Shown: positions 1 to 64,000 of the stretch, piece by piece
Position numbering within the stretch: the stretch's first letter is position 1
Layout: each line of letters opens with the position of its first letter
NCBI GenBank assembly: GCA_026168455.1
Contig: CM047431.1
Location: 53,318,029 to 53,382,028, forward strand
Source of the DNA: Theocolax elegans
Lineage: Eukaryota > Arthropoda > Insecta > Hymenoptera > Cerocephalidae
DNA: 64,000 nucleotides
Direction: 5' to 3'
Program-made: the position numbers and the translations under genes
Notes under the pieces: model-generated
The model's input: the letters and a program-made list of their open reading frames with translations, nothing else
Databases searched by the model: none
What the model was told of the DNA's origin: nothing

Positions 1-2370
1 ATTATAAAAAAGTGTATAGATTAAATAATTATTTCGTTGAATATTCGGTCACTGCTTTTTCTATCTATATATACAATTGCAATTTCCCAATGGTCATATA
101 GATTTAATCGGTACATAATTTACACAAAAATTTAGCAAAAATAGTTATAACTACGCACTTTTATGTTCGAATATAATCTAAATCGAATATAATATAAATT
201 ATACATCTATATATACGCGTATAGTCGGAAATAATTACGGGAACTTATACGACACGCGACAAATCTCCCAATACATGAAAAAATTAAACCTTGGCATTTT
301 GCGCTTATCGAATTTCGAGCCGAGACCCCCGAATTCTTGATCCAATCCCTAATAATGAATGATCAACGCGAATCGATCAGCCCGACTGATTAATTAACGA
401 AACGAAAAAAGAAGAGGATATCAAAGAGCACGAGGGGAGGTGAAAGAGAGAGAGAGAGAGAAAGAGAGGGAAGGTAAAAGAGCTTAAAAATGTACTATTT
501 GGGATGCAGGAAAGCAAAGCAAATATCGTCGAGCCGAGTAATCGCCGGAGGCGGCACATCAATCTAAGCTTCGACTAAGCCTCGGCTTCTCTTACAATGC
601 AACGGATTTTCCTATACTTTTACTTTTTTCTTTAACAGCTGTTGCTACGCAATTCAAATATGAAAATGCGAGTACCTGAATATCACTTTCTTTTTTCTTC
701 CATCCGAAAGCACACGTAGTAAGTAAGTAAAGAGACGGCACTGAGTAGAAATGTACTTATCAATTTGTTTATCTAAATTTATTATTTCGTGAATGATATG
801 TAGGTTCAATTATTTTGAATTATATTTCACTGTGTAACAATTTTCTTCTCGCTTTGAGTAACAGTGTATAAAATTTTTAACTCTAAGTTAATATAGAGAT
901 GTTATTATTTATTTCGAAGATGTCGAAAAGTTAAAAAGTAGCGTTATTTATTTGTTAACCCATTGTAACGACTAAAACTTTTATTTTTTAACGTGCTTTT
1001 GACCGAAAAATTCATGTGTATAACGAGACAAAATAAGTAGACTAAAGATACGGTGTTTTAAGTTTTTGGGTGAGTTAAATTCGAATTCGATATATTCAAA
1101 ACTTAAAAATGTTGACTACAAATTTGAGTATGGAGGTTTTTGTAGACAAAAATCTTTGATTTTTTGTTTTCATTTTTTTTCTTTGAGACATAAAATACAA
1201 TAATGACTAAAACTTTCTTCAATTATTGATTCAACCACAAAATGTTCTAGGGAATTTTGTATATATATATATGTTTTTTCTTCCAATATGGCGGATAGAG
1301 TTTAAAAACTTCTCAGAAACCCGCATTTTTCAATACAATTATTTTTTTTAGAAACTGGATAGTTTAGAAAAATATTCCATAGAACACCAATATGTTAGAA
1401 TGGATTATAGAACACTAGATTTTTTGGAAAACATGTTTTGGAAAAAAAAATCAAATGTGCAAAATACTTTTTCAAAAAATGTAAAAGTATTCTTTGACTG
1501 ATTCTGCTGTAAAATTATTTTATTGAAGCTTATTGATTACGAGAAATAAATTCGTCAAATGTTCGGTGGTACTGATGTAGTCGTTATGTGATTTAAAGTT
1601 TGATAATTTTATAAGAAGATTTAAAACTCATGTAACTTTATTTTAAATTTATGTCAAATATATTTTAATAACAACATTTACGTTATATTTGTGGTATTAT
1701 GCGCGACTGTTATTTATTTCGATATTTAATCAGTATTTGGTCCCCGCGTGGCCATACTACGCGTTACAGATTTTGCACTTAATTTTTTTAAATTCCTTTT
1801 TAATTTTTGTAAGTATAAATACTATGGTACTGCAAAAATAATGTGCCTGACTCGAAAATACATAAATTAAGAAATACCTTTGAAAAATCAATAAGCGTCG
1901 GTAAATGTGAAAACGTTAAAACGTAATAAATGTATATTAAAATATACGATAAATACACCACAAATATACCAATATATATCGAGATCTATCGAAATATATC
2001 AAAGTGAATCGAATTATCACAAATATGTTGATTTGCCATAAAAAAATTAAAACTATAAAAATACGTCAAAATTTATTGAAAGGCGTTAATTTATATAAAT
2101 TTATGTTTATTAAAAGATGTGAATTTATATAAAAACATAATAATCTAACTGGAAAAATAAGAAAATGTAGAAAAAAAAGTTTACTTTTCATCGGTTTCAA
2201 GAATAATGTGGGCTACCGACTAAAATTCTGAGGCAAAAATTTGAGAATAATAGGTTTTTTAACATGTTGCTTATAGGGATAAAACTTTCGTTTCGTTATA
2301 ATAAAAAGAATTTTTAGTACAAAACTACGTAATTGCACATCCGACAACAAAGATATTATTTTCACGTTAA
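1..2370. other. AT-rich intergenic DNA, no gene recognised
   Basis: No credible exon chain was seen on either strand. It contains a short GA-rich tract near 440-475 and scattered T- and A-runs. The few open frames are short and low complexity. Confidence 0.6.
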
Positions 2371-2512
2371 ACTAGGAGGGTCGAGCCCCCCTGCGCGCTA
2401 CCGTGCGCCAACTCCCCGCGCAAGTTTCTGTTCTCAGGCTGCGCCTGAGAACAAAAATTTATAAGGCACGACCGAATATAGCTCGCGCTTCGCCCTCGCA
2501 CCGTTGGTGGTT
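2371..2512. other. GC-rich island with a 10-bp perfect hairpin
   Basis: A roughly 140-bp stretch much richer in G and C than everything around it. At 2430-2452 a perfect 10-bp stem (GTTCTCAGGC / GCCTGAGAAC) closes a 3-nt loop, TGC. It is followed by (TAA)n-like simple sequence. It could be a fragment of a SINE or Helitron-like element, but no family hallmark (A/B box, CTRR end) was recognised. Confidence 0.4.
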
Positions 2513-3083
2513 TTTATTATTATATAAAATAATAATAATAATAATAATTAGAATTGTAATTATAGTATGCAGAATTATTATTTTGCATATACATATATGT
2601 TCTAATAATAAATTTAAAATGTATTTATAGATGTTAAATTTTAGATATTATTCTAATATTCTGAATATCAATGTATTGAAGAGAAAAGTGTTGTTCCTCA
2701 AATATCTCAAAAATTAAAAAAAAAAAAATATTTGGCAAGAAAGAAGTAATAGGATCACATTTTTGAAAGAAGAGGTAACGTGATGTGAAAAAAATACATA
2801 TATACATAATTTACATATGTTTATATAAAACCATATAGTTTATTTGTTTTACATTAATGTTCCTTCTAAAGAATATTTGGTAAAACAATATTAATGGGAT
2901 GTATATTTTGGACAGTAAAGGTAAGTAAATGTGATAAAATATTGTGCAATTTAAATTAGTCTATATGAAACAATATAATTAATTTATTTATTCGATATAG
3001 AGCAGCATTCATGTATATTGTTTAAATTTGTTAATTTTTTAAGAAATTCATTTGTATGAAGCTTTGTTTTTTTTATTATGCAG

Positions 3084-3277
3084 TTGGTGGAATTGTTACT
3101 GGAGCATTATATAAATTTAATTTAGATCCCAAAGATGTGTTATCGGCTGCCTTCTTTGGTAGTATATTTAGAGTAGTGTATGGTACCTATATGTACTTTA
3201 TGTTTAAATTGATGAATTTGTCAAGTGAAAAACTCAGTGAACAAAGTCATAAATTGAAATATGTACATGAAGAGTGA
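3084..3277 (+). pseudogene. TIMMDC1-like terminal exon (partial gene or remnant)
   Basis: A strong splice acceptor (T-rich tract then ATTATGCAG, ending at 3083) opens a frame of about 64 residues to a stop at 3275-3277. It begins VGGIVTGALYKFNL and has two hydrophobic stretches followed by a charged tail. This resembles the glycine-rich Tim17/22/23-type membrane segment of TIMMDC1, a mitochondrial complex I assembly factor. The usual Gly-Gly pairs of the second segment are replaced by Ala/Phe. I could not find upstream exons: the nearest candidate, with a GTAAGT donor at 2921, carries an in-frame stop. It is therefore either the last exon of a gene with distant exons or a decayed copy. An ATG at 3056 lies in the intron tract and is not the likely start. 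Confidence 0.4.
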
Positions 3278-4002
3278 ATTATTAACTTCTATTTTAAATT
3301 ACAATGTTATCAATAACATGTAAAAGTTAATAATTTCTTTTTTTTTATTAATTATATAAATTAAAAAAATTAAGAAAAAAGTAATTATAATATTTGAAAA
3401 GACAAATATGTTTCATGTAAGTATTATAAAATCAATATATTCTTAGAATTCGCGGACACAATAAATTCGTTATGTTTATTTAACGTTCAAGTCCAAATTT
3501 TTCAAGTTTAAGAACAAAGTTTTTTGTTTAATTTTATTTAAAAATTTTAATTAAATTTTAATTTAAAATTTTAGAATAATTTGGACATATTGAAAACATG
3601 CTTTACAGGGTTTAGATTATTTTAAAAATTTTATTTTTGTGTGTGGTAAATATTTTTTACTGTTTTATATTTTTTATATCAAATTTTGTTATAAAAATAT
3701 TAGTTTTTTTTAATAAATAAAATTTTTTATTATAATTCTTTTTTTTATTCGATTTTTTGTATTGAAAAATAAATAAAAAAAAAGAATTATTATAAATAAA
3801 TATTTTTGTAAAAAAATAAAAAAAAATTTGAAATTCAAATTGGGATACGGGACGCGGGTTACATAAAATGCGATATACATTATTCTTATGTGTATATGAT
3901 GGCGCTGATGGCACTATTTAAACGGACAATAAATATAACGGATAGTTAGTTTGTTTATTTTATTGTGTATATAAAATTATGTATATACATTATGTATATA
4001 TA
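3278..4002. other. AT-rich intergenic DNA
   Basis: Long A- and T-runs and degenerate AT simple sequence. The minus-strand open frame around 3657-3914 is low-complexity Phe/Lys/Asn and is not considered coding. Confidence 0.6.
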
Positions 4003-4004
4003 TA

Positions 4005-5078
4005 CAGTGCCAGTCACTTACTTTTACCCCCCCTGGAGCAAAATAGGATAAAGTTTAAAGTTTTGTATCTTTGAAAGAGATCATCGTACAAAAACCAGTC
4101 GGAGACCATTTGAAAGCTTATTTTAATATTTTTCGATTGGCCTAAGTCACTTATAAAAAATACTATTTTTTGAAACTATTAAATGGCAATAAACTAGTTT
4201 CAAAAAAAAAATTTTTGGACACCTTTTTGAATTCAATGCAGTTTTCAAAAGATTGACGAAACCAAAAAGTTATCCAGATAGATTTTTAGCTTTTTTCAAC
4301 AGCTTTCGACTGGTTTTTTTTTCATTTTTGTAACTTTATTTTAAACAAAGTTACGGTAGTTTTTGCTCGAAAATAGCCTTTTTTTTAAAATCTAAATATA
4401 TTAAAAACTTTTATAGATACAAAAAAATTATAAAGAGAAAAAATGTCACTTTTATATCGTAGAATACGAAAATGTTTTAAGTAAGAGCAAACAAAAAAAT
4501 TTTTTATTATCTGTATTTTTTTAAGTACAATCATCTTTGAAAAAAATCAACCTGCAGAGGTAAAATATACAGTTAATAAAAAATTTTTTTGTTTGCTCTT
4601 ACTTAAAACATTTTCGTATTCTACGATATAAAAGTGACATTTTTTCTCTTTATAATTTTTTTGTATCTATAAAAGTTTTTAATATATTTAGATTTTAAAA
4701 AAAAGGCTATTTTCGAGCAAAAACTACCGTAACTTTGTTTAAAATAAAGTTACAAAAATGAAAAAAAAACCAGTCGAAAGCTGTTGAAAAAAGCTAAAAA
4801 TCTATCTGGATAACTTTTTGGTTTCGTCAATCTTTTGAAAACTGCATTGAATTCAAAAAGGTGTCCAAAAATTTTTTTTTTGAAACTAGTTTATTGCCAT
4901 TTAATAGTTTCAAAAAATAGTATTTTTTATAAGTGACTTAGGCCAATCGAAAGGTATTAAAATAAGCTTTCAAATGGTCTCCGACTGGTTTTTGTACGAT
5001 GATCTCTTTCAAAGATACAAAACTTTAAACTTTATCCTATTTTGCTCCAGGGGGGGTAAAAGTAAGTGACTGGCAGTG
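4005..5078. mobile_element. Palindromic Tc1/mariner-type MITE (about 1.07 kb)
   Basis: Two inverted arms of about 515 bp (4005-4520 and about 4560-5078) are almost perfect reverse complements around a spacer of about 40 bp. The ends read CAGTGCCAGTCACTTAC on the left and, on the other strand, CACTGCCAGTCACTTAC. A TA dinucleotide flanks each side (4003-4004 and 5079-5080), as expected of a Tc1/mariner TA target duplication. CAGTG-type ends are common in that superfamily. No transposase is present, so this is a non-autonomous foldback element. High arm identity suggests a recent copy or ongoing arm correction. Confidence 0.85.
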
Positions 5079-6112
5079 TATATTACGTATAGACAAAGTT
5101 TTTATATGATTTTCATGTAGTTTTACTGTATGATATTAGTTATTCTAATATAAAGTTAAGTGAGCATTACAAAATAGCAGAAGCTCTTGTCCAGTATTTG
5201 TCCAATGTTGGCAGTGTTCGAAAGTAATAGAATAACTATTTTTGGATGGTAAATAATTTTTATTTATTATTTAGTTAATTTATTTATTGTATAAGATTTA
5301 TATTTTATTTATTTTTGAAAATATTAAGTTGCCGTAAGTTGTCAATAACTAAGTAATATTTATTTTTTTACATTTTATTTACGTTTTAAATTGTAGAATA
5401 CTTTATAATTAAATTTAAAGATAATTTATATAAGATAATTATGAATTATAGGAGTAATTCACCTACTAGTACAGATTTAATACAAGAGTAACAATGGTAG
5501 TGAGTCGAACAATAATGGTTCAATTCAACAATAACCACGAGCCTCTTGTTTTTTATTGGGGTAGTTTTGGCGATGTTTAATCTTTCTCAAGGTTGATCTG
5601 GTATACATTAACGGTTTGTAACATTTTATTATTACCGAACGATAAAATTTTGTATCAAAAAATTTTATTATTAAATTTTTTAATTTATTTTAAATTACAT
5701 TAAATTTGCATTAAATGTTGTATTTATTATTTTACTATTAAAGTTCTTATTATGTAATAATAAATACAATAATTTAAAAGAATGACACTTATAATTATTA
5801 AGACCGAGAACATATTCAGTGTAAATATATAAATTACATAGATATTAATTTTGAAATAAGCTTATATAAAATTTATAATTTAAGCACAGCATAATTTTTA
5901 TTTAACATATATAACAATTGTTAAATTATGTAATTATGCAATATTAATTAAAGTCTTTTTCGAAAATCATTAAGATTTTCAATCCATTAACTGATATTTA
6001 ATGTGTCTAACAACTTTTATTACTTAATCTGATATTTTATATGGTTTTGAATATTTAGCTTTATTTTCTATTACAATAATAATAGGTTTTTCTTTTTATT
6101 TTATATTTACAG
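5079..6112. other. AT-rich intergenic DNA
   Basis: No exon chain recognised. It may be the intron upstream of the LARP1-like fragment that follows. Confidence 0.5.
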
Positions 6113-6575
6113 AAGTAGTGCTGATACAAGTTCAAACGAAGGTTTCTTAGGCAGTATAGTTACGGTGGTGCTCCGCAATCATTGCCAACGTTCCAACATC
6201 CTAGTCATTCGTTATTAAAAGTAAACGGTTTCACTCAACAAGTGTATCATAAATAGCATTCACGTTGTTTAAAAGGTAAGATATTAAAAAATCTTGAATT
6301 TACTTTTTGTAACTAAGTTATAAATTTTTGGTGTGATGATGATTATTATAATATGTTTTCTTTTCTTATAATAAAGTCATTCACTTTAGAATTCATGGAA
6401 TCTCTTTTTATTTCAGAGTGTAAACAACTTCTTATAGAGAAGTTACAAGAGGTGAACACACTCTTCCAATTTTGGTCATTTTTCTTAAAGGAGTATTTCA
6501 TTTGCACTATGTACGAAGAGTTTAGGACAATAATAGTATAAAAGTGTATAAGAGTATGAAAGTGTAGTGCATTTA
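6113..6575 (+). pseudogene. LARP1-like DM15-region pseudogene, two exons
   Basis: Two exon remnants encode the part of La-related protein 1 leading into and through its DM15 region, which binds the cap and TOP-mRNA 5' ends in functional LARP1. Exon a (6113-6275) has an acceptor at 6111-6112 and a donor (GTAAG) at 6276, and carries APQSLPTFQHPSHSLLK and GFTQQVYHK. Exon b (from 6417, after a TTTCAG acceptor) carries VNTLFQFWSFFLKEYF and MYEEFRT. Breaks seen: a frame change near 6153-6156 between the Ser-rich lead and APQSLP, an in-frame TAG at 6254-6256 where the family has an aromatic residue, and stops from 6539 onward as similarity fades. The kept intron means it arose by DNA duplication, not retrocopying. 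Confidence 0.75.
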
Positions 6576-6911
6576 AATGATGAAGTCATACCAGTTGGGT
6601 ACCTGAATTTCAAAAAAGTACGCCTTCAAAATAAAAATGTTAGATATGAATCATTTTTAGTAACAATAATAATAATTTAAATATTTTATTTACATTTTTT
6701 ACATAAATATAATTAATTTTAGAATGGTGTACAAAATTTGACACTTCAAGAAAGACTCAAAAATTGGCGGTTAAGGCGTCAACTTGACTATATTTCTGAA
6801 ATAGTTGGACCAGATTTACAAGATGGTAGCAATTTATCAGATGACGAAAATGATGAACCGGAGAAATATATTAAAGACTTACATACAACAAATACTGATA
6901 AAAGAAAATGA
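6576..6911 (+). other. Possible terminal exon pair of unknown gene
   Basis: An open stretch at about 6576-6659 (IPVGYLNFKKVRLQNK) ends at a GTAACA donor candidate. The segment 6723-6911 follows a TTTTAG acceptor and reads 62 codons without a stop (contains LTLQERLKNWRLRRQLDY, then an acidic SDDENDEPE tail) to TGA at 6909. Joined at this intron the frame is continuous. I do not recognise the product. The open frame is longer than expected by chance in such AT-rich DNA, but no start or family was found. Confidence 0.3.
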
Positions 6912-6954
6912 TATTACATCAACAATAATTATACAATAGAAGTCAGCTTTTTAA

Positions 6955-7925
6955 CGTTTTTTCATATTTTTTTTATAACTTTAACCGATTTTCTATGTTT
7001 ATCTTCGAAAATATTGTTTTGAGCGTCAAGTGTACAATAGGAAAAAATTTTGTTATTTTGAGACGAACATTTCGTTCATTAAAAGTTTTTCACTAAAAAC
7101 AATACATTTCGTTTTATTGCGAAAAAACGTGTTTTTTTGTGCTTTTTTCATTATTTTGACCGTTTTTCTATGTTTATCTTCGAAAATATTGTTTTGAGCG
7201 TTAAATGTACACTATGAAAAAGTTTTGTTATTTTGAGACGAACATTTCGTTCATTAAAAGTTTTTCAGTAAAACAATACATTTCGTTTTATTGCGAAAAA
7301 AACGTGTTTTTGTGCTTTTTTGTTACAATGTACACTATGAAAAAGTTTTGTTATTTTGAGACGAACATTTCGTTCATTAAAAGTTTTTCAGTAAAAACAA
7401 TAACATTTTCTTTTATTGCGAAAAAAAACGTGGTTTTTGTTGCTCTTTTTTCATTATTTTGACCGTTTTTCTATGTTATCTTCAAAAATATTGTTTTGAA
7501 CGTTAAGTGTATAATAGAAAAAAGTTTTATATTTTGAGACGAACATTTCGTTCATTAAAAGTTTTTTTAGTTAAAAACAATAGATTTCGTTTTATTGCGA
7601 AAAAAACTTGTTTTTTTTGTGCTTTTTTCATTATTTTGACCGGTTTTTTCTATGTTTATCTTCGAAAATATTGTTTTGAGCGTTAGTGTACAATAGGAAA
7701 AAATTTTGTTATTTGAGCGAAACAATTTCGTTCATTAAAAAGTTTTTCACTAAAAACAATACATTTCGTTTATTGCTGACAAAAACGTGTTTTTTTATGC
7801 TTTTTTCATTATTTTGTCCGTTTTTCTATGTTTATCTTCGAAAATATTGTTTTGAGCGTTAAGTGTACAATAGAACAAAGTTTTGTTATTTTGAGACGAA
7901 TATTTCGTCCGTATAAAGTTTTTAT
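6955..7925. repeat. Minisatellite, about 176-bp unit, five full and one partial copies
   Basis: Head-to-tail copies of a unit containing CTATGTTTATCTTCGAAAAT, GAGACGAACATTTCGTTCAT and a T-rich end. The first motif recurs at about 6993, 7168, 7471, 7650 and 7826, so units are 175-179 bp. A copy lacking its first third lies at about 7327-7450. Units differ by small indels in the T-runs. Confidence 0.85.
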
Positions 7926-9083
7926 GTAGGATTAATACATTTCAAGATAATGGTACAAAACCGTTTCTAAGGAATTAAAAATAATGCCATAACTTAAAGT
8001 GTTTCAGTGTTATATATCTGAAAATAGGACCATTATCTAATTACATTATGACGAAGTTACCCTGTGAATCTCAGCTAAATCGGTAAAAAATTGACTGAGT
8101 TATCTTTGATACATGATTACATACATACATACATCCATACATACATTTTAGGGAGGGCCTTAAATGAATTCTAATACACATAAATTGCTCTTACAAACTA
8201 TTATCTAGTATATTTTGATGCATCACACATTTTGCGATGATGAAAATATAAGGCTCTCCCGTGTAGCGGTCGTGCCTAAAAACTGTATGTTACAGACCAA
8301 ACGAATGAAAAAACGGTATATTTTTATCACAGTTATCTCATATTTTTTGGAAAAACAATCATTGATAGTTTCTTCTAAATTATTTTATATCTATAATACA
8401 ATTTGTTTAAACAATTGATAAACATTTTGATTCATTGTATAATTAATTATATTTATAATTTATAATAAATACAATTTTCAAAGTAGTCTACGCTTCTCTT
8501 CTCAAAAAAAGTGCTACAATGCTCCTTCATACTTTCGAGTAGCCCCAAACTTTGATGTTTACCGAATTGTAACTGATAGAAAGTAATTGTTTATTGTTAA
8601 TTAATTAGTGCAAAAAACCTGACACTGCAAGTACTTTTTCGTATCGTTCAAACATATATCCGAATTTCATTTGCATAATTAAGCCCACAATTTATAGTTA
8701 CAATAAATTTCGTTCTCAAATCGACTCGATTAAAATATTTAAAATCAATGTTAATAGTCTCCAAATATACAAAATTAATATAAATTATTATCAATACGCA
8801 AACTTAGATTAATGATTAATTATCACGTATTATTATAAAATTTCAATGTATGTATACATTCTAGGTTATAAATTAACACAGGTAATTTCAATAACAACAA
8901 AGTTTACTGGAAAAATTGATATCTAGAAAGTTTGTACAAGTGTCGGAGATTATTTTTTTTATTAATCTGAACTTGAATATAAAATGTTAAAAAAGAGACT
9001 ATACAAAGAAACAAACGCACACGTATGGTTTGTTTAATCAGTTCTTCGTGAGTTCACGAAGACTATTAATGCTAATGCTAATG

Positions 9084-9143
<60 letters not shown>

Positions 9144-9297
9144 ACGTGAATTTATACAGGTGTAAACGTAAGTACTACCGAAGTATCCACGTTAATGAGC
9201 CATAAAAGAATTTGTAAAAGAACCGCTCGTCGACATTTTGCGGATGTTTTGTACAAAGTGTGTACGGAGTTTAAATTGACTCTGTACCGATTAAAAA
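7926..9297. other. Intergenic DNA with simple repeats, upstream of the endonuclease gene
   Basis: Contains a (TACA)n microsatellite at about 8108-8150, an (AT)n tract at about 9087-9139 and a short perfect inverted repeat CTTCGTGA/TCACGAAG near 9045-9062. No exon chain recognised. Confidence 0.6.
9201..9208 (+). promoter_or_regulatory. Possible TATA-like element
   Basis: CATAAAAG lies about 90 bp upstream of the ATG of the endonuclease gene in otherwise mixed sequence. It is the best TATA-like candidate; the transcription start is not determinable from sequence alone. Confidence 0.25.
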
Positions 9298-11192
9298 ATG
9301 ATTTCTCGTAATTCGTTTTGTTTCTTTATCGTTTTATTGTGTTTGACGAGTTCCTTGGGTGCGTCCGGTAGTAAGTATTATCGCAAAAATCATAATATCA
9401 TTAAAATTGTTTTATCGTTACGTTATCAAATTGGTAGTTAATAAATTAATGAATAGTCAAATTGTGTGTGAATTAAATAGGTAAGCAATGCCGAGTAAAC
9501 GTGAAACGAGGAATGCACAAAGAAAGTCCACCGATCGTTTTGTCATCGAGGAATCCACCAAGGTACGCTTACCCATCGTCATCCGATTATTCGAGTCTCG
9601 TGTTGAGGAAAGGTGAAAGCGTCGATGTATTTTGCCCAGGTAAAACGAACCAAAACAGTACCGTGGTCACGGGCTCTGGAGTTTTACTCGTAGGTGATAA
9701 TCCATTGAAACCAAGTCAGGCTCTAGAGTCAGCCGAATGTTTGGGTGACAACAAATTTAAGGTGAAGAGTAAAACAGTCTCCTTCGAGAATATCAGCTGC
9801 GAAGAGAAGTCGCATACAAGCTACTCGCCTATCGTGAGACAAACCGAGGAGGGATGCGGTAACGGTGAGAGATTCGAAATAGGCTACGAATTGCCGGGCA
9901 ATGAATTTTTGAGGATCATGGAATTGTGCCACGATAAAAGAAACGCTGCCACATTGTGGGCTCGTAGCACGATCGTTCCCGCGAACCAAGACCAGTTTAG
10001 GTTCGTTGGACACGGTGGTAGAAAATCGTTCAAAGCCGGTACGGTATTCGATGACATACAGATGTCGAAAGAGGAACCTTACAATTTGAACGTGGCTTAT
10101 CAGACTGTGGATTCCATACTCAAGGGATCGGGTAAAGTGGACAAATATTTGTCACCGAAAGTCGGTAAGTATTGAATATTGTACTTTGTATATGTTAATT
10201 CTTGAATTTCGGAAGAGGGAATGTCGGAGCCAAATTACAGGGATATCTAAACCTTTCACCCCAAAAATTTAGCCCTATCAAAAATATTGAATTACAAATA
10301 TGAACAAATGTACACAGATGGCTTAACACGTGAGGAAGAGCCTGAAGGTTTAATTTTTTAAGTAAAATTATTTTTGCTAATAATAATTGAATAAAAATTA
10401 ATCAAAAAAGACATACATTTTTAACCCAAACTTCCCAATTATATTTTCGGTGTAAAAATCTGGAAAAATTTGAGTATACGTATTGTTTGAAACATATCTG
10501 AGGGCTTGATGGAGAAAAAATAACAAATGGAATATAACAATATTTTCTGACTCCGACATCCCGTCAATGTTACGTTTATCTATTTTCATTTGATTACAGG
10601 CGACAGGAAATTTTTGGCCAAAGGTCACTTGATCGCGAACGCCGACAAAATGTACAAGAGTGAACAAGAGAGCACGTACTTTTATATAAACGTGGTACCG
10701 ATGTGGCAAGAAATCAACGCCAGTCCTGGAAATTGGTATTTCGTTGAAGAATACGTACGGAAGCTCGCTCACGAGAAGGAAAGCGAACTGGACGTTTGGG
10801 TTGGTGGGTTGGGTGTTGTTACACTTGAGAACAAAGAAATTTATCTCTATCACAAACAAGTACCCGGTAGGAAAGCTTTTGATCGTCGAATACCCATTCC
10901 AAAAGTACTTTACAAATGTGCGATCGATAAAAAATCGAAGGAAGCTATTTGCTTCCTTGTGGTCAACAATCCATATTTGACCAAGAGTCAAATCGAAAAG
11001 TCTAAAGATAAATATTTGGCTTGCGAGAAGAGCAAAGTTTGTGACAAATTGCCAGCTAGTCGTAATAATCCAGCTCTCGGGTATTTGTATTGCTGCAGCT
11101 TGCGTGACTTTTACACGAGCAATCGCAAAGAACTTGGATTGGAAGATTTGAAGCATTACCTCAGTTTTAACGAGATGACGCTCTTAAAGTAG
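9298..11192 (+). CDS. Secreted DNA/RNA non-specific endonuclease (insect dsRNase-like)
   Basis: Three exons, 9298-9370, 9481-10164 and 10600-11192, with GTAAGT donors at 9371 and 10165 and AG acceptors; both introns are phase 1. The product is 449 residues. The start is chosen because it gives a signal peptide (MISRNSFCFFIVLLCLTSS...). The last exon holds the NUC (Endonuclease_NS, PF01223) core: FLAKGHLIANADKM, where His262 matches the general-base His of the family's RGH motif, then FYINVVPMW with the Mg-binding Asn (Asn283) and GNWYFVEEY. Insect relatives are gut dsRNases and endonuclease-like venom proteins that cut nucleic acid outside the cell. Cys residues in the N-terminal and C-terminal parts suggest disulphides. 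Arg is replaced by Lys before Gly-His. Catalysis looks possible. The paralogue about 21 kb downstream shares the position of the last intron. Confidence 0.85.
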
Positions 11193-11257
11193 TATTTACA
11201 ATCAGAAATATTTCGTTAAGAAAATTAACGAAATTTCGTTGTTGAATTTCGACTTAC

Positions 11258-11814
11258 AAGGAGAGTGTCATATCTCCAGGAAACGGATCTTTACCAAACT
11301 TTAGGATATGTTTACTACTATACAAATATAAAAAAAACCCAGAGTTTTAGACTGTAACGCTCTTTTTTATGATAGATATAAGCAAGTAATAAAAAATTTC
11401 GCCCAAAAAGTTCTTGAATTTGATCACTTATAACTCAAAAACAAATAACGATGGATACTCAAACTTAAGTTCAGAAGAAAACTGAGATCGAGTAATTGTA
11501 TTTAAAAAAAATAGCTTAAATATCTTAATTTGGTCAAAATTTATGGAAAAAATAACAATAAGAAAATAATTTGGCCTAAAAAATCGGTAAATTATTTAAT
11601 TCAAAATAGTTTTTCTTTCATAACTTTCGATCAAATCAATAAATTTAAACTTCTTTTTCTTTAAATTCAATGTTATATCTTATAAAAAACTTCTTCTTAT
11701 ATACTACATTTTATATAAAAAATATAAAACTCCGGGTTTCTTTATATTTTTATAGTAGTAAATATATCCTAGAATTTGATAAAGATCCGTTTCCCGGAGA
11801 TGTGACACTCACCT
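11258..11814. mobile_element. Foldback MITE with about 90-bp inverted ends
   Basis: The left end (about 11258-11350) and right end (about 11725-11814) are imperfect reverse complements. They share GAGTGTCA, ATCTCC, GAAACGGATCTTTA and TTTACTACTATA in the same order. The interior is AT-rich without coding potential. It begins about 65 bp after the stop codon of the endonuclease gene, so it may lie in that gene's 3' UTR. No clear target duplication was found. Confidence 0.75.
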
Positions 11815-12880
11815 GCGGTTAGTTGTAATTTTAGAGAAACTTTTTTACAATTTTTTTTAGGAGTGAAACAAGTGAATAAAAATGACTTATCAATTATTGA
11901 TGGTTAAATTTTTTATGTAAAAAGTGAGAATTAGATAACCAATTGTTTACCTGCTGGATATAGTATTTTCCAGACGAAGAGTAAACTTCGTGCATGTACG
12001 TGTCTTTATATTTTTGCCATCTTCACCATGCAGCTGTCACCGTAATTTTTAATCAAAACATTTAGATATTTTTTACAAAAATGTTCTCTTCACGTACTGA
12101 CTTTGTATTTGAATATGCTATAAAAATGTAATTTATTAAAATAAAGTTAATAATTGTATTATGTTCGGTAATAATCGAGTGGCCCCGTCTTTCCTTTAGA
12201 AACATGTCAAAACTTCCATTTGAGTCACTAATCAACAAAATAACGGAAACGTTAGCTGCTAATATGGTGGAAATTATAGGTTTACATTTTAAAGTTTAAG
12301 TGCAATAGTTTTTCGCGGGGATATCTACAACAATCTTTAAATAATTACGAAAACATGTTCTTCTCAGTCGGTACATAACGCTTGGAAAATAACGAAATAA
12401 ATTTCTTATACTGAAACAAAATAGATTTTTGATCTAAGCCTAATTCTTCGTAAATATGCCTCAAGAAGAAAATAGCTGTTTACGTTGTTATTGTTGCATA
12501 ATCAAACGGATTCTTCATAACCGAGCGGGATTTCTGTAAAAATTGAGATAGTACTACTCAAAAAGATGAACGTTCACAAATATTTGAGGCAAATGAATGT
12601 CTTCTGACTGCGTCAAGATGATTTAGTAAGGAATTTTACTGATCGTGACGTTACCTCGCGCCATCGAAAATGCACTTGTAAATACAAAAACAAAAATTGA
12701 TATAAATTTTTTATCGATTTATAAAACTCGGATAATTTGAAATTTTTATGATTTTTATTCAAGGTAGTTATAAAATGACGGTGAAAGAACCGGTCAAGTT
12801 CTTTGTTCAATTTATCACATAAAATAATATACGATAATATAAAACAGAAATCGCGATTAACCGCATTTAAGTTAATATAT
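11815..12880. other. AT-rich intergenic DNA
   Basis: No gene recognised between the MITE and the foldback nest. Open frames on the minus strand run into the first foldback element and have no family resemblance. Confidence 0.5.
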
Positions 12881-14535
12881 GGGTGGTTCTCTGTGACATC
12901 GAAGATGAAAAAAATAAATATTGCTATAACTGTGGGAATATGTTTTAGAGGTATCCAGTAGTTCTCCTGAATTTTTTCAGATTTTTTCTGGCCCATTATT
13001 TTAAGTTACAGAGAGTCAAAGTTGCCATTTTAGCACTTTTTTGCATTATATGCCCATATTCATGAATTTTTAGCTCCCAGGGGATGCATTTTTCACTAAA
13101 AACATAAGTATGACTTTTTTTGTAAAATTTTCCGAACTTTTCATTAAAAATACTTTTAAAGACATAAATGTATGCTGTCACACTCTTGTAAGACATTTAA
13201 ACCTTAAATAGTGAAAATCAGCAATTCTGCTCCGGACTTTGGTAACCTAATACTGTCTAAAAGATGTCTTTTTATAGTCAGAAACTGCCTAAAAATTTCC
13301 AGAGTGGGTCTAAATCATTAAGATCACTTATGGTCAAAATATCCGGGAAAAGTGCCCGAAATATTAATAGAAATGTATATTTGTTGCCTTATAACGATGA
13401 ATCTATTAGCATGATCATTGCAAAAAAATTTGTGCACTTACCTTGGAATGGTAGAAAAGTATCCCCACTTGTTTCAGTACCCATCTAATCCCCTGTAAGC
13501 TGCTAAAAATACAAATATTATTATAAAATTATAAAAAATTATTTTTTTAACATTTATAATGCTGAATTTTTAGTTTTACATCCCTTACAAGAATTATAAT
13601 ACTAATCTGAAGGATTACTATAAATATATAAACATCATTATTACAATAACTGAATATACGTATTTAATACAAAAGATATATAAATAAATCGGATATATAA
13701 TTATAATGAATAATATGATAACGTGACAGTGACAAGTTTGTGAAATCTAAACAATGTATTGCTGAATAATAATAATAATAATGTTGATACTTTTATAGTA
13801 ATCCTTCAGATTAGTATTATAATTCTTGTAAGGGATGTAAAACTAAAAATCCAGCATTATAAATGTTTAAAAAATAATTTTTTACATTTGTATAATAATA
13901 TTTGTATTTTTAGCAGCTTACAGGGGATTAGATGGATACTGAAACAAGTGGAGATACTTTTCTACCATTCCAAGGTAAGTGCATAAATTTTTTTGCAATG
14001 ATCGTGCAACTAGATTCATCGTTATAAGGCAACAAATATACATTTCTATTAATATTTCGGGCACTTTTTCCGGATATTTTGACCATAAGTGATCTTAATG
14101 ATTTAGACCCACTCTGGAAATTTTTAGGCAGTTTCTGACTATAAAAAGACATCTTTTAGACAGTATTAGGTTACCAAAGTCCGGAGCAGAATTGCTGATT
14201 TTCACTATTTAAGGTTTAAATGGCTTACAAGAGTGTGACAGGATACATTTATGTCTTTAAAAGTATTTTTAATGAAAAGTTCGGAAAATTTTACAAAAAA
14301 AGTCATACTTATGTTTTTAGTGAAAAATGCATCCCCTGGGAGCTAAAAATTCATGAATATGGGCATATAATGCAAAAAAGTGCTAAAATGGCAACTTTGA
14401 CTCTCTGTAACTTAAAATAATGGGCCAGAAAAAATCTGAAAAAATTCAGGAGAACTACTGGATACCTCTAAAACATATTCCCACAGTTATAGCAATATTT
14501 ATTTTTTTCATCTTCGATGTCACAGAGAACCACCC
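12881..14535. mobile_element. Foldback element family X, copy 1 (full length)
   Basis: Two long inverted arms (about 12881-13630 and 13790-14535) around a centre of about 160 bp. The ends are GGGTGGTTCTCTGTGACATC and its reverse complement, flanked by ATATAT. No complete transposase. The arms contain short open frames that recur because the copies are nearly identical. The right arm has an exon-like segment at 13924-13974 (see findings). Confidence 0.85.
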
Positions 14536-14547
14536 ATATATATATAT

Positions 14548-15541
14548 GGGGTATTCCACGTGAAGTGGTCCGATCAAAATTTTAAAATGCCCCAAATTTT
14601 GGGTACACATTGCAAATGTTTTTCAGAATACAGAAAAAAATTTTTAGGTACTGGAATTTATTAGCTCAAAAGTTATTCTAACCTCAAAAAGTGAACTTTT
14701 TCCAGTTTTTTTCAACACCAGCTGAGTTCATCGCTATTTAACTCAAAATCTATCAACTTTTACTATACAACATTATATGTAACATTCGTTGCTAATTATG
14801 TCTAGAATTTATACATCTGGGTTAGAATTTCTATTCTCAAGGTAAATGTTACATAAACTACATGTCAATATTCAACTTAAAAAAATTCTAACTTCGCCAC
14901 AATTGATTTTTTTATCCAAAAGTCCAAAAGAAAGCTTGGAGCAATACCTTTCAAATGATCTGTAGCATTTTTATGGCCTTCAATTCTGCTAAAAGTTATG
15001 ATAATTTAAAGAAAGACAAAAAATTCACGAAAATTAACATGGTATTTCCCATTTAAATTTTTAAAAAAATTTCGTCTTTCTTTAAATTATCATAACTCTT
15101 TACAGAATTGAAGGCCATAAAAATGCTACAGATCATTTGAAAGGTATTGCTCCAAGCTTTCTTTTGGACTTTGGATAAAAAAATCAATTGTGGCGCACTT
15201 ACACTATTTTTAAGTTGAATGTTGACATGTAGTTTATGTAAGATTAACCTTGAGATTAGAAATTCTAACCCAGAAGGATAAATTCTAGACATAATTAGCA
15301 ACGAATGTTACATATAATGTTGTATAGTAAAAGTTGATAGATTTGAGTTAAATAGCGATGAACCCAGCTGGTGTTGAAAAAAACTGGAAAAAGTTCACTT
15401 TTTGAGGTTAGAATAACTTTTGAACTAATAAATTCCAGTACCTAAAAATTTTTTTGTGTATTCTGAAAAATATTTGCAATGTGTACCCAAAATTTGGCGC
15501 ATTTTAAAATTTTGATCGGACCATTTCACGTGGAATACCCC
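14548..15541. mobile_element. Foldback element family Y, copy 1 (full length)
   Basis: A 994-bp inverted-arm element with ends GGGGTATTCCACGTGAAGTG and the near reverse complement CACGTGGAATACCCC. It is separated from X copy 1 only by (AT)n. The centre lies near 15050. No coding potential recognised. Confidence 0.85.
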
Positions 15542-15553
15542 ATATATATATAT

Positions 15554-16966
15554 GGGTGGTTCTCTGTGACATCGAAGATGAAAAAAATAAATATTGCTAT
15601 AACTGTGGGAATATGTTTAGAGGTATCTAGTAGTTCTCCTGAATTTTTCAGATTTTTTCTGGGCCATTATTTTAAGTTACAGAGAGTCAAAGTTGACATT
15701 TTAGCACTTTTTTGCATTATATGCCCATTTTCATGAATTTTTAGCTCCCAGGGGATGCATTTTTCACTAAAAACTTAAGTATGACTTTTTTTGTAAAATT
15801 TCCGAACTTTTCATTAAAAATACTTTTAAAGACATAAATGTATGCTGTCACACTCTTGTAAGCCTTTAAACCTTAAAGAGTGAAAATCAGCAATTCTGCT
15901 CCGGACTCTGCTAACCTAACACTGTCTAAAAGTTGGCTTTTTATAGTCAGAAACTGCCTAAAAATTTCCAGAGTGGGTCTAAAATCATTAAGATCACTTA
16001 TGGTCAAAATATCCGGGAAAAGTGCCCGAAATATTAATAGAAATGTATATTTGTTGCCTTATAACGATGAATCTATTAGCATGATCATTGCAAAAAAATT
16101 TGTGCACTTACCTTGGAGTGGTAGAAAAGTATCTTCACTTATTTCAGTATCCATCTAATCCCCTGTAAGCTGCTAAAAATATAAATATTATTATACAAAT
16201 GTAAAAAATTAATTTTTAAACATTTATAATGCTGAATTTTCAGTTTACATCCCTTACAAGAAGTATAATACTAATCTGAAGGATTACTATAAATATATAA
16301 ACATCATTATTACAATAACTGAATATACGTATTTAATACAAAAGATATATAAATAAATCGGATATATAATTATAATGAATAATATGATAACGTGACAGTG
16401 ACAAGTTTGAGAAATCTAAACAATGTATTGCTGAATAATAATAATAATAATGTTGATACTTTTATAGTAATCCTTCAGATTAGTATTAAAATTCTTGTAA
16501 GGGATGTAAAACTAAAAATCCAGCATTATAAATGATTAAATAATAATTTTTTATAATTTTATAATAATATTTGTATTTTTAGCACCTTACAGGGGATTAG
16601 ATGGATATTGAAACAAGTGGAGATACTTTTCTACCATTCCAAGGTAAGTGCATAAATTCTTTTGCAGTGATCATGCTACTAGATTCATCGTTATAAGGCA
16701 ACAAATATACATTTCTATTAATATTTCGGGCACTTTTCCCGGATATTTTGACCATAAGTGATCTTAATGATTTAGACCCACTCTGGAAATTTTTAGGCAG
16801 TTTCTGACTATAAAAAGCTAACTTTTAGACAGTGTTAGGTTAGCAGAGTCCGGAGCAGAATTACTGATTTTCACTATTTAAGGTTTAAAATGGCTTACGA
16901 GAGTGTGACAGCATACATATATGTCTTTAAAAGTATTTTTAATGAAAAGTTCGGAAAATTTTACAA
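15554..16966. mobile_element. Foldback element family X, copy 2 (right arm truncated)
   Basis: The left end matches X copy 1 with shared variant bases that group it with copies 4 and 5. The right arm stops at TTTTACA and is followed directly by ATATATAT and a family Z end, about 250 bp short of full length. Confidence 0.85.
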
Positions 16967-16975
16967 TATATATAT

Positions 16976-18682
16976 GGGCTATTTCACGTCAAGTTGGTAC
17001 GATGAAAATTTTAAATCGCTCCAAAATTTGAAAACAGGCTGGAATATCTTTCGAAGATAGAAAAAAATTTTTAGGTGTTAAAAATAATTTGCCTAAGAGT
17101 TTATTCCACCATGAAAAATGGAAATTTTCAATTTTTAGAAAAATTTCTATTTTCAAAGCCATTTATCTCAAAATCTATTGATTTTTTGAAAAAAACATGA
17201 AAAACAACTTTGTTCAAAATAATCTTTAGAACTTATCTACCTGGGTTACAATTCTTAATTTTAAACTCTCGAAGAGATAGGACACCCGGAAATATTGAAT
17301 ATCAAAAAAAGGCGACCACGCCACAATCGATTTTGATCTAACACCGCTCAAAAGATCACATTTTTCGAGAGCTTTCGAATGGAGGTGGTTAGATTATTGG
17401 CCAAGACCTTTGGTGTAAGTTATACCCCATAAACCTCATAAAATCACTCATTTTCATGTATTTTAGGGCATAACTTACACCAGCGGCCTTAGCCAATAAT
17501 CTAACCAACGCCATTCGAAAGCTCTCAAAAAATGTGATCTTTTGAACGGTGTTAGATCAAAATCGATTGTGGCGTGGTCGCCTTTTTTGATATTCAATAT
17601 TTCCAAGTGCCCTATCTCTTCGAGATTTAAAATTAAGAATTGTAACCCAGGTAGTTAAGTTCTAAGGATTATTTGAACAAAAGTTGTTTTTAATGTTTTT
17701 TCAAAAAAATCAATAGATTTTGAGATAAATGCCCTAAAATACATGAAAATGAGTGATTTTATGAGGTTTATGGGGTATAACTTACACCAAAGGTCTTGGC
17801 CAATAATCTAACCATCGCCATTCGAAAGCTCGCGAAAAATGAGATCTTTTGAACGGTGTTAGATCAAAATCGATTGTGGCGTGGTCGCCTTTTTTTGATA
17901 TTCAATATTTCCAAGTGCCCTATCTCTTCGAGATTTTAAAATTAAGAATTGTAACCCAGGTAGATAAGTTCTAAAGATTATTTTGAACAAAAGTTGTTTT
18001 TAAATGTTTTTTCAAAAATCATAGAGTTTGAGATAAATGGCTTTGAAAAATAGAAATTTTTTCTAAAAATTGGAAAAATTTCCTCAAGGTAAATGTTACA
18101 TAAACTACATGTCAATATTCAACTTAAAAAAATTCTAACTTCGCCACAATTGATTTTTTTATCCAAAAGTCCAAAAGAAAGCTTGGAGCAATACCTTTCA
18201 AATGATCTGTAGCATTTTTATGGCCTTCAATTCTGCTAAAAGTTATGATAATTTAAAGAAAGACAAAAAATTCACGAAAATTAACATGGTATTTCCCATT
18301 TAAATTTTTAAAAAAATTTCGTCTTTCTTTAAATTATCATAACTCTTTACAGAATTGAAGGCCATAAAAATGCTACAGATCATTTGAAAGGTATTGCTCC
18401 AAGCTTTCTTTTGGACTTTTGGATAAAAAATCAATTGTGGCGCACTTACACTATTTTTAAGTTGAATGTTGACATGTAGTTTATGTAAGATTAACCTTGA
18501 GATTAGAAATTCTAACCCAGAAGGATAAATTCTAGACATAATTAGCAACGAATGTTACATATAATGTTGTATAGTAAAAGTTAAAAATTTTTTCTATCTT
18601 CTGAAAGATTATATCAGCCTGTTTTCAAATTTTGGAGCGGGGAATTTAAAATTTCATCGTACCACTTGACGTGAAATAGCCC
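16976..18682. mobile_element. Foldback element family Z, copy 1, carrying an internal piece of Y
   Basis: Begins GGGCTATTTCACGTCAAGT and ends with the reverse complement (TTGACGTGAAATAGCCC). Internally it has several alternating inverted blocks. From about 18073 to 18583 the sequence is family Y interior without either Y terminus, after which Z sequence resumes (CTATCTTCTGAAAG). It is a mosaic. Confidence 0.8.
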
Positions 18683-18693
18683 ATATATAATAT

Positions 18694-20361
18694 GGGTGGT
18701 TCTCTGTGACATCGAAGATGAAAAAAATAAATATTGCTATAACTGTGGGAATATGTTTTAGAGGTATCCAGTAGTTCTCCTGAATTTTTTCAGATTTTTT
18801 CTGGCCCATTATTTTAAGTTACAGAGAGTCAAAGTTGCCATTTTAGCACTTTTTTGCATTATATGCCCATATTCATGAATTTTTAGCTCCCAGGGGATGC
18901 ATTTTTCACTAAAAACATAAGTATGACTTTTTTTGTAAAATTTTCCGAACTTTTCATTAAAAATACTTTTAAAGACATAAATGTATGCTGTCACACTCTT
19001 GTAAGCCATTTAAACCTTAAATAGTGAAAATCAGCAATTCTGCTCCGGACTCTGGCTAACCTAACTACTGTCTAAAAGATTGTCTTTTTATAGTCAGAAA
19101 CTGCCTAAAAATTTCCAGAGTGGGTCTAAATCATTAAGATCACTTATGGTCAAAATATCCGGGAAAAGTGCCCGAAATATTAATAGAAATGTATATTTGT
19201 TGCCTTATAACGATGAATCTATTAGCATGATCATTGCAAAAAAATTTGTGCACTTACCTTGGAATGGTAGAAAAGTATCTTCCACTTGTTTCAGTATCCA
19301 TCTAATCCCCTGTAAGCTGCTAAAAATATAAATATTATTATACAAATTATAAAAAATTAATTTTTTAAACATTTATAATGCTGAATTTTCAGTTTTACAT
19401 CCCTTACAAGAATTATAATACTAATCTGAAGGATTACTATAAATATATAAACATCATTATTACAATAACTGAATATACGTATTTAATACAAAAGATATAT
19501 AAATAAATCGGATATATAATTATAATGAATAATATGATAACGTGACAGTGACAAGTTTGTGAAATCTAAACAATGTATTGCTGAATAATAATAATAATAA
19601 TGTTGATACTTTTATAGTAATCCTTCAGATTAGTATTATAATTCTTGTAAGGGATGTAAAACTAAAAATCCAGCATTATAAATGATTTAAATAATAATTT
19701 TTTATAATTTGTATAATAATATTTGTATTTTTAGCAGCCTTACAGGGGATTAGATGGATACTTGAAACAAGTGGAGATACTTTTCTACCATTCCAAGGTA
19801 AGTGCATAAATTCTTTTGCAATGATCAGTGCTACTAGATTCATCGTTATAAGGCAACAAATATACATTTCTATTAATATTTCGGGCACTTTTTCCCGGAT
19901 ATTTTGACCATAAGTGATCTTAATGATTTAGACCCACTCTGGAAATTTTTAGGCAGTTTCTGACTATAAAAAGCTAATCTTTTAGACAGTATTAGGTTAC
20001 CAAAGTCCGGAGCAGAATTGCTGATTTTCACTATTTAAGGTTTAAATGGCTTACAAGAGTGTGACAGGATACATTTATGTCTTTAAAAGTATTTTTAATG
20101 AAAAGTTCGGAAAATTTTACAAAAAAAGTCATACTTATGTTTTTAGTGAAAAATGCATCCCCTGGGAGCTAAAAATTCATGAATATGGGCATATAATGCA
20201 AAAAAGTGCTAAAATGGCAACTTTGACTCTCTGTAACTTAAAATAATGGGCCAGAAAAAATCTGAAAAAATTCAGGAGAACTACTGGATACCTCTAAAAC
20301 ATATTCCCACAGTTATAGCAATATTTATTTTTTTCATCTTCGATGTCACAGAGAACCACCC
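18694..20361. mobile_element. Foldback element family X, copy 3 (full length)
   Basis: About 1,668 bp with both X ends. It shares variant bases with X copy 1, and together with the Y copy that follows it repeats the X1-Y1 arrangement, suggesting a block duplication. Confidence 0.85.
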
Positions 20362-20373
20362 ATATATATATAT

Positions 20374-21368
20374 GGGGTATTCCACGTGAAGTGGTCCGAT
20401 CAAAATTTTAAAATGCCCCAAATTTTGGGTACACATTGCAAATGTTTTTCAGAATACAGAAAAAAATTTTTAGGTACTGGAATTTATTAGCTCAAAAGTT
20501 ATTCTAACCTCAAAAAGTGAACTTTTTCCAGTTTTTTTCAACACCAGCTGAGTTCATCGCTATTTAACTCAAAATCTATCAACTTTTACTATACAACATT
20601 ATATGTAACATTCGTTGCTAATTATGTCTAGAATTTATACATCTGGGTTAGAATTTCTATTCTCAAGGTAAATGTTACATAAACTACATGTCAATATTCA
20701 ACTTAAAAAAATTCTAACTTCGCCACAATTGATTTTTTTATCCAAAAGTCCAAAAGAAAGCTTGGAGCAATACCTTTCAAATGATCTGTAGCATTTTTAT
20801 GGCCTTCAATTCTGCTAAAAGTTATGATAATTTAAAGAAAGACAAAAAATTCACGAAAATTAACATGGTATTTCCCATTTAAATTTTTAAAAAAATTTCG
20901 TCTTTCTTTAAATTATCATAACTCTTTACAGAATTGAAGGCCATAAAAATGCTACAGATCATTTGAAAGGTATTGCTCCAAGCTTTCTTTTGGACTTTTG
21001 GATAAAAAATCAATTGTGGCGCACTTACACTATTTTTAAGTTGAATGTTGACATGTAGTTTATGTAAGATTAACCTTGAGATTAGAAATTCTAACCCAGA
21101 AGGATAAATTCTAGACATAATTAGCAACGAATGTTACATATAATGTTGTATAGTAAAAGTTGATAGATTTTGAGTTAAATAGCGATGAACCCAGCTGGTG
21201 TTGAAAAAAACTGGAAAAAGTTCACTTTTTGAGGTTAGAATAACTTTTGAACTAATAAATTCCAGTACCTAAAAATTTTTTTGTGTATTCTGAAAAATAT
21301 TTGCAATGTGTACCCAAAATTTGGCGCATTTTAAAATTTTGATCGGACCATTTCACGTGGAATACCCC
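20374..21368. mobile_element. Foldback element family Y, copy 2 (full length)
   Basis: 995 bp, nearly identical to Y copy 1, with GGGGTATT..AATACCCC ends. It is joined by (AT)n to X copy 3 on the left and Z copy 2 on the right. Confidence 0.85.
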
Positions 21369-21378
21369 ATATATATAT

Positions 21379-21988
21379 GGGCTATTTCACGTCAAGTGGT
21401 ACGATGAAAATTTTAAATCGCTCCAAAATTTGAAAACAGGCTGGAAATATCTTTCAGAAGATAGAAAAAAATTTTTAGGTGTTAAAAATAATTTGCCTAA
21501 GAGTTATTCCACCATGAAAATGGAAATTTTTCAATTTTTTAGAAAAATTTCTATTTTCAAAGCCATTTATCTCAAAATCTATTGATTTTTTTGAAAAAAC
21601 ATTAAAAACAACTTTTGTTCAAAATAATCTTTAGAACTTATCTACCTGGGTTACAATTCTTAATTTTAAACTCTCGAAGAGATAGGACACCCGGAAATAT
21701 TGAATATCAAAAAAAGGCGACCACGCCACAATCGATTTTGATCTAACACCGCTCAAAAGATCACATTTTTCGAGAGCTTTCGAATGGAGGTGGTTAGATT
21801 ATTGGCCAAGACCTTTGGTGTAAGTTATACCCCATAAACCTCATAAAATCACTCATTTTCATGTATTTTAGGGCATAACTTACACCAGCGGCCTTAGCCA
21901 ATAATCTAACCAACGCCATTCGAAAGCTCTCAAAAAATGTGATCTTTTGAACGGTGTTAGATCAAAATCGATTGTGGCGTGGTCGCCT
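21379..21988. mobile_element. Foldback element family Z, copy 2 (left part only)
   Basis: Starts with the Z terminus and matches the first about 610 bp of Z copy 3, then stops abruptly at GTGGTCGCCT, where a Y terminus begins with no AT linker. The right half is missing. Confidence 0.8.
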
Positions 21989-22982
21989 GGGGTATTTCAC
22001 GTGAATGGTCCGATTCAAAACTTTTTAAAATGCCCCAAATTTTGGGTACACATTGCAAATGTTTTTCAGAATACAGAAAACAATTTTTAGGTACTGGAAT
22101 TATTAGCTCAAAAGTTATTCTAACCTCAAAAAGTGAACTTTTTCCAGTTTTTTTCAACACCAGCTGAGTTCATCGCTATTTAACTCAAATCTATCAACTT
22201 TTACTATACACATTATATGTAACATTCGTTGCTAATTATGTCTAGGAATTTATACATCTGGGTTAGAATTTCTATTCTCAAGGTAAATGTTACATAAACT
22301 ACATGTCAATATTCAACTTAAAAAATTCTAACTTCGCCACAATTGATTTTTTTATCCAAAAGTCCAAAAGAAAGCTTGGAGCAATACTTTCAAATGATCT
22401 GTAGCATTTTTATGGCCTTCAATTCTGCCTAAAAGTTATGATAATTTAAAGAAAGACAAAAAATTCACGAAAATTAACATGGTATTTCCCATTTAAATTT
22501 TTAAAAAAATTTCGTCTTTCTTTAAATTATCATAACTCTTTACAGAATTGAAGGCCATAAAAATGCTACAGATCATTTGAAAGGTATTGCTCCAAGCTTT
22601 CTTTTGGACTTTTGGATAAAAAATCAATTGTGGCGCACTTACACTATTTTTAAGTTGAATGTTGACATGTAGTTTATGTAAGATTAACCTTGAGATTAGA
22701 AATTCTAACCCAGAAGGATAAATTCTAGACATAATTAGCAACGAATGTTACATATAATGTTGTATAGTAAAAGTTGATAGATTTTGAGTTAAATAGCGAT
22801 GAACCCAGCTGGTGTTGAAAAAAACTGGAAAAAGTTCACTTTTTGAGGTTAGAATAACTTTTGAACTAATAAATTCCAGTACCTAAAAATTTTTTTGTGT
22901 ATTCTGAAAAATATTTGCAATGTGTACCCAAAATTTGGCGCATTTTAAAATTTTGATCGGACCATTTCACGTGGAATACCCC
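21989..22982. mobile_element. Foldback element family Y, copy 3
   Basis: Full-length Y with several single-base indels in the left arm. It begins directly at the broken end of Z copy 2 rather than in an AT linker. Confidence 0.8.
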
Positions 22983-22996
22983 ATATATATATATAT

Positions 22997-23433
22997 GGGT
23001 GGTTCTCTGTGACATCGAAGATGAAAAAAATAAATATTGCTATAACTGTGGGAATATGTTTTAGAGGTATCTAGTAGTTCTCCTGAATTTTTTCAGATTT
23101 TTTCTGGGCCATTATTTTAAGTTACAGAGAGTCAAAGTTGACATTTTAGCACTTTTTGCATTATATGCCCATTTTCATGAATTTTTAGCTCCCAGGGGAT
23201 GCATTTTTCACTAAAAACTTAAGTATGACTTTTTTTGTAAAATTTTCCGAACTTTTCATTAAAAATACTTTTAAAGACATAAATGTATGCTGTCACACTC
23301 TTGTAAGCCATTTAAACCTTAAAGAGTGAAAATCAGCAATTCTGCTCCGGACTCTGCTAACCTAACACTGTCTAAAAGTTGGCTTTTTATAGTCAGAAAC
23401 TGCCTAAAAATTTCCAGAGTGGGTCTAAATCAT
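22997..23433. mobile_element. Foldback element family X, copy 4 (left-arm fragment)
   Basis: The first about 437 bp of X, then a sudden switch to the right terminus of Y. Confidence 0.8.
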
Positions 23434-23535
23434 CCAGTACCTCAAAATTTTTTTGTTTATTCTTGAAACTATTTGCTGTGTACCCAAATTTGGCGCATTT
23501 TAAAAGTTTGATCGACCATTTCACGTGGATACCCC
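23434..23535. mobile_element. Foldback element family Y, right-end fragment
   Basis: About 100 bp matching the terminal part of Y (GTGTACCCAAATTTGGCGC to ATACCCC) with several deletions. It is sandwiched between X copy 4 and Z copy 3. Confidence 0.75.
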
Positions 23536-23545
23536 ATATATATAT

Positions 23546-24802
23546 GGGCTATTCACGTCAAGTGGTACGATGAAAATTTTAAATCGCTCCAAAATTTGAA
23601 AACAGGCTGGAAAGATCTTTCAGAAGATAGAAAAAAATTTTTAGGTGTTAAAAATAATTTGCCTAAGAGTTATTCCACCATGAAAAATGGAAATTTTTCA
23701 ATTTTTTAGAAAAATTTCTATTTTCAAAGCCATTTATCTCAAAATCTATTGAGTTTTTTGAAAAAACATTAAAAACAACTTTTGTTCAAAATAATCTTTA
23801 GAACTTATCTACCTGGTTACAATTCTTAATTTTAAACTCTCGAAGAGATAGGACACCCGGAAATATTGAATATCAAAAAAAGGCGACCACGCCACAATCG
23901 ATTTTGATCTAACACCGCTCAAAAGATCACATTTTTCGAGAGCTTTCGAATGGAGGTGGTTAGATTATTGGCCAAGACCTTTGGTGTAAGTTATACCCCA
24001 TAAACCTCATAAAATCACTCATTTTCATGTATTTTAGGGCATAACTTACACCAGCGGCCTTAGCCAATAATCTAACCAACGCCATTCGAAAGCTCTCAAA
24101 AAATGTGATCTTTTGAACGGTGTTAGATCAAAATCGATTGTGGCGTGGTCGCCTTTTTTTGATATTCAATATTTCCAAGTGCCCTATCTCTTCGAGATTT
24201 TAAAATTAAGAATTGTAACCCAGGTAGTTAAGTTCTAAGGATTATTTTGAACAAAAGTTGTTTTTAATGTTTTTTCAAAAAAATCAATAGATTTTGAGAT
24301 AAATGCCCTAAAATACATGAAAATGAGTGATTTTATGAGGTTTATGGGGTATAACTTACACCAAAGGTCTTGGCCAATAATCTAACCATCGCCATTCGAA
24401 AGCTCGCGAAAAATGAGATCTTTTGAACGGTGTTAGATCAAAATCGATTGTGGCGTGGTCGCCTTTTTTTGATATTCAATATTTCCAAGTGCCCTATCTC
24501 TTCGAGATTTTAAAATTAAGAATTGTAACCCAGGTAGATAAGTTCTAAAGATTATTTTGAACAAAAGTTGTTTTTAATGTTTTTTTCAAAAAAATCAATA
24601 GATTTTGAGATAAATGGCTTTGAAAATAGAAATTTTTCTAAAAAATTGAAAAATTTCCATTTTTCATGGTGGAATAACTTTTAGGCAAATTATTTTTAAC
24701 ACCTAAAAATTTTTTTCTATCTTCTGAAAGATATATCCAGCCTGTTTTCAAATTTTGGAGCGATTTAAAATTTTCATCGTACCACTTGACGTGAAATAGC
24801 CC
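23546..24802. mobile_element. Foldback element family Z, copy 3 (full length, about 1.26 kb)
   Basis: Both Z ends are present, with nested inverted blocks (for example CTTACACCA..TGGTGTAAG segments) in the interior. This is the best reference for the family, because copy 1 is mosaic and copy 2 truncated. Confidence 0.85.
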
Positions 24803-24810
24803 ATATATAT

Positions 24811-26465
24811 GGGTGGTTCTCTGTGACATCGAAGATGAAAAAAATAAATATTGCTATAACTGTGGGAATATGTTTTAGAGGTATCTAGTAGTTCTCCTGA
24901 ATTTTTTCAGATTTTTTCTGGGCCATTATTTTAAGTTACAGAGAGTCAAAGTTGACATTTTAGCACTTTTTTGCATTATATGCCCATTTTCATGAATTTT
25001 TAGCTCCCAGGGGATGCATTTTTCACTAAAAACTTAAGTATGACTTTTTTTGTAAAATTTTCCGAACTTTTCATTAAAAATACTTTTAAAGACATAAATG
25101 TATGCTGTCACACTCTTGTAAGCCATTTAAACCTTAAAGAGTGAAAATCAGCAATTCTGCTCCGGACTCTGCTAACCTAACACTGTCTAAAAGTTGGCTT
25201 TTTATAGTCAGAAACTGCCTAAAAATTTCCAGAGTGGGTCTAAATCATTAAGATCACTTATGGTCAAAATATCCGGGAAAAGTGCCCGAAATATTAATAG
25301 AAATGTATATTTGTTGCCTTATAACGATGAATCTATTAGCATGATCATTGCAAAAAAATTTGTGCACTTACCTTGGAGTGGTAGAAAAGTATCTTCACTT
25401 ATTTCAGTATCCATCTAATCCCCTGTAAGCTGCTAAAAATATAAATATTATTATACAAATGTAAAAAATTAATTTTTAAACATTTATAATGCTGAATTTT
25501 CAGTTTTACATCCCTTACAAGAAGTATAATACTAATCTGAAGGATTACTATAAATATATAAACATCATTATTACAATAACTGAATATACGTATTTAATAC
25601 AAAAGATATATAAATAAATCGGATATATAATTATAATGAATAATATGATAACGTGACAGTGACAAGTTTGAGAAATCTAAACAATGTATTGCTGAATAAT
25701 AATAATAATAATGTTGATACTTTTATAGTAATCCTTCAGATTAGTATTAAAATTCTTGTAAGGGATGTAAAACTAAAAATCCAGCATTATAAATGATTAA
25801 ATAATAATTTTTTATAATTTTATAATAATATTTGTATTTTTAGCACCTTACAGGGGATTAGATGGATATTGAAACAAGTGGAGATACTTTTCTACCATTC
25901 CAAGGTAAGTGCATAAATTCTTTTGCAGTGATCATGCTACTAGATTCATCGTTATAAGGCAACAAATATACATTTCTATTAATATTTCGGGCACTTTTCC
26001 CGGATATTTTGACCATAAGTGATCTTAATGATTTAGACCCACTCTGGAAATTTTTAGGCAGTTTCTGACTATAAAAAGCTAACTTTTAGACAGTGTTAGG
26101 TTAGCAGAGTCCGGAGCAGAATTACTGATTTTCACTATTTAAGGTTTAAATGGCTTACGAGAGTGTGACAGCATACATATATGTCTTTAAAAGTATTTTT
26201 AATGAAAAGTTCGGAAAATTTTACAAAAAAAGTCATACTTATGTTTTTAGTGAAAAATGCATCCCCTGGGAGCTAAAAATTCATGAAAATGGGCATATAA
26301 TGCAAAAAAGTGCTAAAATGTCAACTTTGACTCTCTGTAACTTAAAATAATGGCCCAGAAAAAATCTGAAAAAATTCAGGAGAACTACTGGATACCTCTA
26401 AAACATATTCCCACAGTTATAGCAATATTTATTTTTTTCATCTTCGATGTCACAGAGAACCACCC
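24811..26465. mobile_element. Foldback element family X, copy 5 (full length)
   Basis: 1,655 bp with both ends and the variant bases of copies 2 and 4. It is the last element of the nest and is followed by a longer (AT)n tract at 26466-26494. Confidence 0.85.
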
Positions 26466-26497
<32 letters not shown>

Positions 26498-27091
26498 ACA
26501 AATGTTTTTTTATGTTTGTAAATATTTAAGACTATGGACATTTGTACCGATCAGCGTTTTATAGAAATTATTCTATTACATGGCGGTTATATACGTGCAG
26601 TGTATTAATAATTAATAAATATTAATTTACCGCAAATATTCACTTTTTTCAAACGTATACTTTAACAAATTCTATTAAATGTATTAAAAGCGTAGGATGT
26701 TAACTAAAATGTATAAAATAAACTATTTGCATAACCTATTAATCTATATATTAATCTAATAATATCCATGATCATAATTATTACAACACGTTTTCGCTTT
26801 TTGTCTGATTGTCATTTAATCAAAAGATTTAGTTAATTAGATATACGCAAAAAATGCGTCTTTTAACCACATCGTACATACAAGTTCAAAGATGTTCATG
26901 AGTATGACATAAGTAAGACATTAATTTTGGGCAGAAATAATTTAAAAATATCGGCCTGTTTGATCGAAAGAGACGTACGTACTCCAAGCAGTTTAAAATG
27001 AAAAGATACATCTCAAAGTTAAGTAAAAATAACTTATCTTACATAAATGAATTTAAAATAACGTATCTCGATCCAATGAAAAATCGGCAAG
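26466..27091. other. AT microsatellite and intergenic DNA
   Basis: An (AT)n tract to 26494, then unremarkable AT-rich sequence without recognisable exons. Confidence 0.6.
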
Positions 27092-27093
27092 TA

Positions 27094-27262
27094 CACTCAC
27101 AAAAATGTATTCTTATGATTAGAGGATTTTTGTCTCAAATAGGCCTCAATTGGAATCTTCTATAACCCAGAATATTCGATTTCTATTTAGAATAGTAGAT
27201 TTCATTTTAAACCATATTTGAGACGACAATCCGCTAATGACAAAAATACATTTTTGTGAGTG
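27094..27262. mobile_element. Short palindromic MITE with TA flanks
   Basis: 169 bp. The ends are CACTCACAAAAATGTATT and its near reverse complement, with further matching blocks (TCTCAAATA..TATTTGAGA), flanked by TA at 27092-27093 and 27263-27264. Tc1/mariner-like by its target duplication. Confidence 0.75.
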
Positions 27263-30200
27263 TAAAGCTTTAACAAAGTTACACTGAAAACAATAGACTT
27301 CTGGTTCTTGGAGGAATTCTTGATAAACATGACTCAAACGTAAAATCTGGTCACTTCTAAAATAACTGTTTTATAATCTAAGCGGATTCTTCTCTAATTA
27401 AGTGTAACCTACTTTTGAAAATATTTGGGAAATTTAACTCCTAAAGACCAATATCCTAAAATCAAGTATATATTTCTCTTGATTAGAAAAATCATTTTAG
27501 AGCAAGCAGAGTTATTAGAGTGTAAGCATAAAATATTAATAATTATTCATTGGAATATTCATCTTCTTTTTTTATTATCTGCTATAATATAATACTGTAT
27601 TTTTTAATTTACAATTAATAAATATTGTTAAAAAACACAATTAATGTAATAAACTCACATTGGTTATTTAATTTTCCAGTAAAACGATGTTTCGTTCAAT
27701 CCTGCGCACGTAACACCGAGCAAAAAAAAATTGTAATTTACGCGATAACGTTAATAACAGAGATATTTAAAAACCTTAAAAAAAACCAGACAAATGTAAA
27801 CGAAATATAATGCATTATAAATTAATAAATAATAAATTCCGTTCGTAACGAATGGCTGATACAATTAAGGTCTGAGTATAGGCTATACCCAAGAGACTTA
27901 AAATCACTTACAGGTATAAAAATTATTGAAAAAATATGTAGATAAGCTTCCGAGCAAATATAATGGAAACATTTTCGAAAAAAAGCTAAATTATATTTTT
28001 AGTAAAAAAATTAATACTAACCTTTATGTGTAACATATATCCCCCTTGACCAATTTCTTTAACAATTGCATAAATCGTATTGTTGCTCGTGAATAATTGT
28101 ATAATTAATTATTATCAACGGTGAACGTATGTAATATGTACAACATATACGAAATACAAACATTACATTATTTAATAACATCTGCATGTCTGATTTATCA
28201 AATTCTTTAGCATGTGAGTCATTAAAACATGCACATTATTAACAACTATGTTAATTGTTGTAACGTCAATTTTTTTAAAAAGGAAAAAGAAGAGGAAAAA
28301 TTACTACATTTACCGGTACAACGACAATTGGAGATGCATTAAAATCAAAATATATATGCGATTCCGTTCAAAGTCATCATTTTAAATTTATGAATTTAAA
28401 ACGACGAACGGTATATGACTTTCATATTTTTTTTGGCTTAGAAGTGCGAATTCAAATGTAACAATATGACGTAAATGCAGATACCTTTGTATACTAATCT
28501 AATATACCTAATAGTTAAAATATTGATTAACTAATATTTTATATTAGTTACAATTATACTTTTCGAATTACTTATTTATCGTGATAATAATCAATTTATT
28601 CAAAAATCAAGTACAATATTTCATTGAATTTACATCATTTTTATTAAAATTCTTCATTTGCTAGGTCTATTAATGCCTTTCCTTACGTTAACAATAAAAA
28701 TCTTCAAGTTTCACATCACGTTCCAATTTCTCCTATTGAGATCATTATCTGAATGTATTTGGGTTCTGACGCGTCTTCAACATAATGTCGAGCTCTTATC
28801 TCACGATCGAATTCGTCGCGAAAACAATAAGCGTCATTTTCTTTATCGATTGGTCCCTTTTTTTTAATGTCTTATCGATCGCCTACTTTTTTCCGATTCT
28901 ACAACTTTTTTGTTGACGCTCGATGAATTTCGTCAGTTTAACATTGATCTAGAAACTGAATTCCGGTTCGTTATCAAATGAGAAATCCATTTTCTTTTCG
29001 TCAATTCGTATAAATGTGAAATAGTTAATTTTACTTTAAATTTCGATACAACTTTTAGTGCAATTTATACAAATAAAATGTATATTGTTCAAAGCAATAT
29101 ATTCACGTAAATATTGAATTTATTTTTAAATCCATCGAGTTGTTAAAATAATTGTATTATTTAAAGAATCGTATTTGTGCATATAATAAAATTTTCGTGA
29201 TTTTATAATTAAAAGGGACAAACGGTATATTTCGTAATTTTTAGCCAAAATTTTTTAGTCAATTTATTTGTTGGATAATTTTTTTGATAAAATTTTATCG
29301 ATTACAATAAAACATCTAATCCACTTATGGTAATTTTACTTTATTAGTTATTTTATGTATAAATTGCACTAGGCCGTTTGGTAAATTGAAATACATTTGC
29401 AAATTTTTTTTTATTTATTTAAATAATATTGAATCAATTAACTTTTTCAAATAATATATAGAGGATACTTTTACGCTGTCAAGCCATCCGAAAAAGGTTA
29501 CAAATAAAATTTTTTTTATTTTTCAATGATAAATTACATTTTAAAAGATAAAGGCCGGCTTTAATTAAGAAATTATAATTGTCTCAATATCAATATGACT
29601 TTTAATAGCTGATATATAAAAATTATCATTTTGACCAATATTTTTCTCTCACCTTACTTTGGCAACCGATATAAAAAAGAATCAAAAATAGTTCATTTTT
29701 TAAAATATGCGACAGAATTTTTTTTGATGTTTTTATCTTATTTTTACTAAGATTGAGGAACTCCTCCTTACCTTAAATACAGCAAAATTTAACAATAATA
29801 TGCAATAACAAAATTAATTTGCAAAATTATGTAAAGTGAATTAACTGCATGTTTTACTTTTTACTATTACAAAATTTCAAGTTATTCGATGTAGAGTTTC
29901 TTGAGGTACACATCTTTGGGTCCATTATGCCAAGAAATCACGGTACGGAGTGTTATAATTTATAAGAAAAAGTCGCAAATAAATCAGCTAAAAAATTATC
30001 GATTTTAATAGCAATAATATAAAATTTGTTCAGTAAATAAAAAAAATATGTCAAAATATTGCATAATTAATTATTAATTATTTATAATAAATTACATTAA
30101 TTAATTTTAAAGTTGACCACTTAATTAAAAAATGTACATAAATAATTCGAAGTCCAGATATATATCTTGATTAACTACGAGTACGAAAAATTTTAAAAGG

Positions 30201-30311
30201 AAAGGAAATCAGAATTAGTACAGCGATTAGAATCGGTCTCCTTATAACTTCCGTCATTTCGTAATACAAGCGTATATACCGAAAATTTTTGGCTGATGAT
30301 AAGAACTAGAG
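27263..30311. other. AT-rich intergenic DNA
   Basis: About 3 kb with no recognisable exon chain, RNA gene or organised repeat. Open frames are short and low complexity. Confidence 0.55.
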
Positions 30312-30320
30312 AATAAAAGG
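30312..30320 (+). promoter_or_regulatory. Possible TATA box of the second endonuclease-like gene
   Basis: AATAAAAGG lies about 100 bp upstream of the ATG, and a purine-rich leader (AGCAAGCAGCAAGTGTC) follows at a distance compatible with a transcription start near 30340. Confidence 0.3.
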
Positions 30321-30415
30321 ACGAGTTGGTCGAAGCAAGCAGCAAGTGTCTTGTGAACCTCAAGCGAATATACATCAAGTTTATTTTTTGTCTTTACTAA
30401 AAAAAAAAGTTCGAG

Positions 30416-33065
30416 ATGTGCAAGTTCTTCGTGATCGCCGCCCTGTGCTTTCTCGCTTTCTGCGTTTTGCCCGCCCGTAAGTGCATTTTAACTTTCTTTA
30501 ACGACATCGAGTGGATTTTGTTGTTTCTGCGAGAATAGACTGCTATAACATTGATGGGTGTCTTACAATATTAAGAACTTTGTCGGATATAGGTGAAATT
30601 AAAGTTTAATATTTTTATGGTACTTGGTAGAAAAAGAAATATTGATAAATATATAATTAAATGATCTATGATCCATATCAAGCTTATAATATTGTTTTTT
30701 TATGTTTTGATGACAGAAAATTTAAGATAAAAATTGAGTATATCAGTCGCGAAAGGTTAATAAAGTAATAACATTTAAAGATACTTGTGTAAAAGAAAAA
30801 GTGTTTTAAAACATTGTTTGACAACGTATTCTTCGCGTTTCAAATAATTCGAACGACTTTACCATCCGTCGGTAAAACAGGACGCCCGAATAATAATTTG
30901 AACGACGCTTTACCGATATGCAACGAATGATATACAGGTTCGATATACTGCTGGGTGGACGTAAACGACGACTTCAACGAGCGACAACCGTTGGTACTGC
31001 AAACGAACTCGAACGAGTTTGTATACCCGAGCAAGAGCAACTCGGACGACCTGAAACTCAAATTCTGCGAGACGATACGCGTTGCCTGTCCTCAGGATAA
31101 TCTCGTCGTGTTCTCTTCAAACTTAAATTTGTCCGAAGCCACGCTCAGATGTTACGGTCTGACGTTCTTCGACGTCGTAAGTAAAAATACGAAAATGGGA
31201 TATTTATCGTTATTTCTTTTTTTTTTGGAAATTATAATATAACCGGTAAATTGTAAATTCCAGTTGGGTACGAGTTACGCAGCACCGTTCGACCGTATCG
31301 GTTGCACCCGAGTACCGGTGTCGATAGCCGAATCGACGATGGGTACCTGCCCGAACGGTACGATCGCGCGTATCGGGTTCCAGCTACAAAGTAACGTTTT
31401 CGTACCAACGATCGATCAGATCTGTCACAACGCGACTTTAGGTCAAACTCATTGGGCCCACTCGAAGGTTATGCTCGCAGTGAGGAAACGCCAGCGTGAA
31501 CAAGGTTTGCCCGTTTACATGACTGGACCGTTCTATACGAACATGACTATGGGACCTACCGTATTCACTAGAGACAGCCAAAGAACGAGGCTTCAAGCGT
31601 TGTTGAACAGCACGGAACTCGTCGACATGTACATACCAATGACTGGTGAGTTTCATTCTAGTTTCCCTTTATCTATGCGACGTTCAAGGCCCATCTGGCA
31701 CACTCGGTTACTCACCACGCAAAAAATATAAATATTATATTTATTTTAAAAATTATGGTATTTTATTCAAAACTCGAATGCATAACTACACTAGATTATT
31801 AAAAAATAACCCATTCTACAAAGTTTCAAGTCAATACATTTCTGCACCGGAGAAGTATGACTTCCCGTAATTTATCTGCGCAGAAATTTTTTAAAGTGTT
31901 ATTTAATTACTTGTTATTTAACTATCTAGCCTTTGCATTTTCTCTAGAATATTGTGTATTTTCTATATTTAAGTAATAATTGACCTAGATTGCTCTGTCG
32001 GTAATATAATCGAATATACTGACTCCCTAAGGAAACATCGGAGTCAATTATTATTGACCCAGTGAATCGAGAGGTTAAAAGATGAAAAAAAATCTGTTTA
32101 CCATTGCCGTTCATTTGAGTATCACCTTCCACTAGATTATATTTCAAACAAAAATGTTAATGCAGTCAAGTATGACATTCAAATGAAATTTGACTGTTAG
32201 ATTTATGATTCTAGGTTTGGAGCAAAATTAAGAAACAAATTTCTTTGTAATGCCATTTATGAATGCATTGATATTTTTGTTCGAAACATAATTCAGTGAT
32301 AGGTGATACTCAAGAGAAGAGCAATGATGTTTTTGTTTTACAAAAATTACCGTATTTATATTTAGTTTAAAAGGATTTTGTCGTCTCACTTGGCATGCTC
32401 GGCCGGTAACCATTTAATAAATAATGATTTCTCATTTGTATAACGATAAACAAAAGTAGATTTAGGTCGTTAAGTAAAAAAGTTAAAAATTTTGCACGTT
32501 TTATTCAGGTGACAACTATTTGGTGGAAGGTATGTTGGTACCCAGGTCCGACATGTTTTACCGGTCGCAACAAGACAGCACTTTCTTCTACATCAACACT
32601 GTGCCGATATGGAAGAACATTCGAGACGGTAATTGGAAATTGGTCGAGGAAATTGTCCGTAAAAACGCAGGGCAACAATCGATTAATTTGGACGTATGGA
32701 CCGGTGGGATCGACGTTTTGACATTGAACGACTCAGCTGGTAACGCAACACAGATAACTCTCGCTACCGATCGCGAGGGTAACTCGACCATTCCGGTCCC
32801 ACGTTTCTTATTCAAATACGTCGTTGATCAAGTACGCAACAAAGGTCTAGTTTTTGTAACATTGAACAATCCGCACGTTAAAGCTGTCACTGCCAATGAA
32901 ATGATATGCCAAGCTCGAAGTGAATGCGCCAACCTCTATCCTCAATTCAACGTCGCGACTCAGGGATACACTTATTGTTGTGCCATCGACTCGAGTAGCT
33001 CTTTCTTTGCCATCGCTCAAAATCTCGGATTACCGACATTCCCCTCTGCTCAACCACTTTTTTAA
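30416..33065 (+). CDS. Secreted NUC-family protein lacking the catalytic His
   Basis: Four exons, 30416-30476, 30938-31176, 31264-31645 and 32509-33065, each with GT donors (GTAAGT, GTAAGT, GTGAGT) and AG acceptors, giving 412 residues. The start gives a clear signal peptide (MCKFFVIAALCFLAFCVLPA). The last exon corresponds to the endonuclease core: DNYLVEGMLVPRSDMF, FYINTVPIWKNI and GNWKLVEEI, and later a YCCAID cysteine pair shared with the paralogue (YCCSL). At the position of the general-base His the residue is Met236 (GM instead of GH); the Mg-binding Asn context (YIN) is kept. Several N-glycosylation sequons (for example NLS, NAT, NMT, NST) fit an extracellular protein. The phase-1 intron before Gly-Asp of the core is at the same place as in the gene at 9298, so the two are paralogues. 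A binding or other non-nuclease role is an inference. Confidence 0.85.
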
Positions 33066-35709
33066 ATTAATTTAGACCATTTTTACTTGCGATTCAGAAT
33101 AACTGTTTTACCGACGGTTTATTGAGATACGCCCGGTTCGTATAGCACATTACTTCGTCCGTCCCGAATTTAAATCGAATACAAAATGTCTCGGTATTTG
33201 GGATAAATAAGCATTTGCGATTTTCGTTCAATATGATAATTTAATAATCAAATGTAATTTCGTTGCGCACTCGATCGTCTATTCCAGAATCCACGAAGAA
33301 TTTAATTAGTCAGTATTAACGCGTAATAGGCAAAAAATGTTGTTCAACCGAGAATATGTATTTTTTAAGTTATTTATTTATATTAAAGAATTTAATACTA
33401 CCAATTATATTTTATGCGTGTTTAATTTAATAATATATCCCGTTATTTCGTTACCTTGAACATTCTTGTTTTATATCCGAAATAATATTCATCTCGTGTA
33501 CGCCAAAAAAATGATTAATTTAACGCAATTTACAAAACCGCACCTACATATATTTATTTATTTTTTATACAACAAACATATTTTTCAACGAAAATAATCA
33601 AGATAAAATTTACGAGATATATTGGAGTAAAATGTTATTTGGTGTAAGTAGCGAAATGTTTTCAATATTTCGCATAGTAAAACTAAAATATAAAAGAAAG
33701 AAAAAAAAATAAATCGCATTTATACGCGATATTTTATTTCATGACTTAACATTTCACCTGACAAGTGGTATGTGCATAAAAAATGTGGGAACAAATTTTC
33801 ATCGGTGTTTCTATGCAGTAGATAAGAATTGTTAATTTCAAGAAATAATTTTCCATTGGTCGAGAGAATGCAGAATATGCAGTGACATTTAATTTGACGT
33901 GGTGACATTAATTATTCGATTAAATACTCACTCGGCTATTTCGTATAAACGATAATCACTTTTTATTAGAATCATCGACGATTTCGATGTGTCGCTGAAT
34001 GTCGTCACGATATTTATAAATTAAGAGATACATACGGAACGCTGATATGGAATATATATACGTACAAAATTGTCTCGATCGATAAGGCACAGGGATAATA
34101 TTAGTTAATTACGTTTAAGTAAATACACGAGGTTTAGTAATTACGTTTGGTTAATGTAGAGGTATAACATTGATATAGATGTACATGATTACAATTGGAA
34201 TGTTTGCAATCGAACGAGAATTCATAAATTTTGAGCGCTTTACATTTTTTAAATATATGTCACACTTATTTAAAAAATGTATATATTATCTTCCCTAAAA
34301 GAGGCTATTTATAAGAATTTACTATTACTCTCGTAAATTTCAATAGAACGTGTCTATTTATACATTAGATTGATTGCTTTAGAATATTATAGCCCCTATA
34401 GTCGTAAGCTTAAACAACAATAAGAATACATATACTTACAGTCAATTCGAATTTGACAAAGTGACAAATTATGTCTGTGTTATATTATACCCATAAAACT
34501 ATTTTCATTGGAGTGACAAAATTGAATAAAAATTTTAATTGACGACTTTGACACTACATTTTCTAAATTGTAATATATAATTTTGCATTTATGGAATTGA
34601 TATCGCGATATAAAGATTAACCTTAATTTAATCTTATATTTCTCTTTATTTTCTTCTACTTTTTTTTTCTTCAACTTTTCATTAACCAATCGTCAGTCAC
34701 GATTCGATGTAAATTAAAATATTCTTAATTGAATACTTCGAACGAGCATTTGAATTCAAATGCATAAAGCGAATTAACATTGAATTGTTAATTAATTATA
34801 CTAGTATAATTAAATAAACCAATTCCTAATCGTGTTTACGATATGTCAAAATTAATAATTTACCTTTTATGCATACGTATATATATATATATCTATGTAT
34901 AGAATCACACGCAGGTTCATCCACATACTCGTATGGAAAAAAGGAATAAAAATTACCTAAATCTTGATTGTAGAATGCTGATTATTTATGTAATTGTTGT
35001 TCAGTGTAAAAAATTGAGAATTAGATTAAAACTTTGACCATTGTGAATATGATTACTCTTCTTTATGTTGTGAATAAGAACAAAAATTAAAAAAAATAAA
35101 ATTCATATATATATATACGTGAGTGAAACTTTTCAAACGGTATATAAAATTTAATTTTATTTCTATAACTTTACCCGCAGCTATTCGCGACAACGGTTAA
35201 TTAATTATTAATTCCTATTCTTTTTTTCCCCTAGATGTAATTACTATAAAAGTGGAACTACGCATATGTAGTCACGAGATGCGTGAAAACAAAGACTGTG
35301 CGATCCATTTTTAAATAATCTTCACAATCTGAATATCTGTAACTTCGTATTGTGTCTCGATAAGAAAGGGGTGTATATATATATATATCGATGAAAAATG
35401 AGTTTTATTAAAAAAGTGTGATATGCAAAAGAAATCAACTATACGATTAACCTATCAAGTCGACGAAGAAAGAGAGAAAAGAAGAAAAAATGTATATAAC
35501 CGAAAAAGAAGAAAAAAAGTTACGGATTACGCATCGAATGTAAACGAGCCCATTGTTCGTAAGTGAAAGAATCGGATTGGTAAAAGAGCGGCAAAGCTTT
35601 TACGGGTCATCGTATCGTTAATGAAATACATGACCAGCTGGTGGATTAACCTTTGAACGGCTGCGAGTTTGTCAATTTTTCGGTGTCTCCACCGTGTGCA
35701 TGTACACAC

Positions 35710-35780
<71 letters not shown>

Positions 35781-37137
35781 CACGTGATCGAGTGTGCGTG
35801 CGATCTACACACATTCCTCGCCATTCATTTTAATCGCATTGCACATTTCGCAAACGGCATGACGGCTATTATGACATCGGAATATGTAATAATTTTTTTT
35901 CCTATACTATCTCCTCGGCTTTCATTCTTATGCTAATTACATTTATTTCGATACACGTATTTTCTTCGAGATTTTTTTTGTCACTGAAGGTGGAGGCTCG
36001 TTTTATCTTCGAAATTGTAGTAATCGTCCACGGCGATAAACAAACAATTGACTCGATAATTATTTATAAATTTCATTTCGAAATAGATAAACCGGTACAT
36101 TTTACCTCTCCTTTATTAACGGTTCTTCTTTTTTTAAGCTATAATACGCGCGCGATCGGTCAACGAAACAAAAATAGTCAGATTCTACTTAATTATACAT
36201 TATTATACTTTTATTTTGTCATGATTACCTTAAACACATACGAAAAAAGAACTATATATTTAAATATATCGTTCGATTTTAAAACGTTTCGTATATTTAA
36301 CTGACGATATGGATCGGTGGGTTATGAAAAATGAAAAACACGCATTTTCAGTAATATCCTTTATTAACTTCCAGCATAGTTTCACAATCCTTTTTCAACA
36401 ATTCGAAAATGACACATATACGATTCATAAAATAATAATGATGGCCCTCGATTATTTTTACAAGAATATATCAGTTGTAAACTTGGATATAACCGATTGT
36501 GCGCTTTCTAACAAACAAATTATACGTATACGTATATATTTTGAAAAAAATTCCATTTATTTGTTTATACGTATTACGTGCTATCTCTACCTTATCGACG
36601 TAAAATATTACATTAAATTGAACGATATAGTTAAAAAAGCACGGGAATAATACTTTGCTGATGGAATATAACCAATATAATATGTTACGAATGAATCAAA
36701 ATTAAACTTAATTATTAATTTATCAAGAAATTAAAATCTTATTTAACTTTACGTAAAGATGTACAATTTTATTTTATTTCAAAATAATTACTCTCTTGTA
36801 ATACATTAATAGTATTCATTTTTATTATATTTCTTTAAAATCTATGTGATTTTGTAAAATATACCAAACACATGGGGCTTATTCTTAATACCTTCCTCCC
36901 TCTACCCCCCAGGAAAATAATTAGTTTTTTTCACAAGTCGTTAAAAAATGACCAAATATATATAAATAAAAATACAAATTTCGATGGAGAAACTCATTTA
37001 TTTAATAACCCAATAACTCTATATATCTAATAATTATTAGGTATTAGATTATTAAAAAAATTTGTATTTTAAATTTTATATTTATAACGGTTAATGACAA
37101 AAAAAGTAATTAATTTTTTTTAGAGGAGGGGAGGTTA
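33066..37137. other. AT-rich intergenic DNA with microsatellites
   Basis: Contains a (GA)n tract at about 35712-35772 and several short (AT)n runs (near 34879, 35110 and 35374). The open frames in and around the GA tract are repeat-encoded. The plus-strand frames at 35930-36650 have no family resemblance, biased AT-rich codons and no exon context. No gene is called. Confidence 0.55.
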
Positions 37138-37141
37138 TAAT

Positions 37142-37889
37142 TGTGACGAGTGACGATAGCGCGAGCCACTCGTCATGGTTCTCCGCCGCGAGGCCCGTAC
37201 GGCCGTCGGGTAAGATCGCGCGGGATACGGAAGGGAGGGGGAACGAGAGAGAATTAGTGTGAGATATTCTGTTGTGAGCCGCCGAGCCGGAAGGTCCTCG
37301 GAGATATTAGAGTGACGTCGCCGACGACTGCGTGGTATCACGTACGAGACGCGAGGAGATTTACTGCTACGAGTATAAGTTTAGAGTTTTTCCCTCTCGA
37401 CGAGGATAACGTACTCGGGTAATTCTCGCGTACTCTCTTCGAGCCGCGATCCTGCGTCCGGGTGATGACCCCCCCCCCCCCCCGCGATTGTGCTCAGGCC
37501 GCCCGAACAATTGTATCATTTCGCGCGTTCGCGATGTAACTATTGTGTTGTAATACGAACTAGTGAATAAATCTGAATTTCATTTTATCTTTCGATTCGT
37601 ATCATTTTGATATCCCGTATTCACCCAGGAATCCCGATCCTTAGTTTGATAAGCAGACGAGCCCGCGGTACTCGTCTGCCAATCCTAAATTCGTACTTCC
37701 GAAAGTGGGCTCACTCTGGAGCCCATATCAACGTACATGGTAGCTGTTGAGGTATCGGCGAGCCGTTGACGGAGTGCACGAGAGGCCCGATCGCGCGCGA
37801 AGGTAAGTTCGTCACGCGCGATCTCGGGGTTACCCCTACTCACGCTATCTCCGTGCATTATTCGATAAAACCCGACATGCACCGTTACA
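37142..37889 (+). repeat. 5' LTR of the gypsy element
   Basis: 748 bp, TGTGACG..GTTACA. It has a 9-bp inverted repeat (TGACGAGTG/CACTCGTCA) just inside the start, a C15 run at about 37469-37483 and AATAAA at 37566. It differs from the right LTR at about three positions by eye. Confidence 0.95.
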
Positions 37890-37900
37890 TGGCGCCCAAC
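37890..37900 (+). promoter_or_regulatory. Primer binding site, Lys-tRNA type
   Basis: TGGCGCCCAAC immediately follows the LTR and would pair with an 11-nt 3' end GTTGGGCGCCA, which fits insect tRNA-Lys. Minus-strand synthesis would begin here. Confidence 0.7.
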
Positions 37901-38225
37901 TAGTTAGCACTGGGCATACGGGATTATAGAAGAAAATTTGGTATTTTCTTTCTAACCGGGTACCTCACTAAACGAAAAATTAAATATATCGAGTAGTGAA
38001 AACGTCAAGGCCAACGTACTTCGCGAAGAGAGAATCGAGCGCGCGCGCGTTTTGTAAACAAAGCGAGTTGTTTACATCGGCGCGAGACTGGAGATTCGAT
38101 ATTCCCAGTCTCACTAATTCTGTATAGTAAGTGCGAGAGAGAGAGAAAGTAAAATTTGTTTTTACTTTCTCGCACGGATAAATACGCAATTCAAGGATTT
38201 ACGGAAGTTTATGGCAAAAGATTAG
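37901..38225 (+). other. Leader of the gypsy element with a long hairpin
   Basis: No gag frame is recognisable. At 38131-38175 a 16-bp stem (GTGCGAGA..GAAAGTAAAA against TTTTACTTTCTCGCAC, with an 8-nt GA bulge) could be a packaging or dimerisation structure. An ATG at 38211 reads only four codons before TAG, just ahead of the viral segment, and may be the remnant of the gag start. Confidence 0.5.
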
Positions 38226-39708
38226 GATTTGAATTATCTTTCATCTGAGGCCGTATTAATGGTAGTACCCGGGAGGAGTTGTCATTACATGCGGGAAGTA
38301 AGTGTTGACTTGAAGCAATCCGCTGCGGAAAAAGTAGTGTTAGATCAGGATGGTAATACTTTTATAATACAAGACGTTATTGAATATAATTATAGCCAAC
38401 CTGGTGCGTGTGGATCCTTATTATTAGTACCCGAATCGCAACGTCCTATAATTGGTATGCATTGTGCAGGATCAGGTGAAGGAAAATATGGTCTAGGTTA
38501 TTCAGTAACGTTAACTCAGGAAGCTGTAGCCACGATTGTTCAAGGAGATTTTGAACCAAATGAGGTGGAAGAATTACCATTGCATGATATTGATGAGACA
38601 ACATATTGTTTTGAACCTGAGGTACAAGTAGTTATAGAGGGTCAAGTGAGTAAGGAGGATGTTCCTTATATTCCGACTAAAAGCAAATTGGAGCGATCAC
38701 TTTTGTATGGTAAAGAGGGATTAGAGGATAATATGGAGCCGGCTATACTTCATAAAAATGAAAAGCGATATATGCATCCTGATACCCCCCTTTTTGCAGG
38801 TTGTAAAGTCCATGGAAAATTAACTGAGGATTTTACTCCCGAAGAATTGGATGAAGTTGGGGATTATTTATGGGATGGTTGGTTAGTTAAAATGAAACCT
38901 TTAATCACTCAACCGAAAATTCTGACTTTGGAGGAAGCAATAGTAGGACTCCCTAAATCTACTCATTCTAAATATTACAAAGGTATGGATCTCAAGACTA
39001 GTGCGGGTTATCCATATGTATTAGACAATAAGAAGAAATCTAAAGCTGATTATATTATACCCATATTAGATGATAATCAACAAATGATTGGTGTTGAGAA
39101 TATTGATAAGATAGTTTTAGATGAAATTAATAGGAAAGATGATCTTAGAAAGCAGGGTATTGTTCCAGGAACTATTTTCATAGACACTTTAAAGGATGAA
39201 AAACGTTCTAAAGAAAAAGTGATGAAATATGGAGGAACTCGAGTATTTTGTAATTCTAGTTTAGACTATGTAATTTCGTGTCGTAAATTTTATATGCATT
39301 TTATAGCTGCTTTTATGAAGCATCGACATTCGTTGATGCACGCAGTAGGAATCAACCCGTTAAGTTCGGAATGGACTACACTTGGAAAGGCTTTATTGTC
39401 AAAAGGAACCAAAATTGTGGGTGTTGATTACACCAACTTTGGACCAGGATACAATTCAGGTGTAGCAAAACAAGCTTATCGACTGATGTTAAGGTGGGTT
39501 AAAACTTATGTTCAGATGACTAAAGAAGAAGAACAAATTGCTTCTACTTTATTATGGGAATGTATTCAAAGTAAGCACATTATGAATAACCTAGTTTATC
39601 ATCAAGTATCCGGTTCCCCTAGTGGTGTAGTTTTTACTACAATTGTTAATACCATAGTGAATCATTTATATCTCTTGTTGGCATGGAAAAATTTGGCTTC
39701 TAATTATT
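38226..39708 (+). pseudogene. Endogenous picorna-like virus segment: 3C-like protease C-half and partial RdRp
   Basis: About 493 codons without a stop, in the same orientation as the LTR transcript. Residue numbers count from 38229. The first about 100 residues are the C-terminal half of a 3C-like chymotrypsin-fold protease: GACGS with the nucleophile Cys61, then IGMHCAG. The N-terminal half with the catalytic His is missing. From about residue 170 it is a picornavirus-order RNA-dependent RNA polymerase: TSAGYP, the LKDEKR motif, motif A VDYTNFGPG (Asp400) and motif B SGSPSG (461-466). It ends before motif C, so no GDD is encoded and no polymerase can be made. Base composition is AT-rich, unlike the GC-rich gypsy sequence on both sides. 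Iflavirus or dicistrovirus relatives are most likely. The intact frame argues for recent capture. Confidence 0.88.
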
Positions 39709-40125
39709 GTCGAGGAGCAACGCGTGCTCGAATTTGCGAGCCGCACGATGACCGACAGCGAGAAGAATTATAGCGTCACAGAGCGAGAGTGTCTCGCTCT
39801 CATCTGGGCCATTCGCAAGTTCCGCGCTTATGTCGAAGGTTATAAGTTCAAGGCTATAACCGACCACTCCAGTCTCAGGTGGTTATGCAATCTGCGTAAT
39901 CCGACGGGCCGCCTATCTCGTTGGGCCCTGGAGCTACAAGGGTACGATTACGAGGTAGAATACCGAAAAGGAGCACTCAACCACGTGCCCGACGCACTCT
40001 CTCGGATGAGCGAGGGAGACGAGTTATCGGTCAGCGCGGTGACCGAGAGTCAAGAGACTACTGATGAGTGGTACCTGGGCCAATATGACAAGGTCATGAA
40101 AAGCCCTAGTGATTTCCCCAAATGA
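39709..40125 (+). pseudogene. Gypsy pol: extreme RT end and RNase H
   Basis: The frame switches from the viral one at about 39705-39712 to the gypsy pol frame. It reads LEFASRTMTDSEKNYSVTER, then ITDHSSLRWL and YRKGALNHVPDALSR, the classic Ty3/gypsy RNase H region that degrades the RNA strand during reverse transcription. The palm and finger parts of reverse transcriptase are absent. The frame ends at TGA 40123-40125, where the downstream integrase frame would otherwise continue without a shift; the position is one where the family usually has Trp. Confidence 0.85.
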
Positions 40126-40990
40126 AAAATCATAGCGGGGAGATTGTATACATATCGTCCCGATTCAATGTTGTCCGCAACACTCGGTGACGACGAAGCA
40201 TGGAAGCTCGTCGTCCCGATCGAGAAGCGTGCGCTCGTTCTAAAACAAGGACACGACGAGCCCACGGCGGGTCACCTAGGTAGGGAAAAAACATATAAGC
40301 GTATCGCCTTGTACTATTATTGGCCACGCTTATACCGGGATGTAGCCGTCTACGTCCGATGTTGTTTGATCTGCCAACAGTGCAAGGTCGAACAACGCCT
40401 ACCTGCAGGACTAATGGGACGCCGGACCATCGAACGGCCCTGGGAAGTTGTCGCAGGGGACGTTATGGGTCCGTTTCCGAGGAGCGTCCAAGGCTTCGAA
40501 TACATTTTGATATTCGAAGATTTATTTACTCGCTGGATCGAGTGCATACATATAAGGAAGGCTAACGCGCAAACGATCTTCAAGAATTTAAAGGACCGAG
40601 TTTTCTTCCGACACGGAGTACCGTCGACGTTCTTGTCCGATAACGGGACGGAACTTAAGAATAGTCTCGTAGACAATTACCTAAAGGAAGTCGGGGTGCA
40701 GCATATGACTACTCCTCCCTACTTCCCACAGGCGAACCCGGTCGAGTGCGTGAACAGAACGCTAAAAACCATGTTAATCGCATTTATCGAGAAGGATCAT
40801 AAGCACTGGGACTCGAATCTGTACGAGATCGCGCTTGCATACAATACGTCGATACAAAGTTCGACGGGAGTAAGCCCAGCGATGTTGATCTACGGCAGGC
40901 AACCAATGCCTCCCGACTCGTTAAGGAAACGCGAAGAAAACGCAGCGCTCCTGGAGGAAAATAAAACCGCACTCGAAGATTGGAAAAAAA
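40126..40990 (+). pseudogene. Gypsy pol: integrase zinc finger and catalytic core
   Basis: Same frame as the RNase H segment, after the TGA. It has an HHCC zinc-binding module (H..GHLG..CCLICQQC), then the DDE core: AGDVMGPF, SDNGTEL and NPVECVNRTLK, with 34 residues between the second Asp and the Glu. All three acidic residues are present. The core would join element DNA to the target. Frame is lost at the A7 run 40984-40990, where one extra base explains the shift to the next segment. Confidence 0.88.
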
Positions 40991-41704
40991 CGCTTAGACC
41001 GGTTACCACTGTTACACGACGCAGCAGCCGTCCGAGCAGAATCGGCCCAGGAGAAGCAAGCGAATCACTACGACAAGGGTCGCCGCTTCGTCGAATACGA
41101 GACAGGCGACCTAGTCTGGAGACGTAACGAAGTACTCTCTTCAGCAGTTCATAACGTGTCGGCTAAACTCACACCGAAATACAGGGGACCGTACTTGGTC
41201 TCGAGAGCCATTGGAACGAATACTTATTCGTTAATTGACGGGGACGGGAACTCGGATTCTCCCGTCCACGCAGAACAACTGAAGCCGTACCAAAAAAGTA
41301 TAAACCCGGAAGAAGACGACTTCGAGAAGACTCTTCCACCGTTGGATGCGTCACGCGCAGGGGCGGGTAATTGTCCGCCCTCAAAAAGCGAAAATATTGT
41401 AAATGCGAGCGAGCGTGTAACCGAAATAAGCGAGAGAGACACCTTAGCGCCGGCGAATAAATGTCAGACCGCGCTGACCGTGCCCCCCAAGCGTAAACCC
41501 GGACGACCGCGAAAAACAGCGTTCGTAGTTCGCCGCCCGATCACATCGAAAATAGTGCGTAGAGATAGTAAGGAGATACGCGGAACCGCGTCCACGGGGA
41601 TAGTACGCCGCCCGGGCCGTCCACCATGCTCCAAAAAATCTAAACCGTCGACAATAACGAAAAGCTGCTCACCGCGTAAGACTCGAAGTCGTACGGAGGC
41701 TTGA
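40991..41704 (+). pseudogene. Gypsy pol: integrase C-terminal domain with AT-hook-like tail
   Basis: Continues in another frame after the A7 run. ANHYDKGRRF, GDLVWRR, LTPKYRGPYLVS and DSPVHAEQLKPY are the conserved C-terminal (GPY-type) integrase module. The last about 100 residues are Lys/Arg/Pro-rich with two AT-hook-like cores (KRKPGRPRK and RRPGRPPCSK), a DNA-minor-groove-binding motif. Stop at 41702. No signal peptide or membrane segment, so it is not an envelope gene. Confidence 0.8.
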
Positions 41705-41778
41705 TACGTCCCTCATTCCCGACCTCGCTCCGAGAATGTAGTGGCAGAAGCCGGATATCTACCCGGTACCCACCGTCT

Positions 41779-41788
41779 GGGAGGGGGG
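41779..41788 (+). promoter_or_regulatory. Polypurine tract
   Basis: An all-purine, G-rich run directly before the right LTR, the expected plus-strand primer. Confidence 0.8.
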
Positions 41789-42536
41789 TGTGACGAGTGA
41801 CGATAGCGCGAGCCACTCGTCATGGTTCTCCGTCGCGAGGCCCGTACGGCCGTCGGGTAAGATCGCGCGGGATACGGAAGGGAGGGGGAACGAGAGAGAA
41901 TTAGTGTGAGATATTCTGGTGTGAGCCGCCGAGCCGGAAGGTCCTCGGAGATATTAGAGTGACGTCGCCGACGACTGCGTGGTATCACGTACGAGACGCG
42001 AGGAGATTTACTGCTACGAGTATAAGTTTAGAGTTTTTCCCTCTCGACGAGGATAACGTACTCGGGTAATTCTCGCGTACTCTCTTCGAGCCGCGATCCT
42101 GCGTCCGGGTGATGACCCCCCCCCCCCCCCGCGATTGTGCTCAGGCCGCCCGAACAATTGTATCATTTCGCGCGTTCGCGATGTAACTATTGTGTTGTAA
42201 TACGAACTAGTGAATAAATCTGAATTTCATTTTATCTTTCGATTCGTATCATTTTGATATCCCGTATTCACCCAGGAATCCCGATCCTTAGTTTGATAAG
42301 CAGACGAGCCCGCGGTACTCGTCTGCCAATCCTAAATTCGTACTTCCGAAAGTGGGCTCACTCTGGAGCCCATATCAACGTACATGGTAGCTGTTGAGGT
42401 ATCGGCGAGCCGTTGACGGAGTGCACGAGAGGCCCGATCGCGCGCGAAGGTAAGTTCGTCACGCGCGATCTCGGGGTTACCCCTACTCACGCTATCTCCG
42501 TGCATTATTCGATAAAACCCGTCATGCACCGTTACA
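41789..42536 (+). repeat. 3' LTR of the gypsy element
   Basis: 748 bp, same ends, C15 run and AATAAA (42213) as the 5' LTR. It is followed by the second copy of TAAT. Confidence 0.95.
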
Positions 42537-42540
42537 TAAT

Positions 42541-43314
42541 AAACAACACTTAAAAATATTTGTAATATAAATAAATTACCAACAAATGACTATATCGAAA
42601 TTGCCGAATTTCAGAGATAACTATAATAAACGTTATTTATTATTTTTTTACAATATTAAATCATTGTCGAAATTTTGAAGTTCAAATTATTTAGTAGAGA
42701 ATGATTCTCGTAAAGTAAAAAAAATTTTAACTAACATATAGTATACCCAGGTGGCAATTAATACAGAAAGAGTGCAGAACTATTAGCTTTTTTTTGTGAT
42801 ATTCTATGTCAATAAGGTAGAGAGGGTGAAAGTTAAGTATAGCACCCATTTAAATATTCTTGTACCAATTTGAGTTTTCATTGTTACGTCGAAGAACTGT
42901 GTTGTTATGTAAGATTTTTAATCTTACATATGTATGTATTAGTGTACAACGTCGTGCTTGAATTATCAGATGTAATGATTCGAGGTAATGTCGACATATT
43001 GCCGTCACCTGCACGTGAAACATCAAATAAACATTCATCGTAAGCGTCACTTTTTCAACGAGCAAGTGACATAATATATAACAAGGATTCATTTAATTTA
43101 CTTAATTACAGATAGATGTACGCTGATTTGGATTATGGATTTATATTGTTTACAATAAGGCAGATAATTCATATATTTCTTTTTCCTTTTTCATTCACAT
43201 TACATAACTTATAGTTGATAATTTGATTTAATATTTATTACGTATAGATTACGAAAAAATCACAAGCAAATTGCTCAGTGTACAGCAGGAACAATTCTCG
43301 TTCATTTTAATTAG

Positions 43315-43365
<51 letters not shown>

Positions 43366-44749
43366 CGCATTGATAGTCTGTCGTATACATATTGAAAAGT
43401 AATTACGATATACGAGATACAGAGTAACAAGAAAATTTTTATTATTAAAAGTTTAACTGTACTAATCGACAAATTAATTTTTTTTCATTTTGTTTAACGT
43501 CGAAAAGTAAGAAAATGAGTTTTCAATTTGGTTAGACAGGGTTCGAAGCATAAGAGTAAGCTAAGTCGTCTAATTTTATTAGACGAATCCAACCTTTTCA
43601 AGCTTGGTTCGCGTATATATGTACACACACACACGCTGATTAAAATTACAGGATACATCTCGAACAACTTCGGTGGTATTGTGCACCGAACGCTTGTGGC
43701 TAAACCTCGCTGATTCTTTCCTACATAACTGTGCATACATGCATACGTGTTAGACGATTTCCATCCTGGTTTCTTTAATTACTCTACGCAAATTTAATTT
43801 TAAAAGCAATACGGATAGTTTACATAAGATCAAACCTATATTTGCCTGTTTTATTATTAATTCTTTGTAATAATTCAACGATCAACTTTACCAACGATAA
43901 TTATTATTCATTACGGTGTAGACACTTTCGGTGTAAATTTCTCTTTTTGTTCACATTGAATTTCAAAATAATTTCGCAAAGGTATTATACAGAAAGTAAT
44001 TGTACAGCTACATCGCACACAGTACATACGCGTTCTCACGTTTCATTCATTTTCAGAACCATTTGATTTTAGTTGTTTCTATCGCTATTCACGTCGATCG
44101 TGAAATCGGAAAATAATTTACAAGGTGTTATCTAATGTAGGATAATTTGAAAACAAAAAAAGAAAAAAAACTATTCTAAGAGACTATTGTTGATTCTCAA
44201 GTAGTAGAATCTGCGAGTACCCCTGCGTCGGTTCAAATTGAACATAATCTTAACATACTCGACATTGTAAATGTTCTCTTATTGACTTTTCTCGCTATAA
44301 CTAAGCGTATTTATTGTTTTCTTTAACTTCTTTAAGAGCCGTATATATACGGTATATGTGTGTCTGTATCTAGTCACGTGAAGACATTAAATGTCGATTG
44401 CAAATTCTTCAAATTTGTTAGAGTGAAAAATATGACTTATAGTTTATCCGCAAAAAGTAAGTGACTACATTTTACGGAGTAAGTTTAACTCAAATATACT
44501 CATTTTTCGCTTAAAATTGTATTGTTTCCTTATTATTATAAGAAGAAAGTACTCCCTCTAGTTGCTTCCTTCAATTTTAATTTTGATCACTAGTAGTATA
44601 TTCATAGAGAAAAGTAAAAGTGACCTTTAAATTTATATTACATCCTCTTCATTTACTCTGTTCATTCGAATTTTTATTTATTTCTCTATCATCTATTAAA
44701 TATAGTTATTGTCAAACTCAATAACAAATTTTAACGAAACAAAGTGATG
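42541..44749. other. Intergenic DNA with AT microsatellite
   Basis: Contains (AT)n at 43317-43361 and a short (CA)n at about 43621-43633. Open frames on either strand are short and without family resemblance. Confidence 0.55.
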
Positions 44750-44901
44750 CACTGAGAAAAATTTGCAAGTATAAATCATTATGTTAATGGTAAAAGGAGG
44801 ACAGACTCACACAGTTAATAATGGCAATTTATATAATTGTACAAGTATGTCCTCCGTTAACCATTAAAATAGTAATTTTTGCTACAAAATTTTTCTGAGT
44901 G
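44750..44901. mobile_element. Short palindromic MITE-like element
   Basis: About 152 bp. Ends CACTGAGAAAAATTT and AAATTTTTCTGAGTG, and inner inverted blocks including AATGGT/ACCATT and GGAGGACA/TGTCCTCC. No clear target duplication. Confidence 0.65.
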
Positions 44902-45072
44902 TGTAGAACGATTATGTTACATCTTAACACTTTGACTTATAAAATAAATAAATAATACAAATGAGAAATAAAAATATATAATAAATAACGTTTACTAAAG
45001 AAAACAAACTTTCGTAAATTCAGATAATTAAATAAATAAGAATAATGAGCACACGAAAGCATCTTTTCTATA

Positions 45073-45302
45073 TGTTGAAAATAAAATGTACTAGGCGTTA
45101 TATTTTGTATAGCTACGTTGCGAGCGCTACCTGGCGTGGTGGAAGAGAGTTTCCGCGACAAGAGTGACGAGCGAATATCGATTCAAGAAATCGAACGGAA
45201 AGAATTCTACCTCGGTACGCGACGGATGTTCTGTATAGTGTGTGAAAACAAATAAAGACCAATTTGATATATAAAATTATAAATCTCCTTTTACTCAAGC
45301 CA
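45073..45302 (+). repeat. Candidate LTR of a Pao/BEL element, copy 1
   Basis: About 230 bp starting TGTTGAAAATAAAATG and ending CAAGCCA, with AATAAA at about 45250 and GTGGCCCCAGATCC next, a plausible primer site. The same sequence recurs at 61548-61776 before the same gag start. The shared sequence extends about 14 bp further left (GCATCTTTTCTATA), so the exact LTR start is uncertain. Confidence 0.55.
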
Positions 45303-45348
45303 GTGGCCCCAGATCCTGAATTATTTAAATTATTTTTAACATATGGCG

Positions 45349-45672
45349 AGGGTGTATTTGTGAAGGTGAAACGGGTATTCGATTTGCGTGAACGAAGAAA
45401 GCGTGCATTTTTTAACCTCAAAATGGAGACCGCGAAGAAGATACGGAAAACTCAACGAGCAGCGTTTACGAAATGTTTGAATATTTTTAACCAAAAAATA
45501 GCGTCAGTTGATACGCCATACAATGAAAAAATCGTAAACTGGCAATTATTCGAAATGAAATGTCGCAACTCGAAGACGCAGATGAAAAGTGTTTTAATCT
45601 CGTTATGGAATCTGACACGCCCGAAACAGAAATACAAGCCGATATAGAATCCCACGAAGAATATAAATAGCT
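45349..45672 (+). pseudogene. Pao/BEL gag N-terminal coiled-coil region, copy 1
   Basis: Open segment with FDLRERRKRAFFNLKMETAK, KCLNIFNQKIASVDTPYNEK and NWQLFEMK. This is the charged helical start typical of Pao/BEL Gag. Compared with the copy at 61846 it has a frameshift near 45558. It ends just before the start of the unassigned domain, which is in another frame. Confidence 0.65.
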
Positions 45673-47033
45673 TTGACGATGACTACTGTTAGTGATCTTG
45701 TGATTAGTGTGAGTTTTGAAGTCCTACAGTATAGCGACTATTTACGTTATGAACAATATACCGGAATTACAACAGATAGTAATCCATCGGCTACCGCCTA
45801 CTTTACTAACACACTGAAGTTGAATGGCAGCACAGTTGATGATTTAAAAGCATTTTTTCGTGATGTGTACGCTCCACTTGGTGAAATGCTCGCTCGGATA
45901 AATGGGCATGGTATCGATGCGCCAGTAGCTCGTTTAGCACTTGGTTTTACCAAGTACATAGCGTGCTGCCCTAATGCAGCATTTAGTTATTCAGTCCGGA
46001 TGGGAAAGTATACCAATGACCCAATGTACACTCCTCTAGCCAAGTATTAGGCGATGATAACCGGGCAAGGGCCCCGACCACGATGCATTTCAGCATGTTG
46101 CGCTACATTTTCGGATATCGCAATGCCCGCACCAGCGGATAATCATAGGTCAATCATCATCGATGGGGATGGTGTACTACTGATACAAGGTGGAGCGGCT
46201 GGGCAGATCGATGTGTCCCCCGCCCTGGGTAATGCCCGGATGTACGTGACGGGTGTTTCACGTGCAACGGTGCATGGCGTTAATCACGTGGATGCAAACC
46301 TAACTGCAATGACATTAACGTATACTGATGGCCCCGGTGCAATAACGAATGGTGGTATTATAGACTTTACACGCAACGTTATAACGGATGGTAAAAATAC
46401 AGCTAAATTACAGTTTAGTAAAATCGTACCGGATTGTAACGAAGCAGTGGCATCGATAAACACAACCGCGCCTATTGAAAAAACAATACAAAAGACCTAC
46501 GTTGGAAATCCCCAAATTCAACGGTAGCATTGGACAGTGGCTTCAATTTTCGTCACATTTTCAAAAAATATATGAAGATATAACTATCAGTAAAGAAGAT
46601 AAGATACAATATTTGAAGCAAGCTATGGAAAAAGGATCGCAGGCGGAGTGTCGTACGGGGTTACCCTACGAGCGCGGCAAATTACGATAAGGCATACAGT
46701 AGCCTGAAGAATCGATTTGGTCGAGAAGATCTACTTGTTGAATTTTATACACGAGAGCTGCTTTCACTTGTTTTACAGAACGCTACGAGTAAAGGTAAAC
46801 AAACAATTGTATCAGAGGTTTACGACAAAGTATCAGCACATATCCGTGCGCTCGACGCTTGGAGTGACAACAAAGAATTGTGCAACTATGCTCTATCCGT
46901 TAGTGGAATCTTCCCTTCCCGCAGAAATTTTAAGAGCATGGCAACGTTCGAGTTTCTCCAATGACGCAGGAGTAGAGGGCGCGAGAAATACAGATCGATT
47001 GACACGTCTACTTCAATTCTTAGAATCCAATTC
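45673..47033 (+). pseudogene. Gag copy 1: unassigned domain plus DUF1759-type region
   Basis: The roughly 280-residue domain begins MTTVSDLVISVSFEVLQYSD. It is interrupted by TAG at 46048-46050 (Tyr codon in other copies), by one extra base near 46484 and by a 2-bp deletion near 46650. The DUF1759-type gag part follows (LEIPKFNGSIGQWLQFSSHF). The copy ends at TTAGAATCCAATT, where it joins the 131-bp satellite. Confidence 0.8.
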
Positions 47034-47514
47034 TTGAAGTCCTACAGTATAGCGACTATTTACGTTATGAACAATATACCGGGATTACATCAGAATAATA
47101 TACAGAAGAATATAAAAAGCTTTGACGATGACTACTGTTAGTCATCTTGTAATTAGTGTGAGTTTTGAAGTCCTACAGTATAGCGACTATTTACGTTATG
47201 AACAATATACCGGAATTACAACAGAATAATATACAGAAGAATATAAAAAGCTTTGACGATGACTACTGTTAGTGATCTTGTAATTAGTGTGAGTTTTGAA
47301 GTCCTACAGTATAGTGACTATTTACGTTATGAACAATATACCGGAATTACAACAGAATAATATACAGAAGAATATAAAAAGCTTTGACGATGACTACTGT
47401 TAGTGATCTTGTAATTAGTGTGAGTTTTGAAGTCCTACAGTATAGTGACTATTTACGTTATGAACAATATACCGAAATTACAACAGAATAATATACAGAG
47501 GAATATAAAAAGCT
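47034..47514 (+). repeat. 131-bp satellite array 1, about 3.7 units
   Basis: Direct repeats of a 131-bp unit: TTGACGATGACTACTGTTAG through AATATACCGGAATTACAACA, then a TAATATACAGAAGAATATAA spacer. The unit equals the first 35 codons of the unassigned gag domain plus 23 bp of upstream gag sequence. No unique spacers. Confidence 0.95.
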
Positions 47515-48618
47515 TTGACGATGACTACTGTTAGTGATCTTGTAATTAGTGTGAGTTTTGAAGTCATACAGTATAGCGACTATTTACGTTATGAACAATA
47601 TACCGGAATTACAACAGATAGTCATCCATCGGATACCGCCTACTTTACTAACACACTGAAGTTGAATGGCAGCACAGTTGATGATTTAAAAGCATTTTTT
47701 CGTGATGTGTACGCTCCTCTTGGTGAATTGCTCGCTTGGATAAATGGGCATGTTATCGATGCGCCAGTAGCTCGTTTAGCACTTGGTTTTACCAAGTACA
47801 TAGCGTGCTGCCCTAATGCAGCATTTAGTTATTCAGTCCGGATGGGAAAATATACCAATGACCCAATGTACACTCCGCTAGCCAAGTATTATGCGATGAT
47901 AACCGGGCACGGGCCCCGACCACGATGCATTCCAGCATGTTGCGCTACATTTTCGGATATCGCAATGCCCGCACCAGCGGATAATCATAGGTCAATCATC
48001 ATCGATGGGGATGGTGTACTACTGATACAAGGTGGAGCGGCTGGGCAGTTCGATGTGTCCCCCGCCCTGGGTAATGCCCGGATGTACGTGACGGGTGTTT
48101 CACGTGCAACGGTGCATGGCGATAATCACGTGGATGCAAACCTAACTGCAATGACATTAACGTATACTGATGGCCCCGGTGCAATAACGAATGGTGGTAT
48201 TATAGACTTTACACGCAACGTTATAACGGATGGTAAAAATACAGCTAAATTACAGTTTAGTAGAATCGTACCGGATTGTAACGAAGCAGTGGCATCGATA
48301 AACACAACCGCGCCTATTGAAAAACCATTCAAACGACCTACGTTGGAAATTCCCCAAATTCAACGGTAGCATTGGACAGTGGCTTCAATTTTCGTCACAT
48401 TTTCAAAAGATACATGAAGATATAACTATCAGTAAAGAAGATAAGTTACAATATTTGAAGCAAGCTATGGAAAAAGGATCGCAGGCGGAGAGTGTCGTAC
48501 GGGGTTACCCTACGAACGCGGCAAATTACGATAAGGCATTCTCCAAAGACGCAGGAGTAGAGGGCGCGAGAAATACAGATCGATTGACACGTCTACTTCA
48601 ATTCTTAGAATCCAATTC
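47515..48618 (+). pseudogene. Gag copy 2: unassigned domain, one frameshift, internal deletion
   Basis: Open for 284 codons through the domain, then one extra C near 48353 shifts the frame into the DUF1759-type part. As in copies 3 and 5, about 320 bp of gag is missing between NYDKAF and DAGVEGARNTDR. Confidence 0.8.
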
Positions 48619-49489
48619 TTGAAGTCCTACAGTATAGCGACTATTTACGTTATGAACAATATACCGGAATTACATCAGAATATATACAGAAGAATATAAA
48701 AAGCTTTGACGATGACTACTGTTAGTGATCTTGTAATTAGTGTGAGCTTTGAAGTCCTACAGTATAGCGACTATTTACTTTATGAACAATATACCGGGAT
48801 TACAACAGAATAATATACAGAAGAATATAAAAAGCTTTGACGATGACTACTGTTAGTGATCTTGTAATTAGTGTGAGTTTTGAAGTCCTACAGTATAGTG
48901 ACTATTTACGTTATGAACAATATACCGGGATTACAACAGAATAATATACAGAAGAATAAAAAGCTTTGACGATGACTACTGTTAGTGATCTTGTAATTAG
49001 TGTGAGTTTTGAAGTCCTACAGTATAGTGACTATTTACGTTATGAACAATATACCGGAATTACAACAGAATAATATACAGAAGAATATAAAAAGCTTTGA
49101 CGATGACTACTGTTAGTGATCTTGTAATTAGTGTGAGTTTTGAAGTCCTACAGTATAGCGACTATTTACGTTATGAACAATATACCGGAATTACAACAGA
49201 ATAATATACAGAAGAATATAAAAAGCTTTGACGATGACTACTGTTAGTGATCTTGTAATTAGTGTGAGCTTTGAAGTCCTACAGTATAGCGACTATTTAC
49301 GTTATGAACAATATACCGGAATTACAACAGAATAATATACAGAAGAATATAAAAAGCTTTGACGATGACTACTGTTAGTGATCTTGTAATTAGTGTGAGT
49401 TTTGAAGTCCTACAGTATAGCGACTATTTACGTTATGAACAATATACCGGAATTACAACAGAATAATATACAGAAGAATATAAAAAGCT
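48619..49489 (+). repeat. 131-bp satellite array 2, about 6.6 units
   Basis: Same unit as array 1, in the same orientation, with scattered single-base variants and one 2-bp deletion near 48957. Confidence 0.95.
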
Positions 49490-50595
49490 TTGACGATGAC
49501 TACTGTTAGTGATCTTGTAATTAGTGTGAGTTTTGAAGTCCTACAGTATAGCGACTATTTACGTTATGAACAATATACCGGAATTACAACAGATAGTCAT
49601 CCATCGGATACCGCCTACTTTACTAACACACTGAAGTTGAATGGCAGCACAGTTGATGATTTAAAAGCATTTTTTCGTGATGTGTACGCTCCTCTTGGTG
49701 AATTGCTCGCTTGGATAAATGGGCATGTTATCGATGCGCCAGTAGCTCGTTTAGCACTTGGTTTTACCAAGTACATAGCGTGCTGCCCTAATGCAGCATT
49801 TAGTTATTCAGTCCGGATGGGAAAATATACCAATGACCCAATGTACACTCCGCTAGCCAAGTATTATGTGATGATAACCGGGCACGGGCCCCGACCACGA
49901 TGCATTCCAGCATGTTGCGCTACATTTTCGGATATCGCAATGCCCGCACCAGCGGATAATCATAGGTCAATCATCATCGATGGGGATGGTGTACTACTGA
50001 TACAAGGTGGAGCGGCTGGGCAGTTCGATGTGTCCCCCGCCCTGGGTAATGCCCGGATGTACGTGACGGGTGTTTCACGTGCAACGGTGCATGGCGATAA
50101 TCACGTGGATGCAAACCTAACTGCAATGACATTAACGTATACTGATGGCCCCGGTGCAATAACGAATGGTGGTATTATAGACTTTACACGCAACGTTATA
50201 ACGGATGGTAAAAATACAGCTAAATTACAGTTTAGTAGAATCGTACCGGATTGTAACGAAGCAGTGGCATCGATAAACACAACCGCGCCTATTGAAAAAC
50301 CATTCAAACGACCTACGTTGGAAATTCCCAAATTCAACGGTAGCATTGGACAGTGGCTTCAATTTTCGTCACATTTTCAAAAGATACATGAAGATATAAC
50401 TATCAGTAAAGAAGATAAGTTACAATATTTGAAGCAAGCTATGGAAAAAGGATCGCAGGCGGAGAGTGTCGTACGGGGTTACCCTACGAACGCGGCAAAT
50501 TACGATAAGGCATTCTCCAAAGACGCAGGAGTAGAGGGCGCGAGAAATACAGATCGATTGACACGTCTACTTCAATTCTTAGAATCCAATTCTTG
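49490..50595 (+). CDS. Gag copy 3: intact 368-residue ORF with unassigned domain
   Basis: Continuous frame (TTG context, with an in-frame ATG two codons later) covering the unassigned domain (about 1-285), then the start of the Pao DUF1759-type region (IPKFNGSIGQWLQFSSHFQK) and, after the internal deletion, DAGVEGARNTDRLTRLLQF. In the domain the first half looks helical (LKAFFRDVYAPLGELLAWI; ARLALGFTKYIACCPNAAF) and the second half strand-rich (SIIIDGDGVLLIQGG; MTLTYTDGPGAITNG). I do not recognise a family; a captured viral capsid or nucleoprotein is only a hypothesis. Nearly identical to copy 5. It may be an open but unexpressed repeat unit. Confidence 0.55.
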
Positions 50596-53560
50596 AAGTC
50601 CTACAGTATAGCGACTATTTACGTTATGAACAATATACCGGAATTACATCAGAATAATATACAGAAGAATATAAAAAGCTTTGACGATGACTACTGTTAG
50701 TGATCTTGTAATTAGTGTGAGCTTTGAAGTCCTACAGTATAGCGACTATTTACGTTATGAACAATATACCGGAATTACATCAGAATAATATACAGAAGAA
50801 TATAAAAAGCTTTGACGATGACTACTGTTAGTGATCTTGTAATTAGTGTGAGTTTTGAAGTCCTACAGTATAGCGACTATTTACGTTATGAACAATATAC
50901 CGGAATTACAACAGAATAATATACAGAAGAATATAAAAAGCTTTGACGATGACTACTGTTAGTGATCTTGCAATTAGTGTGAGTTTTGAAATCCTACAGT
51001 ATAGCGACTATTTACGTTATGAACAATATACCGGAATTACATCAGAATAATATACAGAAGAATATAAAAAGCTTTGACGATGACTACTGTTAGTCATCTT
51101 GTAATTAGTGTGAGTTTCAAGTCCTACAGTATAGCGACTATTTACGTTATGAACAATATACCGGAATTACATCAGAATAATATACAGAAGAATATAAAAA
51201 GCTTTGACGATGACTACTGTTAGTGATCATGTAATTAGTGTGAGTTTTGAAGTCCTACAGTATAGTGACTATTTACGTTATGAACAATATACCGGGAATA
51301 CAACAGAATAATATACAGAAGAATATAAAAAGCTTTGACGATGACTACTGTTAGTGATCTTGTAATTAGTGTGAGTTTTGAAGTCCTACAGTATAGTGAC
51401 TATTTACGTTATGAACAATATACCGGAATTACAACAGAATAATATACAGAAGAATATAAAAAGCTTTGACGATGACTACTGTTAGTGATCTTGTAATTAG
51501 TGTGAGTTTTGAAGTCCTACAGTATAGCGACTATTTACGTTATGAACAATATACCGGAATTACAACAGAATAATATACAGAAGAATATAAAAAGCTTTGA
51601 CGATGACTACTGTTAGTGATCTTGTAATTAGTGTGAGCTTTGAAGTCCTACAGTATAGTGACTATTTACGTTATGTACAATATACCGGAATTACATCAGA
51701 ATAATATACAGAAGAATATAAAAAGCTTTGACGATGACTACTGTTAGTCATCTTGTAATTAGTGTGAGTTTTGAAGTCCTACAGGATAGCGACTATTTAC
51801 GTTATGAACAATATACCGGAATTACAACAGAATAATATACAGAAGAATATAAAAAGCTTTGACGATGACTACTGTTAGTGATCTTGTAATTAGTGTGAGC
51901 TTTGAAGTCCTACAGTATAGCGACTATTTACGTTATGAACAATATACCGGAATTACAATAGAATAATATATAGAAGAATATAAAAAGCTTTGACGATGAC
52001 TACTGTTAGTGATCTTGTAATTAGTGTGAGTTTTGAAGTCCTACAGTATAGTGACTATTTACGTTATGAACAATATACCGGGATTACAACAGAATAATAT
52101 ACAGAAGAATATAAAAAGCTTTGACGATGACTACTGTTAGTGATCTTGTAATTAGTGTGAGCTTTGAAGTCCTACAGTATAGCGACTATTTACGTTATGA
52201 ACAATATACCGGAATTACAACAGAATAATATACAGGAGAATATAAAAAGCTTTGACGATGACTACTGTTAGTGATCTTGTAATTAGTGTGAGTTTTGAAG
52301 TCCTACAGTATAGCGACTATTTACGTTATGAACAATATACCGGGATTACAACAGAATAATATACAGAAGAATATAAAAAGCTTGACGATGACTACTGTTA
52401 GTGATCTTGTAATTAGTGTGAGTTTTGAAGTCCTACAGTATAGTGACTATTTACGTTATGAACAATATACCGGGATTACAACAGAATAATATACAGAAGA
52501 ATATAAAAAGCTTTGACGATGACTACTGTTAGTGATCTTGTAATTAGTGTGAGTTTTGAAGTCCTACAGTATAGTGACTATTTACGTTATGAACAATATA
52601 CCGGAATTACAACAGAATAATATACAGAAGAATATAAAAAGCTTTGACGATGACTACTGTTAGTGATCTTGTAATTAGTGTGAGCTTTGAAGTCCTACAG
52701 TATAGCGACTATTTACGTTATGAACAATATACCGGAATTACAACAGAATAATATACAGGAGAATATAAAAAGCTTTGACGATGACTACTGTTAGTGATCT
52801 TGTAATTAGTGTGAGTTTTGAAGTCCTACAGTATAGCGACTATTTACGTTATGAACAATATACCGGGATTACAACAGAATAATATACAGAAGAATATAAA
52901 AAGCTTTGACGATGACTACTGTTAGTGATCTTGTAATTAGTGTGAGTTTTGAAGTCCTACAGTATAGTGACTATTTACGTTATGAACAATATACCGGGAT
53001 TACAACAGAATAATATACAGAAGAATATAAAAAGCTTTGGCGATGACTACTGTTAGTGATCTTGTAATTAGTGTGAGTTTTGAAGTCCTACAGTATAGTG
53101 ACTATTTACGTTATGAACAATATACCGGAATTACAACAGAATAATATACAGAAGAATATAAAAAGCTTTGACGATGACTACTGTTAGTGATCTTGTAATT
53201 AGTGTGAGTTTTGAAGTCCTACAGTATAGCGACTATTTACGTTATGAACAATATACCGGAATTACAACAGAATAATATACAGAAGAATATAAAAAGCTTT
53301 GACGATGACTACTGTTAGTGATCTTGTAATTAGTGTGAGCTTTGAAGTCCTACAGTATAGCGACTATTTACGTTATGAACAATATACCGGAATTACAACA
53401 GAATAATATACAGAAGAATATAAAAAGCTTTGACGATGACTACTGTTAGTGATCTTGTAATTAGTGTGAGTTTTGAAGTCCTACAGTATAGCGACTATTT
53501 ACGTTATGAACAATATACCGGAATTACAACAGAATAATATACAGAAGAATATAAAAAGCT
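50596..53560 (+). repeat. 131-bp satellite array 3, about 22.6 units
   Basis: Long uninterrupted array of the 131-bp unit. Private variants (GATCATG at 51225, GAGTTTCAAGTCC near 51111, a 1-bp deletion near 52380) recur in the same order in array 5, showing a segmental duplication. Confidence 0.95.
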
Positions 53561-54921
53561 TTGACGATGACTACTGTTAGTGATCTTGTAATTAGTGTGA
53601 GTTTTGAAGTCCTACAGGATAGCGACTATTTACGTTATGAACAATATACCGGAATTACAACAGATAGTAATCCATCGGCTACCGCCTACTTTACTAACAC
53701 ACTGAAGTTGAATGGCAGCACAGTTGATGATTTAAAAGCATTTTTTCGTGATGTGTACGCTTCTCTTGGTGAATTGCTCGCTTGGATAAATGGACATGTT
53801 ATCGATGCGCCAGTAGCTCGTTTAGCACTTGGTTTTACCAAGTACATAGCGTGCTGCCCTAATGCAGCATTTAGTTATTCAGTCCGGATGGGAAAATATA
53901 CCAATGACCCAATGTACACTCCGCTAGCCAAGTATTATGCGATGATAACCGGGCAAGGGCCCCGACCACGATGCATTCCAGCATGTTGCGCTACATTTTC
54001 GGATATCGCAATGCCCGCACCAGCGGATAATCATAGGTCAATCATCATCGATGGGGATGGTGTACTACTGATACAAGGTGGAGCGGCTGGGCAGTTCGAT
54101 GTGTCCCCCGCCCTGGGTAATGCCCGGATGTACGTGACGGGTGTTTCACGTGCAACGGTGCATGGCGTTAATCACGTGGATGCAAACCTAACTGCAATGA
54201 CATTAACGTATACTGATGGCCCCGGTGCAATAACGAATAGTGGTATTATAGACTTTACACGCAACGTTATAACGGATGGTAAAAATACAGCTAAATTACA
54301 GTTTAGTAAAATCGTACCGGATTGTAACGAAGCAGTGGCATCGATAAACACAACCGCGCCTATTGAAAAATCATACAAAAGACCTACGTTGGAAATCCCC
54401 AAATTCAACGGTAGCATTGGACAGTGGCTTCAATTTTCGTCATATTTTCAAAAAATATATGAAGATATAACTATCAGTAAAGAAGATAAGTTACAATATT
54501 TGAAGCAAGCTATGGAAAAAGGATCGCAGGCGGAGAGTGTCGTACGGGGTTACCCTACGAGCGCGGCAAATTACGATAAGGCATACAGTAGCCTGAAGAA
54601 TCGATTTGGTCGAGAAGATCTACTTGTTGAATTTTATACACGAGAGCTGCTTTCACTTGTTTTACAGAACGCTACGAGTAAAGGTAAACAAACAATTGTA
54701 TCAGAGGTTTACGACAAAGTATCAGCACATATCCGTGCGCTCGACGCTTGGAGTGACAACAAAGAATTGTGCAACTATGCTCTATCCGTTAGTGGAATCT
54801 TCCCTTCCCGCAGAAATTTTAAGAGCATGGCAACGTTCGAGTTTCTCCAATGACGCAGGAGTAGAGGGCGCGAGAAATACAGATCGATTGACACGTCTAC
54901 TTCAATTCTTAGAATCCAATT
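53561..54921 (+). pseudogene. Gag copy 4: longest open gag ORF (430 codons) with unassigned domain
   Basis: Open to 54853 through the whole unassigned domain and much of the DUF1759-type region, including YDKAYSSLKNRFGRED and VSEVYDKVSAHIRALDAW, which the shortened copies lack. The frame is lost near 54742 relative to copy 7 (CGACGC for CGAGACGC), so the end of the ORF (ELCNYALSVSGIF..) is out of frame. It then joins the satellite at the same point as copies 1, 2, 3 and 5. Confidence 0.7.
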
Positions 54922-55402
54922 CTTGAAGTCCTACAGTATAGCGACTATTTACGTTATGAACAATATACCGGGATTACATCAGAATAATATACAGAAGAAT
55001 ATAAAAAGCTTTGACGATGACTACTGTTAGTCATCTTGTAATTAGTGTGAGTTTTGAAGTCCTACAGTATAGCGACTATTTACGTTATGAACAATATACC
55101 GGAATTACAACAGAATAATATACAGAAGAATATAAAAGCTTTGACGATGACTACTGTTAGTGATCTTGTAATTAGTGTGAGTTTTGAAGTCCTACAGTAT
55201 AGTGACTATTTACGTTATGAACAATATACCGGAATTACAACAGAATAATATACAGAAGAATATAAAAAGCTTTGACGATGACTACTGTTAGTGATCTTGT
55301 AATTAGTGTGAGTTTTGAAGTCCTACAGTATAGTGACTATTTACGTTATGAACAATATACCGAAATTACAACAGAATAATATACAGAGGAATATAAAAAG
55401 CT
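54922..55402 (+). repeat. 131-bp satellite array 4, about 3.7 units
   Basis: Same length and variants as array 1 (TACCGAAATTACAACAG and ACAGAGGAATA in the last unit), with one base fewer near 55137. A duplicate of array 1. Confidence 0.95.
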
Positions 55403-56508
55403 TTGACGATGACTACTGTTAGTGATCTTGTAATTAGTGTGAGTTTTGAAGTCATACAGTATAGCGACTATTTACGTTATGAACAATATACCGGAATTAC
55501 AACAGATAGTCATCCATCGGATACCGCCTACTTTACTAACACACTGAAGTTGAATGGCAGCACAGTTGATGATTTAAAAGCATTTTTTCGTGATGTGTAC
55601 GCTCCTCTTGGTGAATTGCTCGCTTGGATAAATGGGCATGTTATCGATGCGCCAGTAGCTCGTTTAGCACTTGGTTTTACCAAGTACATAGCGTGCTGCC
55701 CTAATGCAGCATTTAGTTATTCAGTCCGGATGGGAAAATATACCAATGACCCAATGTACACTCCGCTAGCCAAGTATTATGCGATGATAACCGGGCACGG
55801 GCCCCGACCACGATGCATTCCAGCATGTTGCGCTACATTTTCGGATATCGCAATGCCCGCACCAGCGGATAATCATAGGTCAATCATCATCGATGGGGAT
55901 GGTGTACTACTGATACAAGGTGGAGCGGCTGGGCAGTTCGATGTGTCCCCCGCCCTGGGTAATGCCCGGATGTACGTGACGGGTGTTTCACGTGCAACGG
56001 TGCATGGCGATAATCACGTGGATGCAAACCTAACTGCAATGACATTAACGTATACTGATGGCCCCGGTGCAATAACGAATGGTGGTATTATAGACTTTAC
56101 ACGCAACGTTATAACGGATGGTAAAAATACAGCTAAATTACAGTTTAGTAGAATCGTACCGGATTGTAACGAAGCAGTGGCATCGATAAACACAACCGCG
56201 CCTATTGAAAAACCATTCAAACGACCTACGTTGGAAATTCCCAAATTCAACGGTAGCATTGGACAGTGGCTTCAATTTTCGTCACATTTTCAAAAGATAC
56301 ATGAAGATATAACTATCAGTAAAGAAGATAAGTTACAATATTTGAAGCAAGCTATGGAAAAAGGATCGCAGGCGGAGAGTGTCGTACGGGGTTACCCTAC
56401 GAACGCGGCAAATTACGATAAGGCATTCTCCAAAGACGCAGGAGTAGAGGGCGCGAGAAATACAGATCGATTGACACGTCTACTTCAATTCTTAGAATCC
56501 AATTCTTG
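55403..56508 (+). CDS. Gag copy 5: intact 368-residue ORF with unassigned domain
   Basis: Same architecture as copy 3, differing at a few residues (for example Ile for Leu at VIQYSD). Its 5' flank matches copy 2 and its 3' flank matches copy 3, so it lies at the boundary of two duplicated blocks. Confidence 0.55.
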
Positions 56509-59471
56509 AAGTCCTACAGTATAGCGACTATTTACGTTATGAACAATATACCGGAATTACATCAGAATAATATACAGAAGAATATAAAAAGCTTTGACGA
56601 TGACTACTGTTAGTGATCTTGTAATTAGTGTGAGCTTTGAAGTCCTACAGTATAGCGACTATTTACGTTATGAACAATATACCGGAATTACATCAGAATA
56701 ATATACAGAAGAATATAAAAAGCTTTGACGATGACTACTGTTAGTGATCTTGTAATTAGTGTGAGTTTTGAAGTCCTACAGTATAGCGACTATTTACGTT
56801 ATGAACAATATACCGGAATTACAACAGAATAATATACAGAAGAATATAAAAAGCTTTGACGATGACTACTGTTAGTGATCTTGCAATTAGTGTGAGTTTT
56901 GAAATCCTACAGTATAGCGACTATTTACGTTATGAACAATATACCGGAATTACATCAGAATAATATACAGAAGAATATAAAAAGCTTTGACGATGACTAC
57001 TGTTAGTCATCTTGTAATTAGTGTGAGTTTCAAGTCCTACAGTATAGCGACTATTTACGTTATGAACAATATACCGGAATTACATCAGAATAATATACAG
57101 AAGAATATAAAAAGCTTTGACGATGACTACTGTTAGTGATCATGTAATTAGTGTGAGTTTTGAAGTCCTACAGTATAGTGACTATTTACGTTATGAACAA
57201 TATACCGGGAATACAACAGAATAATATACAGAAGAATATAAAAAGCTTTGACGATGACTACTGTTAGTGATCTTGTAATTAGTGTGAGTTTTGAAGTCCT
57301 ACAGTATAGTGACTATTTACGTTATGAACAATATACCGGAATTACAACAGAATAATATACAGAAGAATATAAAAAGCTTTGACGATGACTACTGTTAGTG
57401 ATCTTGTAATTAGTGTGAGTTTTGAAGTCCTACAGTATAGCGACTATTTACGTTATGAACAATATACCGGAATTACAACAGAATAATATACAGAAGAATA
57501 TAAAAAGCTTTGACGATGACTACTGTTAGTGATCTTGTAATTAGTGTGAGCTTTGAAGTCCTACAGTATAGTGACTATTTACGTTATGTACAATATACCG
57601 GAATTACATCAGAATAATATACAGAAGAATATAAAAGCTTTGACGATGACTACTGTTAGTCATCTTGTAATTAGTGTGAGTTTTGAAGTCCTACAGGATA
57701 GCGACTATTTACGTTATGAACAATATACCGGAATTACAACAGAATAATATACAGAAGAATATAAAAAGCTTTGACGATGACTACTGTTAGTGATCTTGTA
57801 ATTAGTGTGAGCTTTGAAGTCCTACAGTATAGCGACTATTTACGTTATGAACAATATACCGGAATTACAATAGAATAATATATAGAAGAATATAAAAAGC
57901 TTTGACGATGACTACTGTTAGTGATCTTGTAATTAGTGTGAGTTTGAAGTCCTACAGTATAGTGACTATTTACGTTATGAACAATATACCGGGATTACAA
58001 CAGAATAATATACAGAAGAATATAAAAAGCTTTGACGATGACTACTGTTAGTGATCTTGTAATTAGTGTGAGCTTTGAAGTCCTACAGTATAGCGACTAT
58101 TTACGTTATGAACAATATACCGGAATTACAACAGAATAATATACAGGAGAATATAAAAAGCTTTGACGATGACTACTGTTAGTGATCTTGTAATTAGTGT
58201 GAGTTTTGAAGTCCTACAGTATAGCGACTATTTACGTTATGAACAATATACCGGGATTACAACAGAATAATATACAGAAGAATATAAAAAGCTTGACGAT
58301 GACTACTGTTAGTGATCTTGTAATTAGTGTGAGTTTTGAAGTCCTACAGTATAGTGACTATTTACGTTATGAACAATATACCGGGATTACAACAGAATAA
58401 TATACAGAAGAATATAAAAAGCTTTGACGATGACTACTGTTAGTGATCTTGTAATTAGTGTGAGTTTTGAAGTCCTACAGTATAGTGACTATTTACGTTA
58501 TGAACAATATACCGGAATTACAACAGAATAATATACAGAAGAATATAAAAAGCTTTGACGATGACTACTGTTAGTGATCTTGTAATTAGTGTGAGCTTTG
58601 AAGTCCTACAGTATAGCGACTATTTACGTTATGAACAATATACCGGAATTACAACAGAATAATATACAGGAGAATATAAAAAGCTTTGACGATGACTACT
58701 GTTAGTGATCTTGTAATTAGTGTGAGTTTTGAAGTCCTACAGTATAGCGACTATTTACGTTATGAACAATATACCGGGATTACAACAGAATAATATACAG
58801 AAGAATATAAAAAGCTTTGACGATGACTACTGTTAGTGATCTTGTAATTAGTGTGAGTTTTGAAGTCCTACAGTATAGTGACTATTTACGTTATGAACAA
58901 TATACCGGGATTACAACAGAATAATATACAGAAGAATATAAAAAGCTTTGGCGATGACTACTGTTAGTGATCTTGTAATTAGTGTGAGTTTTGAAGTCCT
59001 ACAGTATAGTGACTATTTACGTTATGAACAATATACCGGAATTACAACAGAATAATATACAGAAGAATATAAAAAGCTTTGACGATGACTACTGTTAGTG
59101 ATCTTGTAATTAGTGTGAGTTTTGAAGTCCTACAGTATAGCGACTATTTACGTTATGAACAATATACCGGAATTACAACAGAATAATATACAGAAGAATA
59201 TAAAAAGCTTTGACGATGACTACTGTTAGTGATCTTGTAATTAGTGTGAGCTTTGAAGTCCTACAGTATAGCGACTATTTACGTTATGAACAATATACCG
59301 GAATTACAACAGAATAATATACAGAAGAATATAAAAAGCTTTGACGATGACTACTGTTAGTGATCTTGTAATTAGTGTGAGTTTTGAAGTCCTACAGTAT
59401 AGCGACTATTTACGTTATGAACAATATACCGGAATTACAACAGAATAATATACAGAAGAATATAAAAAGCT
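56509..59471 (+). repeat. 131-bp satellite array 5, about 22.6 units
   Basis: Unit-by-unit duplicate of array 3 at a constant offset of 5,913 bp (5,911-5,912 after small deletions). Confidence 0.95.
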
Positions 59472-61534
59472 TTGACGATGACTACTGTTAGTGATCTTGT
59501 AATTAGTGTGAGTTTTGAAGTCTTACAGTATAGCGACTATTAACGTTATGAACAATATACCGGAATTACAACAGATAGTAATCCATCGGCTACCGCCTAC
59601 TTTACTAACACACTGAAGTTGAATGGCAGCACAGTTGATGATTTAAAAGCATTTTTTCGTGATGTGTACGCTCCTCTTGGTGAATTGCTCGCTTGGATAA
59701 ATGGACATGTTATCGATGCGCCAGTAGCTCGTTTAGCACTTGGTTTTACCAAGTACATGGCGTGCTGCCCTAATGCAGCATTTAGTTATTCAGTCCGATG
59801 GAAAAATATACCAATGACCCAATGTACACTCCGCTAGCCAAGTATTATGCGATGATAACCGGGCAAGGGCCCCGACCACGATGCATTCCAGCATGTTGCG
59901 CTACATTTTCGGATATCGCAATACCCGCACCAGCGGATAATTATAAGTCAATCATCATCGATGGGGATGGTGTACTACTGATACAAGGTGGAGAGGCTGG
60001 GCAGTTCGATGTGCCCCCCGCCCTGGGTAATGCCCGGATGTACGTGACGGGTGTTCCACGTGCAACGGTGCATGCCGTTAATCACGTGGATGCAAACCTA
60101 ACTGCAATGACATTAACGTATACTGATGGCCCCGGTGCAATAACGAATGGTGATATTATAGACCTTACACGCAACGTTATCACGGATGGTAAAAATACAG
60201 CTAAATTACAGTTTAGTAGAATCGTACCGGATTGTAACGAAGCAGTGGCATCGATAAACACAACCGCGCCTATTGAAAAACCATTCAAACGACCTACGTT
60301 GGAAATCCCCAAATTCAACGGTAGCATTGGACAATGGCTTCAATTTTCGTCACATTTTCAAAAAATACATGAAGATATAACTATCAGTAAAGAAGATAAG
60401 TTACAATATTTGAAGCAAGCTATGGAAAAAGGATTGCAGGCGGAGAGTGTCGTACAGGGTTACCCTACGAGCGCGGCAATTACAATAAGGCATACAGTAG
60501 CCTGAAGAATCGATTTGGTCGAGAAGATCTACTTGTTGAATTTTATACACGAGAGCTGCTTTCACTTGTTTTACAGAACGCTACGAATAAAGGTAAACCA
60601 ACAAGTGTATCAGAGGTTTACGACAAAGTATCAGCACATATCCGCGCGCTCGAAACGCTTGGAGTTACAACAAATAATTGTGCAACTATGCTCTATCCGT
60701 TAGTGGAATCTTCCCTTCCCGCAGAAATTTTAAGTGGATGGCAACGTTCGAGTTTCTCCAATGACGCAGGAGTAGAGGGCGCGAGAAATACAGATCGATT
60801 GATACATCTACTTCAATTCTTAGAATCCGAGGTTAAAAACGAAGAAAGAATCATGATGGCAGTCAACGGCTTTCCTGTTCAAAACGCGTATGATAAAAGA
60901 GATAAAGCTAAAAATACTAATGTAAAATCGGGATATTTCGCGGATCAAGCGACGGCTAGTGTATTATTATCGGCCGAAGGTAAACTTAAAAATTGTATAT
61001 ATGGTTCCGAAAATCACGATAATTCTATGTGTGAAAAGCCGAAAAAGTTTTCATGCGATATGCGTAAAATATGGTAAAAGAAAACGGTTGCTGTTTTCAA
61101 GTGATTAAAACGCGGACATCGATCAAAAAATTGTCGAGTTAAAATAAATGTAGTATATGCAACAGTGCTCATGCAATGCTTCTTTGTACAAATACGCGCG
61201 ATAGTAAAACTGTAACAAGTATTCAAGATGTACATAAGATAGATGGCTCCTCAGAAAGAACATTTACCGAGTACAATTTAGCCAACTTTTGTAATCTACC
61301 TGATGTTTGTTTACAAACCTTACGAGTTGTACTTTATTCAAATTCAACAGAAAGAGTCGTTCGAGCGGTAATCGACTGCGGTTCGCAAAGGTCATACGTA
61401 AAGTCGGACGTCACAGAATACTTAGAATATGAGTCGCTCGGAAACATTAACATTGCGCATTCTCTTTTCGGTGGAGTAAACACACAGGAACAACGTCACG
61501 ATATTTATTTAGTTCACGTGAAGAATTTAACGGG
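59472..61534 (+). pseudogene. Gag-protease copy 6: broken gag, zinc knuckle and protease start
   Basis: The unassigned domain has a TAA at 59541-59543 and a missing base near 59798; further shifts lie near 60477. Unlike copies 1-5 it continues past LLQFLESE into VKNEERIMMAVNGFPVQNA, then a damaged Cys-rich region (61030-61140). A protease-like segment at 61176-61553 follows, with the active-site-like VIDCGSQRSYVKSD. Here Cys stands where retropepsins have Ser or Thr. The coding match stops at about 61534, where a copy of the candidate LTR begins. Confidence 0.75.
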
Positions 61535-61547
61535 CATCTTTTCTATA

Positions 61548-61776
61548 TGTTGAAAATAAAATGTACTAGGCGTTATATATTGTATAGCTACGTTGCGAGC
61601 GCTACCTGGCGTGGTGGAAGAGAGTTTCCGCGACAAGAGTGACGAGCAAATATCGATTCGAGAAATGGAACGGATGAATTCTACCTCGGTACGCGACGGA
61701 TGTTCTGTATAGTGTGTAAAAACAAATAAAGACTAATTTTATATATAAAATTATAAATCTCCTTTTACTCAAGCCA
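61548..61776 (+). repeat. Candidate Pao/BEL LTR, copy 2
   Basis: Near-identical to 45073-45302, including AATAAAGAC and the CAAGCCA end. It lies inside the protease region of copy 6, so it marks either a nested insertion or the join of a tandem duplication. Confidence 0.55.
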
Positions 61777-61845
61777 GTGGCCCCAGATCCTGAATTATTT
61801 AAATGATTTTTAACATATGGCGAGCGTGACAGGACATTTGGGTTA

Positions 61846-62133
61846 GTGAAATGGGTATTCGATTTGCGGGAACGAAGAAAACGTGCATTTTATAACCTCA
61901 AAATGAAGACCGCGACGAAGATACGTAAAACTCAACGAACAGCGTTTACAAAATGTTTGAATATCTTTATCCAAAAAATAGCGTCAGTTGATACGCCATA
62001 CAATGAAAAAATCGTAAACTGGCAATTATTAGAAATGAAGATGTCGCAACTCGAAGACGCAAATGAAACGTGTTTTAATCTGGTTATGGAATCTGACACG
62101 CCCAAAACAGAAATACAAGCCGATATAGAATGA
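61846..62133 (+). pseudogene. Pao/BEL gag N-terminal coiled-coil region, copy 7
   Basis: Cleaner than copy 1: 95 codons with FDLRERRKRAFYNLKMKTAT, KCLNIFIQKIASVDTPYNEK and LLEMKMSQLEDANETCFNLV, ending in a TGA at 62131 just before the unassigned domain, which is in a different frame. Confidence 0.65.
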
Positions 62134-62153
62134 CACGAAGAATATAAAAAGCT

Positions 62154-64000
62154 TTGACGATCACTACTGTTAGTGATCTTGTGATTAGTGTGAGTTTTGA
62201 AGTCTTACAGTATAGCGACTATTTACGTTATGAACAATATACCGGAATTACAACAGATAGTAATCCATCGGCTACCGCCTACTTTACTAACACATTGAAG
62301 TTGTTTGGCAGCACAGTTGATGATTTAAAAGCATTTTTTCGTGATGTGTACGCTCCTCTTGGTGAATTGCTCGCCTGGATAAATGGGCATGGTATCGATG
62401 CGCCAGTAGCTCGTTTAGCACCTGGTTTTACCAAGTACATGGCGTGCTGCTCTAATGCAGCATTTAGTTATTCAGTCCGATGGAAAATCCCAATGACCCA
62501 ATGTACACTCCGCTAGCCAAGTATTATGCGATGATAACCGGGCAAGGGCCCCGACCACGATGCATTCCAGCATTTTGCGTTACATTTTCGGATATCGCAA
62601 TACCCGCACCAGCGGATAATCATAAGTCAATCATCATCGATGGGGATGGTGTACTACTGATACAAGGTGGAGAAGCTGGGCAGTTCGATGTGCCCCCCGC
62701 CCTGGGTAATGCCCGGATGTACGTGACGGGTGTTCCACGTGCAACGGTGCATGGCGTTAATCACGTGGATGCAAACCTAACTGCAATGACATTAACGTAT
62801 ACTGATGGCCCCGGTGCAATAACGAATGGTGATATTATAGACCTTACACGCAACGTTATCACGGATGGTAAAAATACAGCTAAATTACAGTTTAGTAGAA
62901 TCGTACCGGATTGTAACGAAGCAGTGGCATCGATAAACACAACCGCGCCTATTGAAAAACCATTCAAACGACCTACGTTGGAAATCCCCAAATTCAACGG
63001 TAGCATTGGACAATGGCTTCAATTTTCGTCACATTTTCAAAAAATACATGAAGATATAACTATCAGTAAAGAAGATAAGTTACAATATTTGAAGCAAGCT
63101 ATGGAAAAAGGATTGCAGGCGGAGAGTGTCGTACAGGGTTACCCTACGAGCGCGGCAATTACGATAAGGCATACAGTAGCCTGAAGAATCGATTTGGTCG
63201 AGAAGATCTACTTGTTGAATTTTATACACGAGAGCTGCTTTCACTTGTTTTACAGAACGCTACGAGTAAAGGTAAACCAACAAGTGTATCAGAGGTTTAC
63301 GACAAAGTATCAGCACATATCCGCGCGCTCGAGACGCTTGGAGTTACAACAAATAATTGTGCAACTATGCTCTATCCGTTAGTGGAATCTTCCCTTCCCG
63401 CAGAAATTTTAAGTAGCATGGCAACGTTCGAGTTTCTCCAATGACGCAGGAGTAGAGGGCGCGAGAAATACAGATCGATTGACACGTCTACTTCAATTCT
63501 TAGAATCCGAGGTTAAAAACGAAGAAAGAATCATGATGGCAGTCAACGGCTTTCCTGTTCAAAACGCGTATGATAAAAGAGATAAAGCTAAAAATACTAA
63601 GGTAAAATCGGGATATTTCGCGGATCAAGCGACGGCTAGTGTATTATTATCGACCGAAGGTAAACTTAAAAATTGTATATTTTGTTCCGAAAATCACGAT
63701 AATTCTATGTGTGAAAAGGCGAAAAAGTTTTCATGCGATATGCGTAAAAATATGGTAAAAGAAAACGGTTGCTGTTTCAAGTGTTTAAAACGTGGACATC
63801 GATCAAAAAATTGTCGAGTTAAAATAAATGTAGTATACGCAATGGTGCTCATGCAATCCTTCTTTGTACAAATACGCACGATAGTAAAACTGAAGCAAGT
63901 ATTCAAGATGTACATAAGATAGATAGCTCCGCAGAAAGAAAATTTACCGAGTACAATTTAGCCAACTTTTGTAATCTACCTGATGTTTTTTACAAACCTT
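62154..64000 (+). pseudogene. Gag copy 7: unassigned domain, DUF1759-type region and zinc knuckles, runs off the window
   Basis: The domain is split by a deletion near 62480 (frames 62154-62516 and 62480-63184), with another base missing near 63157. The distal gag is open at 63479-63922: LLQFLESEVKNEERIMM, then CIFCSENHDNSMC and a CCHC knuckle CFKCLKRGHRSKNC at 63773-63814, which bind nucleic acid in Pao/BEL Gag. The start of the protease-proximal region follows. No reverse transcriptase lies within the window. Confidence 0.8.

Follow-up and report, generated by a model that had tools for sequence, protein, structure and literature searches.

Several natural cases are in print in which sequence from an RNA virus is joined to an LTR retrotransposon, and the sections of those reports considered here describe them as follows. 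In Bursaphelenchus xylophilus, eBxnv-1 is a nodavirus-like RdRp within a Bel/Pao LTR element, for which the authors speculate on copy choice by reverse transcriptase (PMC5177903). In Aag2 cells, an endogenous viral element (EVE) corresponding to CFAV NS2A is flanked by a Ty3/gypsy LTR and gag, and hybrid reads between SINV and an LTR element were also reported (PMC6797480). Two further examples come from mosquitoes: AeBunya1, which lies inside a full-length Pao-Bel element (PMC5497376), and Anakin, a set of Pao elements that carry the glycoprotein of a chuvirus (PMC7642597). LCMV-IAP is cited as an experimental capture in a mammalian system (PMC5177903).

The insertion described here occupies positions 37142-42536 of the window, that is, of the whole 64,000-nucleotide stretch of Theocolax elegans DNA that was analysed, and it is confirmed as a real chimera of a gypsy element and an RNA-virus segment. 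As in eBxnv-1, the RdRp segment of a plus-strand RNA virus lies between two LTRs, in a single copy with gag missing, the last being judged here from frame position. The two differ in that LTR conservation in eBxnv-1 spans 132 nt, its pol is degenerate or distant, and no further full copies are described in the sections considered (PMC5177903); the present element has LTRs of 748 bp and a target duplication, its parental family is present in many copies, and both joins are placed within a few bases. The chimera shares with the CFAV insertion an insect host, a Ty3/gypsy element, a plus-strand RNA virus and a proposal of copy choice; unlike that flavivirus piece, which comes from a mosquito cell line and lies inside a piRNA cluster (PMC6797480), it is a Picornavirales segment that takes the place of element sequence from the leader into RNase H, on a chromosome-scale contig of a hymenopteran. 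AeBunya1 and Anakin are similar in having viral sequence inside the boundaries of an LTR element (PMC5497376, PMC7642597), although the Anakin elements are multi-copy (PMC7642597) and this chimera was found only once. The first-pass annotation had regarded the locus as a rare direct record of capture; the capture between LTRs stands, while its rarity is tempered by these natural precedents, as far as the sections considered describe them (PMC5177903, PMC6797480, PMC5497376, PMC7642597). The chimera is a clean further case beside the published natural captures of RNA viruses by LTR elements. The viral sources of AeBunya1 and Anakin are negative-strand viruses, and the LCMV-IAP recombination in mouse cells that Geuking reportedly described in 2009, in which retroelement and RNA-virus templates are said to have been joined, is a laboratory mammalian system, unlike this natural insect chimera.

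The features of the insertion are given below, where L039 denotes a full-length relative in the same genome.

37138..37141, + strand: target-site duplication TAAT, left copy, a perfect match to the right copy
37142..37889, + strand: 5' LTR, 748 bp, with TG...CA ends
37890..37900, + strand: PBS-like TGGCGCCCAAC, found by sight
37890..38188, + strand: first 299 bp of the gypsy leader, about 97-98% identical to the copies listed
38131..38175, + strand: leader hairpin, predicted on the matching stretch of L039, that stops about 13 nt short of the left join
38188/38189, + strand: left join, gypsy leader to virus, placed from other gypsy copies
38189..39715, + strand: captured viral segment of about 1.53 kb from Picornavirales, covering the C-terminal part of a 3C protease and RdRp to just before motif C
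39713..39718, + strand: right join, virus to gypsy RNase H, with the switch somewhere within six bases
39719..40125, + strand: gypsy RNase H, C-terminal part, its frame closed by an in-frame TGA at 40123-40125
40144..41127, + strand: gypsy integrase (H2C2 and rve), in which one extra base near 40984, relative to L039, shifts the frame
41156..41704, + strand: gypsy pol, C-terminal part, in a different frame
41779..41788, + strand: PPT-like GGGAGGGGGG, found by sight
41789..42536, + strand: 3' LTR, 748 bp, with TG...CA ends
42537..42540, + strand: target-site duplication TAAT, right copy

The two LTRs differ at 3 of 748 aligned bases and are reciprocally closest (99.6%, with other LTRs at 95% or less among the matches listed, 40 of 417 candidates), which assigns both to one insertion. 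The earlier claim of an LTR pair with a 4-bp target duplication is thereby confirmed, TAAT lying on both sides. As expected of a Ty3/gypsy element, paired TG...CA LTRs and a short target duplication are accompanied by a PBS-like motif after the 5' LTR and a PPT-like motif before the 3' LTR. The window contains no N bases and gave no Rfam match. The 3' flank (42541-43400) has only short matches elsewhere in the genome, of at most 71 bp, and a search of the same genome with this flank found no empty or untouched site.

The viral part matches Pfam RdRP_1 (E 4.6e-34) and, over just profile positions 122-174 of 174, Peptidase_C3 (E 7.3e-5). Its PDB matches include picornavirus 3D polymerases (among the matches listed, best 60 of 81), and it is 50% identical to P0005 over 510 aa. 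By Pfam, PDB and P0005 alike, a 3C-type protease is followed by an RdRp, as in Picornavirales; the RdRp is incomplete, the segment ending before motif C (GDD), which is present as YGDD in P0001, P0005 and P0006. The only classified relative found was PNG bee virus 10, of the unclassified Iflaviridae, at 36% pairwise identity, and a scan of IMG/VR for viral relatives returned three stretches that fit a pattern, none of which was confirmed. Virus and element run in the same sense, as the annotation had stated. Its order, from leader through 3C protease and polymerase to gypsy RNase H and integrase, also held, but its length of about 1.48 kb gave way to about 1.53 kb, and only the C-terminal part of the protease is present. 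The sole stop in the viral frame of the window is an in-frame TAG at 38223-38225. A selected fusion protein is not indicated, since the viral and RNase H reading frames are offset by one base.

Both viral ends lie inside viral genes and adjoin gypsy sequence. At the left join, 38 of 39 non-self leader matches end at 38188 and the other ends two bases earlier (among the matches listed, 40 of 129 candidates), and beyond it all 29 non-self leader loci that were fetched continue as gypsy. Viral protein homology starts at 38190 and spans the in-frame TAG. One tblastn alignment (P0006) extended weakly to 38145, but since it thereby enters leader common to other copies, it is taken as a chance extension. 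At the right, viral-type sequence reaches 39712 and colinear gypsy sequence resumes from 39719; none of the 44 non-self RNase H-integrase places starts before 39702 (among the matches listed, 40 of 1512 candidates). Viral boundaries had initially been drawn at 38226 and 39708, and neither was upheld: the other leader copies move the left one to 38188/38189, and the right one falls within 39713-39718. The leader hairpin has a fold z of -4.2 on an 87-nt piece. Placement of the left join in a hairpin loop was rejected, as it is present in the 87-nt fold and absent from all three longer folds, and the upstream hairpin alone was retained. A motif count across the 29 leader loci was not used, unrelated places having been matched in 11 of them.

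Searches with the leader and with RNase H-integrase recovered the parental gypsy family, which the annotation had proposed seeking, as many copies in the same genome. L039, the full-length relative, carries a pair of LTRs, a frame in the gag position and a pol frame in which Pfam places RT (RVT_1, 298-457), RNase H (548-650) and integrase (740-910), in the order of Ty3/gypsy elements. The chimera keeps the integrase and part of RNase H (RT_RNaseH E 1.5e-25, Integrase_H2C2 E 2.7e-21, rve E 2.5e-12). Compared with L039, about 4,733 bp of parental sequence are absent between the joins, namely the remainder of the leader, the frame in the gag position, RT and a portion of RNase H. Of the gag, protease and RT that were said to have been swapped for virus, the loss of RT is shown by Pfam on L039, whereas that of gag and protease is read from frame position only, because neither gave a Pfam match in L039. 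Without RT and the gag-position frame, the chimera does not encode its own transposition, and its pol remnant is interrupted by a stop and a frameshift. Its similarity to other copies is uneven, at up to 95% in the LTR, 98% in the leader and 95-96% in RNase H-integrase (among the matches listed). This unevenness counts against the template-switching explanation given below, and with the LTRs of L039 only about 81% identical, no direct donor copy was found.

Searches of the same genome found no second copy of the chimera, and the viral segment in no other gypsy copy (leader, 40 of 129 candidates; RNase H-integrase, 40 of 1512; viral segment, all three). An older viral fragment at C2 (L042:4856-5199) begins 95 bp beyond the end of an LTR from a different family, a PBS-like motif lying in between, and the LTR end is backed by other copies; judged from this arrangement, the fragment may represent another chimera of independent origin that was subsequently disrupted. 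Its flanking 4-mers are TATT and TAAT, and no second LTR was found for it in L042, L043, L044, L051, L052 or the window. The 131 bp spanning the LTR end and the viral start are matched nowhere else in the genome, a result more in keeping with a solitary LTR next to an old viral fragment than with a second chimera. Because this leader test came out against it, the proposal that LTR-element capture is a recurrent entry route of this virus group into the genome, considered unlikely at the outset, is now judged most unlikely. Of the further LTR-viral chimeras that the annotation had proposed seeking, the L042 candidate thus gained no support. The locus with the closest LTR, on C3 (L053), was set aside by eye, since it consists of two LTR copies, alike in their upstream flank, around frames that presumably belong to a Penelope-like element. 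Separately, the window carries BEL-type ORFs with an orphan N-terminal domain, the predicted fold of which was uninformative (mean pLDDT 31.6).

The chimera is a viral segment in sense orientation between the LTRs of a single integration, and its best explanation, and a probable one, is double template switching during reverse transcription, followed by one integration. The switch to viral RNA and back that had been proposed is therefore retained as the most economical reading, in which the switching itself, its enzyme, the order of the steps and live-virus RNA as the source are inferred. Gypsy-family RNA and Picornavirales genomic RNA would have been together at the site of reverse transcription. 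Minus-strand synthesis would have started on gypsy RNA, whose 3' end, with the LTR, integrase and part of RNase H, was copied before the reverse transcriptase jumped to viral RNA within the RdRp gene. After copying about 1.5 kb toward the viral 5' end, it would have returned to the gypsy template within the leader, about 300 nt beyond the 5' LTR. The completed cDNA, with two normal LTRs, would have integrated with a 4-bp duplication, and the enzymes would have been supplied in trans, because the chimera lacks RT and the gag-position frame.

A nested insertion with its own duplication is rejected; gypsy sequence has been replaced, not interrupted, the 4,733 bp or so of parent being gone between the joins. 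One DNA copy by itself is no proof of switching by reverse transcriptase, and a repair patch at the DNA level could yield the same product. A normal gypsy element would have integrated, a later double-strand break would have removed about 4.7 kb, and a viral cDNA fragment would have been used in the repair. Although the final structure would be identical, and episomal viral DNA is known from insect cells according to the section considered (PMC6797480), such a patch requires that two additional events struck the same locus in the brief time since insertion that LTR differences of 3/748 imply. Furthermore, the matching sense would be just a one-in-two outcome, and a search with the 3' flank turned up no untouched allele. 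A patch in situ is accordingly considered improbable.

Less probable again is that the viral part derives not from a virus but from transcription of a viral copy already resident in the genome. The genome does hold older related viral pieces, on C434 and at two places on C2, and at the DNA level the viral segment matches three places in the genome, namely itself and two others at 75% and 69% (all three candidates). Over 139 codons shared with the older fragment L043, however, differences from the window virus fall 21/14/73 by codon position, and 62 of the codon changes are synonymous against 26 nonsynonymous ones (dN 0.12, dS not computable). These mainly synonymous differences indicate that the window virus and L043 parted as coding sequences. 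A resident older fragment thus appears an unlikely source of the segment, a comparison that covers the 139 codons of L043 and leaves out the L042 piece. The window viral frame, with its single stop, also speaks against an endogenous source, although an EVE since lost could have served.

RNA viruses recombine by copy choice, and on that general ground the viral polymerase might itself have made the chimeric RNA, ahead of reverse transcription. This route, for which no sign in the locus speaks, does not dispense with the two switches on gypsy RNA, requires later packaging of that RNA as well, and is highly improbable. Finally, the many gypsy copies make local misjoins of viral reads to a gypsy copy conceivable, but an assembly artefact is hardly credible for an element within a 66-Mb contig, in a window without N, with a 3' flank unique save for short matches and an LTR pair private to the locus among the matches listed.

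Double template switching with a single integration is therefore the preferred reading of this locus. Arguments about how RNA viruses that lack reverse transcriptase enter animal genomes are often based on viral pieces located near retrotransposons, and a template slip by the copying enzyme of a retroelement is one way in which RNA viruses become fixed in animal DNA. Here, a single locus combines a many-copy parent, a left switch placed to the base and a right switch placed within six bases, a target duplication and an age mark from the LTRs, and together these make the copy-choice model testable. The chimera adds Picornavirales, in the form of an iflavirus-like segment, and Hymenoptera to the published natural cases considered here.

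The chimera is a gypsy-family element whose interior runs from the gypsy leader through a viral segment into gypsy RNase H and integrase. Both the LTR pair and the 4-bp target duplication claimed in the first-pass annotation are present:

37142-42536, + strand: chimeric element, with two 748-bp LTRs, TG...CA ends and TAAT on each side
directly after the 5' LTR: PBS-like TGGCGCCCAAC
directly before the 3' LTR: PPT-like purine run

The LTRs differ at 3 of 748 aligned positions (99.6% identity), and no other LTR listed in a search of the animal's own genome (658 Mb, 1,277 contigs, as for all such searches here) exceeds 95% (40 of 417 candidates scored). Judged by its sequence, the chimera is one insertion, and a young one. 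Insect mutation rates lie near 3e-9 per site and generation, at which the three changes suggest an age somewhat below 1 million generations; so small a count leaves a wide margin of error. In the own-genome search the 3' flank (42541-43400) matched elsewhere over 71 bp at most, and so revealed neither an allele nor an empty site. The G+C content, computed with the first-pass borders, falls from 0.53 (LTR) to 0.41 (leader) and 0.36 (viral segment), and is 0.52 in the gypsy part downstream of the virus. The gypsy frames match the RNase H, integrase zinc-binding and rve domains of Pfam. Compared with that of L039, a full-length gypsy copy, the pol remnant is shifted in frame by one base near 40984, and a stop interrupts it at 40123-40125, so that the chimera depended on trans-supplied enzymes in any case.

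Other frames share the window. At least seven ORFs at 46054-63184 contain all or part of a common domain of ~280 amino acids, and are interleaved with 131-bp repeat arrays. In the ORF at 53561-54850 this domain has no Pfam match and shares the frame with a BEL/Pao-type gag domain (DUF1759). The 23 database relatives of this ORF each cover at most 46% of it; among the seven with an organism name, six are, as we assign them to orders, Hymenoptera and one is a beetle, which makes a hymenopteran host probable. Capture of a gene is one possible origin of the orphan domain. Two Endonuclease_NS (DNA/RNA non-specific endonuclease) frames (10590-11189, E 3e-21; 32520-33062, E 1e-22) probably belong, as exons, to two related host genes. 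Of the neighboring frames, the one at 9501 gave a weak match (E 0.033) and the one at 31264 none.

The viral segment lies in the same orientation as the element, as had been claimed, and its identification as picorna-like 3C-protease/polymerase is borne out by Pfam matches to RdRP_1 (E 4.6e-34) and to the C-terminal part of Peptidase_C3 (E 7.3e-5). Picornavirus 3D polymerases are among the best 60 of 81 PDB matches. The best-scoring relative is the viral protein P0005 (50% over 510 aa), which was found with a second such protein, P0001, as query; named relatives are PNG bee virus 10 (36% over 511 aa), which is listed under unclassified Iflaviridae, and the unclassified Black Hill virus (52% over 187 aa), plus one tsetse-labelled entry. 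From this kinship the segment is called Picornavirales, iflavirus-like. Its RdRp ends upstream of the YGDD present in relatives and its 3C is represented by the C-terminal part only, and hence neither viral enzyme is complete; since the viral and RNase H frames differ by one base, a fusion protein is not indicated.

The parental gypsy, for which a search of the same genome had been proposed, is represented there by a many-copy family. For the leader, with 40 of 129 candidates scored, 39 non-self matches are 97-98% identical; for the region from RNase H to integrase, with 40 of 1,512 scored, 44 non-self places are 93-96% identical, some of these places being fragments of a single copy. For comparison, eight copies were retrieved, including L039 (local coordinates):

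294-1032 and 8136-8874: LTRs, TAGT on both sides
2290-4383: frame in gag position, no Pfam family matched
4344-8048: pol frame with RT, RNase H and integrase in gypsy order (Pfam)

Pfam reported no protease domain in L039. The claim that gag, protease and RT were all swapped for virus is thus upheld for RT by Pfam, but for gag and protease only by frame position, neither having matched Pfam in L039. Because the LTRs of L039 are ~81% identical to those of the chimera, L039 is, on sequence grounds, a family member and not the direct donor. Another locus, L053 (C3:34716400-34723600), appears to carry a duplicated segment that includes a gypsy LTR; between the copies lie RT-like and GIY-YIG-like frames, presumably Penelope-like.

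At the left join, 38 of the 39 non-self leader matches end at 38188 and one ends two bases earlier. Past this point all 29 fetched non-self leader loci continue into one and the same gypsy sequence, with minor variation, and the window alone passes into virus. Viral homology follows immediately: P0001 (residue 2), P0005 (462) and a third viral protein, P0006 (355), align from 38190, crossing one TAG at 38223-38225. When the target was lengthened, the P0006 alignment reached weakly back to 38145, which is read as chance because that stretch is leader common to other copies. The leader is predicted to form a hairpin shortly before the join; placement of the join in its loop was dropped, appearing in none of three longer folds.

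At the right join, the gypsy sequence is continuous in five of the eight fetched copies (L034, L036, L037, L039, L041); L035 has different upstream sequence, and L038 and L040 have no match there. An older viral relative in the genome (L002/L043) matches the window to 39712 and gypsy is colinear from 39719, which confines the join to 39713-39718. In L039 coordinates the two joins correspond to 1331 and about 6065, the latter within RNase H, and therefore ~4,733 bp of the parent was replaced by ~1.53 kb of virus. The viral segment does lie between leader and RNase H-integrase as first annotated, but the borders given then (38226 and 39708) move to 38188/38189 and 39713-39718, and, with parental sequence replaced and not interrupted, a nested insertion in an older gypsy, which had been named as a refutation, is rejected.

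An own-genome search (6 of 6 candidates scored) also located older related viral pieces:

C434, 37692-38192 and 39131-39445: viral pieces
C2, 79008933-79009250 and 79010287-79010691: viral pieces
C2, 78991387-78991701: adjoining part of RdRp

The C434 and C2 ~79.01 Mb places are near-copies (97% over 3,208 bp, 98% over 1,005 bp, 92% over 990 bp); this pair, with the third place and its adjoining RdRp part, makes one old, broken EVE conceivable, and the pieces may be just that. At L043 (C434) and L051 (C2 about 79.01 Mb) an old RdRp fragment is broken by inverted and direct repeats, and downstream of the fragment on C434 a stretch in reverse orientation shows ~72% similarity to the gypsy LTR. 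Over 139 codons, the segment and L043 differ at codon positions 1, 2 and 3 by 21, 14 and 73 changes; of the codon changes, 62 are synonymous and 26 nonsynonymous, and dN is 0.12 (dS not computable, program output -1), a pattern indicating that they parted as coding sequences. They would most simply have separated as live viruses, and the old EVE is an unlikely source of the segment.

Two template switches during minus-strand synthesis offer the economical account of the chimera, and probably the correct one. Synthesis would have passed from gypsy RNA to viral RNA within RdRp, and then from viral RNA back to gypsy RNA in the leader, after which the LTRs would have been completed normally and the product integrated. 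This account fits because of the sense orientation, the viral ends inside genes, the clean duplication and the private LTR pair. Origin as a DNA repair patch would need more steps, and is improbable; an EVE transcript as viral source, also needing more steps, is more doubtful still, and copy choice by the viral polymerase, likewise longer in steps, is hardly credible.

A possible second LTR-virus chimera was tested and went unsupported. At L042:4446-5199 (C2, ~78.99 Mb), a 344-bp viral fragment begins 95 bp past the end of an LTR from a different family, with a PBS-like motif in between. Elsewhere in the genome nothing matched the stretch that spans the LTR end and the putative leader, although absence of a match is not proof of rarity, and a search of the vicinity showed no second LTR; both lower the odds of a second chimera.

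Natural cases of RNA-virus sequence in LTR elements are reported: eBxnv-1 (PMC5177903), the CFAV/Ty3-gypsy locus and SINV-LTR hybrid molecules (PMC6797480), AeBunya1 within a Pao-Bel element (PMC5497376) and Anakin elements (PMC7642597); template switching among LTR elements themselves was proposed in Triticeae (PMC1950507). Among titles and abstract openings of open-licence papers, none described an iflavirus-like segment inside a gypsy element, nor did the passages covered of an ant EVE survey (PMC6540820). Of the "rare direct record" first claimed, the rarity is tempered by these precedents. Given such precedents in print, the chimera is of a kind already known, and its anatomy is unusually complete.
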